A stretch of DNA of 64,000 nt from Isoetes taiwanensis. Its lineage: Eukaryota > Streptophyta > Lycopodiopsida > Isoetales > Isoetaceae. Under the pieces are notes generated by a model, which worked only from the letters and a program-made list of their open reading frames with translations, was not told the origin of the DNA and made no database searches. Shown piece by piece: positions 1-64,000 of this stretch. Made by a program: the position numbers and the translations under genes. Position 1 is the stretch's first letter. Every line of letters starts with the position of its first letter. The stretch lies in the NCBI GenBank assembly GCA_021234155.1, contig JAJEKV010000021.1, positions 14,073,760-14,137,759 on the forward strand, given 5' to 3'.

Positions 1-836
1 ATTTACTTCCAGACGGTGGTCGCTATGGGTGATACACGTTTGCCCAACCTTGCTTTGGCCATGGCGATGGGTTCCCAACGCCTGAAAGCCTGCTGGAAGG
101 ACAGACAAGCTCAGTGGTTCTCACGCTGGGGTGTACAGACAAACAGATGTGTACATGTAAGGACAAAGAAAGATCACGAGGCACTTAAGTTATACCTAGA
201 TGCTACTTTCCTTCGCAAGCTCTGGGATGCAGATGCTCTGATGCACGTTAAGCTGGCACATTATCAGCAGCAAGTCAATCCCAGGCTCACGAGAGCCCCA
301 CACCAGTACTTATACACCCAGTTGCACATGAAGAAGCGCAGACTTATAGCTTCCATTCGCATGGGTGCACATCGCCTCCGTATTGAGACAGGACGTTAGG
401 CTCGGGAAGCACGAGAGCAAAGGCTTTGCCAATGTTGCCACCAGGGCGCCATTGAGGACGAATGTCATGCCCTCCAGGTCTGCCCAGCGTTTTGCCCATA
501 TCAGGGAGCGGTATGATCGATTGCTAGTGCCTGGCCAACCGTTGCATGAGTTGTTGAATACGGCGTCAGTGGGTTTGTTGGGATCATACCTCCAGGAGGT
601 TATGGATGCACGGACTCAGTTGTGTCTTCCGGGACGGCATTGAACTGTCCTACACAATTGTACAACATGCCAGCAGACTTATTACTGCTAAGGTTTTTCC
701 CTCGAAAACCCTTCGGGGTGGGGGTTTTTTAATCCTGTCAGTAATACGTTTGCTGCTCTCTTTTTGTTTGGGTCCCATAGGCCAGTCGGTCTCCGTGGAT
801 GCTAAAAATCTATTCTATTCTATTCTATTCTATTTA
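1..836 (+). mobile_element. LINE, 3' part of ORF2 plus 3' UTR and (TTCTA)n tail
   Basis: This is the end of a non-LTR retrotransposon entering from the left window edge. Translation up to about 395 gives the region after the reverse transcriptase, ending in the block RIETGR that is shared by every LINE copy here. The next codon, TGG in better copies, is TAG. Beyond the stop the same frame continues with a CCHC-like cluster (CQCCHQGAIEDECHALQVC). An A+T-poor 3' UTR with a C-run/G-run hairpin near 700-725 follows. The element ends in the conserved motif ATAGGCCAGTCGGTCTCCGT and a (TTCTA)n microsatellite at about 805-836. It is a dead fragment. The same family recurs near 9.4-11.0, 18.4-18.9, 25.4-27.0, 34.9-35.3, 58.2, 59.8-60.9 and 61.9-63.4 kb. 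Confidence 0.85.
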
Positions 837-1001
837 AACTGTTATATGACCAGATCTGTAAGCATTGCATGCAGAGTCAGACAGCTATATAAGAAACACC
901 ACTTATGTACTAATCGACCATGAAACAACTAGGTTTATTTTCCTCCCTGTATAAGTAAAGTAGGGACCAGCATACACTTTTATGTGTTGATATTCTAAAT
1001 G
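837..1001. other. short spacer after LINE tail
   Basis: A+T-rich DNA between the LINE tail and the next ORF. I see no gene, RNA or repeat in it. Confidence 0.5.
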
Positions 1002-1454
1002 TTAAGCATGACCAGACCTGAAAGTCTTCGAGTTCAGGTCCTCTTCTTGTGTATCTGGGACCGTTTTTTTGAAGCTAGAACTAGTCTGTTTTCCAGCATC
1101 ATGATTCTGCTTGCCCACATAATTTTGCTTGTGAGCATCACTGTTTTGATGGTTAATCCAAGGACGCTTAATCCCAGTGTTCCTCCCAGTATCCATGAGG
1201 GTATTATCAGACTTAGTATCCTCAAGACAAGCTTGGAATTCCACTTCAAGCCACTCCTCCTCAACAATGGCTTCACTATCAGAACTGTATGGGCATCCGT
1301 CTGAATCATAATCCAAGTAATATACAGACATCCTACAACAAACATTTTCCCACCTTTGGTCCTTGTACACACCAACTCGTAATACGAATAAAGTGATACT
1401 CTTGAAGTTTAAGCATGTGAGCCAGTACCACATTTTACTAAATCCAGCCGCCAT
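1002..1454 (-). CDS. hypothetical protein, 150 aa (uncertain)
   Basis: An open frame of 150 codons on the minus strand. It starts in a plant-like initiation context (GGCAATGGCGGC). The N-terminal 30 residues are hydrophobic and aromatic. The middle is acidic (DYDSDGCPYSSDSEAIVEEE). The C-terminal half is polar and rich in N, K, Q and S. I recognise no family. It could be one exon of a larger gene or a chance ORF: no splice partner is evident, and an overlapping frame is also open for 113 codons. It faces the LINE tail at 1-836 and lies about 1 kb from the small gene at 2,486 on the other strand. Confidence 0.3.
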   Translation of the reverse strand: MAAGFSKMWYWLTCLNFKSITLFVLRVGVYKDQRWENVCCRMSVYYLDYDSDGCPYSSDSEAIVEEEWLEVEFQACLEDTKSDNTLMDTGRNTGIKRPWINHQNSDAHKQNYVGKQNHDAGKQTSSSFKKTVPDTQEEDLNSKTFRSGHA

Positions 1455-1890
1455 TGCCAGAGTTTACAGGTAAACCCATAATACAACCCATAAAATCTAT
1501 ATGGTATTTGGCTGAAAACACAGTTTGAGCCAGAACCTCTCACCTTATGTGCCAGCCATGGTACACAGGTAAATCAGAATATCTTTCGACTCCGTGGACA
1601 AAGTGAACTTGCTCCTTTGGTTATCCTTATCGTCCCCTAGTTCAATGCAACAGAGTCGAACCTAGCTTAATTCCAAGCATTAGTAGACTAGTAGCATTGT
1701 ATTTGTAGACAAATAAACATGGTCTTGTGGAAATAGATATTGTAAAATTTAGTAACTATAACTAACAGTAAGGCACTTTTGGTTTTTTGGGAATGATTGT
1801 TGTACAACTATTTCTAAATTTGGAATAGAGACGAAACCCAAAACGGAGTAAATCTTTTTTCAACGTGTTACATGGCATCTAAACATTCAC

Positions 1891-1971
1891 TTGTCACCAA
1901 CATGAGATCTTTAGGTCTCTATTATATTTAGTTGTCATCAACATGAGATCTTTAGGTCTCTATTATATTTA
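1891..1971. repeat. tandem duplication of about 41 bp
   Basis: Two adjacent copies of a 41-bp unit containing CAACATGAGATCTTTAGGTC, differing by one base. They lie in the non-coding DNA upstream of the 2,486 gene. Confidence 0.85.
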
Positions 1972-2398
1972 ACACTCAAGATTGGAGCCTCCATGATAGC
2001 ATCCATCGAGAGAGGACCAAATGATTATACTTAGGGTGGTTTCCCATGAGCCAAGAACCTCTGAGTTTTCTAAAGGTAGAACGACATATCTGGTGTTCAC
2101 ATGAGCACTCACCTGGGTGAAGCCAGGTTTAGATCGTTTGCATGTCTTGCCGAGCTATATCTTGAAGCTCAAGTTTGGACGTGATATGTAGTTTTACACT
2201 TCCATCGGCTCAGATTCGTGCTTACAAGAAAGGAGGTTGAGGTCTGTTGTTCATGGGAGCCCCATAACCTTGAACCTAGGTTTGGCATCCAGGTCTGCCC
2301 ATTCGGACGTTCATGGGAACCCTTGGCAATGAACGTGGCGAGAAATGGCAAATGAAAATACACGTTGAAGAGGTTGGTCGTGCTGCTCATGTTTTAGT

Positions 2399-2480
2399 GC
2401 CACGTCATTTTACACGTGGAATACTCACCCGAACCATTGGCACAAAAAAACAAACCTGCTTAAAACCTTAACCCTAAACC
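2399..2480 (+). promoter_or_regulatory. promoter elements: ACGT boxes and telo-box
   Basis: Just upstream of the start codon at 2,486 lie GCCACGTC (2,399-2,406), a palindromic G-box CACGTG (2,413-2,418) and AACCCTAAA (2,470-2,478), a telo-box. Telo-boxes near the transcription start are typical of plant genes for ribosomal proteins and the translation apparatus, which fits the product proposed for the gene. Promoter function is inferred from motif and position. Confidence 0.5.
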
Positions 2481-2485
2481 CGGAG

Positions 2486-3465
2486 ATGGAGGCTACGAGG
2501 GCATTGCAGGTGGTCTTCAAGCGCACCGGAGGTCTTGTTTGGAAGATATGGCCCATGAATCATACTCGACGTGCTAATGCCAAGAAGCGTACTCGTCGCT
2601 TGCATCAAGTAAGAGATTTTCCTTGCCTTTCCTGTTACATTCTGTAGTTTTAAGCCAGCGCTATTTTTCATGCCCCTTTCTTTCATTGTATTATGCCATG
2701 TGCAATGATTTGCAAGCCTTCAGTATCTCTTTACATGCATGCTCTATGCTGTAGTCGTTTACGCTGTTTAATGGAGGAGTTCTGTTGTCTGAGGACTTTA
2801 TATTTTTATAAAGGAGAAGTTTTGTTGTCTGAGGATTTTATGATACATGCAACCATAAACATTATTTTATGGCAAGGGCATACATTTTGAGTGAGTGTTT
2901 TATTGCTACTGGGTCCTTTAGCCTTGTTATTTGTTCCTGGCTAGTCTTCTCAGAGTATTATGGTCTTGTCTGTCATAATGTTGTCAAAAGTATGATACTT
3001 TGCCCTTTTGTCTATAAACATCAATTCCTTGTTCCACTTTTTTTTAAGTTTCATATGAACAACAATGGTACACTTAAAATCACAAAACCTCTCAAGATCC
3101 AGATGTGGCATCTACACTTGGAGATGGTGTGGTTGCAGGAATTGTGCTTGGAATGAAAAATATTTAAAAGAAATCTAGGTAAAGGTATATTGGTGCAAAA
3201 CAATCTTTTGTTTGTAGAAAATGGTTGCAACTGTTTAAATACAATTATGTTCTTAAATAAGCAAGAAAAGAAGACTTAGACATTGTTATGATAAAGTTAT
3301 TGTGCTTCTATTTTTTTCAAGAAAACTTACAATGGCCTATTATACATTTCACAGGTGGAAGCTGTACTAAGGGCATGTGCTGGGCCGCCGCCATCGTCAG
3401 CAGATAATAACAGGCCCGAAACAGTCCTGGAATTACCTGCAGAAACAACGGAGCAAAAATCATAG
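2486..3465 (+). CDS. small two-exon gene, mitochondrial ribosomal protein L31/mL60-like
   Basis: Exon 1 is 2,486-2,608 (41 codons). A 746-bp intron with GTAAG donor and ACAG acceptor follows. Exon 2 is 3,355-3,465 and ends in TAG, giving 77 residues. The frame joins cleanly at CAA|GTG. The protein has a basic core, with GGLVWKIWPMNHTRRANAKK followed by RTRRLHQVEAVLRAC. This resembles the GGL-WK-PWR-S--QK-R-R-R-VD-VI pattern of fungal and plant mitochondrial large-subunit protein L31 (mL60), a small basic protein of the mitoribosome. The C-terminal 25 residues (PPPSSADNN...EQKS) look disordered. A telo-box and a G-box lie directly upstream. The gene was found by splice sites and reading frame, as both exons are short. 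The family assignment is from memory of the motif, so moderate. It is the only apparently intact ordinary gene in the window. Confidence 0.6.
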
Positions 3466-6400
3466 ATGCCTAAAAACAGAGTGAGAAGTATTTCATACAG
3501 AGCACATTGCCAGCCTTTGTAAGGCAGAATTGTCTAAAGCATTTTGGTGGGAAATTTTTCTTGCATTGCTGGATAGTGAAAGTTAAAACAGATAGTCATA
3601 TAGTTAAGGCTTTAGGTAAGCAAATTATGCGAAGAAAGAATACAGTGTAGCGTTGCTGTCAGTTGCCTTGCAATGGTGCAAAATCTTGTCTTTTTTTATA
3701 TCATTGTTAACGGATGATATCGAGCAATACGTTTCAGAGCCTGTGTTGCAACTAAACGTGGAAATGCAAGTGGTTGGTGCGTGGCTACAACTGGCTAGCT
3801 TGTAATCTACTATTCGTTATATGGTTATGAAGGACATTTAATGATTGTTCCCTAAAAGGCACGAGGTCTCCCAACAACATACAAGAAGGGAGATATAAGG
3901 CTAATAGATTTTTGATCAAAAACTTACCTGCAAGTTCCAATGGCACAAATTAAACGATTATATCGTGTCTGAAATTCAGGGCATTCTATTTCAGGACCAT
4001 ACAAAAAGAAGGAATACCTAGCAGAAGGCAGGCTTAGGGCAAAGCTAGGGTTTTGGAGAGATGAGGAGGTTGGAACGAGAAAGTCCCGAAGCTTGTGAAT
4101 TAAGAAATATGAATTTTAGCACTCACAAATGGAGGAATCAAATAGATAGAATTGATTTTGAGGGCATAAGAGGCACCATATGGTTTTTGGGCAATAAGTT
4201 TAAATGATTTAAAGTTTAGTTCACATGCCTAATCAATAATGTTGATGGTGGTGTTCATTTCATAAGCTAATGGTTTATGTTCTTTATTAATAAAGTTCAT
4301 GAAAAATAACAAAGTAGGGATGACTTCAGTTTGAAAATAACTAAAGACAATATGAAACCTCAATACAAGGTTCCAAAAAAAAGGCTTCCATCTGTTGTAA
4401 ATGTTGCTTATTTTCTATAGCTCCTATCTAGAGGTGCAAAATAGTATGGCAACCTACAACTTAATAAAACTTGATTGCCATTTTTCAATCATTAGCATAT
4501 ATTCTCCATAGGCCAATTGGCCTCCGTGGACGATAAAACATTTATTCTATTCCATCACAAATACGAATGATAATTTTATAATGCTTTTGAAGCATGAACA
4601 ACAAATAGCCCCAATGAGAACGCTTGTGAAGAAACCATCATAATAGAGGACTTGAAAGACACCTTCTATGCAAATTCTCAGACCTAACATTCCATAGCAT
4701 TAGTGCAAAACATGTAGATTCTTGTGTTCACAAGTTGTAGAAACATCATGTAACTAAACCATGTATTATAACAAAGTCTCGGGCTCAAAGCAACAAAAAT
4801 TTCAATATTTCTTAGTTTTGATCGAGACGTTGTGGTGTATATAAGTAAGAAGTTTTGAAATGGAAGGCATACACTACTTATACAAGACCCTTATGCACCA
4901 AGAGAAGCTTGTATAACAATGTAGATGAAGATGAAGTATACAACCATATGTTAGATAATAATATGCATAGTCTATCAACTCAGAGCCGCTTTACCCTTTT
5001 TGCCAATGTAGAGCATGCTATGAAACTAGGCTACGATTATGGAGGTTGTATCAATGCTATCATGATTTCCCAAATTTTTCTTGTTTATCTTCTTATTTTT
5101 GTGGCTCTTCAATTCACTTGTCTTTCTTCCCATTAGAGCTTATTTTTCTCTGTATTCCAAAACTTATATATTGTGGAGTTGTTGTAGCTAACAAGGTTGT
5201 ATGTATGTAAGTGATGGGATCAAGGCCATGAAGAAATCATTTGACCATATGGACTAGCCAATAGTTTTATTTCACTTCACTGTTGGTTAATGGAAGTTAT
5301 GTGCACACACCCCCAACAATTCAAAGGAATATTGAGCATTCAAAAATAAGCTAAGTTCTAAACTCCTTAATGAATTTCGTGTGGACCACAAATTTATTTT
5401 CATTTTTTCTTCATTCTCATTGTCTCTTGTAATGCTTAACATTCTTTAAGTTAGAACTACAAATGGTAATTTTCAAATTGAATGTAAAATGGTACATGAC
5501 TTAATTCTCAAAATATGAAAGCTACATGACCTTTGGTTGCAGTGACCTTTTGCACCAACAACACCAGTCTGAGAGATGCCCCCCACAAGACAAATATACA
5601 CACAACCTTTTGCAGATTTCAATTTACTTGAGAATGGTTGTTATACTCTAGGCTAGAAGAGTTGCATCAATTATCCCTCGTGCTCCATGTGGATAACACA
5701 TCAAAGATATCTCAGCTGTATATAAAATTTTAGTTGGGTTAACAATGAGGTCCAAAATATAGAGCCTTGGGTTTTGAACAAGCCCCATGAATTGATGGAT
5801 TTCTGTTGGGTTTGTATGAGAGGATCCGCCGAGTGGGGTGCAAAACTGGCAGAGGGGCAAGTTATCTGCAAAAACGTGAGGGACTCGAATGCATACTTGA
5901 GTGTGCTTGCATTCAAAACCACCATAACATTAAAAGGACTTGATAGAAACCACCATGCATGCCTAGAAAAATCTTTTACCAGAGGATCTCCACCAAAATA
6001 CATGCTTAAGGAGTTCCCATAATTCGCTAACTCACTGCAGAGCATTTAACAGTCATCTGCACAAATGCCAAATTCATGATATGAGCAGCTCAAAAATTGA
6101 TTTTTAATGAAAATGACAACTTAAGTTTAATATCTTTAACCAAAGGCAGTATACTTGCTGACCTAAGTATCCTCAACTTGTTGTGCTAATAGAAAATGGT
6201 CCAAACGACTAATTGAAGTAAGATCATTTACTGGGCTTCGACAAGATACAATCCTACTTCACCCACTTCAAATTATAGAACATTGATGACATGACAATGT
6301 GCCCCACAAGATTCAAACATGTTTGAGCATATGCCTCCGGACAACGTAGATACAAGCTCTATCACAAGTATCAGTAATGTTTTCCGCTTATACAAAACCT

Positions 6401-7718
6401 CTTCATTTTCTTTCAAAGTTTTCCAATCAACTTTATTGTTGAAAACCTCGTGTTGTCCAGCTTCTATGTATCATCCTATCGAAAGACAAAAGACAAACCT
6501 TATTGCTTGGCTAGTGCCATATTCAAATATGATAAACACATGCACAACAATAGCACCAGTGTTGTTTAGTTATTACAGTTTACATTATAAGTTTTAATTT
6601 TTCCAAAATATCCTAATGCTGTCAACCAAAAGATACAATTTCCAAAAAAGTGGAAAATGCATCTCTAATAATGGAAGTAAACTAACTTTTTCTAGCACAT
6701 TGATCATGAAACGCTAGGTTTTCCAAGACTTGAAACTATTCAGCGAAATTGCCATCCGATTCCAAATTTGTATCCTCATGGTTCCCAAGGAGAATCATAG
6801 CTTATCATGCTTAAAAAAAACAACGACTTCAAGTGTAGTTCAAACAAGTCTTCATCTGTAGACATCACTTGCACATTTCAGATGTAAATCAGATGTAAAA
6901 GCATCCCATAATACCTATCTATAGCTGACGTGCACAGACGGTGCAAGGTTCGTGATTTAGCAGCCCAACAGTTTAAGAGGAAGATGCTCTAAATCAAATG
7001 GGTCCTCTGTGGAATTACGAAATTGAGCATACATTTCTAAATGAAGCAGGGCCTTGGCTCTAAGATACAACTAAGTATGACTTACTGAATCAGCAAAATC
7101 ACTAGTCAAATCAGTATAGCCAAAGCATAAAAAACAAAGGTAAAAGCCAAACTACACTATCATTTTCAGCAAATAAGTTTGCACCTGTAGCCAACTCAAA
7201 GCTTATTTCTTGGCTATGTTCCTCATCTAGATAATCATAAAAGAACTATATACCAATGGCCGCAGTGCTGAAACTGTAAAATGATTTCCAAGGGCATAGA
7301 AGGTAAGCACGAAGAATTAATCCTCTCCCCCCTATTCAAGCGTAGAAATAAGAACATATTTGAATTGGCTGAATGCTAAAATTTAGATAGGGCAATAGAA
7401 TTGTCACAACAAATTTTATGGATTTCCTACTGCAATGCAAATGCAAATAGAAATGGACTTAAATTGGATCAAACAACATTATAAACGATAATTTGTGCAA
7501 CATTTGTGAGTACAATTTACATGGGAAAGTTGGTGTCCATATTTGCACAATAATAATAACCCATTATGCACATTTTTAGCCATATGCTTCTACATAGACA
7601 TCAACAATACATTATCTATCAGATCACGTATAGATATGAAAGCAACATGAAGCTTACATGAATGTAAACGGGTTAAATTAATGTTTATATGTACAAGAAA
7701 TTTATCGCGGCGGCCAAG
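3466..7718. other. intergenic DNA, no convincing gene
   Basis: A+T-rich single-copy DNA with many stops in all frames. Short overlapping ORFs at 5,648-6,045 (both strands) have no recognisable motif and I do not call them. Apart from the 50-bp LINE tail near 4,500, no repeat, RNA or terminal-repeat structure stands out. Confidence 0.5.
4502..4556 (+). mobile_element. LINE 3'-end remnant (about 55 bp)
   Basis: Contains ATAGGCCAATTGGCCTCCGT, then GGACGATAAAA and a decayed TTCTATTCC tail: the same 3' terminus as the LINEs at 836 and 20,969. Extreme 5' truncation is usual for target-primed reverse transcription. Confidence 0.75.
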
Positions 7719-7726
7719 GCCGCTGC
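7707..7726. repeat. 20-bp near-perfect palindrome at the IR1 breakpoint
   Basis: GCGGCGGCCAAGGCCGCTGC, with one mismatched pair and an AA centre. The left arm of the giant inverted repeat IR1 starts inside it (7,719), and the right-arm copy breaks at the same base (29,190), where it is joined to foreign DNA. Confidence 0.85.
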
Positions 7727-8651
7727 GAACATTAGTCTTCACGAAAAAGGACCTCAACCACGTCCCACTACAAAGTACTAATAACTACAATCAACCCAAT
7801 TCTATTATATACTCAATTATCTCTCACAAGCTAGACTCTCATATCACGAAAAGAATGCCTCCCTTGATCATCAATTAGTGGTTTGTTGAATAATGCACCA
7901 TTTTTTTTATTTAATACGTAAATCTTATGTGCTTTGTAGGCATCGTAACATACACTAATCTTGAGAATACATATAATATTAAAGTTTGTATACTTGCACA
8001 AATACACCTTTGAATAGACCTAATTCTGACTAGCACTACTAGTCTTTAGAACACAATTTCATATTATGCCCAAAATTTAAGCAAACCAACGTGCAATTAC
8101 AATGGTTCAGAGGTCATTAGGGGTTGAGTTGCTATTGGACTCTGCCCAGTGTGAATATCTCCCCTAGCCATTTATGTTTTGCCCTCACATTTGTACTTGC
8201 TCTCTTATTCACAATAATACAAATCAAATTTCAATTGTCTAATAGTGAGGATTTGATATGTTGAGGATTGCTCACTTTCTCAAATTATATGATCAAGGAA
8301 ATTTTTAGAAACGTAGGCAGGTACATGTAGGCAAGATATATCCCTTTGCTCGCCTGGATAGTTTATAAGTCTAGGGCTTGACACCTCAGCAATATCCCCG
8401 CACGTCAGCATTTGGATGGCTTCCTTATAAAACTTCATGACAGGCCAAAACGGTCAATTGAAGGCTTGGACATGAAGCTCACAAGAAATGCCAGAGTACT
8501 CGCTTCATCCGGCGGCTCAACCGACGGCTCAATCTGCCATAGCTGGCTGAGTACTGTTATGCTCAATCTGCCATAGGCCCATAGCTGGCTGTGTCATATC
8601 CTTTTCTAGCATCGTGGAGAATTTTTTGTTTTCGCTCTTTGCATCTACTTA

Positions 8652-9039
8652 GGGTGAGATTCGACTAGGATGGACGTCTCTGAGGACGTGGAATTAAAGT
8701 TCCGTAATAAAAGTTAATGGTTTCCACAAGGTGATTCCATATGTGAATTATAAAAAATCCACGTAAGACACATTAAAAAGCCAAGAAACAAAAATAGAAG
8801 AAAAAGCCAAAATAAAGATCCATATGGCGACATCTGAGCAAGGGACAGTTATAATATTTTTTTGGGCCAGCCAATATTGACTGTCCTTTAAAAAAGGGCT
8901 TCGCAATGCCACATGGGTATTTTGAATTTAACTTCCAGTCAAGTGGAATATATCGCAACTATAACTTTCTGACATGGCAAAGTTCTATTGAGTTTCTAAT
9001 TAAAATTCTAGGTTTTAAAGTCATAGTGGAATCTCACCC
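8652..9039. mobile_element. Harbinger/Tourist-like MITE (388 bp)
   Basis: Ends are GGGTGAGATTC... and ...GAATCTCACCC, an 11-bp perfect terminal inverted repeat, flanked by TTA on both sides (8,649-8,651 and 9,040-9,042). A 3-bp TTA/TAA duplication with GGG/CCC ends is the PIF-Harbinger signature. There is no coding capacity. The mirror copy at 27,315-28,249 holds a second MITE. Confidence 0.8.
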
Positions 9040-9349
9040 TTAGAATGGGAAAAGCAAAAAATATGGTAGGAACTTTATTTTTTATTTTAAATTCTTTGCA
9101 CAGAAATGCTTGTGCTCATCAAAACTGTCCCCACTAAATAGATGAGCACCCTATAAGTGGGGGTTGCCCATCAACGATGGGGTAAGGCATCAGAAATGAG
9201 CATGGGCTGCCGAAATAATTTTGCAGTAGGCAAAATGATAAAACACTTCTAGCACTTTTGCATCTGCAGGTGATTACAGAAGAAGACCGCAAGGAGGAAT
9301 GGAGAAGCAAGGCTCATTAAAAAACCAACTGGCAGGGCATGAGTAAAAC

Positions 9350-10970
9350 CAATTGGATTGACGGTATGGATGTTATGTGTCTATTCCCTCTGCTCTCCTC
9401 AGACCACCGGGTGAACAGCACCATAGGTGTTAAATAGGGATGCCCGCTATCTCCAACGCTTTTTGGACTCTATATTGACAAGTTGGAGACCTGGATGCAA
9501 GAACATGGAGGTGGTGGCCGCGGTTGAGTATATAGTAAAAGCAGGTTGCTCTATGCGAGACGACCGGGCTTATTATCCCATCTGACCCGAGGAGTATGCG
9601 AGGAACATTTGGATGCTCTCGATCAATTACGTGACATAGCGGGAATGGCGATCCAACCAGCGAGAAAACCAAGGCATTTGCCAATTGCATGCTAAATGCG
9701 TTATGATATCCCGGACTTCTATTACGAGAGGACAAAGGATGGAAGTTGTAAGGACCTTTAAGTATCATCGGGAATCGATTTCTCGCTAACATGCTATGGG
9801 ATGACCGTGTAGAAAGAAGGGTCGGCGGGATGGAAAGCCCCGTATGCAATGCGTAATAAAACATCCTGAGAATAGATCTCTCGCGATTGGACACATAAAA
9901 GCACACTTGTTAGAAAGCACTCGTGGAACCGATGCTCTTTGTATGGGATAGAGGTGCAGGGGGCGCCGATTAGCAAGGGTACTTGGGATAAGCTAGAGAG
10001 GGTGCAGAAGGCTTTCCTCACATACAACTTAGGCATCAAGGACACGGTGCCTTATCCAATTTTCTTTGTATGAGGCGGCTTTTGGCCCTCGCTGACGATA
10101 CGCTATCTTGCGCAGCACCTTTGCGTATTTCCATAAGGCTGACGAAATGGATGCGCAACGTCTTCCTCCCCGGGCTCTGTTATTGGCACAAGGGCCGCAA
10201 CGTCTGAAGAGAGTATGGCAAGAGCATTGTAGGGGATGGTTCGCACGATGGTCCATAGACTATCAACACATTGTGGATATGTCAGATATCGCAGAGCAGG
10301 AGCTGCATTTGAATGCGCACTTTGCTGCCTCTCTGTGGGATGCGCCCACTCTTGCAAAGCCCAAAACAGAGCACTACCACACACAGGTCAATCCGTCGCT
10401 TGAACACGGCCCCCACCAGTACCTGAAGGCACACATTTCCACCAAGAAACGAAGAGCTATAGCTGCAATAAGGACAAGGTCCCACCATCTCAGAATTGAG
10501 ACAGGCTGCTGGGGTACGGATGGAGGGCAGGGAATCCCCCGGCATGAGAGATTATGCCAGTGCTGTCACATGCAGATAGTAGAAGATGAACACCATGCTC
10601 TACAGGAATGGCCAGCATATGCACACATCCGAGCAGCTCATGCCGATCTCAGATGCTCTGAGATAGCAATTTAACCGGGCTGGCAGCCGCCAATGGTGGC
10701 ACGTCTTGCGTCCTACATTCTGCAAGTCTCCACCGTCAGGGAGTCCCTCACAGACAGGGAATTTTAGCGCCCAAATAGGGCCTCTCAACGCCTACTACAA
10801 GGGTTTTTCCTCCCACATGGGGGGTTTTTTATCGATGGTAGAGACACATTGTGCGGGGTTTTACGTGGTTTTATTTTGTGTTTGGAAACTTTCCGCTATA
10901 TTGTAAAACCGTCTCATAGGCCAGTTGGTCTCTGTGGACGTTAAAATATACTTCCTTCCTTCCTTCCTCT
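9350..10970 (+). mobile_element. LINE, 5'-truncated, with (TTCC)n tail (IR1 left copy)
   Basis: Reading frames show reverse-transcriptase box B (GCPLSPTLFGLYID, about 9,441). A badly frameshifted YADD/thumb region follows (9,530-10,080). A clean C-terminal frame (10,108-10,674) contains HHLRIETGCWGTD and a C-x-C-C-H...H cysteine cluster. The 3' UTR with a GGGGTTTTTT stretch, the conserved ATAGGCCAGTTGGTCTCTGT motif and (TTCC)n at 10,951-10,968 close the element. In the mirror copy the thumb region is open and the C-terminal part is broken, so the two copies decayed (or were mis-sequenced) at different places. The exact 5' truncation point is uncertain. Confidence 0.85.
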
Positions 10971-13034
10971 CCCATCCCCAAATCCGTCCCATCAGCCACA
11001 AATTTATCCGCCCAATCAACCCATTAATCTGGTTCTGCTTCAATCCATTGTAATTTCATCACATCAGTCCTTTTAGCTCCAAATTGCAAGTGGTACTTTG
11101 GTTTCAACAATGCCTCTCAATAAGTATTGCAGGCATGGCGATTAGTATGAGCTTATTGAGCACATATTGGGTTCATCCAGCTGCTACAACAGCGGAATGA
11201 TGCAGTGGTGCACATTCTAGATTGAGGCTTGCATTTGACAGACCTAATTTGGCCGGCAGTGAAAATACTCAGTAGCATGGATCCTGCAATGCTGCTTTTG
11301 CTGAATCTGTGAATGGGTTTCTTTTGCAATAACATTTCCAAATTAGGCTTGGGCTATTCGATTAGGAAAGAAGCATTTTTGCTACTGTCAATTTTTTGTC
11401 AGCAAATCTGTCGACATGTGTTGCTTCATGTGCAAAAACTTTACCAGAAAATTCTATGCGCACAGGTGTCCTCAAAATATCAAAGCACAAAGGAATCGAA
11501 CCTTCGGTAAATCAATTATATATGTGTAGATTAGCTACCCAATGGAAGCCTAAGCTACAATTTCACAGGCTAGCTGAAACTTTTACCACACCAAGCCTCT
11601 CTTTTAGGAAGAAAACACGTTAGTGATGAGATCTACTGGTTGAGATTCTATAGAACACTATTGCAAATGTGCTTGGCAGATAAAGTACTTCCTAGATGCG
11701 ATGGAATGACCCACTCCTCGATTGCATGGTTGTGTAAATATCAATAGGTCTGGATAATCTTTTTGCAAGGCGACAAGGCTTTTTGCCATAGTCATAGAGG
11801 AGAACTCCTGAAGTCTATACCCTTCTGCCTACATGTGCAGCACTAGAATGGACAAGCATATGCCTGTTGTCTAATGTTAGATCCAAGAAATGGTGGAAAA
11901 ATCAGAGAAATAAGATCCTATTGTCATACCTGGAGCTCGCAAGGAATTTCTTTTAAGTCTGGCCAACAACCACCGTCATAAAATAGTCCTCTGTAGAAGG
12001 GTTTTTGCATGGACTCACCATAAGGGCCTCCACACTTATAGCTCTAATTAGCCGGATTTATGGAATGAGATCTGCCTTTTTGTTGTAAACAAGGCCTCAT
12101 TTATGGGTTTAAAGAAGCAAAAGCACATCTATAAGACGAAGCTTTGAAGCTGCTTTGCAATAACCGAGAGCTTCTGCTCTGCTTTGCCAAAAGAACTAGA
12201 ATGGAAAGTCAACGGAAAGCGGTGCGGCAGGCTTCAGTGGTATAACGGAAGTTATGAGCCTAGTTGTGGTGGTGTTGGAATAATGAATCAAGATAAATAA
12301 ATAAAATCATTTAAAATGATTGATCAAGAAAAACGTAATATTCTCATTCTCAATAATAAACGAGTACGATCCTATGCACATATATAAGAAATATATATAT
12401 AATACTATCTATCTATCTATCTATCTATAAGAAAGGAATCAAAAGTTTAGGCTCAAAACCAGAAACTCTGACCTGTTTGAAGCAGAAGATCAACACCAAT
12501 CTGCTTTTAGGCTCGGAATCAGAAGCTTAGGCTCGAAACTAGAAACCCTAACCTGTTAATTCGAAGCAGAACAACAACTTCTACCAGCAATAATCTCATA
12601 GAAACAACAGCTTCTTCCAAATTTCAATGCATGTGGCTCCTTCTGGCCGGACTACCACACTGTTGCAGCAAAGTCGAAAGTGAAATATGATGACATGGCA
12701 TACTCATGGCATAGCTAGAATTGCAGCAAAGTGTGCACCTCGGGTTAGACAATCCTGCTAAAAAAAGGAAAAAAAAAAACTACCTAACATCAGGAGCAAG
12801 ATATGCCCAGATGCATCGTGTCTAAAAATCTAGACCATTCTATTGTGCTTTTTCAGAGGGGTATTGCAAAGTGTTTCCTCTTTCAGAAACAATTTTGGCC
12901 ATCATTTAAATTTTTTGTGTTTCTGTATGATCAAAGCAGTTTCGATTGCAATTTTGATTGTCCCTTGTAATCCTTGCCCAAATCTGAGCAATGGATGCCT
13001 TTGCCCCCGAAACTCACCCAGATTAAATAAGAAC
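10971..13034. other. non-coding part of IR1 left arm
   Basis: No convincing gene. Short ORFs near 11,150-11,620 on both strands have no recognisable motif, though they are kept in the mirror copy. At 12,379-12,429 an AT/ATCT microsatellite is inserted in a sequence that, in the mirror copy, reads straight through. Confidence 0.5.
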
Positions 13035-14009
13035 ATGAAAGCAGCTGATTCTAGCAAGAAAGTAGAAAAAAACAAGAGGAAGACTCAAGCATTTGAAGAA
13101 CTAGGGCAAAAAAGAAGACCTATTTGTGAAGAACCCGCTGTTGCAAAAGCAACAGTGGGTAGGTGCACCCTGGACTACCACAATCATCGGATCTGTCAAT
13201 CCTATGGCCCAATTGTATGTTAGAGCCTTTGGGCACCTCTCGTTTCGCATATGTAGCATTATAACAGGGGTTTTTTTTTGTGATTTTATACGCTTTTTGG
13301 CATGGTTTTTATATGATTTCATGGGCGTATTGCACGAGGCATACTAATCAGTATATCTAGAGTGCACACTGGATTCTCATATTTAAATGGCATTTTATCT
13401 ATGGTTTTGCAATGGTTTTGCCTTGCATGTTTTTGTTCCTTAAAAACTTAATTAATTTAATTTTATGGAGGCCATGCAAGCAACGAGGCATTCAACTTTA
13501 GGGTTGGAGTTTAGGGTTCGTGGAGAAGGGATTTAGAGGACCATTTCTGGCAGTTTTGTTCTCGCTATGGCCACAGTTCTCTGATAGCTATTTGGCGATG
13601 GCATGAATGTCGTATCACGCTAATGGAGCCCAGGATCAAAATTTTCTTGTCCGGCATCCAAAATCCTGGACGGGATTCCACCCGCCAATGTCTTGTCCGC
13701 CTGCCAAATCATCAGAGAATCGTGAATAGGAGTTGCTTGCTATGAACATATCGAGTTCTTGAACAGTCGAGATAAACTACGGCGGTTGCTTTGCCATGAT
13801 CGGGTTTGATTTCAAATGAAATTACAGGACAAGCTTCGAATTCCCGGCCAAGCTTCTAGGTTTTACTAGTGAAGGGATTTAGAGAACCAATAGGTAACAT
13901 AAAACCATACGTTAGCAATTCATATGAATTATTCGCCCATGAGATGCTTTGGCATATGAATGATCTCGATATTTGATTCAGTATTGTGCGCTTGATTGCC
14001 TACGCTTTT

Positions 14010-14145
14010 TTCGTTACCCAAACGTTGAGAAGCTTAGCCGAGATGGGCTTAACTGTTGTTGCTTCTATTCATCAGCCCAGCAGTCAAGTTTTTGAGTTGT
14101 TTGACAATCTCGTACTTCTGTCACATGGGAAAACTGTGTCACAGG
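14010..14145 (+). pseudogene. ABCG (WBC) transporter nucleotide-binding-domain fragment
   Basis: Translation contains [20 protein letters not shown] followed by [18 protein letters not shown]. This is the stretch of plant ABCG half-transporters from the helix after Walker B through the H-loop (HQPS) to the 'L-LLS-G-T-Y-G' strand. ABCG proteins are membrane exporters for lipids, cutin precursors or hormones. Only about 45 residues are present: no Walker A, ABC signature or membrane part is nearby, and the frame runs into unrelated sequence on both sides. This is a captured or relic exon. It lies 50 bp before the PPR fragment, an arrangement that fits gene capture by a transposon. Confidence 0.75.
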
Positions 14146-14189
14146 GGATGGGCTCTGGCGTAACAGCAGGTTGAGTATATCTCGCATTA

Positions 14190-15050
14190 TTACTAGCTCA
14201 GGAATCGGTGCAATGATATCAGGGTATGCTCAATCTGGAAACGTTTTGATGGCTGTGCAATGTCTTGGAGATATGCAAGATATGTCAAACCAAGTGAAGT
14301 GACATTCCTTCATCTTGTCCTGTCGCATGCGACCATGCGAGCTTAGTGGATGAAGGACGAAGACACTTCATATCTATGAGGGAGAACCATGGCATCATAC
14401 CGGATACTCGTCACTACAGTTGTATGATTGACATTCTCAGTCGACCAGGATATTTGCTTGAAGCAGCGAATTTACTCCGATGTATGAAACCAGAGATTAT
14501 TTACTGGAGATCTTTGCTTACAGCCTGTAGAACATATGGAAATGTGAAGCTAGGTCAAGAGTGCTTTGATCAAGTTATTGAACTGGATTTACACGATGCA
14601 AGTGGCTATGTTCTTATGTCAGGCATTTACTCTGATGCTGGTATGGTAAAAGATGCCGAGAAAATTGAAGAACTAAGGTTTCATGCACATGATTGGAAGA
14701 AATCTGCCAAGGCATGGATAGAGGTTAATAATAAGGTGCATGAGTTTATTGTTGGTGATAAAAGTCACCCTGAGAGTGATAAAATATCTAACATGCTGAA
14801 AATGTTAAGTAATAAAATAAAAGAGGCTGGTTATACACCAAAGCTTAACATGGTATTGCAGCAAATGACAGATGAACAAAAAGAAGATGCTTTGTGTGGA
14901 CACTGCGAGAAGTTAGCTGTAGCTTATGGGCTTGTCAGTACGCCTCCAGGTACTCTTATATGAGCCACGAAAAATCTTCGAGTGTGCATGGATTGTCATA
15001 TTGGAGCAGAAACAAGTCCGGCGAAGATGCAGAGCTCGGCTCCAATATGG
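14190..15050 (+). pseudogene. PPR protein fragment, PLS class with E/E+ and partial DYW domain
   Basis: The open part (14,346-14,963) shows the end of a PPR array (HYSCMIDILSRPGYLLEAA), the E motif (IYWRSLLTACRTYGNVKLG) and E+ (HEFIVGDKSHPESDKI). The start of the DYW deaminase domain follows, with its zinc-binding H-x-E (GHCEKLAVAYGLVSTPPGT). Upstream, 14,195-14,345 carries MISGYAQSG and SLVDEGRRHF in shifted frames. A TGA then stands where the family has an arginine codon. The same frame resumes with KNLRVCMDCHIGAET, so the CxxCH site is present but cut off by the stop; the terminal DYW tripeptide is missing. Such proteins edit C to U in plastid and mitochondrial RNA. This copy is truncated at both ends, broken, and present only in the IR1 left arm. 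Confidence 0.85.
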
Positions 15051-15242
15051 CAGGCACATTCTGGCAGGTTCAGCTTTTGCTTTTTTGTTCTTGTTTTTTT
15101 CTTGCGAAGGAGCCAGAGCTCCGGCTCCAGGCCCTGCCTCTGCTCCACAGCTCTGCTCCAAGTACGCCCTTACCCTTGCTCTATGATCCTGAGCTCATTC
15201 ATTTTTCAGGTTCTTTTTCCCCTTTCTGTCTACAGTGCTCCA

Positions 15243-15323
15243 CAAGTAATTTGTTTTTAGTTTCATTCACCTTTTGGGTTCGACAAGTGATTTGTTTTTA
15301 GTTTCATTCACCTTTTGGGTTCG
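15243..15323. repeat. 41-bp tandem duplication
   Basis: Two adjacent units containing TTTGTTTTTAGTTTCATTCA and CCTTTTGGGTTCG, within the left-arm-specific insert. Confidence 0.85.
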
Positions 15324-15717
15324 GCTATGGACCTTTTGTGATTGCTGGAAAAAAGATCTAATACTTCAAGTATTTGAAAACTATAGCATCTCGATTAATC
15401 GATTATTATAATACCATATCATGGTTATTTTATTACCATTTCATATATATATGTTGTTTCATATTGTATCGATGTATTATTACAAACATTTACCCACTAA
15501 ACAAGCTGCGGGTGCTCCAACTTGGATATTTATAGGAAGCAAATAGAAATAATCAACACAATGAAATTGATATTTTATATCACAAGGATTTGTATGTGGA
15601 AAGGCACAGATTATTTCATGCTTTTAGAAAGAAAATCATAGGAGTTTTGCATGTTTTACATGTTTTTACGTATGTTTGTTTTTTTTAGGGCCCGAAGGGC
15701 CCAAAATTTTTTTTAGT

Positions 15718-16169
15718 ATAACAACCAACACATAACTACCATTAACATTAATTAACACAACCATTGGGTCCAACACATTTAAATTAAAATCCCCCTTAGA
15801 CCCCCTTTGGTTTGGGTGCATATTCACGGGGGTGACGAGGGCGTGAGAGCCCCTATAATTATATTTTGCACGTACAAAATCAACACCATATAGTATTTTG
15901 GTTCAAATCTTATAGTATTTTGCAAATCTTGTTATACAGTATAGCAAATTTTGTACTTGCATACCCCACAAACGAGGAACTTTACGTATGGTGTAGATTA
16001 AGGAATAAGAGGTGAATATGCCTATCCAACAGCTCTCGTTGCCCGGAGTCACCCCCCGTGTGAATATGCACCCAAACCAAAGGGGGTCTAAGGGGGATTT
16101 TAATTTAAATGTGTTGGACCCAATGGTTGTGTTAATTAATGTTAATGGTAGTTATGTAATGGTTGTTAT
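15718..16169. mobile_element. fold-back MITE with about 120-bp terminal inverted repeats
   Basis: The first ~120 bp (ATAACAACCA..., including CTTAGACCCCCTTTGGTTTG) return in reverse complement at the right end (...GGTTGTTAT). A unique centre of about 200 bp lies between. One small indel separates the arms. There is no ORF. The right end coincides with the right edge of the arm-specific insert. Confidence 0.8.
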
Positions 16170-17978
16170 GCTCATTTATGATTGAGGGCGTCTATGATTT
16201 TGAGATGTTAAATACGAGTTTGACTAAGGTTTTGATGGTATATTGAGCCTCTATACGGCTTCGCTTAAGGTTTTAGAATATGAAATACGGGAGCTTGAAC
16301 CTCTACCAAAATAACTCAATGTCCTAATAAGACTACTTTAACCAACCTGACCAGTGAGCTAACGTGACTATTTTTTATCTTAAGTCTATATTTGTTTTAT
16401 AATAACCCATTGAATTGTTTTAGGGATATTTTCTATAATTTTAGGAATTATATCCATATCAAATCCCCCTGGAACCCAATGTTATTTTGCTACATATTCT
16501 AAACGAGGTGCACCCTGGACTACCACAATCATCGGATCTGTCAATCCTACGGCCCAGATTGTATGTTGAAGCCTTTGGGCACCTCTCGTTTCGCTTATGC
16601 TCATTTATAATTGGGGGTGCCTATGATTTTGAGATGTTAAATACATATTCTAAACGAGGTGCACCCTGGACTACCACAATCATCGGATCTGTCAATCCTA
16701 CGGCCCAGATTGTATGTTGAAGCCTTTGGGCACCTCTCGTTTCGCTTATGCTCATTTATAATTGGGGGTGCCTATGATTTTGAGATGTTAAATACGAGTT
16801 TGACTAAGGTTTTGATGGTATATCGAGCCTCTATACGACTTCGCTTAAGGTTTTAGAATATGAAATACGGGAGCTCGAACCCCTACCAAAATAACTCAAT
16901 GTCCTAATAAGACTACTTTAACCAATCTGACCAGTGAGCTAACATGACTATTTTTTATCTTAAATCTATGTTTTTTTTATAATAACCCATTGAATTGTTT
17001 TAGGGATATAGTCTATGGTTTTAGGAATTATATCCATATCAAATCCCCCTGGAACCCCCTGTTATTTTGCTACATATTAAGATGTGTCAATGCAAATGAA
17101 ATTTTTCTAGATTTACAACAGATCATGGATAATCAGTGGGGGCCTAAAGATATACGGGGTTCAAAGAATCTAGCCTTGAAAGCCAGAGTGGTCTGAAAAT
17201 TTCTACAAGCATTATGAAATAGTTTTTGGTAACCAAGAGGTCACCAACTGCCTGAGAGACAGAGCCAGGAAGGAAGAAATGTTGAAGAAACTTCAGGAAC
17301 CATTGGAGAAAGCTATTCGAGAAAAGGAGTTATGTGAAAAGAGGATTGTAGAACTTGTAGGCGCTCATAAAGTTGGGTTTGAGTCTTTGCAGATGGCTTG
17401 ATGATATGCACAAGTGCATGATGCATTCTGCAACTATTCTCCTTTAGCCCAAGACCATAAATGATCTGCAGGCAGTGTGCTTAAAAATCTAGAAACAACA
17501 AAAAATTTAAGCTTGAAGAGAATGCAAGATTTACAAAGTGGCCACAAAAACACAGAAAGGCTATATCTAAATCCAAGAAAAACACAGTTACCCTTGTGCC
17601 TGCTTGCTTAAATCCATCTCTACATACTTCTGCTTCAGTCGAGATTCCCACTTTGACACTCAAGAAAGGCATGGAAAATTTCCACAATTTGGATCTTCAC
17701 CCTTCTCCAGTATCTGCTCTTTGATACTAAAAACCAATGCTTTGGTTATGGCCATGGCAGGAACAGGGCTCCACACATCTATGATGGCAGTGGCCTTATC
17801 ACCAAACTCAGGGCCAAATACAACTGCGGCAACCAATCATTAGTCATCCTATATATGAGGCCTCCTGCTCTAGCACCATACAAACATCTCCAGTCTTCAA
17901 TGCTTTCTAATCATTCCCCAAAAGAAAATCCATATCGTACTCTGCCTCATCTGCACTTGTGTCTTCTGGAAGAGGCGG

Positions 17979-18180
17979 TTATCATAGTACATGCATAGTT
18001 TCATTGAAATCACACCATCCAAATTGCAATATCTAATCCATTAGCTCAAAATTGAAGTTGATCACATACACAAAGAGAGCAATTATCATAGTACATGCAT
18101 AGTTTCATTGAAATCACATCGTACAAATTGCAATATCTAACCCAACCACTCAAAATTGAAGTTGATCACATACATTCAAA
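17979..18180. repeat. 104-bp imperfect tandem duplication
   Basis: Two units beginning TTATCATAGTACATGCATAG. They differ at several bases and are also present in the right arm at about 21,282-21,480, so the duplication predates the palindrome. Confidence 0.85.
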
Positions 18181-18413
18181 ATCCCTTTAGTATATATAAA
18201 GATTAGAATCAAATGTTAAATCCAGATATTTTTTTCTACTTAGTCTGCTATTGAATTTTTCAGCTTTTATATTTGGATTACTCAGTTGTTGGATGAGCTA
18301 AACATGCTCTATTGTTGTCTCTATTGTTACCCTAACGTAATTGATGTTTTGTGATGGGCATTTAAAACATGTTTGTTTTTGCTTTAACAAGACACATGAG
18401 GGTGGCAAATAAG

Positions 18414-18914
18414 AATAGAATAGAATAGAATAGAATAGAATATATTTTTATCGTCCACGGAGACCAACTGGCCTATAAGACCCAAACAAAGAGAGGGCAA
18501 CAAGCGTGTTACTATCAGGATTAAAAAACTCCCACCCCGAAGGGTTTTCGAGGGAAAGACTTAGCAGTAATATGGATGCTGGTATACTGTACCGGAGGAC
18601 ACAACTAAGTCCGTGTATCCATAATCTCCTGGAGGTATGATCCCAACAAGCCCACGGAGGCCGTGTTCAACAGCTCATGCAGGGCAGGCCTGAAGGGCGT
18701 GACATTCATCCTCAATGACGTCCTATTGGCAACACTGATAGATCCTGTCCTCATGTGGCTCCCGATTCCATCGCCCTGTCTCAATGCGGAGGCGGTGTGC
18801 ACCCGTGCGAATTGAAGCTATTATTCTGCGCTTCTTCATGGGCAAATGAGTGTGCAAATAGTGATGTGGGCCTCTTGTGAGCGTGGGGTTGACTTGTTGC
18901 CTGTAGTATGCCAT
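18414..18914 (-). mobile_element. 3' part of host LINE, (TTCTA)n tail, first copy (Q1)
   Basis: On the minus strand this runs from ATGGC next to the copia LTR, through a QQVNPTLTRGPHHYLHT...RLRIETGRWNRE coding stretch, to a 3' UTR and (TTCTA)n tail at 18,414-18,450. The ATGGC (GCCAT at 18,910-18,914) is the copia target duplication. The 5' side of this same LINE lies at 59,797-60,870. About 55 bp present in the second copy (34,881-35,293) are deleted here. Confidence 0.85.
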
Positions 18915-19352
18915 TGTTAGAAAATCTTCTAAAGCTTAACTTGCTCTAACACACCTAGGTATTACCAATGTCACACACCAAAATCAATTCAATGTTAAAC
19001 TACCAATGAGATATGCAAAATATTCAATAACAAAGGCTATGACTTTGATCGATCACTGCATTCATCACTGTATACTGTACAAAGTGAATTTCTCCTTATA
19101 TTATCTATGGGATCACCGCATTCCGGCAATCCCTTTATCTTATCCTTTGGTTCTGCAAGATCTCTTTGTAGAAACCACGGCGGGAACTTTGTTCACCGAG
19201 CTAGGTTTTTGGGTTTTCTATTAATGTCTTCGATATCTCCTTAGACCATTAAAACAAACCTTAGCTTTCATACAACCATTGCAAACATAAATATTCAACC
19301 TTATGAATTCAATGAACCCTATGATCATGATAAATCAACCTTATACTCTTCA
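18915..19352 (-). repeat. copia 3' LTR, first copy
   Basis: A 438-bp TGTTAGAAAATC...ACTCTTCA block; on the element strand it reads TGAAGAG...AACA. It follows the purine-rich tract GAAGGGGAAG and is flanked by the 5-bp target duplication GCCAT. It matches the 5' LTR at 59,340-59,791. Confidence 0.9.
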
Positions 19353-19386
19353 CTTCCCCTTCATTGAATTCATCTGTAAGTATCCT

Positions 19387-20968
19387 TCAAGTTTGTTCCA
19401 TCGTGTTGCCGCCCACAGGACTGTGAATTCCCATCAAATCTTTTAACATATTAAACCTTGGCTCCCTGAGAGCTTTAGTTAATATGTCAGCTATTTGGTT
19501 TTCTGTTGGAACATATCTGACTGAAATAAGCTTTTTTTGAGCCATCTCTCTAATAAAATGTTGTTTCATTTCAATATGCTTTGCCCTTTCATGAAGAACA
19601 GGGTTTTGAGTCATAGCAATCCCACTAGCACTGTCGGACCACAGTATGATTGCTTCATGATCTTTTACTCCAATTCCCTCTGGCATTCTTCTTAACCAGG
19701 TTATTTCTTTGGATCCTAAAGTTATTGCAGTGTACTCAGCTTCTGCACTTGACAATGCCACTGTGCTTTGTTTTTTACATTTCCAACTTATTGGATTTCC
19801 ACCTAGCATCATTACATAGCCTGATGTAGAATGCCTTTGGTCTGCATCCCCTCCCCAATCTGCATCTACAAATGCTTCAAGTTTGCATCCTTTATCACTG
19901 AAATTAATTCCATGATTCAATGTCCCTTTTAAATATCTTAAAACTCGTTTAGCAGCAGTCCAATGTAGTCTCCCAGGGTTGCTATTGTATCTACTTAATA
20001 GATTTACAGCAAAGGATATATCTGGTCTTGTAGCTCCTGCCAAATGCATCAAACATCCTATTAGTCTCCTGTAAGGAACCCTTTTCATTTGCTCTGTTTC
20101 TTCTTCTGTAGTAGGATACATTTTGTTGCTTATTTTATGCCCTGGTACCAAAGGAGTATTTGCCATATTGCAGTCTGTCATCTTAAATTTTTCAAGTACA
20201 CCTTGTATATAGTCTGCTTGATTCAAACTCATAATTTTCTTTTCTCTATTTCTGATCACTCGAATTCCTAAGAATCTTTTTAACTCACCTAGGTCAGTCA
20301 TCTTGAATCTGGACCTCAGCAATCCTTTGCAAGTCTTCAAGCATTCCAAACTATTTGAGAACATTACACAATCGTCCACATATAAAGCAATGAGACAAAA
20401 CTGATTATGCTATTTGTACATATACAAATTTCCATCACCATTAAATTTCATAAATCCTTGATCAGTTAAATACTTATCCATGCATGAATATCAGGCCCTG
20501 GGTGATTGTTTCAGCCCATACACCGCTCTCTTAAGCTTCCAAATTCTGTCTCGTTTTTCTTCACACCCCAAAGGAGGTCTCATGTAAATCTCTTCTTCTA
20601 ATTCTGCATTTAAGAATGCAGTACTCACATCCATATGGTGGACTTCCCAATTCATTGTGTTTGCTAATGCTAGCATCATTCTTATGCTCGACATCTTCAC
20701 AATGGGAGAATAAGTGTCATTATAGTCAATGCCCTTCTGCTGGGTAAAGCCTTGGGCTACTAGCCTGGCTTTGTACTTCTTTGCTCCATCAGAAAGTTCC
20801 TTGATCTTATAAATCCATTTATTCCCAACAATATTCTTATTTTCAGGCCTGTTTACTACCTCAAAAGTGTCAGTCCTCTTGAATGCTGCCATTTCTTCAT
20901 CCATTGCATCTTGCCAATATTTGTGATCTTCACTTGCCATAGCCTCTTCAAATGTCTGTGGCAGATTA
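19387..20968 (-). pseudogene. copia pol, reverse transcriptase and RNase H part (first copy)
   Basis: From the N-terminal side (high coordinates) it shows the Ty1-copia RT start (KYKARLVAQGFTQQKGIDY), DVSTAFLN and KRAVYGLKQSPRA. A TGA then stands in place of the expected tryptophan at about 20,490. After it come the YVDD catalytic box (LYVDDCVMF), RNase H (ALSSAEAEYTAI and WSDSASGIAMTQNP) and the terminal TENQIADILTKAL. The C-terminal frame (330 aa) is open to the stop at 19,387. The 5' side is cut at 20,968, where the sequence jumps into the start of the IR1 right arm with a TT overlap. The same TGA is present in the second copy, so this element was dead before it was duplicated. Confidence 0.9.
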
Positions 20969-21999
20969 TTGGGTCTTATAGGCCAGTTGGTCTCCGTGGA
21001 CGATAAAAATATATTCTATTCTATTCTATTCCATTCTTATTGCCACCCTCATGTGTCTTGTTAAAGCAAAAACAAACATGTTTTAAATGCCCATCACAAA
21101 ACATCAATTACATTAGGGTAACAATAGAGACAACAATAGAGCATGTTTAGCTCATCCAACAACTGAGTAATCCAAATATAAAAGCTGAAAAATTCAATAG
21201 CAGACTAAGTAGAAAAAAATATCTGGATTTAACATTTGATTCTAATCTTTATATATACTAAAGGGATTTTGAATGTATGTGATCAACTTCAATTTTGAGT
21301 GGTTGGGTTAGATATTGCAATTTGTACGATGTGATTTCAATGAAACTATGCATGTACTATGATAATTGCTCTCTTTGTGTATGTGATCAACTTCAATTTT
21401 GAGCTAATGGATTAGATATTGCAATTTGGATGGTGTGATTTCAATGAAACTATGCATGTACTATGATAACCGCCTCTTCCAGAAGACACAAGTGCAGATG
21501 AGGCAGAGTACGATATGGATTTTCTTTTGGGGAATGATTAGAAAGCATTGAAGACTGGAGATGTTTGTATGGTGCTAGAGCAGGAGGCCTCATATATAGG
21601 ATGACTAATGATTGGTTGCCCTTGCTTGTATTTGGCCCCGAAGTTTGGTGATAAGGCCCACGCCATCATAGATGTGTGGAGCCCTGTTCCTGCCATGGCC
21701 ATAACCAAAGCATTGGTTTTTAGTATCAAAGAGCAGATACTGGAGAAGGGTGAAGATCCAAATTGTGGAAATTTTCCATGCCTTTCTTGAGTGTCAAAGT
21801 GGGAATCTCGACTGAAGCAGAAGTATGTAGAGATGGATTTAAGCAAGCAGGCACAAGGGTAACTGTGTTTTTCTTGGATTTAGATATAGCCTTTCTGTGT
21901 TTTTGTGGCCACTTTGTAAATCTTGCATTCTCTTCAAGCTTAAATTTTTTGTTGTTTCTAGATTTTTAAGCACACTGCCTGCAGATCATTTATGGTCTT

Positions 22000-23350
22000 G
22001 GGCTAAAGGAGAATAGTTGCAGAATGCATCATGCACTTGTGCATATCATCAAGCCATCTGCAGCACTCAAACTGAACTTTATGAGCGTCTACAAGTTCTA
22101 CAATCCTCTTTTCACATAACTCCTTTTCTCGAATAGCTTTCTCCAATGGTTCCTGAACTTTCTTCAACATTTCTTCCTTCCTGGCTCTGTCTCTCAGGCA
22201 GTTGGTGACCTCTTGGTTACCAAAAACTATTTCATAATGCTTGTAGAAATTTTCAGACCACTCTGGCTTCGCGCTAGATTCTTTGAACCCCGTATATCTT
22301 TAGGCCCCCACTGATTATCCATGATCTGTTGTAAATCTAGAAAAATTTCATTTGCATTGACACATCTTAATATGTAGCAAAATAACAGGGGGTTCCAGGG
22401 GGATTTGATATGGATATAATTCCTAAAACCATAGACTATATCCCTAAAACAATTCAATGGGTTATTATAAAAAAAACATAGATTTAAGATAAAAAATAGT
22501 CATGTTAGCTCCACCGGATCGATTGGTTAAAGTAGTCTTATTAGGACATTGAGTTATTTTGGTAGGGGTTCGAGCTCCCGTATTTCATATTCTAAAACCT
22601 TAAGCGAAGCCGTATAGAGGCTCGATATACCATCAAAACCTTAGTCAAACTCGTATTTAACATCTCAAAATCATAGGCACCCCCAATTATAAATGAGCAT
22701 AAGCGAAACGAGAGGTGCCCAAAGGCTTCAACATACAATCTGGGCCGTAGGATTGACAGATCCGATGATTGTGGTAGTCCAGGGTGCACCTCGTTTAGAA
22801 TATGTAGCAAAATAACATTGGGTTCCAGGGGGATTTGATATGGATATAATTCCTAAAATTATAGACTATATCCCTAAAACAATTCAATGGGTTATTATAA
22901 AAAAAACATAGACTTAAGATAAAAAATAGTCACGTTAGCTCACTGGTCAGGTTGGTTAAAGTAGTCTTATTAGGACATTGAGTTATTTTGGTAGAGGTTC
23001 GAGCTCCCGTATTTCATATTCTAAAACCTTAAGCGAAGCCGTATAGAGGCTCAATATACCATCAAAACCTTAGTCAAACTCGTATTTAACATCTCAAAAT
23101 CATAGGCGCCCTCAATCATAAATGAGCATAAGCGAAACGAGAGGTGCCCAAAGGCTCTAACATACAATTGGGCCATAGGATTGACAGATCCGATGATTGT
23201 GGTAGTCCAGGGTGCACCTACCCACTATTGCTTTTGCAACAGCGGGTTCTTCACAAATAGGTCTTCTTTTTGGCCCTAGTTCTTCAAATGCTTGAGTCTT
23301 CCTCTTGTTTTTTTCTACTTTCTTGCTAGAATCAGCTGCTTTCATGTTCT
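22000..23350 (-). pseudogene. unknown gene X, second (mirror) copy
   Basis: Mirror of 13,035-17,460. The first segment (about 23,345-23,218) encodes the Lys-rich start and RRPICEEPAVAKA. The later segment, downstream of the 425-bp units, carries EIFLDLQQIMDNQWGPKDIR, then the coiled coil, then ECCRWLDDMHKCMMHSATIL before a stop. Here the coiled-coil end is in frame, whereas in the left copy a 1-bp change breaks it. Function unknown. Confidence 0.5.
22373..23217 (+). repeat. two tandem 425-bp units with tRNA-like (SINE-like) heads
   Basis: Each unit has, on the plus strand, a tRNA-like stretch (22,504-22,588 and 22,934-23,020): GTTAGCTCACTGG...GGTTGG as A box, and GGTTCGAGCTCCCG as B box about 35 bp on. 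Both lie at the spacing used by RNA polymerase III promoters. A roughly 200-bp body ending CCAGGGTGCACC follows. The anticodon arm is not canonical and no CCA-type acceptor pairing is evident, so this is not a working tRNA gene. Confidence 0.6.
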
Positions 23351-25384
23351 TATTTAATCTGGGTGAGTTTCGGGGGCAAAGGCATCCATTGCTCAGATTT
23401 GGGCAAGGATTACAAGGGACAATCAAAATTGCAATCGAAACTGCTTTGATCATACAGAAACACAAAAAATTTAAATGATGGCCAAAATTGTTTCTGAAAG
23501 AGGAAACACTTTGCAATACCCCTCTGAAAAAGCACAATAGAATGGTCTAGATTTTTAGACACGATGCATCTGGGCATATCTTGCTCCTGATGTTAGGTAG
23601 TTTTTTTTTTCCTTTTTTTAGCAGGATTGTCTAACCCGAGGTGCACACTTTGCTGCAATTCTAGCTATGCCATGAGTATGCCATGTCATCATATTTCACT
23701 TTCGACTTTGCTGCAACAGTGTGGTAGTCCGGCCAGAAGGAGCCACATGCATTGAAATTTGGAAGAAGCTGTTGTTTCTATGAGATTATTGCTGGTAGAA
23801 GTTGTTGTTCTGCTTCGAATTAACAGGTTAGGGTTTCTAGTTTCGAGCCTAAGCTTCTGATTCCGAGCCTAAAAGCAGATTGGTGTTGATCTTCTGCTTC
23901 AAACAGGTCAGAGTTTCTGGTTTTGAGCCTAAACTTTTGATTCCTTTCTTATATGTGCATAGGATCGTACTCGTTTATTATTGAGAATGAGAATATTACG
24001 TTTTTTCTTGATCAATCATTTTAAATGATTTTATTTATTTATCTTGATTCATTATTCCAACACCACCACAACTAGGCTCATAACTTCCGTTATACCACTG
24101 AAGCCTGCCGCACCGCTTTCCGTTGACTTTCCATTCTAGTTCTTTTGGCAAAGCAGAGCAGAAGCTCTCGGTTATTGCAAAGCAGCTTCAAAGCTTCGTC
24201 TTATAGATGTGCTTTTGCTTCTTTAAACCCATAAATGAGGCCTTGTTTACAACAAAAAGGCAGATCTCATTCCATAAATCCGGCTAATTAGAGCTATAAG
24301 TGTGGAGGCCCTTATGGTGAGTCCATGCTTCAACAACTTCCTGCAAAAACCCTTCTACAGAGGACTATTTTATGACGGTGGTTGTTGGCCAGACTTAAAA
24401 GAAATTCCTTGCGAGCTCCAGGTATGACAATAGGATCTTATTTCTCTGATTTTTCCACCATTTCTTGGATCTAACATTAGACAACAGGCATATGCTTGTC
24501 CATTCTAGTGCTGCACATGTAGGCAGAAGGGTATAGACTTCAGGAGTTCTCCTCTATGACTATGGCAAAAAGCCTTGTGCGTCTTGCAAAAGATTATCCA
24601 GACCTATTGATATTTACACAACCATGCAATCGAGGAGTGGGTCATTCCATCGCATCTAGGAAGTACTTTATCTGCCAAGCACATTTGCAATAGTGTTCTA
24701 TAGAATCTCAACCAGTAGATCTCATCACTAACGTGTTTTCTTCCTAAAAGAGAGGCTTGGTGTGGTAAAAGTTTCAGCTAGCCTGTGAAATTGTAGCTTA
24801 GGCTTCCATTGGGTAGCTAATCTACACATATATAATTGATTTACCGAAGGTTCGATTCCTTTGTGCTTTGATATTTTGAGGACACCTGTGCGCATAGAAT
24901 TTTCTGGTAAAGTTTTTGCACATGAAGCAACACATGTCGACAGACTTGCTGACAAAAAATTGACAGTAGCAAAAATGCTTCTTTCCTAATCGAATAGCCC
25001 AAGCCTAATTTGGAAATGTTATTGCAAAAGAAACCCATTCACAGATTCAGCAAAAGCAGCATTGCAGGATCCATGCTACTGAGTATTTTCACCTGCCGGC
25101 CAAATTAGGTCTGTCAAATGCAAGCCTCAAACTAGAATGTGCACCACTGCATCATTCCGCTGTTGTAGCAGCTGGATGAACCCAATATGTGCTCAATAAG
25201 CTCATACTAATCGCCATGCCTGCAACACTTATTGAGAGGCATTGTTGAAACCAAAGTACCACTTGCAATTTGGAGCTAAAAGGACTGATGTGATGAAATT
25301 ACAATGGATTGAAGCAGAACCAGATTAATGGGTTGATTGGGCGGATAAATTTGTGGCTGATGGGACGGATTTGGGGATGGGAGA

Positions 25385-26990
25385 GGAAGGAAGGAAGGAA
25401 GTATATTTTAACGTCCACAGAGACCAACTGGCCTATGAGACGGTTTTACAATATAGCGGAAAGTTTCCAAACACAAAATAAAACCACAGAAACCCTGTAC
25501 AATGTGTCTCTACCACTGGGATAAAAAAACCCCCCATGTGGGAGGAAAAACCCTTGTAGTAGGGGTTGAGAGGCCCTATTTGGGCGCTCAAATTCCCTGT
25601 GCTGTGAGGGACTCCCTGACGGTGGAGACTTGCAGAATGTAGGATGCAAGACGTGCCACCATTGGCGCGGCCGGCCGGTTGGTGAATTGCTATCTCGAGA
25701 GCATCGAGATCGGCATGAGCTGCTTTCGGATGTGTGCATATCTTTGGGCATTCGTAGAGCATGGTGTTCATCTTCTACTATCTGCATGTGACAGCACTGG
25801 CATAATCTCTCATGCCGGGGGATTCCCTGCCCTCCATCCGTACCCCAGCAGCCTGTCTCAATTCTGAGATGGTGGGACCTTGTCCTTATTGCAGCTATAG
25901 CTCTTCGTTTCTTGGTGGAAATGTGTGCCTTCAGGTACTGGTGGGGGCCGTGTTCAAGCGACGGATTGACTTTGTGTGTGGTAGTGCTCGTTTTGGGCTT
26001 TGCAAGAGTGGGCGCATCCCACGAGAGGCGACAAAGTGCGCATTCAAATGCAGCTCTGCTTTCTGCGATATCGACATATCCACAATGTGTTGATAGTCTA
26101 TGGACCATCGTCGCGAACCATCCCCTACAATGCTCTTGCCATACTCTCTTCGGGACGTTGCGGCCCTTGTGCCAATAATGAGCGGGGAGGGAAGACGTTG
26201 CGCATCCATTTCGTCAACCTTATGGAAATACGCAAGGTGCCTGCGCATAGTAGAATGCTGCAGGGGTCAAAAGCCAGTCTCATACAGCAAAATTGGATAA
26301 GGCACCGTGTCCTTGATGCCTAGGCTGTATGTGAGGAAAGCCTTCTGCACCTTCTCTAGCTTATCCCAAGTACCCTTGCTAATCGCTGGCCCCCAGACCT
26401 CTATCCCATACAGCAGTACTGGTTCCACGAGTGCTCGGAACAAGTGTGCTTTGCGTGTCCAATCGCAGAGATCTATTCTGTGACAGCTATTCTGCATTGC
26501 ATACAGGGCTTTCCATCCCGCGCTGACCCTTCTTTCTACACAGCCATCCCATAGCATGTTAGCAGAGAAATCGATTCCCAGATACTTAAAGGTCCTTACA
26601 ACTTCCATCCTTTGTCCTCTGTAATAGAAGTCTGGGATATCATACCGCATTGACGAGCAATTGGCAAATGACTTGGTTTTCTGGCGGGTGTCATTCCGCT
26701 ATGTCCACGAAATTGACCGAGAGCATCAAATGTTCCCGCATACTCACGCCGTATGGGATAATAAGCCCAGATCGTCTGCATAGAGCAACTGTTTTACTAT
26801 ATACGGCTCTGGCAACTGCGGGCCACCACCTCCATGTTCTTGCATCCAGGTCTCCAACTTGTCAATATAGAGTCCAAAAAGCGTTGGAGATAGCGGGCAT
26901 CCCTATTTAACACCTATGGTGCTGTTCACCCGGTGGTCTGAGGAGAGCAGAGGGAATAGACACATAACATCCATACCGTCAATCCAATTG
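25385..26990 (-). mobile_element. LINE, 5'-truncated, with (TTCC)n tail (IR1 right copy)
   Basis: Mirror of 9,350-10,970. Here the RT thumb and following region (26,267-26,650) is open: RTFKYLGIDFSANMLWDGC, RVSAGWKALYAMQN and EPVLLYGIEVWGPAISKGTW. That is the region after the YADD box in this LINE clade. Downstream, the C-terminal domain is broken by several indels. The tail (GGAAGGAAGGAAGGAA on the plus strand) lies at about 25,385-25,401. Confidence 0.85.
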
Positions 26991-27314
26991 GTTTTACTCA
27001 TGCCCTGCCAGTTGGTTTTTTAATGAGCCTTGCTTCTCCATTCCTCCTTGCGGTCTTCTTCTGTAATCACCTGCAGATGCAAAAGTGCAGATGCAAAAGT
27101 GCTAGAAGTGTTTTATCATTTTGCCTACTGCAAAATTATTTCGGCAGCCCATGCTCATTTCTGATGCCTTACCCCATCGTTGATGGGCAACCCCCACTTA
27201 TAGGGTGCTCATCTATTTAGTGGGGACAGTTTTGATGAGCACAAGCATTTCTGTGCAAAGAATTTAAAATAAAAAGTAAAGTTCCTACCATATTTTTTGC
27301 TTTTCCCATTCTAA

Positions 27315-28249
27315 GGGTGAGATTCCACTATGACTTTAAAACCTAGAATTTTAATTAGAAACTCAATAGAACTTTGCCATGTCAGAAAGTTATAGTTGCG
27401 ATCTTGACTGGAAGTTAAATTCAAAATACCCATGTGGCATTGCGAAGCCCTTTTTTAAAGGACAGTCAATATTGGCTGGCCCAAAAAAATATTATAACTG
27501 TCCCTTGCTCAGATGTCGCCATATGGATCTTCATTTTGGCTTTTTCTTCTATTTTTGTTTCTGGGCTTTTTAATGTGTCTTACGTGGATTTTTTATAATT
27601 CACATATGGAATCCATTAGAGGAAATTTGAGATCTCATTTCATCCCCATAAGAATCCTCCAATGGAATGGCTACCCTCTATTAACTGCAATTAATGCAGG
27701 ACCAACAACTTCATTGCTGTTGTTTTTCCCCCATAACTTTTGATCCACTTGTCAAAATGTTGCGGCGTTTGTTGCATTAGATGCGGAATGAAAAGATCTT
27801 TCCAATGATATATGGTTATGATGTATTTCAATATGGTCATATGCGTTAACCTTAAAAAAATATGATTTTTTGCTTATTTCTTATATATTTATATCGTAAA
27901 AGATGTATGAATGGGTTATCACTAGATAGATCTTGTGAAGACGAACCCATTCCTACAAAAAAATTTTGAATCGGAGTTCTGGATCAAAAGTTATAATGAA
28001 AAAATGATACCACAGAAGTTAGTTGCAGCTGCATTAATTACAAGCTGCCACATAATACTGGAATGAGATATACTGGAGCTCTTCTCTTATTGGACAGTTT
28101 AAAAAGCTGACATGGCATTTTAAGCATCCCTTAATGGGACAAAATGTGATCTCATTTTTCCTCTAATGACCTTGTGGAAACCATTAACTTTTATTACGGA
28201 ACTTTAATTCCACGTCCTCAGAGACGTCCATCCTAGTCGAATCTCACCC
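27315..28249. mobile_element. Harbinger-like MITE, mirror copy, split by a second MITE
   Basis: GGGTGAGATTC/GAATCTCACCC ends with TAA duplications (27,312-27,314 and 28,250-28,252). It equals 8,652-9,039 once the 555-bp insert at 27,614-28,168 is removed. Confidence 0.8.
27614..28168. mobile_element. 555-bp MITE nested in the Harbinger-like MITE
   Basis: Ends CATTAGAGGAAATTTGAGAT and the reverse complement of CATTAGAGGAAAAATGAGAT, about 33 bp of imperfect TIR. The left arm has the exact empty site GGAATC|ACCTTG, with no base gained or lost, so either no target duplication was made or it is hidden in the TIR ends. There is no coding capacity. Confidence 0.8.
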
Positions 28250-29190
28250 TAAGTAGATGCAAAGAGCGAAAACAAAAAATTCTCCACGATGCTAGAAAAG
28301 GATATGACACAGCCAGCTATGGGCCTATGGCAGATTGAGCATAACAGTACTCAGCCAGCTATGGCGGATTGAGCCGTCGGTTGAGCCGCCGGATGAAGCG
28401 AGTACTCTGGCATTTCTTGTGAGCTTCATGTCCAAGCCTTCAATTGACCGTTTCGGCCTGTCATGAAGTTTTATAAGGAAGCCATCCAAATGCTGACGTG
28501 CGGGGATATTGCTGACGTGTCAAGCCCTAGACTTATAAACTATCCAGGCGAGCAAAGGGATATATCTTGCCTACATGTACCTGCCTACGTTTCTAAAAAT
28601 TTCCTTGATCATATAATTTGAGAAAGTGAGCAATCCTCAACATATCAAATCCTCACTATTAGACAATTGAAATTTGATTTGTATTATTGTGAATAAGAGA
28701 GCAAGTACAAATGTGAGGGCAAAACATAAATGGCTAGGGGAGATATTCACACTGCACTGGGCAGAGTCCAATAGCAACTCAACCCCTAATGACCTCTGAA
28801 CCATTGTAATTGCACGTTGGTTTGCTTAAATTTTGGGCATAATATGAAATTGTGTTCTAAAGAACCTAGTAGTGCTAGTCAGAATTAGGTCTATTCAAAG
28901 GTGTATTTGTGCAAGTATACAAACTTTAATATTATATGTATTCTCAAGATTAGTGTATGTTACGATGCCTACAAAGCACATAAGATTTACACATTAAATA
29001 AAAAAAATGGTGCATTATTCAACAAACCACTAATTGATGATCAAGGGAGGCATTCTTTTCGTGATATGAGAGTCTAGCTTGTGAGAGATAATTGAGTATA
29101 TAATAGAATTGGGTTGATTGTAGTTATTACTACTTTGTAGTGGGACGTGGTTGAGGTCCTTTTTCGTGAAGACTAATGTTCGCAGCGGCT

Positions 29191-29470
29191 CAAACACTAA
29201 GCACTTTAATTAGTTTCAGCAGTGCTTGTGAGTAAGCATTGGAACACACGAGCACACATGCAATAAACAACTAGCTTTAAACAGTTATATAGCATAACAG
29301 TAAGCACTGCACCTTAACTGCATGACAATAAGCACTTGATGACATTAACACTTCTGCTAGCGTTAAGCAACTACATACTTAGTAACTGTCACTGCATGAC
29401 AGTAAGCAGTATCTGCCATTAAGACTCATACCAAGCACTTGGTAAGTTTTAAGCATCCTTGCAGTCAGCA
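29191..29470. repeat. cluster of AAGCA(C/T/G) motifs, left copy
   Basis: About a dozen TAAGCA/AAGCACTT-type motifs in both orientations within 280 bp. Examples are CTAAGCACTTTAATT, AGTAAGCATTGG and CCAAGCACTTGGTAAG. The mirror copy is 42,747-43,025. AAGCACTT also occurs just inside both ends of the big transposon. Confidence 0.6.
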
Positions 29471-29651
29471 TTGAAGTAGATATAAACAATATAGCAAAAA
29501 CTTATAGACAAGTCTGCATTGAACTATATAAACAATATAGCAAAAGCATTCTTAAATTAACATAAGATAAAGATGGTACATGAAAAGTGTAGGATTCCTT
29601 GGCCTAAATAAATGACAATCAGGCCAATAATCATAAATGTCTCAGGCTTAA

Positions 29652-30360
29652 TCACAGTAATGGAGAATGACAAAGTTCATCACCATAAACCTTCTCCAAT
29701 TCCTCATTCACAAACCTACAGAACTGCAATTGTTTTCCAGAAAGTCTTTCCAAGCATAGCTTCATAATCTTTCTATCTGTCATAGGCCAGGGCTTGTATC
29801 TGTGTGTGTTCTTCACCAGTAACTTCATTTTTTCCTCAGTCTTGGCCTGCAGTATTTCTTCTATCTTTGGGGTGAGTACTGTTAGCACTTCATCATAGAT
29901 ATCCATCTTGAATGCAGGTACTAGCAGAAGTTTCCAGGGACTGCTAAGGTAAGACTTGTATAATGAATCATCAAGAAGCAAAGTCTTACCTTTGAATCTT
30001 GGGTATGACTCATATATTTTCCCAAGTGGCTTCATCATGACTGGACAGCCAGGTTTGTTAGGGTGGTGAAAACTGGTCTTCATACATTTTTCCTGCCCCC
30101 ATACAAATAGAAATTCGTCCCTCAAATCTGGACATAGTACTTGCAGCACATCTTCCACATTAGAGAGTTGCATTGATGACCATATACCAACACAACACTT
30201 CTGTAACAAAGTCTTCAAGAAGAACACCGCTCGGGTGCGAATATCACTTTCTTTTACGCTAGTGTATGTCATTGTCAATCCCGATTCCAAGCGTATGTGT
30301 TCATTTGCACCAAATGTTTTACCAACACACCATTTAAATCCAAGACAATGAGTTTATCTT
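29652..30360 (-). CDS. HAD/FCP1-like (NIF domain) protein carried by the transposon, partial (IR2 left copy)
   Basis: The frame reads KLIVLDLNGVLVKTF near the start (about 30,345). This is motif I of the haloacid-dehalogenase fold as found in the plant FCP1-homology family, where the usual DxDx(T/V) is DLNG. It then shows TRAVFFLKTLL...VGIWSS (the 'RPG--EFL--...-IWSS' helix-strand) and KTLLLDDSLYKSYL (motif IV with its acidic pair). A C-terminal extension of about 80 residues follows (KKRYKPWP-like, LERLSGKQLQFCRFV). Family members are small phosphatases acting on RNA polymerase II CTD or other phosphoproteins. The second motif-I aspartate is asparagine, so activity is doubtful. The 5' end is undefined and may be a spliced exon. 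This copy is open; the right-arm copy has indels. It lies downstream of and parallel to the coiled-coil/RING gene. Confidence 0.7.
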
Positions 30361-30581
30361 TTCTTTGCCAAATCAATATTTAATACGTTGGAACGTCCCG
30401 AATACCTACACACAAGGAATTACTACATGAATAAATAGATGAAGATGAAAATGAAAAATAGGTTGAATGTGGAAACCTTTCTGTATCAACAGCAGGATTC
30501 TCTGACCTAACAGAATCAACTGGTAATCCTACAGTGAATGCAACAAAAGAAAATCAATAATATTCAATGTTTTAAGCAACA

Positions 30582-32224
30582 CTAAGTTGTGGCCTTCTTG
30601 GCCAGCAATTTCCACACTGACTTTCCAGGATTATTAAGGGCATCAATCACTTGTTGAAGATCAGGCTCACCTGAAACTTGAGGGCCTGATTCTGCATTTT
30701 CTTGTAAGAACACTTCGATAGGTGTGGTGTCATGATTGAGACTGCTTCCTGCATCTTTAGCATAGCTACTTCTTGTTCTCTTTCTTGTAGCCCTGAACAA
30801 CTTCTTTGCTATCCTCCGCCTTACCCCTCTTTGTTCTTACGCCCTTTCCTTTTGGCAAATATTCACCCAAGTTGCCCTCATCCGGATGGAATTACTCCCT
30901 CAACTTCCTTAGGTGCTTGAGGTGTGTACAATTGGGTCTGTTGTTTTCCCAAAGCTGGTCTTTGTGTTTACTGACTTGTTCTATAGCTTCTTGGACGGTT
31001 TCTTGGGTGGTGGTGGTGGTTCTGGTTGTTGCATTCAAATCAGTCACAATTGATGTACTCCTATAGGACTTTGAAGGTGTAGTGCATCTTCAAATGGCAC
31101 CATTGTCCTTCTTTGAACCCTGTAGAGTGAGACCTCAATTGCAGGACGGATTAACACATCCTTTTTTGGTATACTATTTGAAGCACCTGCAAGATGGCCA
31201 AAACCTAGCTCGTCAAATACACCCTCTGGCACCTTTCCAGGGCAACCATGAATACATTGTCCTCCTCTCAACAATGAACAACAAGCTATATGATACTCAT
31301 GTTGGCAATTGATTGCTAAACTTAACCTCGTAAGCTTTAGTGAATTCGGACCACATCTTTGAACATGTATAAAATGGATCTTGCACTAACAACTTATCTC
31401 GTATAATAGTAGAGATGCTAAATGTTGCAGGAGTACCCATTTTCAGCTTCCACAAATTGTTTATGTAGAAATGCAGAACTCTCTGTTCTTCTTCGAGAAC
31501 TTTTAACTCCTCCTCAAGTTTGATTTTACATTTGACCCGCTCATTAACGGATGTAGGGTTCATTGCTTTTTGTACCTTGTTCACGTGCCAAGTTTCCATC
31601 CGGACACGATCTGCTCCAAATCTTTAATTTCGCCTCCAACTCGCAGTTTAGATTAAGCTTGAACTCCTCTGTTTTGTAGCCAAATCATTTGTGGCTTTGT
31701 CTTAAAGCTGTTCAAACCTCTTCCAACATCATTTTTACGTAATTCGGAGGCCTTCTCATTGCCTTTCAGCTCACTTCCCTCTTGCTTCCAGATTCTTTGT
31801 GATAAGTAAAACTGATTTTCCAATCTCATGTCTTTGCATTCTCTTAAGATTTTTATGTTTTCATCACATGCACCGATCTCATTTGATCCGGTGCCACCTT
31901 TGGCTTTGCCTTCATTTGAGTTTTCGAACATGTGCTACAACATACGCCTCTGTTTTTACTTGTCTATTGTTGAGGTATCTTTGACATTACCCACGACAAA
32001 TGCAGCCCAGTTTACTTTGTGTTCCTCAGGTGCAACTATTGATCTAGTGCAATTTTCAAACGCAAAAGCAAGGGCCAGTTGCTTTCTTACTTCTTTGTCC
32101 AAACAGAATCCCAATCTCGATCCGTGACATTATTTTCCAACCAAGTTTCTTTTTCGTGGGGCTTCACCCCGAATTACCTGAACCTCGATCTTTGTGAAAA
32201 TCATCAGCTCCATGCCTCCATCAT
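30582..32224 (-). pseudogene. coiled-coil/RING-like gene, broken copy (IR2 left arm)
   Basis: Mirror copy of 39,976-41,627. The start ATGATG is at about 32,219-32,224. The frame is interrupted several times: ORF pieces at 31,653-31,931, 31,297-31,599, 31,044-31,274 and 30,582-30,800. The RING-like cysteine cluster is disrupted by indels around 31,330-31,370. Confidence 0.8.
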
Positions 32225-32370
32225 CAACGGTGAGACACCGATCCGAGTTTTGGCGCCCGGGGAAAAAAGGAGGGAGAAGGGTGTGGCGGGCTTCGACGTC
32301 CGCGAGTTTCAGCACTTAAAGTGCTTAAACGCTTCGCCAAAAGTTGTACCCCACTAGCGATTTTACACCC

Positions 32371-34880
32371 GTAGCTCAGCAGTAGAAGAGACTTCAACAC
32401 CAAAATCTAGAGAGTCTCTGCGCAAAATCCAAAGAGGTTTGTATCAGTAGTGATAGAGCAAGTGATGATGTGAAAATAAGTCAGGCTAAGGCAATCATCA
32501 TGTGCAAAGTTGCACCTAGTATTATGCTTAAGCTAAGGGATCTAAGCCCCAGGGATGCATGGAAATACCTGATCAAAACATACCAGACAAAAAGCTCATC
32601 ACAAATTGATGTCTTGGAAAAGGAAATCAGAAAATTGAAATTTGATGACAAGTCTGATTTGACCATTATGTTCCACAGATTTGACTCACTTTGTGCAGAT
32701 TTAGAAGCAGCTGGAGTTGTCATGTTTGTAAGTCATCAAATTTTGGCTATATCTAAGATGTTTGCTAACTATGGGACATTGTCTACATTAATAAGAACTG
32801 TGGCCAGAACTACGGAAGAAGCTGAGCAGATTGCAAGAACAGAAATAGAGCAAAAGTCTGTAATTGAGAATGACAATGATGATGAGGAAGAATCTGCAGA
32901 GGTTTTGATGGTGAAAAAAGGGAAAGCTTATAATGACAGGGTTAGGCAGATTGGCCCATGTTTTGGTTGTGGGAAGTGGGGCATTTGAAATATAATTGCC
33001 CAAAAGGAGTTCAAAACTCAAGAACTTGTTATACATGTGGTGGAGTGGGACATATGGCTTCCAAATGCCCAAGTCCAAGGGACAGTGGCAGGGGCAGAGC
33101 TAGAGGCAGGGGCAGGCCTAATAATTGGAATAAAGGGAGAGGCAGAGGTGCCAAGGCAGCAAGTACAAATGTTGCAATAGTGGAATGTGAGGATGAAGAT
33201 TCAGAAGAGGAGGTAACACATGCTTTCTCTAATTATATAAGTAAAGCACAAAAATCTAAGGTGTCTTTTGTTGTAGATTCGAGAGCTGAAAGAACAATCA
33301 TAAAGGGTTCAGATTTACTCACAAGATCGGATGTGGAGCAAAAGACAAGAAATATTCGGCTGGGAGATGGCAGCATAAAAGAAGTGAAGGCAGGAGGCAT
33401 GTTGAAACTGTTTGATTTACAAGGGAATCCTGTGAAAATTGAAAAAGTGCTTTGTGTGCCCTCTATAGTGAAAAATTTGATTTCTGTAAGTCAATTAGTG
33501 GATCTGGATTATCAGGTCCTATTTGACAAAGTTGTATGCAGAATTGTCAAGGATAATAAAGTGTGCTTTTTGGGTAAAAGAGTTGGAGATCTATTTGAGT
33601 TAGATACTTTTGACAATGTTCCAGCAATAAATAATGTATCAATCCCTAATTATAAAATTTGGCATGAACGATTAGGGCATACAAACATGAACAATGTGAA
33701 AGCTTTGAGCAAACTTGGATACATTAATGCAGCAGATGAGGATCAAAAGAATTTTGTTTGCAGGGGTTGCATGATAGGCAAAAGCACAAGACTTCCGTTT
33801 TGCAGAAGATCAAAGAGGGCTGAAACTCCACTGGAACTGATACACACAGACATCTGTGGTCCTCTTAATGTGAAAAGATATTCTGAGAAAAGGTATTTCA
33901 TCACTTTCATAGATGATTATACTAGAAAAGCCAATGATTATACTAGAAAAGCCAAATGCTATTGTTTGTCAAAAAAACATGAAGCTTTAAGAGCATTCAA
34001 GGATTTCTTGGCTGAAGCAGAACGAGAAATAGGTTACAAAATAAAATGTTTAAGATCAGACAGGGGTGGTGAGTACATATCAAAAAAAATTAAAGCTTTT
34101 TGCATTGAAAAAGGAATTAGAAGGCAATTGACATGCAGGTATTCTCCTTAGCAGAATGGAGTAGCAGAGAGATTAAAATAGAACTTGCTTGAATGCAGTC
34201 AGAGCTATGTTGAAGCATGCTGGATTGCCAAATATGTTTTGGGAAGAGGCTCTAAAAACTGCAATTTATGTGCAAAACAGGGTTCCAAGTGCAAGTATAG
34301 ATGGGGAAATTCCAGAACTCCTATGGACAAAAAGAATGCCAACATATGACAGGTTTAGGTCTTATGGCTGCTTGGCCTATGTTCATATTCCTGAGGAATT
34401 GAGAAACAAGTTGGATGACAGGGCTGTGGTTGCTTTTTTAATTGGATATGATGAAGAATCAAAAGCATACAGACTGTATGCCCCAAGCAAGAGAAAGATA
34501 CTCGTAAGCAGAGATGTTGTATTCTCGGAAGAGCAGTTATACAAGGATGTCAGAAACTTGAACATACAGAGAAATGACAAAGCAACTGAAGTAGGAAAAA
34601 TGCATCACGAGACTGAGATCAGCAATGATGATGATGAGAATTCTGATGGAATAGTACAGGATAATGTTGGAACTAATAAGCTAAACCATGAGGAGGTACA
34701 AGAAAACATTGTTGTTCCCAAGCAAAGGAAAAGAATGACAGAAGCAGAAAAACTAAAAAGGGAATTGGAAGATAAGGGAATCGACATTCATGAATATGGC
34801 AGAGAGATTGATGGAAAAAGTAAGAGATTAGAGACTATAGAAGAAGAGATGATTCCTCACTTGATGGTAGCCATGGAAAA
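32371..34880 (+). pseudogene. copia gag-protease-integrase, inverted copy (IR2 left arm)
   Basis: Gag (UBN2-type) runs from the transposon edge at 32,371 to the first zinc knuckle (CFGCGKWG), where the frame shifts. The next frame (32,958-34,151) has a second CCHC knuckle (CYTCGGVGHMASKCP). The protease motif is VVDSRAERT, where the family has DSG, so the catalytic site is altered. Then come the integrase zinc site (HERLGHTNMNN...CRGCMIGK) and core (LIHTDICGP, ITFIDDYTRKA, SDRGGEYI). A TAG replaces the first glutamine of the YSPQQNG block (about 34,150). The frame resumes to about 34,880, where it is cut before the RT. No LTR or PBS is attached: the upstream gag codons lie beyond the transposon insertion point. 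Confidence 0.9.
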
Positions 34881-35293
34881 AACTTAGCAGTAATATGGAT
34901 GCTGGTATACTGTACCGGAGGACACAACTAAGTCCGTGTATCCATAATCTCCTGGAGGTATGATCCCAACAAGCCCACGGAGGCCGTGTTCAACAGCTCA
35001 TGCAGGGGCTAGTGAGGCACAATTAACTGAACATACCGTGCCCGTATATGATCGAAGGCTGGGCAGGCCTGAAGGGCGTGACATTCATCCTCAATGACGT
35101 CCTATTGGCAACGCTGACAGATCCTGTCCTCATGTGGCTCCCGATTCCATCGCCCTGTCTTAATGCGGAGGCGGTGTGCACCCGTGCGAATTGAAGCTAT
35201 TATTCTGCGCTTCTTCATGGGCAAATGAGTGTGCAAATAGTGATGTGGGCCTCTTGTGAGCGTGGGGTTGACTTGTTGCCTGTAGTGTGCCAT
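34881..35293 (-). mobile_element. 3' part of host LINE, second copy (Q2)
   Basis: Same fragment as 18,5xx-18,914 but without the 3' UTR end and tail. It abuts the copia LTR at the GCCAT target duplication (35,289-35,293). It keeps 55 bp lost in the first copy. Confidence 0.85.
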
Positions 35294-35735
35294 TGTTAGA
35301 AAATCTTCTAAAGCTTAACTTGCTCTAACACACCTAGGTATTACCAATGTCACACACCAAAATCAATTCAATGTTAAACTACCAATGAGATATGCAAAAT
35401 ATTCAATAACAAAGGCTATGACTTTGATCGATCACTGCATTCATCACTGTATACTGTACAAACTGAATTTCTCCTTATATTATCTATGGGATCACCGCAT
35501 TCCGGCAATCCCTTTATCTTATCCTTTGGTTCTGCAAGATCTCTGCTGTAGAAACCACCTGGCCGGGAACACTGTTCACCGAGCTAGGTTTCTGGGTTTT
35601 CTATTAATGTCTTCGATATCTCCTTAGACCATTAAAACAAACCTTAGCTTTCATACAACCATTGCAAACATAAATATTCAACCTTATGAATTCAATGAAC
35701 CCTATGATCATGATAAATCAACCTTATACTCTTCA
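35294..35735 (-). repeat. copia 3' LTR, second copy
   Basis: 442-bp TGTTAG...CTTCA block matching 18,915-19,352 and 59,340-59,791, with GCCAT at its outer edge and the purine tract at its inner edge. Confidence 0.9.
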
Positions 35736-35769
35736 CTTCCCCTTCATTGAATTCATCTGTAAGTATCCT

Positions 35770-38700
35770 TCAAGTTTGTTCCATCGTGTTGCCGCCCACA
35801 GGACTGTGAATTCCCATCAAATCTTTTAACATATTAAACCTTGGCTCCCTGAGAGCTTTAGTTAATATGTCAGCTATTTGGTTTTCTGTTGGAACATATC
35901 TGACTGAAATAAGCTTTTTTTGAGCCATCTCTCTAATAAAATGTTGTTTCATTTCAATATGCTTTGCCCTTTCATGAAGAACAGGGTTTTGAGTCATAGC
36001 AATTCCACTAGCACTGTCGGACCACAGTATGATTGCTTCATGATCTTTTACTCCAATTCCCTCTAGCATTCTTCTTAACCAGGTTATTTCTTTGGATCCT
36101 AAAGTTATTGCGATTGTACTTTCGGCTTACGTGACTTGACAATGCCTTGTGCTTTGTTTTTACATTTCCAACTTATTGGATTTCCACCTAGCATCATTAC
36201 ATAGCCTGATGTAGAATGCCTTTGGTCTGCATCCCCTCCCCAATCTGCATCTACAAATGCTTCAAGTTTGCATCCTTTATCACTGAAATTAATTCCATGA
36301 TTCAATGTCCCTTTTAAATATCTTAAAACTCGTTTAGCAGCAGTCCAATGTAGTCTCCCAGGGTTGCTATTGTATCTACTTAATAGATTTACAGCAAAGG
36401 ATATATCTGGTCTTGTAGCTCCTGCCAAATGCATCAAACATCCTATTAGTCTCCTGTAAGGAACCCTTTTCATTTGCTCTGTTTCTTCTTCTGTAGTAGG
36501 ATACATTTTGTTGCTTATTTTATGCCCTGGTACCAAAGGAGTATTTGCCATATTGCAGTCTGTCATCTTAAATTTTTCAAGTACACCTTGTATATAGTCT
36601 GCTTGATTCAAACTCATAATTTTCTTTTCTCTATTTCTGATCACTCGAATTCCTAAGAATCTTTTTAACTCACCTAGGTCGGTCATCTTGAATCTGGACC
36701 TCAGCAATCCTTTGCAAGTCTTCAAGCATTCCAAACTATTTGAGAACATTACACAATCATCCACATATAAAGCAATGAGACAAAACTGATTATGCTGTTT
36801 GTACATATACAAATTTCCATCACCATTAAATTTCATAAATCCTTGATCAGTTAAATACTTATCCATGCATGAATATCAGGCCCTGGGTGATTGTTTCAGC
36901 CCATACACCGCTCTCTTAAGCTTCCAAATTCTGTCTCGTTTTTCTTCACACCCCAAAGGAGGTCTCATGTAAATCCCTTCTTCTAATTCTGCATTTAAGA
37001 ATGCAGTACTCACATCCATATGGTGGACTTCCCAATTCATTGTGTTTGCTAATGCTAGCATCATTCTTATGCTCGACATCTTCACAATGGGAGAATAAGT
37101 GTCATTATAGTCAATGCCCTTTTGCTGGGTAAAGCCTTGGGCTACTAGCCTGGCTTTGTACTTCTTTGCTCCATTAGGAAGTTCCTTGATCTTATAAATC
37201 CATTTATTCCCAACAATATTCTTATTTTCAGGCCTGTTTACTACCTCAAAAGTGTCAGTCCTCTTGAATGCTGCCATTTCTTCATCCATTGCATCTTGCC
37301 AATATTTGTGATCTTCACTTGCCATAGCCTCTTCAAATGTCTGTGGCAGATTATTTTCCATGGCTACCATCAAGTGAGGAATCATCTCTTCTTCTATAGT
37401 CTCTAATCTCTTATTTTGTCCATCAATCTCTCTGCCATATTCATGAATGTCGATTCCCTTATCTTCCAATTCCCTTTTTAGTTTTTCTGCTTCTGTCATT
37501 CTTTTCCTTTGCTTGGGAACAACAATGTTTTCTTGTACCTCCTCATGGTTTAGCTTATTAGTTCCAACATTATCCTGTACTATTCCATCAGAATTCTCAT
37601 CATCATCATTGCTGATCTCAGTCTCGTGATGCATTTTTCCTACTTCAGTTGCTTTGTCATTTCTCTGTATGTTCAAGTTTCTGACATCCTTGTATAACTG
37701 CTCTTCCTAGAATACAACATCTCTGCTTACGAGTATCTTTCTCTTGCTTGGGGCATACAGTCTGTATGCTTTTGATTCTTCATCATATCCAATTAAAAAA
37801 GCAACCACAGCCCTGTCATCCAACTTGTTTCTCAATTCCTCAGGAATATGAACATAGGCCAAGCGGCCATAAGACCTAAACCTGTCATATGTTGGCATTC
37901 TTTTTGTCCATAAGAGTTCTGGAATTTCCCCATCTATACTTGCACTTGGAACCCTGTTTTGCACATAAATTGCAGTTTTTAGAGCCTCTTCCCAAAACAT
38001 ATTTGGCAATCCAGCATGCTTCAACATAGCTCTGACTGCATTCAAGCAAGTTCTATTTTTTCTCTATGCTACTCCATTCTGCTGAGGAGAATACCTGCAT
38101 GTCAATTGCCTTCTAATTCCTTTTTCAATGCAAAAAGCTTTAATTTTTTTTTATATGTACTCACCACCCCTGTCTGATCTTAAACATTTTATTTTGTAAC
38201 CTATTTCTCGTTCTGCTTCAGCCAAGAAATCCTTGAATGCTCTTAAAGCTTCATGTTTTTTTGACAAACAATAGCATTTGGCTTTTCTAGTATAATCATC
38301 TATGAAAGTGATGAAATACCTTTTCCCAGAATAGCTTTTCACATTAAGAGGACCACAGATGTCTGTGTGTATCAGTTTTCAACCCTCTTTGATCTTCTGC
38401 AAAACGGAAGTCTTGTGCTTTTGCCTATCATGCAACCCCTGCAAACAAAATTCTTTTGATCCTCATCTGCTGCATTAATGTATCCAAGTTTGCTCAAAGC
38501 TTTCACATTGTTCATGTTTGTATGCCCTAATCGTTCATGCCAAATTTTATAATTAGGGATTGATACATTATTTATTGCTGGAACATTGTCAAAAGTATCT
38601 AACTCAAATAGATCTCCAACTCTTTTACCCAAAAAGCACACTTTATTATCCTTGACAATTCTGCATACAACTTTGTCAAATAGGACCTGATAATCCAGAT

Positions 38701-39830
38701 CCACTAATTGACTTACAGAAATCAAATTTTTCACTATAGAGGGCACACAAAGCACTTTTTCAATTTCCACAGGATTCCCTTGTAAATCAAACAGTTTCAA
38801 CATGCCTCCTGCCTTCACTTCTTTTATGCTGCCATCTCCCAGCCGAATATTTCTTGTCTTTTGCTCCACATCCGATCTTGTGAGTAAATCTGAACCCTTT
38901 ATGATTGTTCTTTCAGCTCTCGAATCTACAACAAAAGACACCTTAGATTTTTGTGCTTTACTTATATAATTAGAGAAAGCATGTGTTACCTCCTCTTCTG
39001 AATCTTCATCCTCACATTCCACTATTGCAACATTTGTACTTGCTGCCTTGGCACCTCTGCCTCTCCCTTTATTCCAATTATTAGGCCTGCCCCTGCCTCT
39101 AGCTCTGCCCCTGCCACTGTCCCTTGGACTTGGGCATTTGGAAGCCATATGTCCCACTCCACCACATGTATAACAAGTTCTTGAGTTTTGAACTCCTTTT
39201 GGGCAATTATATTTCAAATGCCCCACTTCCCACAACCAAAACATGGGCCAATCTGCCTAACCCTATCATTATAAGCTTTCCCTTTTTTGACCATCAAAAC
39301 CTCTGCAGATTCTTCCTCATCATCATTGTCATTCTCAATTACAGACTTTTGCTCTATTTCTGTTCTTGCAATCTGCTCAGCTTCTTCCGTAGTTCTGGCC
39401 ACAGTTCTTATTAATGTAGACAATGTCCCATAGTTAGCAAACATCTTAGATATAGCCAAAATTTGATGACTTACAGACATGACAACTCCAGCTGCTTCTA
39501 AATCTGCACAAAGTGAGTCAAATCTGTGGAACATAATGGTCAAATCAGACTTGTCATCAAATTTCAATTTTCTGATTTCCTTTTCCAAGACATCAATTTG
39601 TGATGAGCTTTTTGTCTGGTATGTTTTGATCATGTATTTCCATGCATCCCTGGGGCTTAGATCCCTTAGCTTAAGCATAATACTAGGTGCAACTTTGCAC
39701 ATGATGATTGCCTTAGCCTGACTTATTTTCACATCATCACTTGCTCTATCACTACTGATACAAACCTCTTTGGATTTTGCAGTAGACTCTCTAGATTTTG
39801 GTGTTGAAGTCTCTTCTACTGCTGAGCTAC
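35770..39830 (-). pseudogene. copia gag-pol, most complete copy
   Basis: Read from high to low coordinates. Gag (39,732 down to 39,214) ends in the first zinc knuckle, with the same frameshift as the inverted copy. The second frame (39,244-38,372) has the second knuckle, the protease motif altered to DSR, and the integrase zinc site. Integrase core pieces follow (38,342-37,707). RT lies at 37,676-36,876 and ends at the same TGA (SPRA-stop) as the first copy. YVDD, RNase H and the C-terminus run to 35,770, with one more frameshift near 36,110. At 39,830 the gag is cut by the big transposon. Its missing N-terminus is at 59,156-59,316, in the same orientation. Confidence 0.92.
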
Positions 39831-39975
39831 GGGTGTAAAATCGCTAGTGGGGTACAACTTTTGGCGAAGTGTTTAAGCACTTTAAGTGCTGAAACTCGCG
39901 GGCGTCGAAGCCCGCCACACCCTTCTCCCTCCTTTTCCCCTGGGCGCAAAAACTCAGATCAGTGTCTCACTGTTG

Positions 39976-41627
39976 ATGATGGAGGCATGGAGCGCGGATG
40001 ATTTTTACAGCATCAGAGGTCTGTGCAATTCGGGGGTGAAGCCCCACGAGAAAGAAACTTGGTTGGAAAATAATGTCACGGATCGAGATTGGGATTCTGT
40101 TTGGACAAAGAAGTAAGAAAGCAACTGGCCCTTGCTTTTGCGTTTGAAAATTGCACTAGATCAATAGTTGCACCTGAGGAACACAAAGTAAACTGGGCTG
40201 CATTTGCTGTGCAATGTCAAAGATACCTCAACAATAGACAAGTAAAAACAGAGGCAGATGTTGTAGCACATGTTCGGAAAACTGAAATGAAGGCAAAGCC
40301 AAAGGTGGCAGCTGGATCAAATGAGATCAGTGCATGTGATGAAAACATAAAAATCTTAGAGAATGCAGTACATGAGATTGGAAAATCAGTTTTACTTATC
40401 ACAAAGAATCTGGAAGCAGTAGGAAGTGAGCTGAAAGGCAATGAGAAGGCCTCTGAATTACAGAAAATGATGTTGGAAGAGGCTGAGAACAGTTTAAGAC
40501 AGGCCACAAATGATTTGGCTACAAAACAGGAGGAGTTCAAGCTTAATCTAAACTGCGAGTTGGAGGCAGAAATTAAAGATTTGGAGCGGTGTCGGATGGA
40601 AACTTGGCACAGGAACAAGGTACAAAAAGCAATGAACCCTACATCTGTTAATGAGCAGGTCAAATGTAAAATCAAACTTGAGGAGGAGTTAAAAGTTCTC
40701 GAAGAAGAACAGAGAGTTCTGCATTTCTACATAAACAATTTGTGGAAGCTGAAAATGGGTACTCCTGCAACATTTAGCATCTCTACTATTATACGAGATA
40801 AGTTGTTAGTGCAAGATCCATTTTATACATGTTCAGCATGTGGTCTGGAATTCACTAAAGCTTACAGGTTAAGTTTAGCACTGAATTGCCAACATGAGTA
40901 TCATATAGCTTGTTGTTCATTGTTGAGAGGAGGACAATGTATTCATGGTTGCCCTGGAAAGGTGCCAGAGGGTGTATTTGACGAGCTAGGTTTTGGCCAT
41001 CTTGCAGGTGCTTCAAATAGTACACCAAAAAAGGATGTGTTAATCCGTCCTGCAATTGAGGTCTCACCCTACAGGGTTCAAAGAAGGACAATGGTGCCAT
41101 TTGAAGATGCACTACACCTTCAAAGTCCTATAGGAGTACAGTCAATTGTGACTGATTTGAATGCAACAGCAGAACCACCACCACCAGTCCAAGAAACTGT
41201 CCAAGAAGCTATAGAACAAGCTGTAAACACAGCACCACTTGTAAACACAGCACCAGTTGTGGAAAAAACAACAGATCCAATTGTACACACTGAAGCACCT
41301 AAGGAAGTTGAGGGAGTAATTCCATCGGATGAGGGCAACTTGGGTGAATATTTGCCAAAAGGAAAGGGCAGAAGAACAAAGAGGGGTAAGCTGGATGATA
41401 GCAAAGAAGTTGTTCAGGCTACAAGAAAGAGAACAAGAAGTAGCTATGCTAAAGATGCAGGAAGCAGTCTCAATCATGACACCACACCTATCGAAGTGTG
41501 TTCTGAAGAAAATGCAGAATCAGGCCCTCAAGTTTCAGGTGAGCCTGATCTTCAACAAGTGATTGATGCCCTTAATAATCCTGGAAAGTCAGTGTGGAAA
41601 TTGCTGGCCAAGAAGGCCACAACTTAG
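39976..41627 (+). CDS. coiled-coil / RING-like zinc protein of the big transposon (one frameshift)
   Basis: The main frame (to 41,627) is open for about 500 codons. The natural start is probably ATGATG at 39,976, because the preceding frame encodes a sensible stretch (WSADDFYSIRGLCNSGVKPH) that meets the main frame through a small frameshift near 40,112. The same shift is in the mirror copy. After a helical N-terminal half with coiled coil (residues ~90-240), a cysteine/histidine cluster reads CSACGLEF...LNCQHEYHIACC...CIHGCPG. This has the C-x2-C...C-x-H-x3-H-x2-C...C-x3-C spacing of a RING-like finger. The C-terminal third is acidic/proline-rich with a basic patch (KGKGRRTKRGK, RKRTRSS), probably nuclear. 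RING-type proteins can act as ubiquitin ligases or binding modules; its role in transposition is unknown. The HAD gene follows 230 bp downstream on the same strand. Confidence 0.7.
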
Positions 41628-41854
41628 TGTTGCTTAAAACATTGAATATTATTGATTTTCTTTTGTTGCATTTGCTGTAGGATTACCAGTTGATTCTGTT
41701 AGGTCAGAGAATCCTGCTGTTGATACAGAAAGGTTTCCACATTCAACCTATTTTTCATTTTCATCTTCATCTATTTATTCATGTAGTAATTCCTGTTGTG
41801 TAGGTATTCGGGGCGCCCAACGCGTACTAAATATTGATTGATTTGGCAAACAAA

Positions 41855-42562
41855 AGATAAACTCATTGTCTTGGATTTAAATGGTGTGTTGGTAAAAACA
41901 TTTGGTGCAAATGAACACATACGCTTGGAATCAGGATTGACAATGACATACACTAGCAGAAAGAAAGTGATATTCGCACTGTAAGCGTTGTTCTTCTTGA
42001 AGACTTTGTTCTGAAGTGTTGTGTTGGTATATGGTCATCAATGCAACTCTCTAATGTGGAAGATGTTTGCAAGTACTATGTCCATTTGAGGGGGCAATTT
42101 CTATTTGTATGGGGACAGGAAAAATGTATGAAGACCAGTTTTCACCACCCTAACAAACCTGGCTGTCCAGTCATGATGAAGCCACTTGGGAAAATATATG
42201 AGCCATACCCAAGATTCAAAGGTAAGACTTTGCTTCTTGATGATTCATTATACAAGTCTTACCTTAGCGGAGTCCACGGAAACTTACGCTAGTACGCATT
42301 CAAGATGGATGTCTATGATGAAGTGCTAACAAGATTACTCACCCCAAAGATAGAAGAAATACTCTGAGGCCAAGATCGAGGAAAAAATGAAGTTACTGGT
42401 GAAGAACACACACAGATACAAGCCCTGGCCTATGACAGATAGAAAGATTATGAAGCTATGCTTGGAAAGACTTTCTGGAAAACAATTGCAGTTCTGTAGG
42501 TTTGTGAATGAGGAATTGGAGAAGGTTTATGGTGATGAACTTTGTCATTCTCCATTACTGTG
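41855..42562 (+). pseudogene. HAD/FCP1-like gene, broken copy (IR2 right arm)
   Basis: Motif I is intact (KLIVLDLNGVLVKTF, about 41,855). Small indels then break the frame near 41,980 and 42,275-42,370. The middle (PGCPVMMKPLGKIYEPYPRF, LLLDDSLYKSYLS) and the C-terminus ending at the TGA at 42,562 are recognisable. An upstream open stretch (41,680-41,830, after a TGTAG acceptor-like site) could be an extra exon. The intact counterpart is at 29,652-30,360. Confidence 0.75.
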
Positions 42563-42746
42563 ATTAAGCCTGAGACATTTATGATTATTGGCCTGATTGT
42601 CATTTATTTAGGCCAAGGAATCCTACACTTTTCATGTACCATCTTTATCTTATGTTAATTTAAGAATGCTTTTGCTATATTGTTTATATAGTTCAATGCA
42701 GACTTGTCTATAAGTTTTTGCTATATTGTTTATATCTACTTCAATG

Positions 42747-43025
42747 CTGACTGCAAGGATGCTTAAAACTTACCAAGTGCTTGGTATGAGTCTTAATGGC
42801 AGATACTGCTTACTGTCATGCAGTGACAGTTACTAAGTATGTAGTTGCTTAACGCGAGCAGAAGTGTTAATGTCATCAAGTGCTTATTGTCATGCAGTTA
42901 AGGTGCAGTGCTTACTGTTATGCTATATAACTGTTTAAAGCTAGTTGTTTATTGCATGTGTGCTCGTGTGTTCCAATGCTTACTCACAAGCACTGCTGAA
43001 ACTAATTAAAGTGCTTAGTGTTTGA
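42747..43025. repeat. cluster of AAGCA(C/T/G) motifs, right copy
   Basis: Mirror of 29,191-29,470, with self-complementary stretches such as TACTGTCATGCAGTGACAGT. It ends where the IR2 arm ends. Confidence 0.6.
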
Positions 43026-43381
43026 GCTAGAGCACTGTTACATTCAAGCAGAATATGGACTGTACAAGAATTCAATGTTTTGCCACCTGCATGGATAATA
43101 GAAGTAAGAACATCAAATGAATTCATTCTTTACATAATGGAAAAAACAAAATATGATGCTGAAAAGAAGTAGATGAGACAAAAAACTTCATATATTTGAT
43201 AGACGAAAAGAACATTTGATAGAGAAAGAAAATGACAAACAAAGAACAAAAAACAAAGAACGAAAAGAACATTTGATAGAGAAAGTGTTAGAGACAAAAA
43301 ACTTTTTATATTAACAAAATATTTTACAAAAAAAAGGCCTTCAGGCCAGTGTCTTCAGGGGGGTGTCTTCAGGGGGTGTCT

Positions 43382-43699
43382 TCAGGGGCTTTCTGGCTCA
43401 CTCCACACATTCTCCTCCAATTCCCGCCTCCTCTGCCTCTTGGTGGGGCGCTCTTCGTAACAGCTCTCGAAAACCAGCTGTTTTTCTTCTTCTTCATCTG
43501 CCTCTTCCTCTTCCTCTTCCTCTTCATCCTCCTCTTCCTCAGAATTCTCCTCCTCTTCTTCTTCTTCAGAATTCTCCACTTCCTGCTCGACTTCTGTAAA
43601 CAAAAAAATCATCAATGTTAGAACAAAAGAAAAACAAAACAAAAAAAAATTGCAAAACAAAATAATACCTTCTTCTTCCTCTCGGTCTTGATTATGCAT
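43382..43699 (-). CDS. small acidic spliced protein of the big transposon (80 aa)
   Basis: Two exons: 43,699-43,669 (31 nt, from an ATG with an in-frame stop just upstream) and 43,593-43,382 (212 nt). A 75-bp intron with GTATT donor and TTTACAG acceptor separates them. The joined frame is exactly 81 codons including TGA. The protein is almost a pure glutamate run (EEEEEEENSEEEEDEEEEE) followed by a basic patch KRQRRRELEEN and WSEPESP at the end. A protein like this would be nuclear and could bind histones or a basic partner; that is inference only. There is no family assignment. The unspliced reading inserts a hydrophobic stretch from the intron. It lies between the motif cluster and the Helitron, transcribed toward the HAD gene. 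Confidence 0.55.
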   Translation of the reverse strand: MHNQDREEEEGIILFCNFFLFCFSFVLTLMIFLFTEVEQEVENSEEEEEEENSEEEEDEEEEEEEEADEEEEKQLVFESCYEERPTKRQRRRELEENVWSEPESP

Positions 43700-44229
43700 T
43701 TGCGAGAATCACGGGCCGAACCGGCTCGAAAAAAGTAGGCGTTCTTGTATGCGGCGGGCGGCGTTCGCATCTTGGGCACTGCTTAAGCACATACTCTGGT
43801 GCTTGATTTCCGCTGCATGCAGAGGCCATTGCAAAGGAGTTTGGGCAAGATGCCGTTGCAGAGGCGTAAGAAGAGGATTTGGGCGGAAGCGTGAGGGCGT
43901 AAGAAGAGCTTAAATCCTATGATTAGGGGCCTAGTGCTTAAATCCTATGCTTAGGCGCGTCAGTGTACGAAAAACCTCACACGCGCCAGAACAATTAATT
44001 CGTAACCAGGCTTAAATATTTCGTATGACCATTGGAATTGACACATGTCACATCGAGGAAATGCCTTGACAATATAATTTTGCCAAGAATGTTGGGATAG
44101 TGATGGTACCAAAATAAATAATTGAATGTTATTCCAATGTCACAAATGTACATTCTTAAACAACAATTCAATCTTCATTTCGAAGTACGTGTCCACCATG
44201 CACACCACCCTTGTGCATCCTCACTATTA
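43700..44229. other. unannotated interior of the big transposon
   Basis: Mixed-composition DNA with short ORFs only. The 43,900-43,960 part repeats 'cttaaatcctatgattagg' twice, in the style of the AAGCA motif region. No gene seen. Confidence 0.4.
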
Positions 44230-46574
44230 TCTATATATAATAATAATGGCGTTTTATGATAGTTTGTGCGCATTTTTGGCCATTGGATTGAATAGATGGT
44301 CGAGATGCGTTTTCTTTTTTTCTATGAGCAGTTGGGCCTCCGGATGTGGTGCGTTCCTTCCCTTTTCCAATGGCGGCTGGCTCTTCCACTTCTTCTTTCC
44401 TTCATACGGAACATTACGAAACATTCATATTGTTTTTTGTTTTGGCAAAAAAGGAGGAGCCGGATTCTTTAAATCATCTTTAAATCATGATGCATTGGAT
44501 TTGCATCATGTGGCATCGCCAGACAATCGTATTTCCTCTATGGCGAGAAGAGAAGCGCATCCCAAGCAAGCCCCGGATATCTTCTTTTTAAGGTAATAGA
44601 AATGTTTTTCTTCCTTTCCATTTTATGGCTTCAAATGTCTCTCGATTCATTTCGTAAGTTGAAGTATGTGTTACTTTTGTAAGCAACCCGCTTAGGGTTT
44701 GGATTTTGTGGTTGTGTTGATCGGCGATGGCGGATGCGAGTTGAAATTTAGCTTAAAAGGCCCGACCATGAAATCCACAAGTCCGCTTTTCACACATCTT
44801 TTGAGGCTCTTCGGGATACATGTCTTTGGGTGGCGGAGAATAGATTCACCTCTAATCAATGCATGCCCGGACATGCAATCCACTGGGAAGTCGGGTTTGC
44901 ATGGGATTACATGCAAGTTGTAGTTTTGGATATATACAAATAGGTCTAGACCCCGAATTCAAGGACCGATTGATTTGCAAAAGGCAACGAAATCTTTTTG
45001 TGACTCACATTACAGACATGATCAGTAAATTGCTTGAGGCCCTATAGCCCGATTCCGCAAGCATCTTGGGTGATGTTAGATAGCGGGGAAAGGTTGAATT
45101 CAATTGCTTGCAAAAACCCGACTTGCAAGACTTTCTCTTACAAAAGCGTTGATTGAATTTGATTGCAGGCCCATTACACTCAAATGCTTTCTCACACGAT
45201 TGGATCAACATCCTTTGTCGGTATAGATTTGTGGGGTTGGCAACCGCCAAGAAATCGTTTAGAAGAACGTTGTGAGCCTGTGTTAAGGTTTGTCACAACA
45301 ACTATATCGCATTGTTGTGCACTTTGCTTAAATAGGTTTTAGAATTCAAGCCTCGTGCTTTTGCTTTTTCCAAATCATGAAAATGCACTTTATTCATCTT
45401 TTCTATATTTGCTTGCATAGTTAATTGTTTTGAAGGGTTGTGTCGATTGTTACGGCATGTTCTACTTTTCTCAACCCATTTGTTTTTCGCTTGTTAGCTT
45501 GATCTTTTTCCTTTTTAGCATTGTGATTGCCTTGAGCTCGTGTTTGCTCTTTGTGTATCTAAGAGTTTGTCTTCCATTAGTTGAGCGCAAACTATGAGGA
45601 TCTCCTCTCAACAAATCAGCATTTTTACGCAACCTATTCCTCTAGCTGTAAGTTGAAATCCATAGTCTTGCTTTGTGATTGGCTGAGTTATCAAGGCACG
45701 CACTTCATTTTTTTCTGAGAAAATGGTCGACTTCCTTCGATGATGTATGGGAACATTTTTCTTTCCTACTATTATCTTCATGTTCTCCTAGTGCCCTTAT
45801 TTTTTTTTGGGTCCGAGATGGAGGGCTTTGGCATCTTGAAACTTGGCCATGATCATTTATCGGGTTTTATGCCTTGAACTCTAATGGGGAGGGCTAACTT
45901 GCCAATCTTCTTGGCTTTCTCATATTTATAGAACTATTCATGTTATGTACCTAAAAGAATGGGTCACAAGCAAATTCATTTCACTTTGTAGGCTCAAAAA
46001 CCACAGAGGTTCTGCATTAGGCCATATTACATATAAATGCAATTTGGCTATGAAGGAACACTGATTTGAACTCTCATTTTCGGAAGCACTCTCTCTTTGT
46101 GTACCACTATTCTCTTGTTGATAAAGTAGTCCGGGTAATTGTTACATGTATCTCTGCATTTTCTGTCTCGCCTTCAAATCAGCTATGGAAATACAATCTC
46201 GAGATCGGCATTTGGGTAATGGAGTAGAATATGATGCGGTTGGTGGATCTGAAGAACAAAGACAAATTTGAGAACCAACAGAGACAAGCAGAAGCGGAAT
46301 TTGGGAGATTGTTGGTTGGTAAGGTTTCAAATTCAAGTATATGGGGTTCTTAGGCACAGCAGAGCCAAGTTCTTATTTGTTCTTCTTTGTGGGTTTAAGC
46401 ATAATTTTGTTGGTTCGCATAATTTTGTTGGTTCCGCTTTGAAAGAAGGAGGGACAATGTGACATGCAACGACCCAAGGTTTAGAAAGAAGAAAGTACCA
46501 TATCCAGATCTGAATTTTAAAGATGTGAAAAACTTGAGGACAATGGCGGGCATTCTTTGGTCAAAGCTGAAAAT

Positions 46575-47150
46575 TGGGTTGTCATTTCGTGAATGAGGCA
46601 CCAACAGATCTTTATCAAGGCCATGGTTGCAAACATGCATGAGTGGCAGTCTGTGCCGGCAATTGGGGAGATAAAAGCCCCAAAAGGGGCGAAGAAAGGA
46701 GCCATCTTCCTCTCTCTTGAACAACAGGCAACACTTGGTTATAGAATCCAGAAGTTCATGCCATATAATTCATATGTGAGAAAGAGCATAGGTTATCATT
46801 TTCTATTCAACATGGTGCTAAGAGAATTTATGATGCAGATAGTAGATCCTCTTTAATGTACACCGACCTTGGCAAGATGTTTGATTTGAATTTGTCCAAA
46901 TCCAAGCCCCTGTCAAAAAGTAATGAGTCAATCCATTCATACACTATGGCCAACGCGTCTTTGTGTGGCCCCGAGGACTTTCTTGACTTACGTGCCAAAG
47001 ATATATGCAGAGATATTTTATGATCAAGTGCCCGGAGGTACTCATTTCATACAACAAGGGCTTATCAATGGTCTCCCGGATAGTGACTCAAGATATTTTA
47101 TCATACCCATGAGGCTTGGGGGTACTATCTTTTTATGCTAGGTCTTAAGC
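46575..47150 (+). pseudogene. captured gene fragment in Helitron, family unknown (a)
   Basis: Coding-like frames include FIKAMVANMHEWQSVPAIGE (about 46,610) and MFDLNLSKSKPLSKSNE...GPEDFLDLRAKDICRDI (46,870-47,020). A shifted frame continues with DQVPGGTHFIQQGLINGLPD and YFIIPMRLGG. The style is that of a globular protein broken by frameshifts and possibly introns. I do not recognise the family. Confidence 0.4.
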
Positions 47151-47584
47151 TTATGGCATAATGGACTCTAAAGAACAAAGTTTAAGCATAGCAATAGGCA
47201 AGCATAGATGTTCTTAATTTGCCTCGCATTTGTTCTTAAAGTGAATAGTCCTTAACTAATATGTAACATACATCCTGTTAGTTCTCTACAACATTTCAGA
47301 GGTCTAACTTATCTTCATATGCAAAGACTTTGGAAGTTGAATTCAATGTGACTGATGTTTTGTTCCTTTTTGTTTTTATATTACGAATCACTACATATCC
47401 GTGGATGACTTGTTTGCTTTCTGTTATCTGCAGATGGAGGCATCTTGGAAAACTGTAATGTTCAATGATTACGCGAAGAGTGGTATATAAAACCGGGTTC
47501 AAAAGTCTGATTCAAAATGCTTTTGTCGAAATTACGAGAAAAGTTCAAAACTACATTACATAAGGAACATGGGGAGGAACGGTT

Positions 47585-47898
47585 TGTGTTCAAGACATCG
47601 ATATATTTTTGATTCCACAACACCGAATTGGAGACTTTCTTGACTTGGCATCAGTTGCTTTCAAGGCTAAGGTTAAGCATGAGCTTGCAATACCACGATT
47701 TTTGATGGGAAAGTGTTGAAGAATTTGACAAAGAAGCATTATCTAAAGCTCTTTACATAAATGATGCTTCAAGAATGGAGCCTTCTACTCTTTACTCAGT
47801 ATAGTGTACCCTTGGAAAGGAAAGATTGAGGCTGAGTTCTTTCATATTATTAAGTCTATGGCCATGGGAGACCCTCTTCTGTTGACAGTTTTGTAGTC
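47585..47898 (+). pseudogene. captured gene fragment in Helitron, family unknown (b)
   Basis: A coding-like stretch reads DIDIFLIPQHRIGDFLDLAS, then VAFKAKVKHELAIPRFLMGK. After frame breaks come NDASRMEPSTLYS-like codons and YPWKGKIEAEFFHIIKSMAM...DPLLLTVL. It looks like a real ancient protein, probably of the same parent gene as the fragment at 46.6-47.15 kb, but I cannot name it. Confidence 0.4.
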
Positions 47899-49383
47899 TT
47901 GACCTTGTGGGTTTCTGCAATGGGGTGACATTCAATTATTTATAGGGAAGAACTAGAGTATATAACACGAGTGAATGTCGGCAACGATGCTTGTATTTGT
48001 ATATAGGCAGGTGCAACAGTTATTGAACATAGGCTCGACGCATAGTCGGGCTTGGCATAATTTCAAGCTTTTACATCTCTACGATCATAGTTTTTGTTTT
48101 TTTTTTTATGTTCGCATTTTAAGTCCGCCTTTTTTGATGTTCGCATTTTAAGTCCGCAATCTTTATTAGTATCTGAATACATGCCCGACGAAAAGCCCAG
48201 CAACGCTGGGCACTTTTTCTAGTTAATATATATACAAATGTGTGCTTACGTGCTTAGGTGCTGGAACAACAAATCACTTGCAAAGAATTACATCAATTTG
48301 GTTAAGTGTCAAAGAATTACAATGTTATTGGGAGACTGGCCATAATTTTTTCATGGGTCTCCTGTGAAATTTTGTACATGTCTGTGCCTTCTATTTTGTC
48401 CATATCAATTTTAGGATATCTTACCACATGGCTGTGCACGGAGGCTTCGGGTTGTTTAGTGAGCAACATGTACTTGAAATTACCCAAGAATTGATAATAC
48501 AATCCACTTAAGATAACCTCATACACTCCAAATTTTTGCCCCCATCCATCTTTGTATGAATCTTCAAGTGTGCATTTGGGTTCTGTGCACTTGAGGATGT
48601 AGAAGTCCACACCCTCTGAATTGTCTACCTCGGCATTCCTTTGCAAAATTGTCACCTACCTCTACCAAATTATCGATCCATCCATTGGCTTGTTCAAGAG
48701 TTTCCTTTTTCTTCTCGACTCGGTTTTAAGTCGGTTACCTCCCACTTTCCAAATCTACTGTATTGATGCAGAGTCCCAATTCTAATCCATGCAAAACAAA
48801 GAGAAACATGACAGAGGCATCTATGAGCAAGCCTGTTTGGTCTACTCCTCGCGGCAGTCCGATCTGATGAATCTTCTTTGTGCCTTTAAGTGTTTCAATT
48901 TCATATTCTTCCATGCTTGCCTATGGCAAAGAAGTTCAATTTCCCAAAAATATCTTTTGATCTCATCTGTTTCATCAACCTGGAAGATCTGCTGAAATAT
49001 GTACACGTAAATTTTACAATATCTTTAGCATGCCTCAGTATCACACCATTGGGTTTGAGTTGTTCCTTACTTAGCGACCTTTTTGATAACAAAGACTGCA
49101 CCATCATGTTCACCTTTACCATGAGCAGTGGCAAAGTAGTTCCACACTATTTCCTTGTCATTCATTGTGAAGTACCTGCCTAAGAAAAAAAAAGGTTTTC
49201 CTGACTTGAATTGTGAGCAGCCATCACTCCAAACCCAATGCTTCTCATACTCTATTTCCTGTTCCTTAAGCCATGCAACATGCTTTTGTAGGCAGTGTTC
49301 CACAAATAATGAGTCATGCACTTTATCATCAGAAATATAAAAGTGAGTCTCTTTTATGATCTTCCTACCGTTGTTGAGTCTAT

Positions 49384-50371
49384 TCTTAGGCAAGGTCCTA
49401 GACACAACATATATCAGCCAAGTGAAGTGGTGTTCTCATTGAGCTTTGAAAAATCATTGAGTACAAATTGATTTCCCCACTAGGAGTAAGAAGCTTTCTC
49501 AAAAATATTGATAAAATGCTCCGAAACTAGACAATTATCGAGAGCATCTAAACAATAGGTTATAGAAAACATTGAAGTTCAAACACCTCCAGCGACGAAG
49601 CTCCATCATTTCACAAAGAGAGACGGCTTATCCGCAATAAATATGCCGCACCAAAATGATACTCGTCCTGGGCCAATGGAAAAGACTCCAGAGTAACCTG
49701 CAAAGAAAAAAGTAAACAGAGAATGACACATTAAGGAGTTAGGTGAATTAATCAAGAGTGTGCATCAGTGCACTATCTTATCAAGAATATAGTAAGGCTC
49801 GGAGGCCACCACGACCACGCTGTAGAAGAAGAAATAACGACCGACCAATCGGGGAACGGATCCATGGAGACACTGCCATGGGAAACATCCGACTAGTACT
49901 GCCTCGGAGGCTACAGTGCCACGCCGAGAAACATAGAAAAATAAACCACGGAATAATCGAGAAAACCACCCAAATAGTATTGTCTCAGAGACTGCCCCAC
50001 ATCGAGGACAGCGACGTATAAACCATAAAAATAAATAACCTGATGAATGGGAAAAATTGTCCTACTCAGTGATAAACAATGAATAAAGAAAAGCAATCAG
50101 ACCACTACATATAAAGTCAACGAAAAGAAAAAATAAAATAATGGCATAACAAGAAATCTTAGCCCCACCAAATCAGGGTGGGGTGGGATAGGGAAACTAG
50201 AAGAGATAGGAAAGAATAGAACAGACTAGAGGATTCATCTCAAGAGAACGCCGATAAGAGAATAGTGAAAAAAAGAGGAGAATATATAGGATATACGATC
50301 CAAAGATAGCAACGTCCCTTGCCAAAGAATGGTGGTTCTATTGCGAATGCTTCGCAATAGAACCATGACAT
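49384..50371 (+). mobile_element. Helentron-like (Helitron2-type) non-autonomous element 1 (988 bp)
   Basis: Inserted at T|T within ATT of the transposase gene. The 5' end ATTCTTAGGCAAGG (49,382-49,395) recurs inverted at 50,317-50,330 with one mismatch. It is followed at once by a 14-bp-stem hairpin with TGC loop (50,334-50,364) and then only 8 nt to the 3' end. Unequal subterminal inverted repeats, a 3' hairpin and T|T insertion without duplication are the Helentron/Helitron2 pattern. There is no ORF. It shares 38 bp at the 5' end and 179 bp at the 3' end with element 2. Confidence 0.75.
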
Positions 50372-50372
50372 T
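50194..50372. repeat. 179-bp direct repeat (3' end of element 1)
   Basis: Same as 56,969-57,147 at a constant offset of 6,775 with hardly a mismatch. It contains the inner inverted repeat and the hairpin. Confidence 0.9.
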
Positions 50373-53320
50373 CTTAGGCAAGGTCCTAGACACAACATAT
50401 ATCAGCCGATAGAAGAGGAACCAAACTCAATCATCAACTTGAATACAGACAACACTAGGACATGGGATAGACTTGATACAATGAATGGATGAGACACATG
50501 TTGTAAAGGAAACCAACAAATAAAACAAACATACGACAAAGGAAGACAGAGGAAGCATGAGAGACAAAACTAACACAAATGGAGTAAACTTGAAACTTGG
50601 AGGCAAAAAGGTGCTGATGTAATGGACTACGAAATAAATTGATGAATGGGTCACAAAAAGACAAAAGAAGGCAGAAGCATTAACTTCCAGATAAATGAAC
50701 CATACAAAATGAAAACGAGAATGGGGTCAGAAGAACCCAATCAAACTCAAGAACGAAATTCAGAGCAAAAAGAGATGAAATTGAAAAGAACACTCAAGAA
50801 TTAATGGAACTAAGAATTGAAAATGCATCCATTCTAAAGAGCATGTAAAAAACAATCAGACTACACAACAAACAAACAAACAAACCAACTAAGACTACGA
50901 GATCAACAACCTTGAAAGATCAACGGGATAAAGCAAATATCAGCTAAAGAACTTGAAGCACAGAACTAAAGAAACTACTGGAATATGTACAACAAAGGTG
51001 AAAGAAAGAAGGAAAGAAATGGGACAAGAGAACTGAAGTAACTACAACAAGGAGCAATTGGTTAAAAGAAACGAAAAGAAAGAAAAAGGGAAGAAACCAC
51101 ACAAAATAAGAGGATGATCTGCAACAAAGAAGTAGCAACAATGGAGTAAAAAAGGAAGCCTAAGGGACAAAATAAAACAATACAATACCAACAAAAGTGT
51201 TGGAAACCATGATGTAATTGGGTTAAAAGAATAACTAGACACTAGAGTACCAAATACTAAGAGATTTGCAAAAATACTAGATACCAAGAGGGTGTCAAAA
51301 CCGAAGGAGGAATGGGACAAACAAGACAGCTAGAGCAAATTGGGTGAAATCTAATTAAAAGTGTAATAAAGCAAAGGAGCATAAAAACAAGAGGCGCAAA
51401 AAGAGTAAAGGCGCAAATAAATACCCAGTAGGCAAACTCATCCAAACGCAAATGGTAAGGAGAACCTAACCAGCACAAACAATAAATTATGCAATTTGGA
51501 ATAAAAAGGGGCTAAGGAGCTAAAGGACAATCATGTATAACGCCTGGAAACATAAAAAACATGCGATGAATGGAAACAAGGGCACAAAAGGAGCTAGAGG
51601 GACTAACCTAGGGCAAATAACAGAAAGGGATAACATATCTATGTGAAGTATAAGTCAAGATGCAGCAAAGGACTAAATAAATTACCAGGACCATCGCATA
51701 CAACGAGATCAAAAGAACTTATGAGAAACATAGAGCCAATTATAGGTAAAAGGCCAATTGGAAAATGGTTTACAATGTCAATTGGGTGAAAAGAAACTAA
51801 CCAAGCAAATGCCTAAAACAAAGCCTGATTCGTTGCACAACTAGCACTGAAACTAGAAATCTACGGAATAACCATAAAGGGGTATAAAAAACAGTGGAGC
51901 AAAATGGATATAAAATCCATGAAATATCACAAAAATTTGCCCGATAAATGCTGGTGGAAACTTCAAATGAACATAAAGATGTATAATGGTGGGAACAGCA
52001 TACAAGATATCCCAAGCAAGAATTACATGTTCAAATGAAAGAAAGAGCTATAAAAGAAACAACGCTAAGAATGGAACTAATGCCCATACACCTCTGGAGA
52101 AGGAGAATGTATCATATGAAACCATCCGGGTACGAAAAGAAATTATGTAAAAAGCCTAAGACACAACAAAAACCATGCAGTACAAACATCATCTACCAGA
52201 TGCATATGACCAAAATATGCATCAAACATAATATTGTGTAGAACATTGAAACCAAAAGAAACTACATGCATGAAACTAAATAGAAATCTCAAAAATTGAC
52301 GAGATGAAATGTTTAATGTGAACATCCTCCACCAAATATACAGTTAACTATCCTAACACTCCTTTCCTTAAGGTCTAGATAGACTATCACCATCACAATC
52401 ATCTAAACGACAACATAGATTGTAAGAGATTAGGTCCCAGTCATGGAAGACATGAGTATGATCAATCTCAATATTACTTATCAACGGATAAGGACAATCA
52501 TAGGAGTATCTGTGGCCAAATCTAGACGAACCAACAATTGACCATAAATATAGAACATCCCATTTACTAAAAATATAGCAAAAAATGATGGGATCGAGAT
52601 CAAAACCCCATTTAGATATGTGCAACACCACCTAAGAAGGCATCTAAGCAGTCTCCTAGCACGTTATTGATTAGTGACCTCAATGAAAAGTACAAACTCT
52701 AGGAAAATGTAGAAATAGTAATCTATGGGATGATCTAGCCAATAAGATTAAAACCGAAAACACCCAAACGTCAACATTAGATGTATCCACGAATATGACA
52801 AGGTTTGAAAATGCAAATAACCAAAGACCTAAGGGAACTAAATGATAAATTTTAGAAGACCACCTATGTAAGATATAATATCACCTCCAAATATACGTAA
52901 GGATAATGCGTGCCGAAAAACTCTCCCTATGAGCGCTGCTAGTGTAAAGTGGCACAAAGCAAACCTCCTTTCAGTAGTAGATGGTCAAAGTGTCCCATGT
53001 ACACCAATGGCAACTTATCGAGGAAAAAAGGGGAAAAAATATTGTTGCACTAATATATGCACGTGAAGGTTTCAAGAACGTGATTGAAATCAAGAAATAA
53101 GTGTATTCCACTCTTAGGTTGCAAAACAAAAACAAAAATCCGAATAGCCGTAAATGGTAAAAGAGGCAAAATCGACTAGCAAAGAAAGAATACCTTTTGA
53201 GTCTCACCATCAATGATGATTCTTGCATATCAAGAATGAGCAGCACTTGGTGGACAAAATCCTTTGAACAAAATCCTTCATCCAGTGCCTCTCTTGTAAA
53301 TATGTGTTTGGCAAATGATC

Positions 53321-53726
53321 TTTGCGATCCTCATGGATAGAAGACAGAACCATACGCACTAAGAGAGAACTGAACCTACTCATTTGTTATTATATGGTTC
53401 TGATATGAGAAAGCACACAAACTTATTCTAATGAAAATGTGTATGCATGCATGCATGAAAATGATGATTACCTGGTTAAGGAATTCCTCAAAAAATGAAA
53501 TTCAACATGGGCGTATCGAATGCATAGAATTCTTTGCAATCCTTATGAATAGAAGACAAGAAACCATGTGTGCACTAAGAGAGAACTCTACCTATCTATT
53601 TGCCATGATATAGTTCCACCACAAAGCAAAAGCATTCTTACGAGTATGAGAGAGCAAATGAATTATGTCAATGAAATCATGCATGCATGCATAAACATGA
53701 TGATTAGCGGGTCAGCGAATTCCTCA
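53321..53726. repeat. imperfect tandem repeat, two units of about 210 bp
   Basis: Units start TTTGCGATCCTCATGGATAG (53,321) and TTTGCAATCCTTATGAATAG (53,533). Both run through an 'actaagagagaact' block and an ATGCATGCATGCAT block to GAATTCCTCAA. Diverged, so fairly old. Confidence 0.8.
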
Positions 53727-56700
53727 ATCCGACATAAAGAATAAAGAAGTGAAGCATAAAATAGGAACAAGACAGAACTATGGATGCATAAGAATAAAAC
53801 CTATACTCTTGGGCCACACGGTCCAATGGTGCGAACAAGACACTCACCAACCAAGTATCTAGAATAAACAAGTCAATACTAAACCAAATAACATGGAAAT
53901 TGTGTCGCGTTTTGTCTGACTATGAATTACATGCTGCCACATGGCATGTCCCTACAATCTGGGATGAAAAGTAGGAAACCTATGCAGTGCATAGAAAAAA
54001 TTACATGTTGTAACCTGTTGCCAAAAATAGATACGGAATTACATTTGTACTGTAAGAATTTGTCTATATTGAGTGCAAATGGTTCAGATTTATTTAGAGC
54101 TTTGGCAGGAGGAAGAAGGAATCACGAAATTAGAGAACCTATGTTTTTACTACAGCAAATATCCAGAGACCATGTCTACTAGAGACCATGTCTACTGCCT
54201 AACTGGATCTAGAAGGGAGAAGTAAATAAATGGTCGAAGATCATCATGATAGCCACGAAAATGCCTTGTTTTAGGCGCTTATGCCATTGCTGCAGTGATG
54301 CACTAGAGATATGCATGTTAAAATACTTGGGTTATGGTCATGCCATATTCTTAATGTTGCCATGTGGACCAAATGAAATAACATGATCAATTCAAATGGG
54401 AACGTTTTATCAAAAAGGGGATCTTCTGGAAAAGCATACAAGCAGCAGAGGTAAGATATACATATGTGAAAATCAAATAAGGAAGCAACACATATGTATG
54501 CAGTACTGGAATGATGTAGTTAGCTTTCTGGATCTGAAGTGCTTTGGTCTGCAACAGAGTAACCAGAACATCAAAAACAGAAATTGAGTCTGTTGGTGGA
54601 GCAATTGTGAGAAGACTATTCTGTTGATGAAACAATTACGGATCATAGGAGTTTAACTAACAGGATTTATATGGTTTGGTGATGAATCAGGCAAGAGAAG
54701 CTAGAGAAGATGAAGCCTGAAGCAATTGTGGAGGTCATGCAATTTCCTGCAGGCTGAATAGTCGGTGCAAAGATTTGCTGATTTGGGGCTACAAATTTGA
54801 TACCAGATTCTGCTTCTGTCCAGGGATTGTGTTTATAAAATCTGAGACTTGATTTGTGGATTCCTGTGAAGAGGCTGATGTGCGCACTGAAGATAAGCAA
54901 GGAGAAAAAAGAAATCTGGTATTCTGGGTTCAAATCCACGGCTCACAACATTTATTTTATAACAATGCAAACAAAGAAACCATAAGCACAAGATACAAGA
55001 AAAATAGAGGATACAAAAAAGATGAATAGAGTCCGATAAGTTTGGGGTTTATTACAGCTGGCAGAGGCATTCTCTTTACAGTCAAGCTTAAAGCAAGAAC
55101 GCCTCCAGAGCCACAAGAATGCATGCTTTGACTGCCAAAATTCACGCCAAACGATGCTTGCTTCATGGCCGAAAACTTCGTTAATCCCTATACGAAAACT
55201 TACTAATGGCAAATTACGAACCCAATCCATGTGGAATTTGAACAGTCTGGCAAACTATGGGGCTGGAGCAGGGAAAGAAGCACTCTTGGCAATCGAAAAA
55301 GATGAGAACGGATAGCCTGTCTAAAATCAGGGACATATGAAATGCTTTAAAGCCTTAATATGAAGCTCAAAGGCAGAAACTAGAAAAGGTTATGAAGCCG
55401 TAGGATGTCAATCCTAATGCAAAAACCTATTTATTAAGACCCGAAAGATGCACCTGCTGCTGCAGCCACAGAAATAAGTAGAAGCCAGAAGAAAGAAGCC
55501 ATGTCCAATAAAGAAAGTAACACTGCACATCTGTGTAGTAGTTACCACTGCTGGGATAGTGGGCAACAAGCACTGAACTACAGAGGATTGATAGAAAAAG
55601 GCTATACAACAGAACATTCAGAATACATAGATTGCCAAACATAGATTGGCTGGGTGATCTGTTAATACTTCCAGAATTTCAAAGGCAAAGATTCGGATAG
55701 AGCTGCTTGAACAGTATATTGAAGAAACTGTTAGCACTACATCAAACATACTCCTTGGATAAGAATTTATAACTATTATATGCTGAAGCCTGCTGCAACA
55801 AGACCATCATTACAGGTTAACCACATCGAAATTAAAAGCCGTTATAGATTCTTGCTTGATAAGGTAAACATGGGCTGATTGTGATGTCAAAGGCAACTGT
55901 TTGAAATGGAAATGGAAAAACATAACAAGAAACTTACAGCAAAAGAATATGGGAACCTTTATCCATCTGAGCAACAAATTTCCGATGTAGACATAATGTT
56001 CAACCAAGAACCGTTATATGAAGACCTGTCAAAAAATATGCTTGATAGGGCAAGCAAGACTGAATACATACAAACAAATCATCCCTGCAGAATCAACCGA
56101 AGCTACAAAATCTAGTCTGTAAGATAGAGAAAGTAGCATGATACCTTTGGCTAGATTCGAGCTCCATACAAAGCAGCACAAGACATCTTTGGTTAAGCTA
56201 AGTCTAAGTAATCTACAATGGACGCACAGAAAAATGAGCTGGCAAAATCCAACAAGTTACCTCTGGCTGAGATATTGCAGATCAGAACCTTAATCAGGTG
56301 TCAAATAGCATCTGAGCCATTTTCGAAAATGGCAGCCGGACCAGAGTAGGACTGCCGTTCAAGAAATCTTGCTGCCAAATAGCTCCATCGAGCAAATCCG
56401 AAACAGAGGACCCATCCAAAAATGATCAAACCCTTGCCGTTTGCCTAAACCCTTGTCGTTGCCTAAACCTTTGCCGTTTGCCTTCCCAGATGAGAATGCT
56501 AAAGCCATGCAAGATTCGTAAAAAGCATCATAGCACCGCCAACAGCACATCGACAGAAGGGCGCATCCCAAAAAACGATCCAGGAAAAGAATCGACAAGG
56601 CAAAACATGGCCCAACATGCCCAAAAGTACAACACAAGCATCGAAGCACCAAGGATCCAGGATTTCAAAGGATCAAACAAACCTGGAAACAAGCCTAGAA

Positions 56701-56968
56701 ACGGATTATGCCATTAAACCAAAAATCAAAGCAAAAAACCCAATCTCAGCAATCATGAATCGATCCCATCCAAACTAAACAGTTCAACAAACCATAGAAC
56801 AACCAGAACTGCATGCAACAAGAAAAGCAAAGCGGCCTTGAGGCATCGCCCGAATATTAACCTTGCCCTGAAATAATTCTAGGAGTAATAGATGAAAGTA
56901 GCTAAGGTAGGTAGAACTCTAAGAAGAAGCTAGAAGGAATCTAATAGAGCAGGGAAGCTAGCTCAAGA

Positions 56969-57147
56969 AAACTAGAAGAGATAGGAAAGAATAGAACAGA
57001 CTAGAGGATTCAGCTCAAGAGAACGCCGATAAGAGAATAGTGAAAAAAAGAGGAGAATATATAGGATATACGATCCAAAGATAGCAACGTCCCTTGCCAA
57101 AGAATGGTGGTTCTATTGCGAATGCTTCGCAATAGAACCATGACATT
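56969..57147. repeat. 179-bp direct repeat (3' end of element 2)
   Basis: Partner of 50,194-50,372; see the two Helentron-like elements. Confidence 0.9.
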
Positions 57148-58198
57148 CCTGATCTGCTCCAATCTTCTGTTCTTTTTTTTCTTCTTTGGACAGTCTTCTT
57201 CTGTCTGCACAGGAACAGGAATATCAGCACTTTTGTCATGTCTATATGTTATGTGAACAAGTATAGAAACTTGGTCTGTATGCCAGTGCATTGACTGGGG
57301 CTCATTCTGGATCTTGATGCTGTAATTTTCTGCAAAGTCAATAACAGATACAATTGTATCTTCTGGAAATGATGACACACACTGTTTAAACTGATTGGCC
57401 TGCCAATGTGCTATGTAATTGTGTGGAACAAAATCTGATATTACCTTCTTCACATCCTCTTGAAACTCTTTGGGAGTTCTCTCCTTCTGTACTAATCTCA
57501 AGACAGGTTTGTACCTCAAAGCCTTTCTTGGATCCCTGAATTCTCTGTCCTGGTCCACAGGTTGCTTTTCAAATGTCTTCCAAGTAACTAGTAATGAACC
57601 CGTGCCATCCATTTCCTGTGGACATTTTCTAATTCTATCCAACCCACATTTTTTACACGCCAACATCAAGCAGTTATGATCAAACCACTCCTCATCATCA
57701 CCTTTGCTGCAGACCACTTGTCTCCATAAATCACTGGTGCACTTGATTGTATGCTCCTTGGCTGCACATTCTGGGCCAGGGCCACAAATCTCACAGTGGC
57801 AGTTGCAATTGTCATGAACTCCACCCGATTTTCTCAGGCTGTTCAATCCCTGCATGATGTATTCAAATTTCAAGTGGTAGATGCAACAACATGTATGCCT
57901 CTCATGCATCCTCCTTACAAAACTCGGTTTCAACCTCTCAAAAGTCTGCAATGCAATTTTGATATGAGGATTCTCCTCTCTAACCTGAGGTAGAATTGCA
58001 ACTGCAGGGAAATCGTGTGAATGCCAAATAAATGCTACATATAATGAACCCTACAATATAGGATGAATACTTACTTGGCTGACTTCAAGAAGGTGAATTG
58101 GATGTTCCATCTTTATTCCTGTCTCTGATACATACCTCCTCACGTCTTTCTTGTATGGAGAAACTCTTGTATTTTCTGTCCAGAACTTGATAACAGCT

Positions 58199-58262
58199 TC
58201 TCTATTTAGACCGATTGGTCTCCGCGGACGATAAAAATACCTTCCTTCCTTCCTTCCTTCTA
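58199..58262 (+). mobile_element. LINE 3'-end remnant with (TTCC)n tail
   Basis: TTAGACCGATTGGTCTCCGC, then GGACGATAAAAATA and a (TTCC)4 tail. This is a 60-bp dead-on-arrival LINE insertion in the transposase gene. Confidence 0.8.
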
Positions 58263-59155
58263 TTGTAATCTAACATGCTATCCATCCGCTTCCTCCTCCT
58301 GAACATTGACCAAGGTCCTTCCCCTTTGTTAGCTTGCACCCTTCTTTGAAAAGCATTTGAAATTGTTTTTCTGGGGATCTTTGAAAACAATCGGCCACTT
58401 TTGATTCAATGGCTTGACACCATTTGTACCTGCTGCTGCCATTATCAGGGTGGACTTCCTTGCACGAAGCATGTCATGATTCCTCTCATACTTATGTTCT
58501 TGCATTGTTTCCTTCAAATTCTTCACCATTTGCTCGGCCATAGTAACCTGCTTAGATTTCTTTATAGAAGCAATTCGTAAATCCCTTGCCCTCCAAAGAA
58601 GACTGTCAAGGATACGGCCTTTGTCATTGTCATCAACATTTGTACTAATTTGGTTGAATACTTCATAAATTTCTCCTGAAATTTCTCTTATTCTGCGGTC
58701 ACTCAGTCTCAATTTCTTATTCTTCTTTGAAGGCGAATCTTTAGAAGGGGAATTCTTCTTCATTGCTACCTTCTTTGCGTACAATCTCTGCCTCTGATCA
58801 AAGTGAACGGGGAGAGGAATTGGGTTTCATCTATCTCGGATTTCTGTGTATTGCAAAATTGGTGAGGGCAAATTGTTGAATTTTGGTTCAGGCAATTCTT
58901 GGAAACAATTAGTCCCTCCATTTTGCTTGAATTCAAGATGGGTTAGCCCGCCATCCACGAATATGGCGGGCTACAGGCATTCATGTTTCCGGCACCAAAC
59001 AAGCTCATGATGCTCTCAGCCTGTCATTTGACGGGCGCGCACCCTACATGTCAATTGATCAATCATGTACGTCGTGTTTAAAACACGCCGATTTTAAGCA
59101 CTTGTAAGCGGCGTCCGGACGGTGATTTCTGCTACCCAGTACCGATTTTGTACCC

Positions 59156-59316
59156 CTACTTGCTTCATCATTAATGCCAACACTTGGCTCAACAATGCTC
59201 CACAATCCCTCAAACTGTAGCACTTCTTTAATTCTCTCCTTCCATATCTGAAAGCCACCAACTCCCTGGAACACTTCAACAGAACTTAAAAGGGTAGCTC
59301 CAAAACGTGTGGACAT
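59156..59316 (-). pseudogene. copia gag N-terminus, separated from the rest by the big transposon
   Basis: From ATG at 59,316 (22 nt after the primer site region) the frame shows the Ty1-copia gag start (GGFQIWKERIKEVLQFEGLW...IVEPS). It stops matching at the CTAC duplication (59,156-59,159), where the transposon end begins. Its continuation in the same frame is at 39,830 downward. Confidence 0.88.
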
Positions 59317-59326
59317 GGTTTAGCCT

Positions 59327-59338
59327 GCTCTGATACCA
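59327..59338 (-). promoter_or_regulatory. primer binding site, initiator tRNA-Met
   Basis: TGGTATCAGAGC on the minus strand, one base after the LTR end. This 12-mer is the usual plant copia PBS, complementary to the 3' end of initiator tRNA-Met. Confidence 0.9.
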
Positions 59339-59339
59339 C

Positions 59340-59791
59340 TATTAGAAAATCTTCTAAAGCTTAACTTGCTCTACACACCTAGGTATTACCAATGTCACAC
59401 ACCAAAATCAATTCAATGTTAAACTACCAATGAGATATGCAAAATATTCAATAACAAAGGCTATGACTTTGATCGATCACTGCATTCATCACTGTATACT
59501 ATACAAACTGAATTTCTCCTTATATTATCTATGGGATCACCACATTTCGGCAATCCCTTTATCTTATCCTTTGGTTCTGCAAGTCGGCCCCTAGATCTCT
59601 GCTGTAGAAACCACCTGGCCGGGAACACTGTTCACCGAGCTAGGTTTCTGGGTTTTCTATTAATGTCTTCGATATCTCCTTAGACCATTAAAACAAACCT
59701 TAGCTTTCATACGACCATTGCAAACATAAATATTCAACCTTATGAATTCAATGAACCCTATGATCATGATAAATCAACCTTATACTCTTCA
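59340..59791 (-). repeat. copia 5' LTR (452 bp)
   Basis: TGAAGAG...on the element strand, matching the two 3' LTR copies at 18,915 and 35,294. Its outer flank is GCCAT (59,792-59,796), the same 5-bp target duplication as at 18,910-18,914 and 35,289-35,293. So this LTR and those two were once the two ends of one insertion. Confidence 0.92.
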
Positions 59792-59796
59792 GCCAT

Positions 59797-60870
59797 TTTA
59801 ACATGCAGCAAGGCATTTGCATCCCAGAGCTTGGCAACGGAAGCTAGCATCTAGATACTGCCGCAATGCATTGTGCTCCTTCTTTGTCCGTACCTGTCCC
59901 ATCTGTGTGCCTGCACATTCCAACATGAGAACCACTGAACTTGTTTGTCCTTCCAGTTTTGAGGCACTGTGGACCCATGCAAGGTTGGGCAATCGGGCAT
60001 CACCCATACCAACTACCTTCTGAAGGTAAATGATATGGCGTTCCAGTGCAGCCCTTTGAAGGGGTAGAAAACTTGTCTCCTGGACCAAGATCTTATATGG
60101 AACTGTAGATTTCACCCCAAGTGCCTGTGCTAAGAAGGCCTTCTCTACCTGCTCCAGGTCATTCCAAGTGGTGAGGGATATCACTGGACCCCACACCTCT
60201 GCCTCGTACAAGAGAACTGACTCGACCAAGACCCTGAACAGGTGTGACTGGTGGCTCCAGGCTACAACTCTGCCTTGTGGCTATTGCTCTGCATGGCATA
60301 TAGTGCTTTCCAGCCTGCTGTGACACACAACTTGATCCCAGTGCGTGGTAGTAGAAAACTCGATCCTTAAATAGTTATCGGACAAAGCTACCTCTACATC
60401 TTCTCCCTGGTAAGTGAATGAGGGGAGCCTTGGCTGACGGGATGATGGAACTACAAGCACTCTAGTTTTAGCCAAGTTAACTCTCATGCTAGTGAACCGA
60501 CAGAAAGTGTCTAGAGCATCCAGGTGTCGTTGCATGTCTTCTGGGGTATAGGCTAGAAGGTCAATGTCATCAGCATCTATGAGTTGCCGAATAATGTGGT
60601 GCATAAGTTGAGCGCCCCCTCCTCCGTGCTCAGCAAGCCAATCTTCTAGCTGATCAATGTATAGGCCAAAGAGTGTCGGGAAGAGAGAGCAACCCTGGCG
60701 CACTCCAATACTACTGACGACAGGCTATCCTGACGGTCTGAGACGGCCTGAGCATGCCTCATATAGCCTGTATATTGTATTTTGCATGTCGACGGGGGTC
60801 CCCCGTTGCCTCAATCTGTCCCACAACTTGTCCCGAGGTACTGTGTCGAAGCATGTTATGCTTAGCATGC
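59797..60870 (-). mobile_element. host LINE, 5' side (reverse transcriptase to copia insertion point)
   Basis: From about 60,865: FDTVPRDKLWDRLRQRGTPV (RT palm), an in-frame TAG, then VRQGCSLFPTLFGLYIDQLE. Next comes LIDADDIDLL, where the family has YADD, so the catalytic box is altered. Then follow NLAKTRVLVVPSS and, after a frameshift near 60,260, EPVLLY-like VESVLLYEAEVWGPVISLTTW and the following domain. It ends at the copia target duplication (59,792-59,796); the sequence continues at 18,914 or 35,293. It is 5'-truncated at about 60,870. Confidence 0.88.
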
Positions 60871-61920
60871 ATATGCCATAAAAAGGGAAAAAATCAAGTC
60901 AACCTTGACTTGTGTTTATGAGTTGATTTGATCTTTCGAAGGTTCATTGAACCTCCTTGATAAAAACTTTCGTTAGTCTTGACTTCTTGGCCACATTAAC
61001 AACCATCAAAAGTTTGTATAGTATAACATGCAATTCATCACTCGCGTTTCTTCTTTTAATATGGTGAATTTCTAATTTATGAAGTGTTTGTATTTATATT
61101 TGGATAGGTGCAACTTTTTTAGGGACCACCATTAGCCTTTTAACATATTTGGTAATCTAACCATGCCTTAATGATCCTACCATTGATTGCATTATTAGAA
61201 TTGTTTTTGCCTCTATTCTTTATTGTTATTGCAAAGAAATGCACTAAACCATCCCCCACATAGGAGTGAGGAAAGAGAAATGTTCGCCGCGGATAAAGCA
61301 TTCTACTGTGGGCAATGGAAACTAATAAAACTGAAGGATATTGCTTAAATACCTAAAAGATAATGCATGATACTATCTATTGCTACCAATTGTGAAGCAT
61401 AAGGAAATCCCTGTTATTGCTATATGTATGCTTAACTTCATGAGCCGACTACCCTAATCTTCCACAAGATAGAGAATATATAGAAGGGAAAACTTGAAAA
61501 AAAAAAATCATTTTGAAATGAAATGCAAGGCTAAACCCACCAGAAATGGAATGATGCAGAGCAAAAAAAATAAGCTTATGGTAAATAATGGCCCACCAAA
61601 AAGGAGGTGGTATCATCGAAATCCACAAAGTCCATTTCATACACTAGCATAAGCTATTTCTCAAGGTATCACGGCATCACCATATCACAGTTTCATATAA
61701 CTATAACTGCATAAATCATTTCATCTTGGAATATCGTTTGCTAACTGCAATAGGTTCGTGGTCTAGTAATCTAGGTCAGCATTGCACCTTTTCCTGCTCA
61801 TCATAAGGATGCCATGGCTTGAGAAGAGCAGGATTGTCAAAGGTAAATTTTAAGTTTTTCTAATTTTTTCTGGCCATCCGAGGGTAAAAGAATGCTAGGG
61901 TGTCTAAAAAATGCCCTTAC
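60871..61920. other. non-coding DNA between two LINEs
   Basis: A+T-rich, no ORF with recognisable motifs, no terminal repeats seen. Confidence 0.5.
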
Positions 61921-63385
61921 ATTGGAAGGAAGGAAGGAAGGAAGGTATTTTTATCGTCCACGGAGACCAATCGGTCTATGGGACCCAATACAAAAGCGCA
62001 GCAAGCGGATTACTACCCGGATTAAAAAACCCCCGCCCCGAAGTGTTTTCGAGGGAAAAACCGTGGCAGCAATCAACCTGCTGACAAACTGTTCCAATAT
62101 ACGAAATGCAAAAACACATAAATATATACACTCATGCACCGCACCCGCAGTGCCTGATCATTGGGCAGCCAGGCGGGGGCAAAGGTGGGCTCGCAGATCT
62201 AGTACCTCCTGAATGTATGACCCCAGAGCATGTACTGACGGTGTGTTCATCAGCAAATGTAGGGGCAAGTCCGGCCGCACTAAGGGAGCGTGTCTGGCCC
62301 GGATCTGACTGTATGCTGGGCAACTCTAGAAAGTGTGAGACTCATCCTCAATGGCACCCGTTTGACAGCACTGACAGAGCCTGTCCTGGCGGGGCTCCCC
62401 AATCCACCTGCCCGTCTCGATGCGAAGATGGTGGGCACCTGTGCGAATGGAGGCAATGAGTCTGCGCTTTTTCAGGGGCAGCTGGGAACGCAGGTAGAGC
62501 TGCGGGCCCCGGGCTAACACGGGGTTGATGTGCTCCTTGTAATGGGCCGTTTTGACCTGCTCTAGAGCGCCGGGGTCCCAGAGCTTGCCAAGGAAGCAAG
62601 CGTCCAGGTACTCCCGCAGGCTGTCACGATCGGCCTCTGTGTCCACCTGCACGCACCTGTGCTCCTGCACGTTCCATCTGGCGAACCACTGATCTCTCTT
62701 ACCCCTCCAACAGGCCCTGAGCCGCTGCGGGCCCATTGCCACAGCGTAAGCCAGGTGCGGGAGCCGAGCATCACCCATATTAACCACTTTCTGAAAATAG
62801 ACGATGTGTCTATCAAGGGCTGCCCGCTGAAGCGGCAAGAATCCAGTTTCCTGCAGCAGAATCTGATAGGGGACTGAAGGTTTCACCCCAAGTGCCCGTG
62901 CCAAAAATGCCTTCTGCACCTGCTCCAAGTCATTCCAGGTCGCCAAAGAGACGACCGGGCCCCAAACCTCGACCCCGTACAGAAGGACAGGCTCGACCAG
63001 TGCCCGAAACAGATGTGACTGATGGCCCCAATCATAGAGCTCTGCCTGGTGACTGTTGTTCTGCATGGCATAAAGCGCTTTCCAGCCTGCTGTCACCCGC
63101 AAGCGGATGGACGCCTCCCAACAGAGCGAGGAGGGGAACTCCACCCCTAGGTACTTGTAGGTGGGCGTGACCTCCACAGGCTGTCCCCGATATGTGAGTG
63201 CAGGAGGCGTGGGGTGGCGTGAAGAGGATATGAGAACCACCCTGGTCTTGGCCAGATTCACGCGCATGTCTGTAGCCTGACAGAATGTGTCTAGGGCATC
63301 CAGATGAGACTGCATAGCTTCTGGGGTGTGGGCCAGAAGGTCAACATCGTCCGCATAGATGAGCTGGCGGATAGGGCAATGTAGG
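61921..63385 (-). mobile_element. LINE, best-preserved ORF2 C-terminal half, (TTCC)n tail
   Basis: On the minus strand a frame of about 350 codons (63,385 to 62,326) is open. It shows the RT catalytic box (LIYADDVDLLAHTPEAM), NLAKTRVVLISSSR, YKYLGVEFPSSLCWEASI, a WKALYAMQNN block, EPVLLYGVEVWGPVVSLATW and HHLRIETGRWIGEPRQDRLC. A Cys/His cluster (CQCCQTGAIEDESH) follows. The 3' UTR has the C-run/G-run hairpin and the conserved ATAGACCGATTGGTCTCCGT motif, and the element ends in (TTCC)n at 61,922-61,945. It is GC-rich and young compared with the other copies. The 5' truncation lies near 63,385, next to a run of T. Confidence 0.9.
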
Positions 63386-63395
63386 CACCCATTAT

Positions 63396-63413
63396 AGTTT
63401 TTTTTTTTTTTTT
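63396..63413. repeat. poly(T) tract
   Basis: About 16 consecutive T at the 5'-truncation edge of the minus-strand LINE. It could be the reverse complement of a poly(A) tail from another retroposed sequence. Confidence 0.5.
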
Positions 63414-63499
63414 GAATTAAAGTTGGCTGGGATATGCAATTATTGGGATTAGCCATGTCACCCATTTGAAATTATGGAAGGCAGTGGCAACCAGAAAGG

Positions 63500-64000
63500 A
63501 CGTTCACTGTGCTTTTTTGGAGGGAGATTGCAAAGTGTTTCCTCTTTCAGAAAAAACTTTGCCCGCCCTTCGGTTTTTTGTATTTCTGTATGATCAAAGC
63601 AATTCCGATTGCAATTTTAACTGTTCCTTATAATCCTTGCCCAAACCTGGGCAATGGACATCTTTGCCCCTCGGAAGTCACCCAGATTAAACAAGAACAT
63701 GAAAGCAAGTGATTCTAGCAAGAAAGAGAAAAAAACAAGAGAAAAGCTCAAGCATTTGAAGAACCAGGGCAAAAAAGAAGACTTATTTGTGAAGAACCCG
63801 CTGTTGTGGAAGCAAAACATATAAGGTGTGTCAATGCAGATGAAATTTTTCTAGATTTACAACAGATCATGGACGAGCAGTGGTGGCCTAAAGACATACG
63901 GGGGTTCAAAGAATCTAGCGTGAAGCCAGAGTGGTCTGAAAATTTCTACAAGCATTATGAAATAGTTTATGGTAAGGGGGAGCTTACCAACTGCCATGCA
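63500..64000 (+). pseudogene. unknown TE-associated gene X, third copy (runs off the window)
   Basis: Homologous to 12,840-13,150 plus 17,083-17,240, but here the two parts are contiguous (…GAACCCGCTGTTGTGGAAGC…GTGTGTCAATGCAGATG). So it represents the state before the tRNA-like units were inserted. The frame shows RRLICEEPAVVEAKHIRCVN, EIFLDLQQIMDEQWWPKDIR and KPEWSENFYKHYEIVYG. An indel near 63,725 shifts the start of the frame. It continues beyond 64,000. Family unknown. Confidence 0.6.

Follow-up and report, generated by a model that had tools for sequence, protein, structure and literature searches.

The question raised by this locus is whether the 19.3-kb insert in a copia gag frame of the lycophyte Isoetes taiwanensis is a single multi-gene DNA transposon of an unnamed kind, or a copy of a smaller transposon family that can be placed near a known superfamily. 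The insert was analyzed within a window of 64,000 nucleotides (the whole stretch of DNA presented above), to which all positions refer (Table 1).

Boundaries and insertion site

The exact boundaries given in the preliminary description were confirmed: the element ended at 39831 and 59155, the imperfect terminal inverted repeats (TIR) matched at 17 of 21 positions without gaps, CTAC was present on both flanks, and removal of the insert together with one CTAC yielded a continuous copia gag frame of 258 aa. Related copia copies carried the empty site: 192 candidates yielded 40 scored matches, of which 37 spanned the junction (best, 97%). The likeness of the two ends by itself was not beyond chance expectation: when the outermost ~400 bp of both ends were locally aligned, the score was 23, whereas 200 shuffles averaged 18.6 and reached as high as 36. 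The case for real ends is made because the end patterns recur in the genome, and not because the two ends resemble each other: the left and right patterns were found at 363 and 285 places, respectively, and both reversed-pattern controls gave 0. An exact 4-bp duplication flanked 21 of the 28 copies examined, all 21 sequences being different, while 7 had no exact duplication (two clearly so). The recurrent ends, differing duplications and empty sites by which the element was to be checked were thus all found.

The right end of the window copy contained one private base (GTACCC versus GCACCC elsewhere), and was the sole zero-mismatch place among the ~100 of 285 matches listed. In all five elements compared, AAGCACT/AAGTGCT were the sole 7-mers common to both terminal 150 bp, and the palindrome GTCCGGAC was located 43 bp from the right end.

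Length of the family and nested structure of the window copy

The proposal of a 19-kb multi-gene unit did not survive comparison with other copies. Among 56 paired copies, 31 were 7.4-7.9 kb, 18 were longer with many different lengths, and 7 were shorter; this number of pairs is a lower bound, obtained with 106 left ends (100 among the matches listed and 6 from another search) and 77 right ends (72 on the same contigs and 5 others). The standard length is therefore about 7.6 kb (7.4-7.9 kb). Alignment with seven standard copies defined the element proper as 39831-44229, 48223-49385 and 57149-59155, and the extra 11.8 kb consisted of two insertions with their own boundaries, the second of which was composed of two tandem units with both ends in common. 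The acidic gene previously proposed at ~43.4-43.7 kb fell in low-complexity sequence separating the convergent units, where L041, L044 and L045 could not be aligned with the window, and no support for a gene was found in this region. A single 19-kb composite mobilizing four genes as cargo would account for ends and a duplication that are exact at 19.3 kb, but is very hard to reconcile with the length distribution, the separately bounded insertions and the non-conserved acidic gene, and we give it almost no weight. Instead of four genes, the element has a pair of convergent coding units; the window copy, in which the transposase is broken, is dead.

A second, truncated left half at 29188-32370 was considered as a separate insertion and rejected, because the inverted duplication of 5.7 kb in which it lies repeats the same copia flank.

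Table 1. Features of the element and its surroundings in the window.
Feature	Position	Strand	Evidence
Second left half of element, truncated	29188..32370	-	within 5.7-kb inverted duplication
Target-site duplication, left copy CTAC, 4 bp	39827..39830	.	exact 4-bp duplication in 21/28 copies
Left TIR GGGTGTAAAATCGCTAGTGGG	39831..39851	+	pattern at 363 genome places, control 0
AAGCACTT, subterminal, left	39875..39882	+	shared 7-mer comparison of 5 elements
Left coding unit, first part: N-terminal domain, coiled coil, RING-H2-like finger, basic linker	39976..41627	+	sequence
RING-H2-like zinc finger	40830..40961	+	Cys/His spacing
FCP1-like HAD domain, stops in window copy	41859..42503	+	sequence
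HAD motif LDLNGVLV	41871-41894	+	sequence
HAD motif LLLDDSL	42230-42250	+	sequence
Nested insertion 1: Helitron, 3,993 bp, TC...hairpin...CTAG between A and T	44230..48222	+	alignment with standard copies
Transposase C-terminal part, 8 stops in tblastn match	48317..49385	-	tblastn
Candidate third catalytic Asp, HGKGEHDG	49100-49123	-	motif
Candidate second catalytic Asp, WSDGC	49217-49231	-	motif
Nested insertion 2, 7,759 bp, ATTC at 49382-49385 and 57145-57148	49386..57144	.	alignment with standard copies
Transposase exon 2, N-terminal part	57149..58001	-	sequence match to family
Candidate first catalytic Asp, VIDFAENY	57322-57345	-	motif
Cys cluster of transposase exon 2	57781-57981	-	sequence
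Transposase intron GTAAGT...CCCTGCAG, 73 bp	58002..58074	-	sequence; L066 has same intron
Transposase exon 1 as far as matched: basic N-terminus, weak helix-turn-helix, frameshifted in window	58075..58799	-	sequence match
AAGCACTT, subterminal, right	59096..59103	+	shared 7-mer comparison of 5 elements
Palindrome GTCCGGAC	59113..59120	.	comparison of 5 elements
Right TIR, family form GGGTGCAAAATCGGTACTGGG, one private base in window	59135..59155	-	end alignment and genome pattern search
Target-site duplication, right copy CTAC	59156..59159	.	flank sequence

Transposase unit

By motif reading, the three candidate Asp residues kept one order across the window family and the relatives C1068, C1056 and C1018, as seen in the copies read; the first Asp motif was absent from L067, a copy with an otherwise open frame. 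No significant model match to the transposase was obtained with Pfam, NCBIfam or PHROGs, and the only transposase-type Pfam match listed, below the curated cut-off, was DDE_5 (E 0.27, in L076). Since no library model matches the protein significantly, candidate RNase-H chemistry rests on the order of these motifs. The Pfam transposase models cover hAT, MULE, CACTA, Harbinger, mariner, piggyBac and KDZ, and none of these gave a match above the curated cut-off. When the transposase profile was run against PDB sequences, two matches were returned (E 0.69). AlphaFold models of two single window sequences, one of them a transposase piece whose last 13 residues belong to the nested insertion, had mean pLDDT values of 29.7 and 34.4 and gave no support for any fold. 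No relatives were detected by tblastn in the viral and prokaryote collections, where the peptide patterns used were other than the three Asp motifs. A degenerate HGK..CDG motif had two matches in viral contigs, neither of which showed a related frame.

RING-H2-like/FCP1-like unit

The HAD/FCP1-like assignment of the plus-strand unit was borne out by Pfam NIF: the merged domain of the window family scored 32.2 bits (E 1.1e-7) and C1056 72.3 bits (curated cut-off, 21.8), with an E value of 4.7e-20 in a relative, and among PDB sequences UBLCP1 was matched at E 1.6e-4. The first part of the unit was interrupted by stops and frameshifts in the window, while the frames of C1056 and C1018 were longer and open. 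The RING-like character claimed for it was plausible from residue spacing, but not significant in Pfam. Among PDB sequences, the C1056 finger was matched best by RING E3 ligases, with E values no better than 0.041, and the last Cys pair was C-x3-C in the window versus C-x2-C in two relatives. Of the 8 loci scanned, two (C1056 and C1018) showed the RING pattern, and C1068 and C1040 did not; the remaining four were HAD loci. An attempt by script to connect the RING frame of C1056 to its HAD frame through a GT-AG intron gave no stop-free solution.

The catalytic DxD was replaced by DxN in C1056, C1018, C1068 and L112, which were read without requiring the motif, and 20 NIF copies chosen across the score range comprised 13 with D-x-N-G and 7 with D-x-D. 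Many further DxN copies come from a search pattern demanding N-G, which gave none for L042 and L043 (2 of the 7 standard copies). The substitution may stem from the host gene family of origin.

Relatives and conservation of the layout

Two complete relatives (6,889 and 6,926 bp, with duplications TATA/TATA and ATAA/ATAA, respectively) kept the 4-bp duplication, GGGTG ends, end motifs and convergent layout. When 150 rows of each list were paired, at least 10 convergent NIF/transposase pairs with gaps of 972-3,191 bp were found, versus ~0.5 expected within 20 kb; these lists contained ~150 scored places each, from 3,263 (FCP1-like) and 9,447 (transposase) first-look candidates. Furthermore, for 19 of 39 right ends of relatives (the zero-mismatch subset of 226 counted), the transposase list had an entry no more than 6 kb away on the expected strand, versus 0.04 expected. 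The earlier terms "plant DNA transposon" and "accessory" are appropriate.

Identity of the transposase core between the window family and the four relatives compared was 59-63%. The dN/dS values of the transposase were 0.07-0.28 in 6 pairs among these relatives, with dS saturated toward the window family, and the HAD domains of C1068 and C1056 gave dN 0.18 and dS 1.23 (pN 0.16, pS 0.61); between-family divergence is mostly synonymous. Pairs within a family appeared nearly unconstrained: transposase dN/dS was 0.63 for L066-L069, and the HAD domains of L081-L082 gave dN 0.040 and dS 0.062. This decay of recent copies, together with the abundance of FCP1-like matches in the genome (3,263 unscored first-look candidates, of which 150 were scored), would fit an incidental capture of a host gene that travels as a passenger. 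We regard such a capture as improbable, because the same convergent layout is found across families whose transposase cores are ~60% identical, and because HAD divergence between C1068 and C1056 is biased toward synonymous sites.

Proposed mechanism and significance

The reading that we prefer, with a probability of about 0.7, is that the insert belongs to a Sola-like family of cut-and-paste (class II) transposons in Isoetes, ~7.6 kb in standard length, and is a copy now dead and enlarged by nesting. The minus-strand protein would be a DDD transposase, as judged from its helix-turn-helix, Cys cluster and the Asp residues in VIDFAENY, WSDGC.QFK and HGKGxHDGAG; subterminal AAGCACTT and GTCCGGAC would serve it as recognition sites at the ends, and it would excise the element and then insert it with a 4-bp stagger. 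More tentatively, the plus-strand unit (coiled coil, RING-H2-like finger and FCP1-like HAD domain with DxN) may be a conserved partner, which might bind a host phosphoprotein without turnover, perhaps the RNA polymerase tail, and ubiquitinate or recruit it, aiding expression, repair or escape from silencing.

To our knowledge, few plant transposons have a conserved second protein, and some of these proteins are important in escaping silencing. Here, an FCP1-like partner accompanied the transposase through several families of one lycophyte genome with frames open in some copies, and a RING-like finger occurred with it in the window family and two relatives. Two questions therefore become testable: the role of a phosphatase-like domain with an altered catalytic residue in a transposon, and whether an FCP1-like partner is common to Sola-type elements of seed-free plants.

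Comparison with known superfamilies

The target site of Kolobok and Sola3 is TTAA, which was found in none of the 21 exact duplications. Academ contains a RecQ helicase (PMC3627910, in part), and none of the Pfam matches to the scanned parts of the transposase was a helicase. The excerpted description of Sola gives 4-bp duplications, very variable termini, a typical size of 2-9 kb and a DDD transposase (PMC10741241), and Sola is annotated in Physcomitrella, Ceratopteris and Azolla (excerpts of PMC9033089, PMC6890710 and PMC6786969). The ends of the present elements differed in sequence between families, and the 7.4-7.9 kb of 31 of 56 paired copies in the window family fits this range. The claim that the element is not assignable to a named superfamily was not established, since duplication length, variable ends, size and candidate D-D-D motifs fit that description. 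The window family is best called Sola-like, being likened to Sola by descriptions and not by transposase sequence; its novelty lies in the RING/FCP1-like partner.

An undescribed superfamily other than Sola, defined by GGGTG ends, 4-bp duplications, a transposase unrelated to Sola1/2/3 and the RING/FCP1-like hallmark, appears unlikely. The transposase without a match to any library model would agree with it, but the libraries used are not known to include a Sola model, and the missing match is expected for this reason. No literature combining FCP1 with transposon, transposase and accessory was found, which favors separation, as does the poor fit of the duplications to the Sola2 target AWWT (1 of 21 exact duplications, ATAT; PMC3627910, in part); the very variable Sola termini and the seed-free plant hosts in the excerpts cited above argue against it. 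A doubtful extension is a deep undescribed land-plant lineage (a new superfamily or a new Sola branch), in which the RING-H2/FCP1-like second gene, its protein bearing a natural acid/base substitution, would be obligate, as a substrate-trapping E3-type factor acting on host phosphoproteins (polymerase II, IV or V machinery) and enabling transposition or defeating silencing.

The Sola-like reading can be set against known systems as follows. VANDAL/MULE and Spm are plant transposons that likewise encode accessory proteins adjoining the transposase, although their accessory domains are not known to be of the RING/FCP1-like kind. FCP1/SCP/UBLCP1-type phosphatases share the NIF and UBLCP1 matches, whereas the copies read from the elements have Asn in place of the second Asp of DxD. 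Sola, Sola1 in particular, resembles the window family in 4-bp duplications, variable terminal repeats, size and seed-free plant hosts, the DDD here being a candidate only; in contrast, the excerpted Sola descriptions (PMC10741241, PMC9033089, PMC6890710 and PMC6786969) do not mention a RING/FCP1-like second gene, and the other 20 exact duplications do not fit the AWWT of Sola2. A parallel in layout, from the excerpted PMC12477816, is the large (21.5 kb) Sola1-1 of Ectocarpus, whose accessory gene is also on the strand opposite the transposase, but encodes ParB-like and DNA-methyltransferase domains instead of a RING/FCP1-like protein.

Ends, copies and target sites

The window element belongs to a transposon family. 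Both ends in the preliminary description proved correct: aligned without gaps at offset 0, the terminal repeats agreed at 17 of 21 positions, and any other offset between -6 and +6 gave 9 of 21 at most. When the outermost ~400 bp of both ends were aligned locally and freely, the score was no better than for shuffles (23; shuffles, mean 18.6, maximum 36). The reported CTAC duplication was found on the left and right, and the copia gag frame (258 aa) closed once the insert and one CTAC were removed. The right terminal repeat (59135-59155) differs from those of the other copies among the matches listed by one base, private to the window copy.

A search of the ends against the host genome (1,658,258,908 bases in 1,110 contigs) bore out the part of the earlier proposal that concerns a DNA transposon with exact boundaries, yielding many copies, various 4-bp duplications, and empty-site matches. 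With the first 200 bp as the query, the best 40 of 454 candidates all spanned the full 200 bp (96-100%). The left end (28-base pattern, up to 2 mismatches) occurred at 363 places and the right end (34-base pattern) at 285, while the reversed-pattern controls for both gave no match in the host genome. At least 56 of 106 left ends were paired with a right end of the same orientation within 40 kb; 31 of these 56 copies were 7.4-7.9 kb long, 7 shorter, and 18 longer. Flanks were read for 27 pairs (sets of 20 and 9, two being common to both): 20 had an exact 4-bp duplication, 5 matched at three of four positions, and 2 (C952:21108471 and the copy L043) had no duplication match. Including the window, 21 of 28 duplications were exact and all 21 differed in sequence, with A or T at 54 of 84 positions. 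When the joined flanks were used as the query, 37 of 40 scored places spanned the junction (best, 97%), and the remaining three rows were halves within the window; these empty-site matches are related copia copies, not alleles.

Nested insertions in the window copy

The ends of the "19-kb multi-gene" element were real, but a 19-kb unit with four genes was not supported: alignment of seven standard copies to the window gave the boundaries of two insertions, and the coding part consists of two convergent units. The Helitron inside the transposon has textbook ends, with a hairpin (GCCCAGC-AAC-GCTGGGC) preceding CTAG. The second insertion is composed of two tandem units (984 and 6,771 bp), each bounded by ATTC, which share ~45 nt at the start and ~176 nt at the end and have a 33-nt palindrome close to the 3' end. 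The three large inverted duplications in the window (94.6-98.3% identity) may be either real palindromic rearrangements or fold-backs of the long-read assembly.

Coordinates of features in the window
Feature	Position	Remarks
Transposon	39831-59155	
Helitron insertion	44230-48222	starts TC, ends CTAG, sits between A and T
Second insertion	49386-57144	ATTC on both flanks
Inverted duplication	29188-34880 and 37354-43027	repeats transposon left part and copia flank
Inverted duplication	8733-12391 and 23945-27613	
Inverted duplication	16642-18485 and 20969-22806	

Two convergent units

The minus-strand transposase consists of a basic exon 1, a 73-bp GT-AG intron, a Cys cluster, and the core; helix-turn-helix profile matches in exon 1 were weak, none being above the curated cut-off. 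The copy L069 has a 627-aa open frame including all three motif Asp; in the window copy the transposase is disrupted, with 8 stops within its C-terminal match. The rbcL-type gene of the host genome scored highest against PDB entry 9chz (1088 bits), ahead of 4hhh (pea) and 1wdd (rice), each at 1060, and of 1ir1 (spinach) and 1gk8 (Chlamydomonas), both at about 1041, a pattern that seems unlike that of a flowering plant. The Isoetes taiwanensis assembly is described as 1658.30 Mb in 204 scaffolds and 909 contigs from Nanopore reads (PMC8566536), and some frame breaks may be attributable to Nanopore errors.

The plus-strand unit encodes, in order, an N-terminal domain, a coiled coil, a RING-H2-like finger, a basic linker, and an FCP1-like HAD domain. 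The proposed HAD/FCP1-like assignment was confirmed by Pfam NIF: 32.2 bits for the merged domain of the window family and 72.3 bits for the relative C1056 (cut-off, 21.8). The PDB sequence match was UBLCP1 (E 1.6e-4), over a stretch that excludes the first motif. The RING-like claim is plausible from the spacing, which was that of RING-H2 in C1056 and a second relative, C1018, the last pair in the window being longer by one residue; the pattern was not found in the relatives C1068 and C1040. The best PDB sequence matches of the C1056 finger (RNF38, RLIM, and RNF13; E 0.041-0.15) are only suggestive of RING-type likeness.

D-x-N replaced the phosphatase D-x-D in C1056, C1018, C1068, and the NIF match L112. 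The second Asp of D-x-D has a catalytic role in phosphatases. Because of this residue change, the second-unit protein would, judging from its sequence, bind a phosphoprotein without turning it over. Further D-x-N copies came from a pattern demanding N-G, which gave none in L042 and L043; among 20 NIF copies chosen across the score range, 13 had D-x-N-G and 7 D-x-D. FCP1-like matches are abundant in the host genome (3,263 unscored first-look candidates, e.g., L100-L112), and many of the copies read have D-x-N-G, in several groups (LDMNGVLLKC, LD[IV]NGVLAQT, and LDLNGVLVKT), which are perhaps other transposon families.

Relatives and selection

C1056 (6,889 bp; end, GGGTGTATATTTGATATTGGTACCCA; TATA duplication) and C1018 (6,926 bp; end, GGGTGTAAATATGGTAATGCTACCC; ATAA duplication) are complete relatives with ends of the same kind as the window family; no left end was found for C1068 and C1040. 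Three elements of the window family and the two relatives were compared; in each of the five, the distance of GTCCGGAC to the right end was exactly 43 bp and that of AAGCACTT to the left end 37-44 bp. The relatives' right-end pattern occurred at 226 places (control, 0), and 19 of 39 exact right ends had one of the listed transposases at a distance of up to 6 kb, on the strand predicted (expected, 0.04). With the relatives' transposase core as the query, subgroups from ~97% down to ~58% identity appeared among the matches listed. Among the NIF and transposase matches listed, convergent pairs 972-3,191 bp apart were found at 10 or more places, and two more pairs ~17 kb apart in a different orientation; chance alone would give about 0.5 pairs at distances up to 20 kb.

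dN/dS of the transposase core was 0.07-0.28 in the six pairs of four relatives; dS was saturated between the window family and relatives. For HAD, C1068-C1056 gave dN 0.18 and dS 1.23, C1056-C1018 pN 0.34 and pS 0.73, and the window family versus relatives pN 0.34-0.46 and pS 0.73-0.92; the finger, from a single pair (C1056-C1018, 60 codons), gave pN 0.30 and pS 0.85. Within families, the ratio was 0.63 for the transposase pair L066-L069, and HAD gave dN 0.040 and dS 0.062 (L081-L082) and dN 0.024 and dS 0.046 (C1068-C1040). These weak within-family ratios count against constraint and fit dead or dying copies, as expected.

Comparison with known transposons

In the open-access literature covered, no report was found of FCP1 together with a transposon, transposase, and accessory gene, or of a Sola transposon with FCP1 in plants; a broader search showed no FCP1 among the papers listed. 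Sola is described, in the portions of the sources available, as a DDD group with 4-bp duplications, lengths of 2-9 kb, and variable ends, present in moss and uncommon in flowering plants (PMC10741241), and is annotated in Physcomitrella, Ceratopteris, and Azolla (PMC9033089, PMC6890710, PMC6786969); from similarly partial texts, a Sola1 element of 21.5 kb has an accessory gene in opposite orientation to the transposase (PMC12477816), and Sola2 target sites are AWWT (PMC3627910). Of the 21 exact duplications of the window family, 1 fits AWWT. Compared with Sola by descriptions only, the window family is filed as Sola-like, not as a member.
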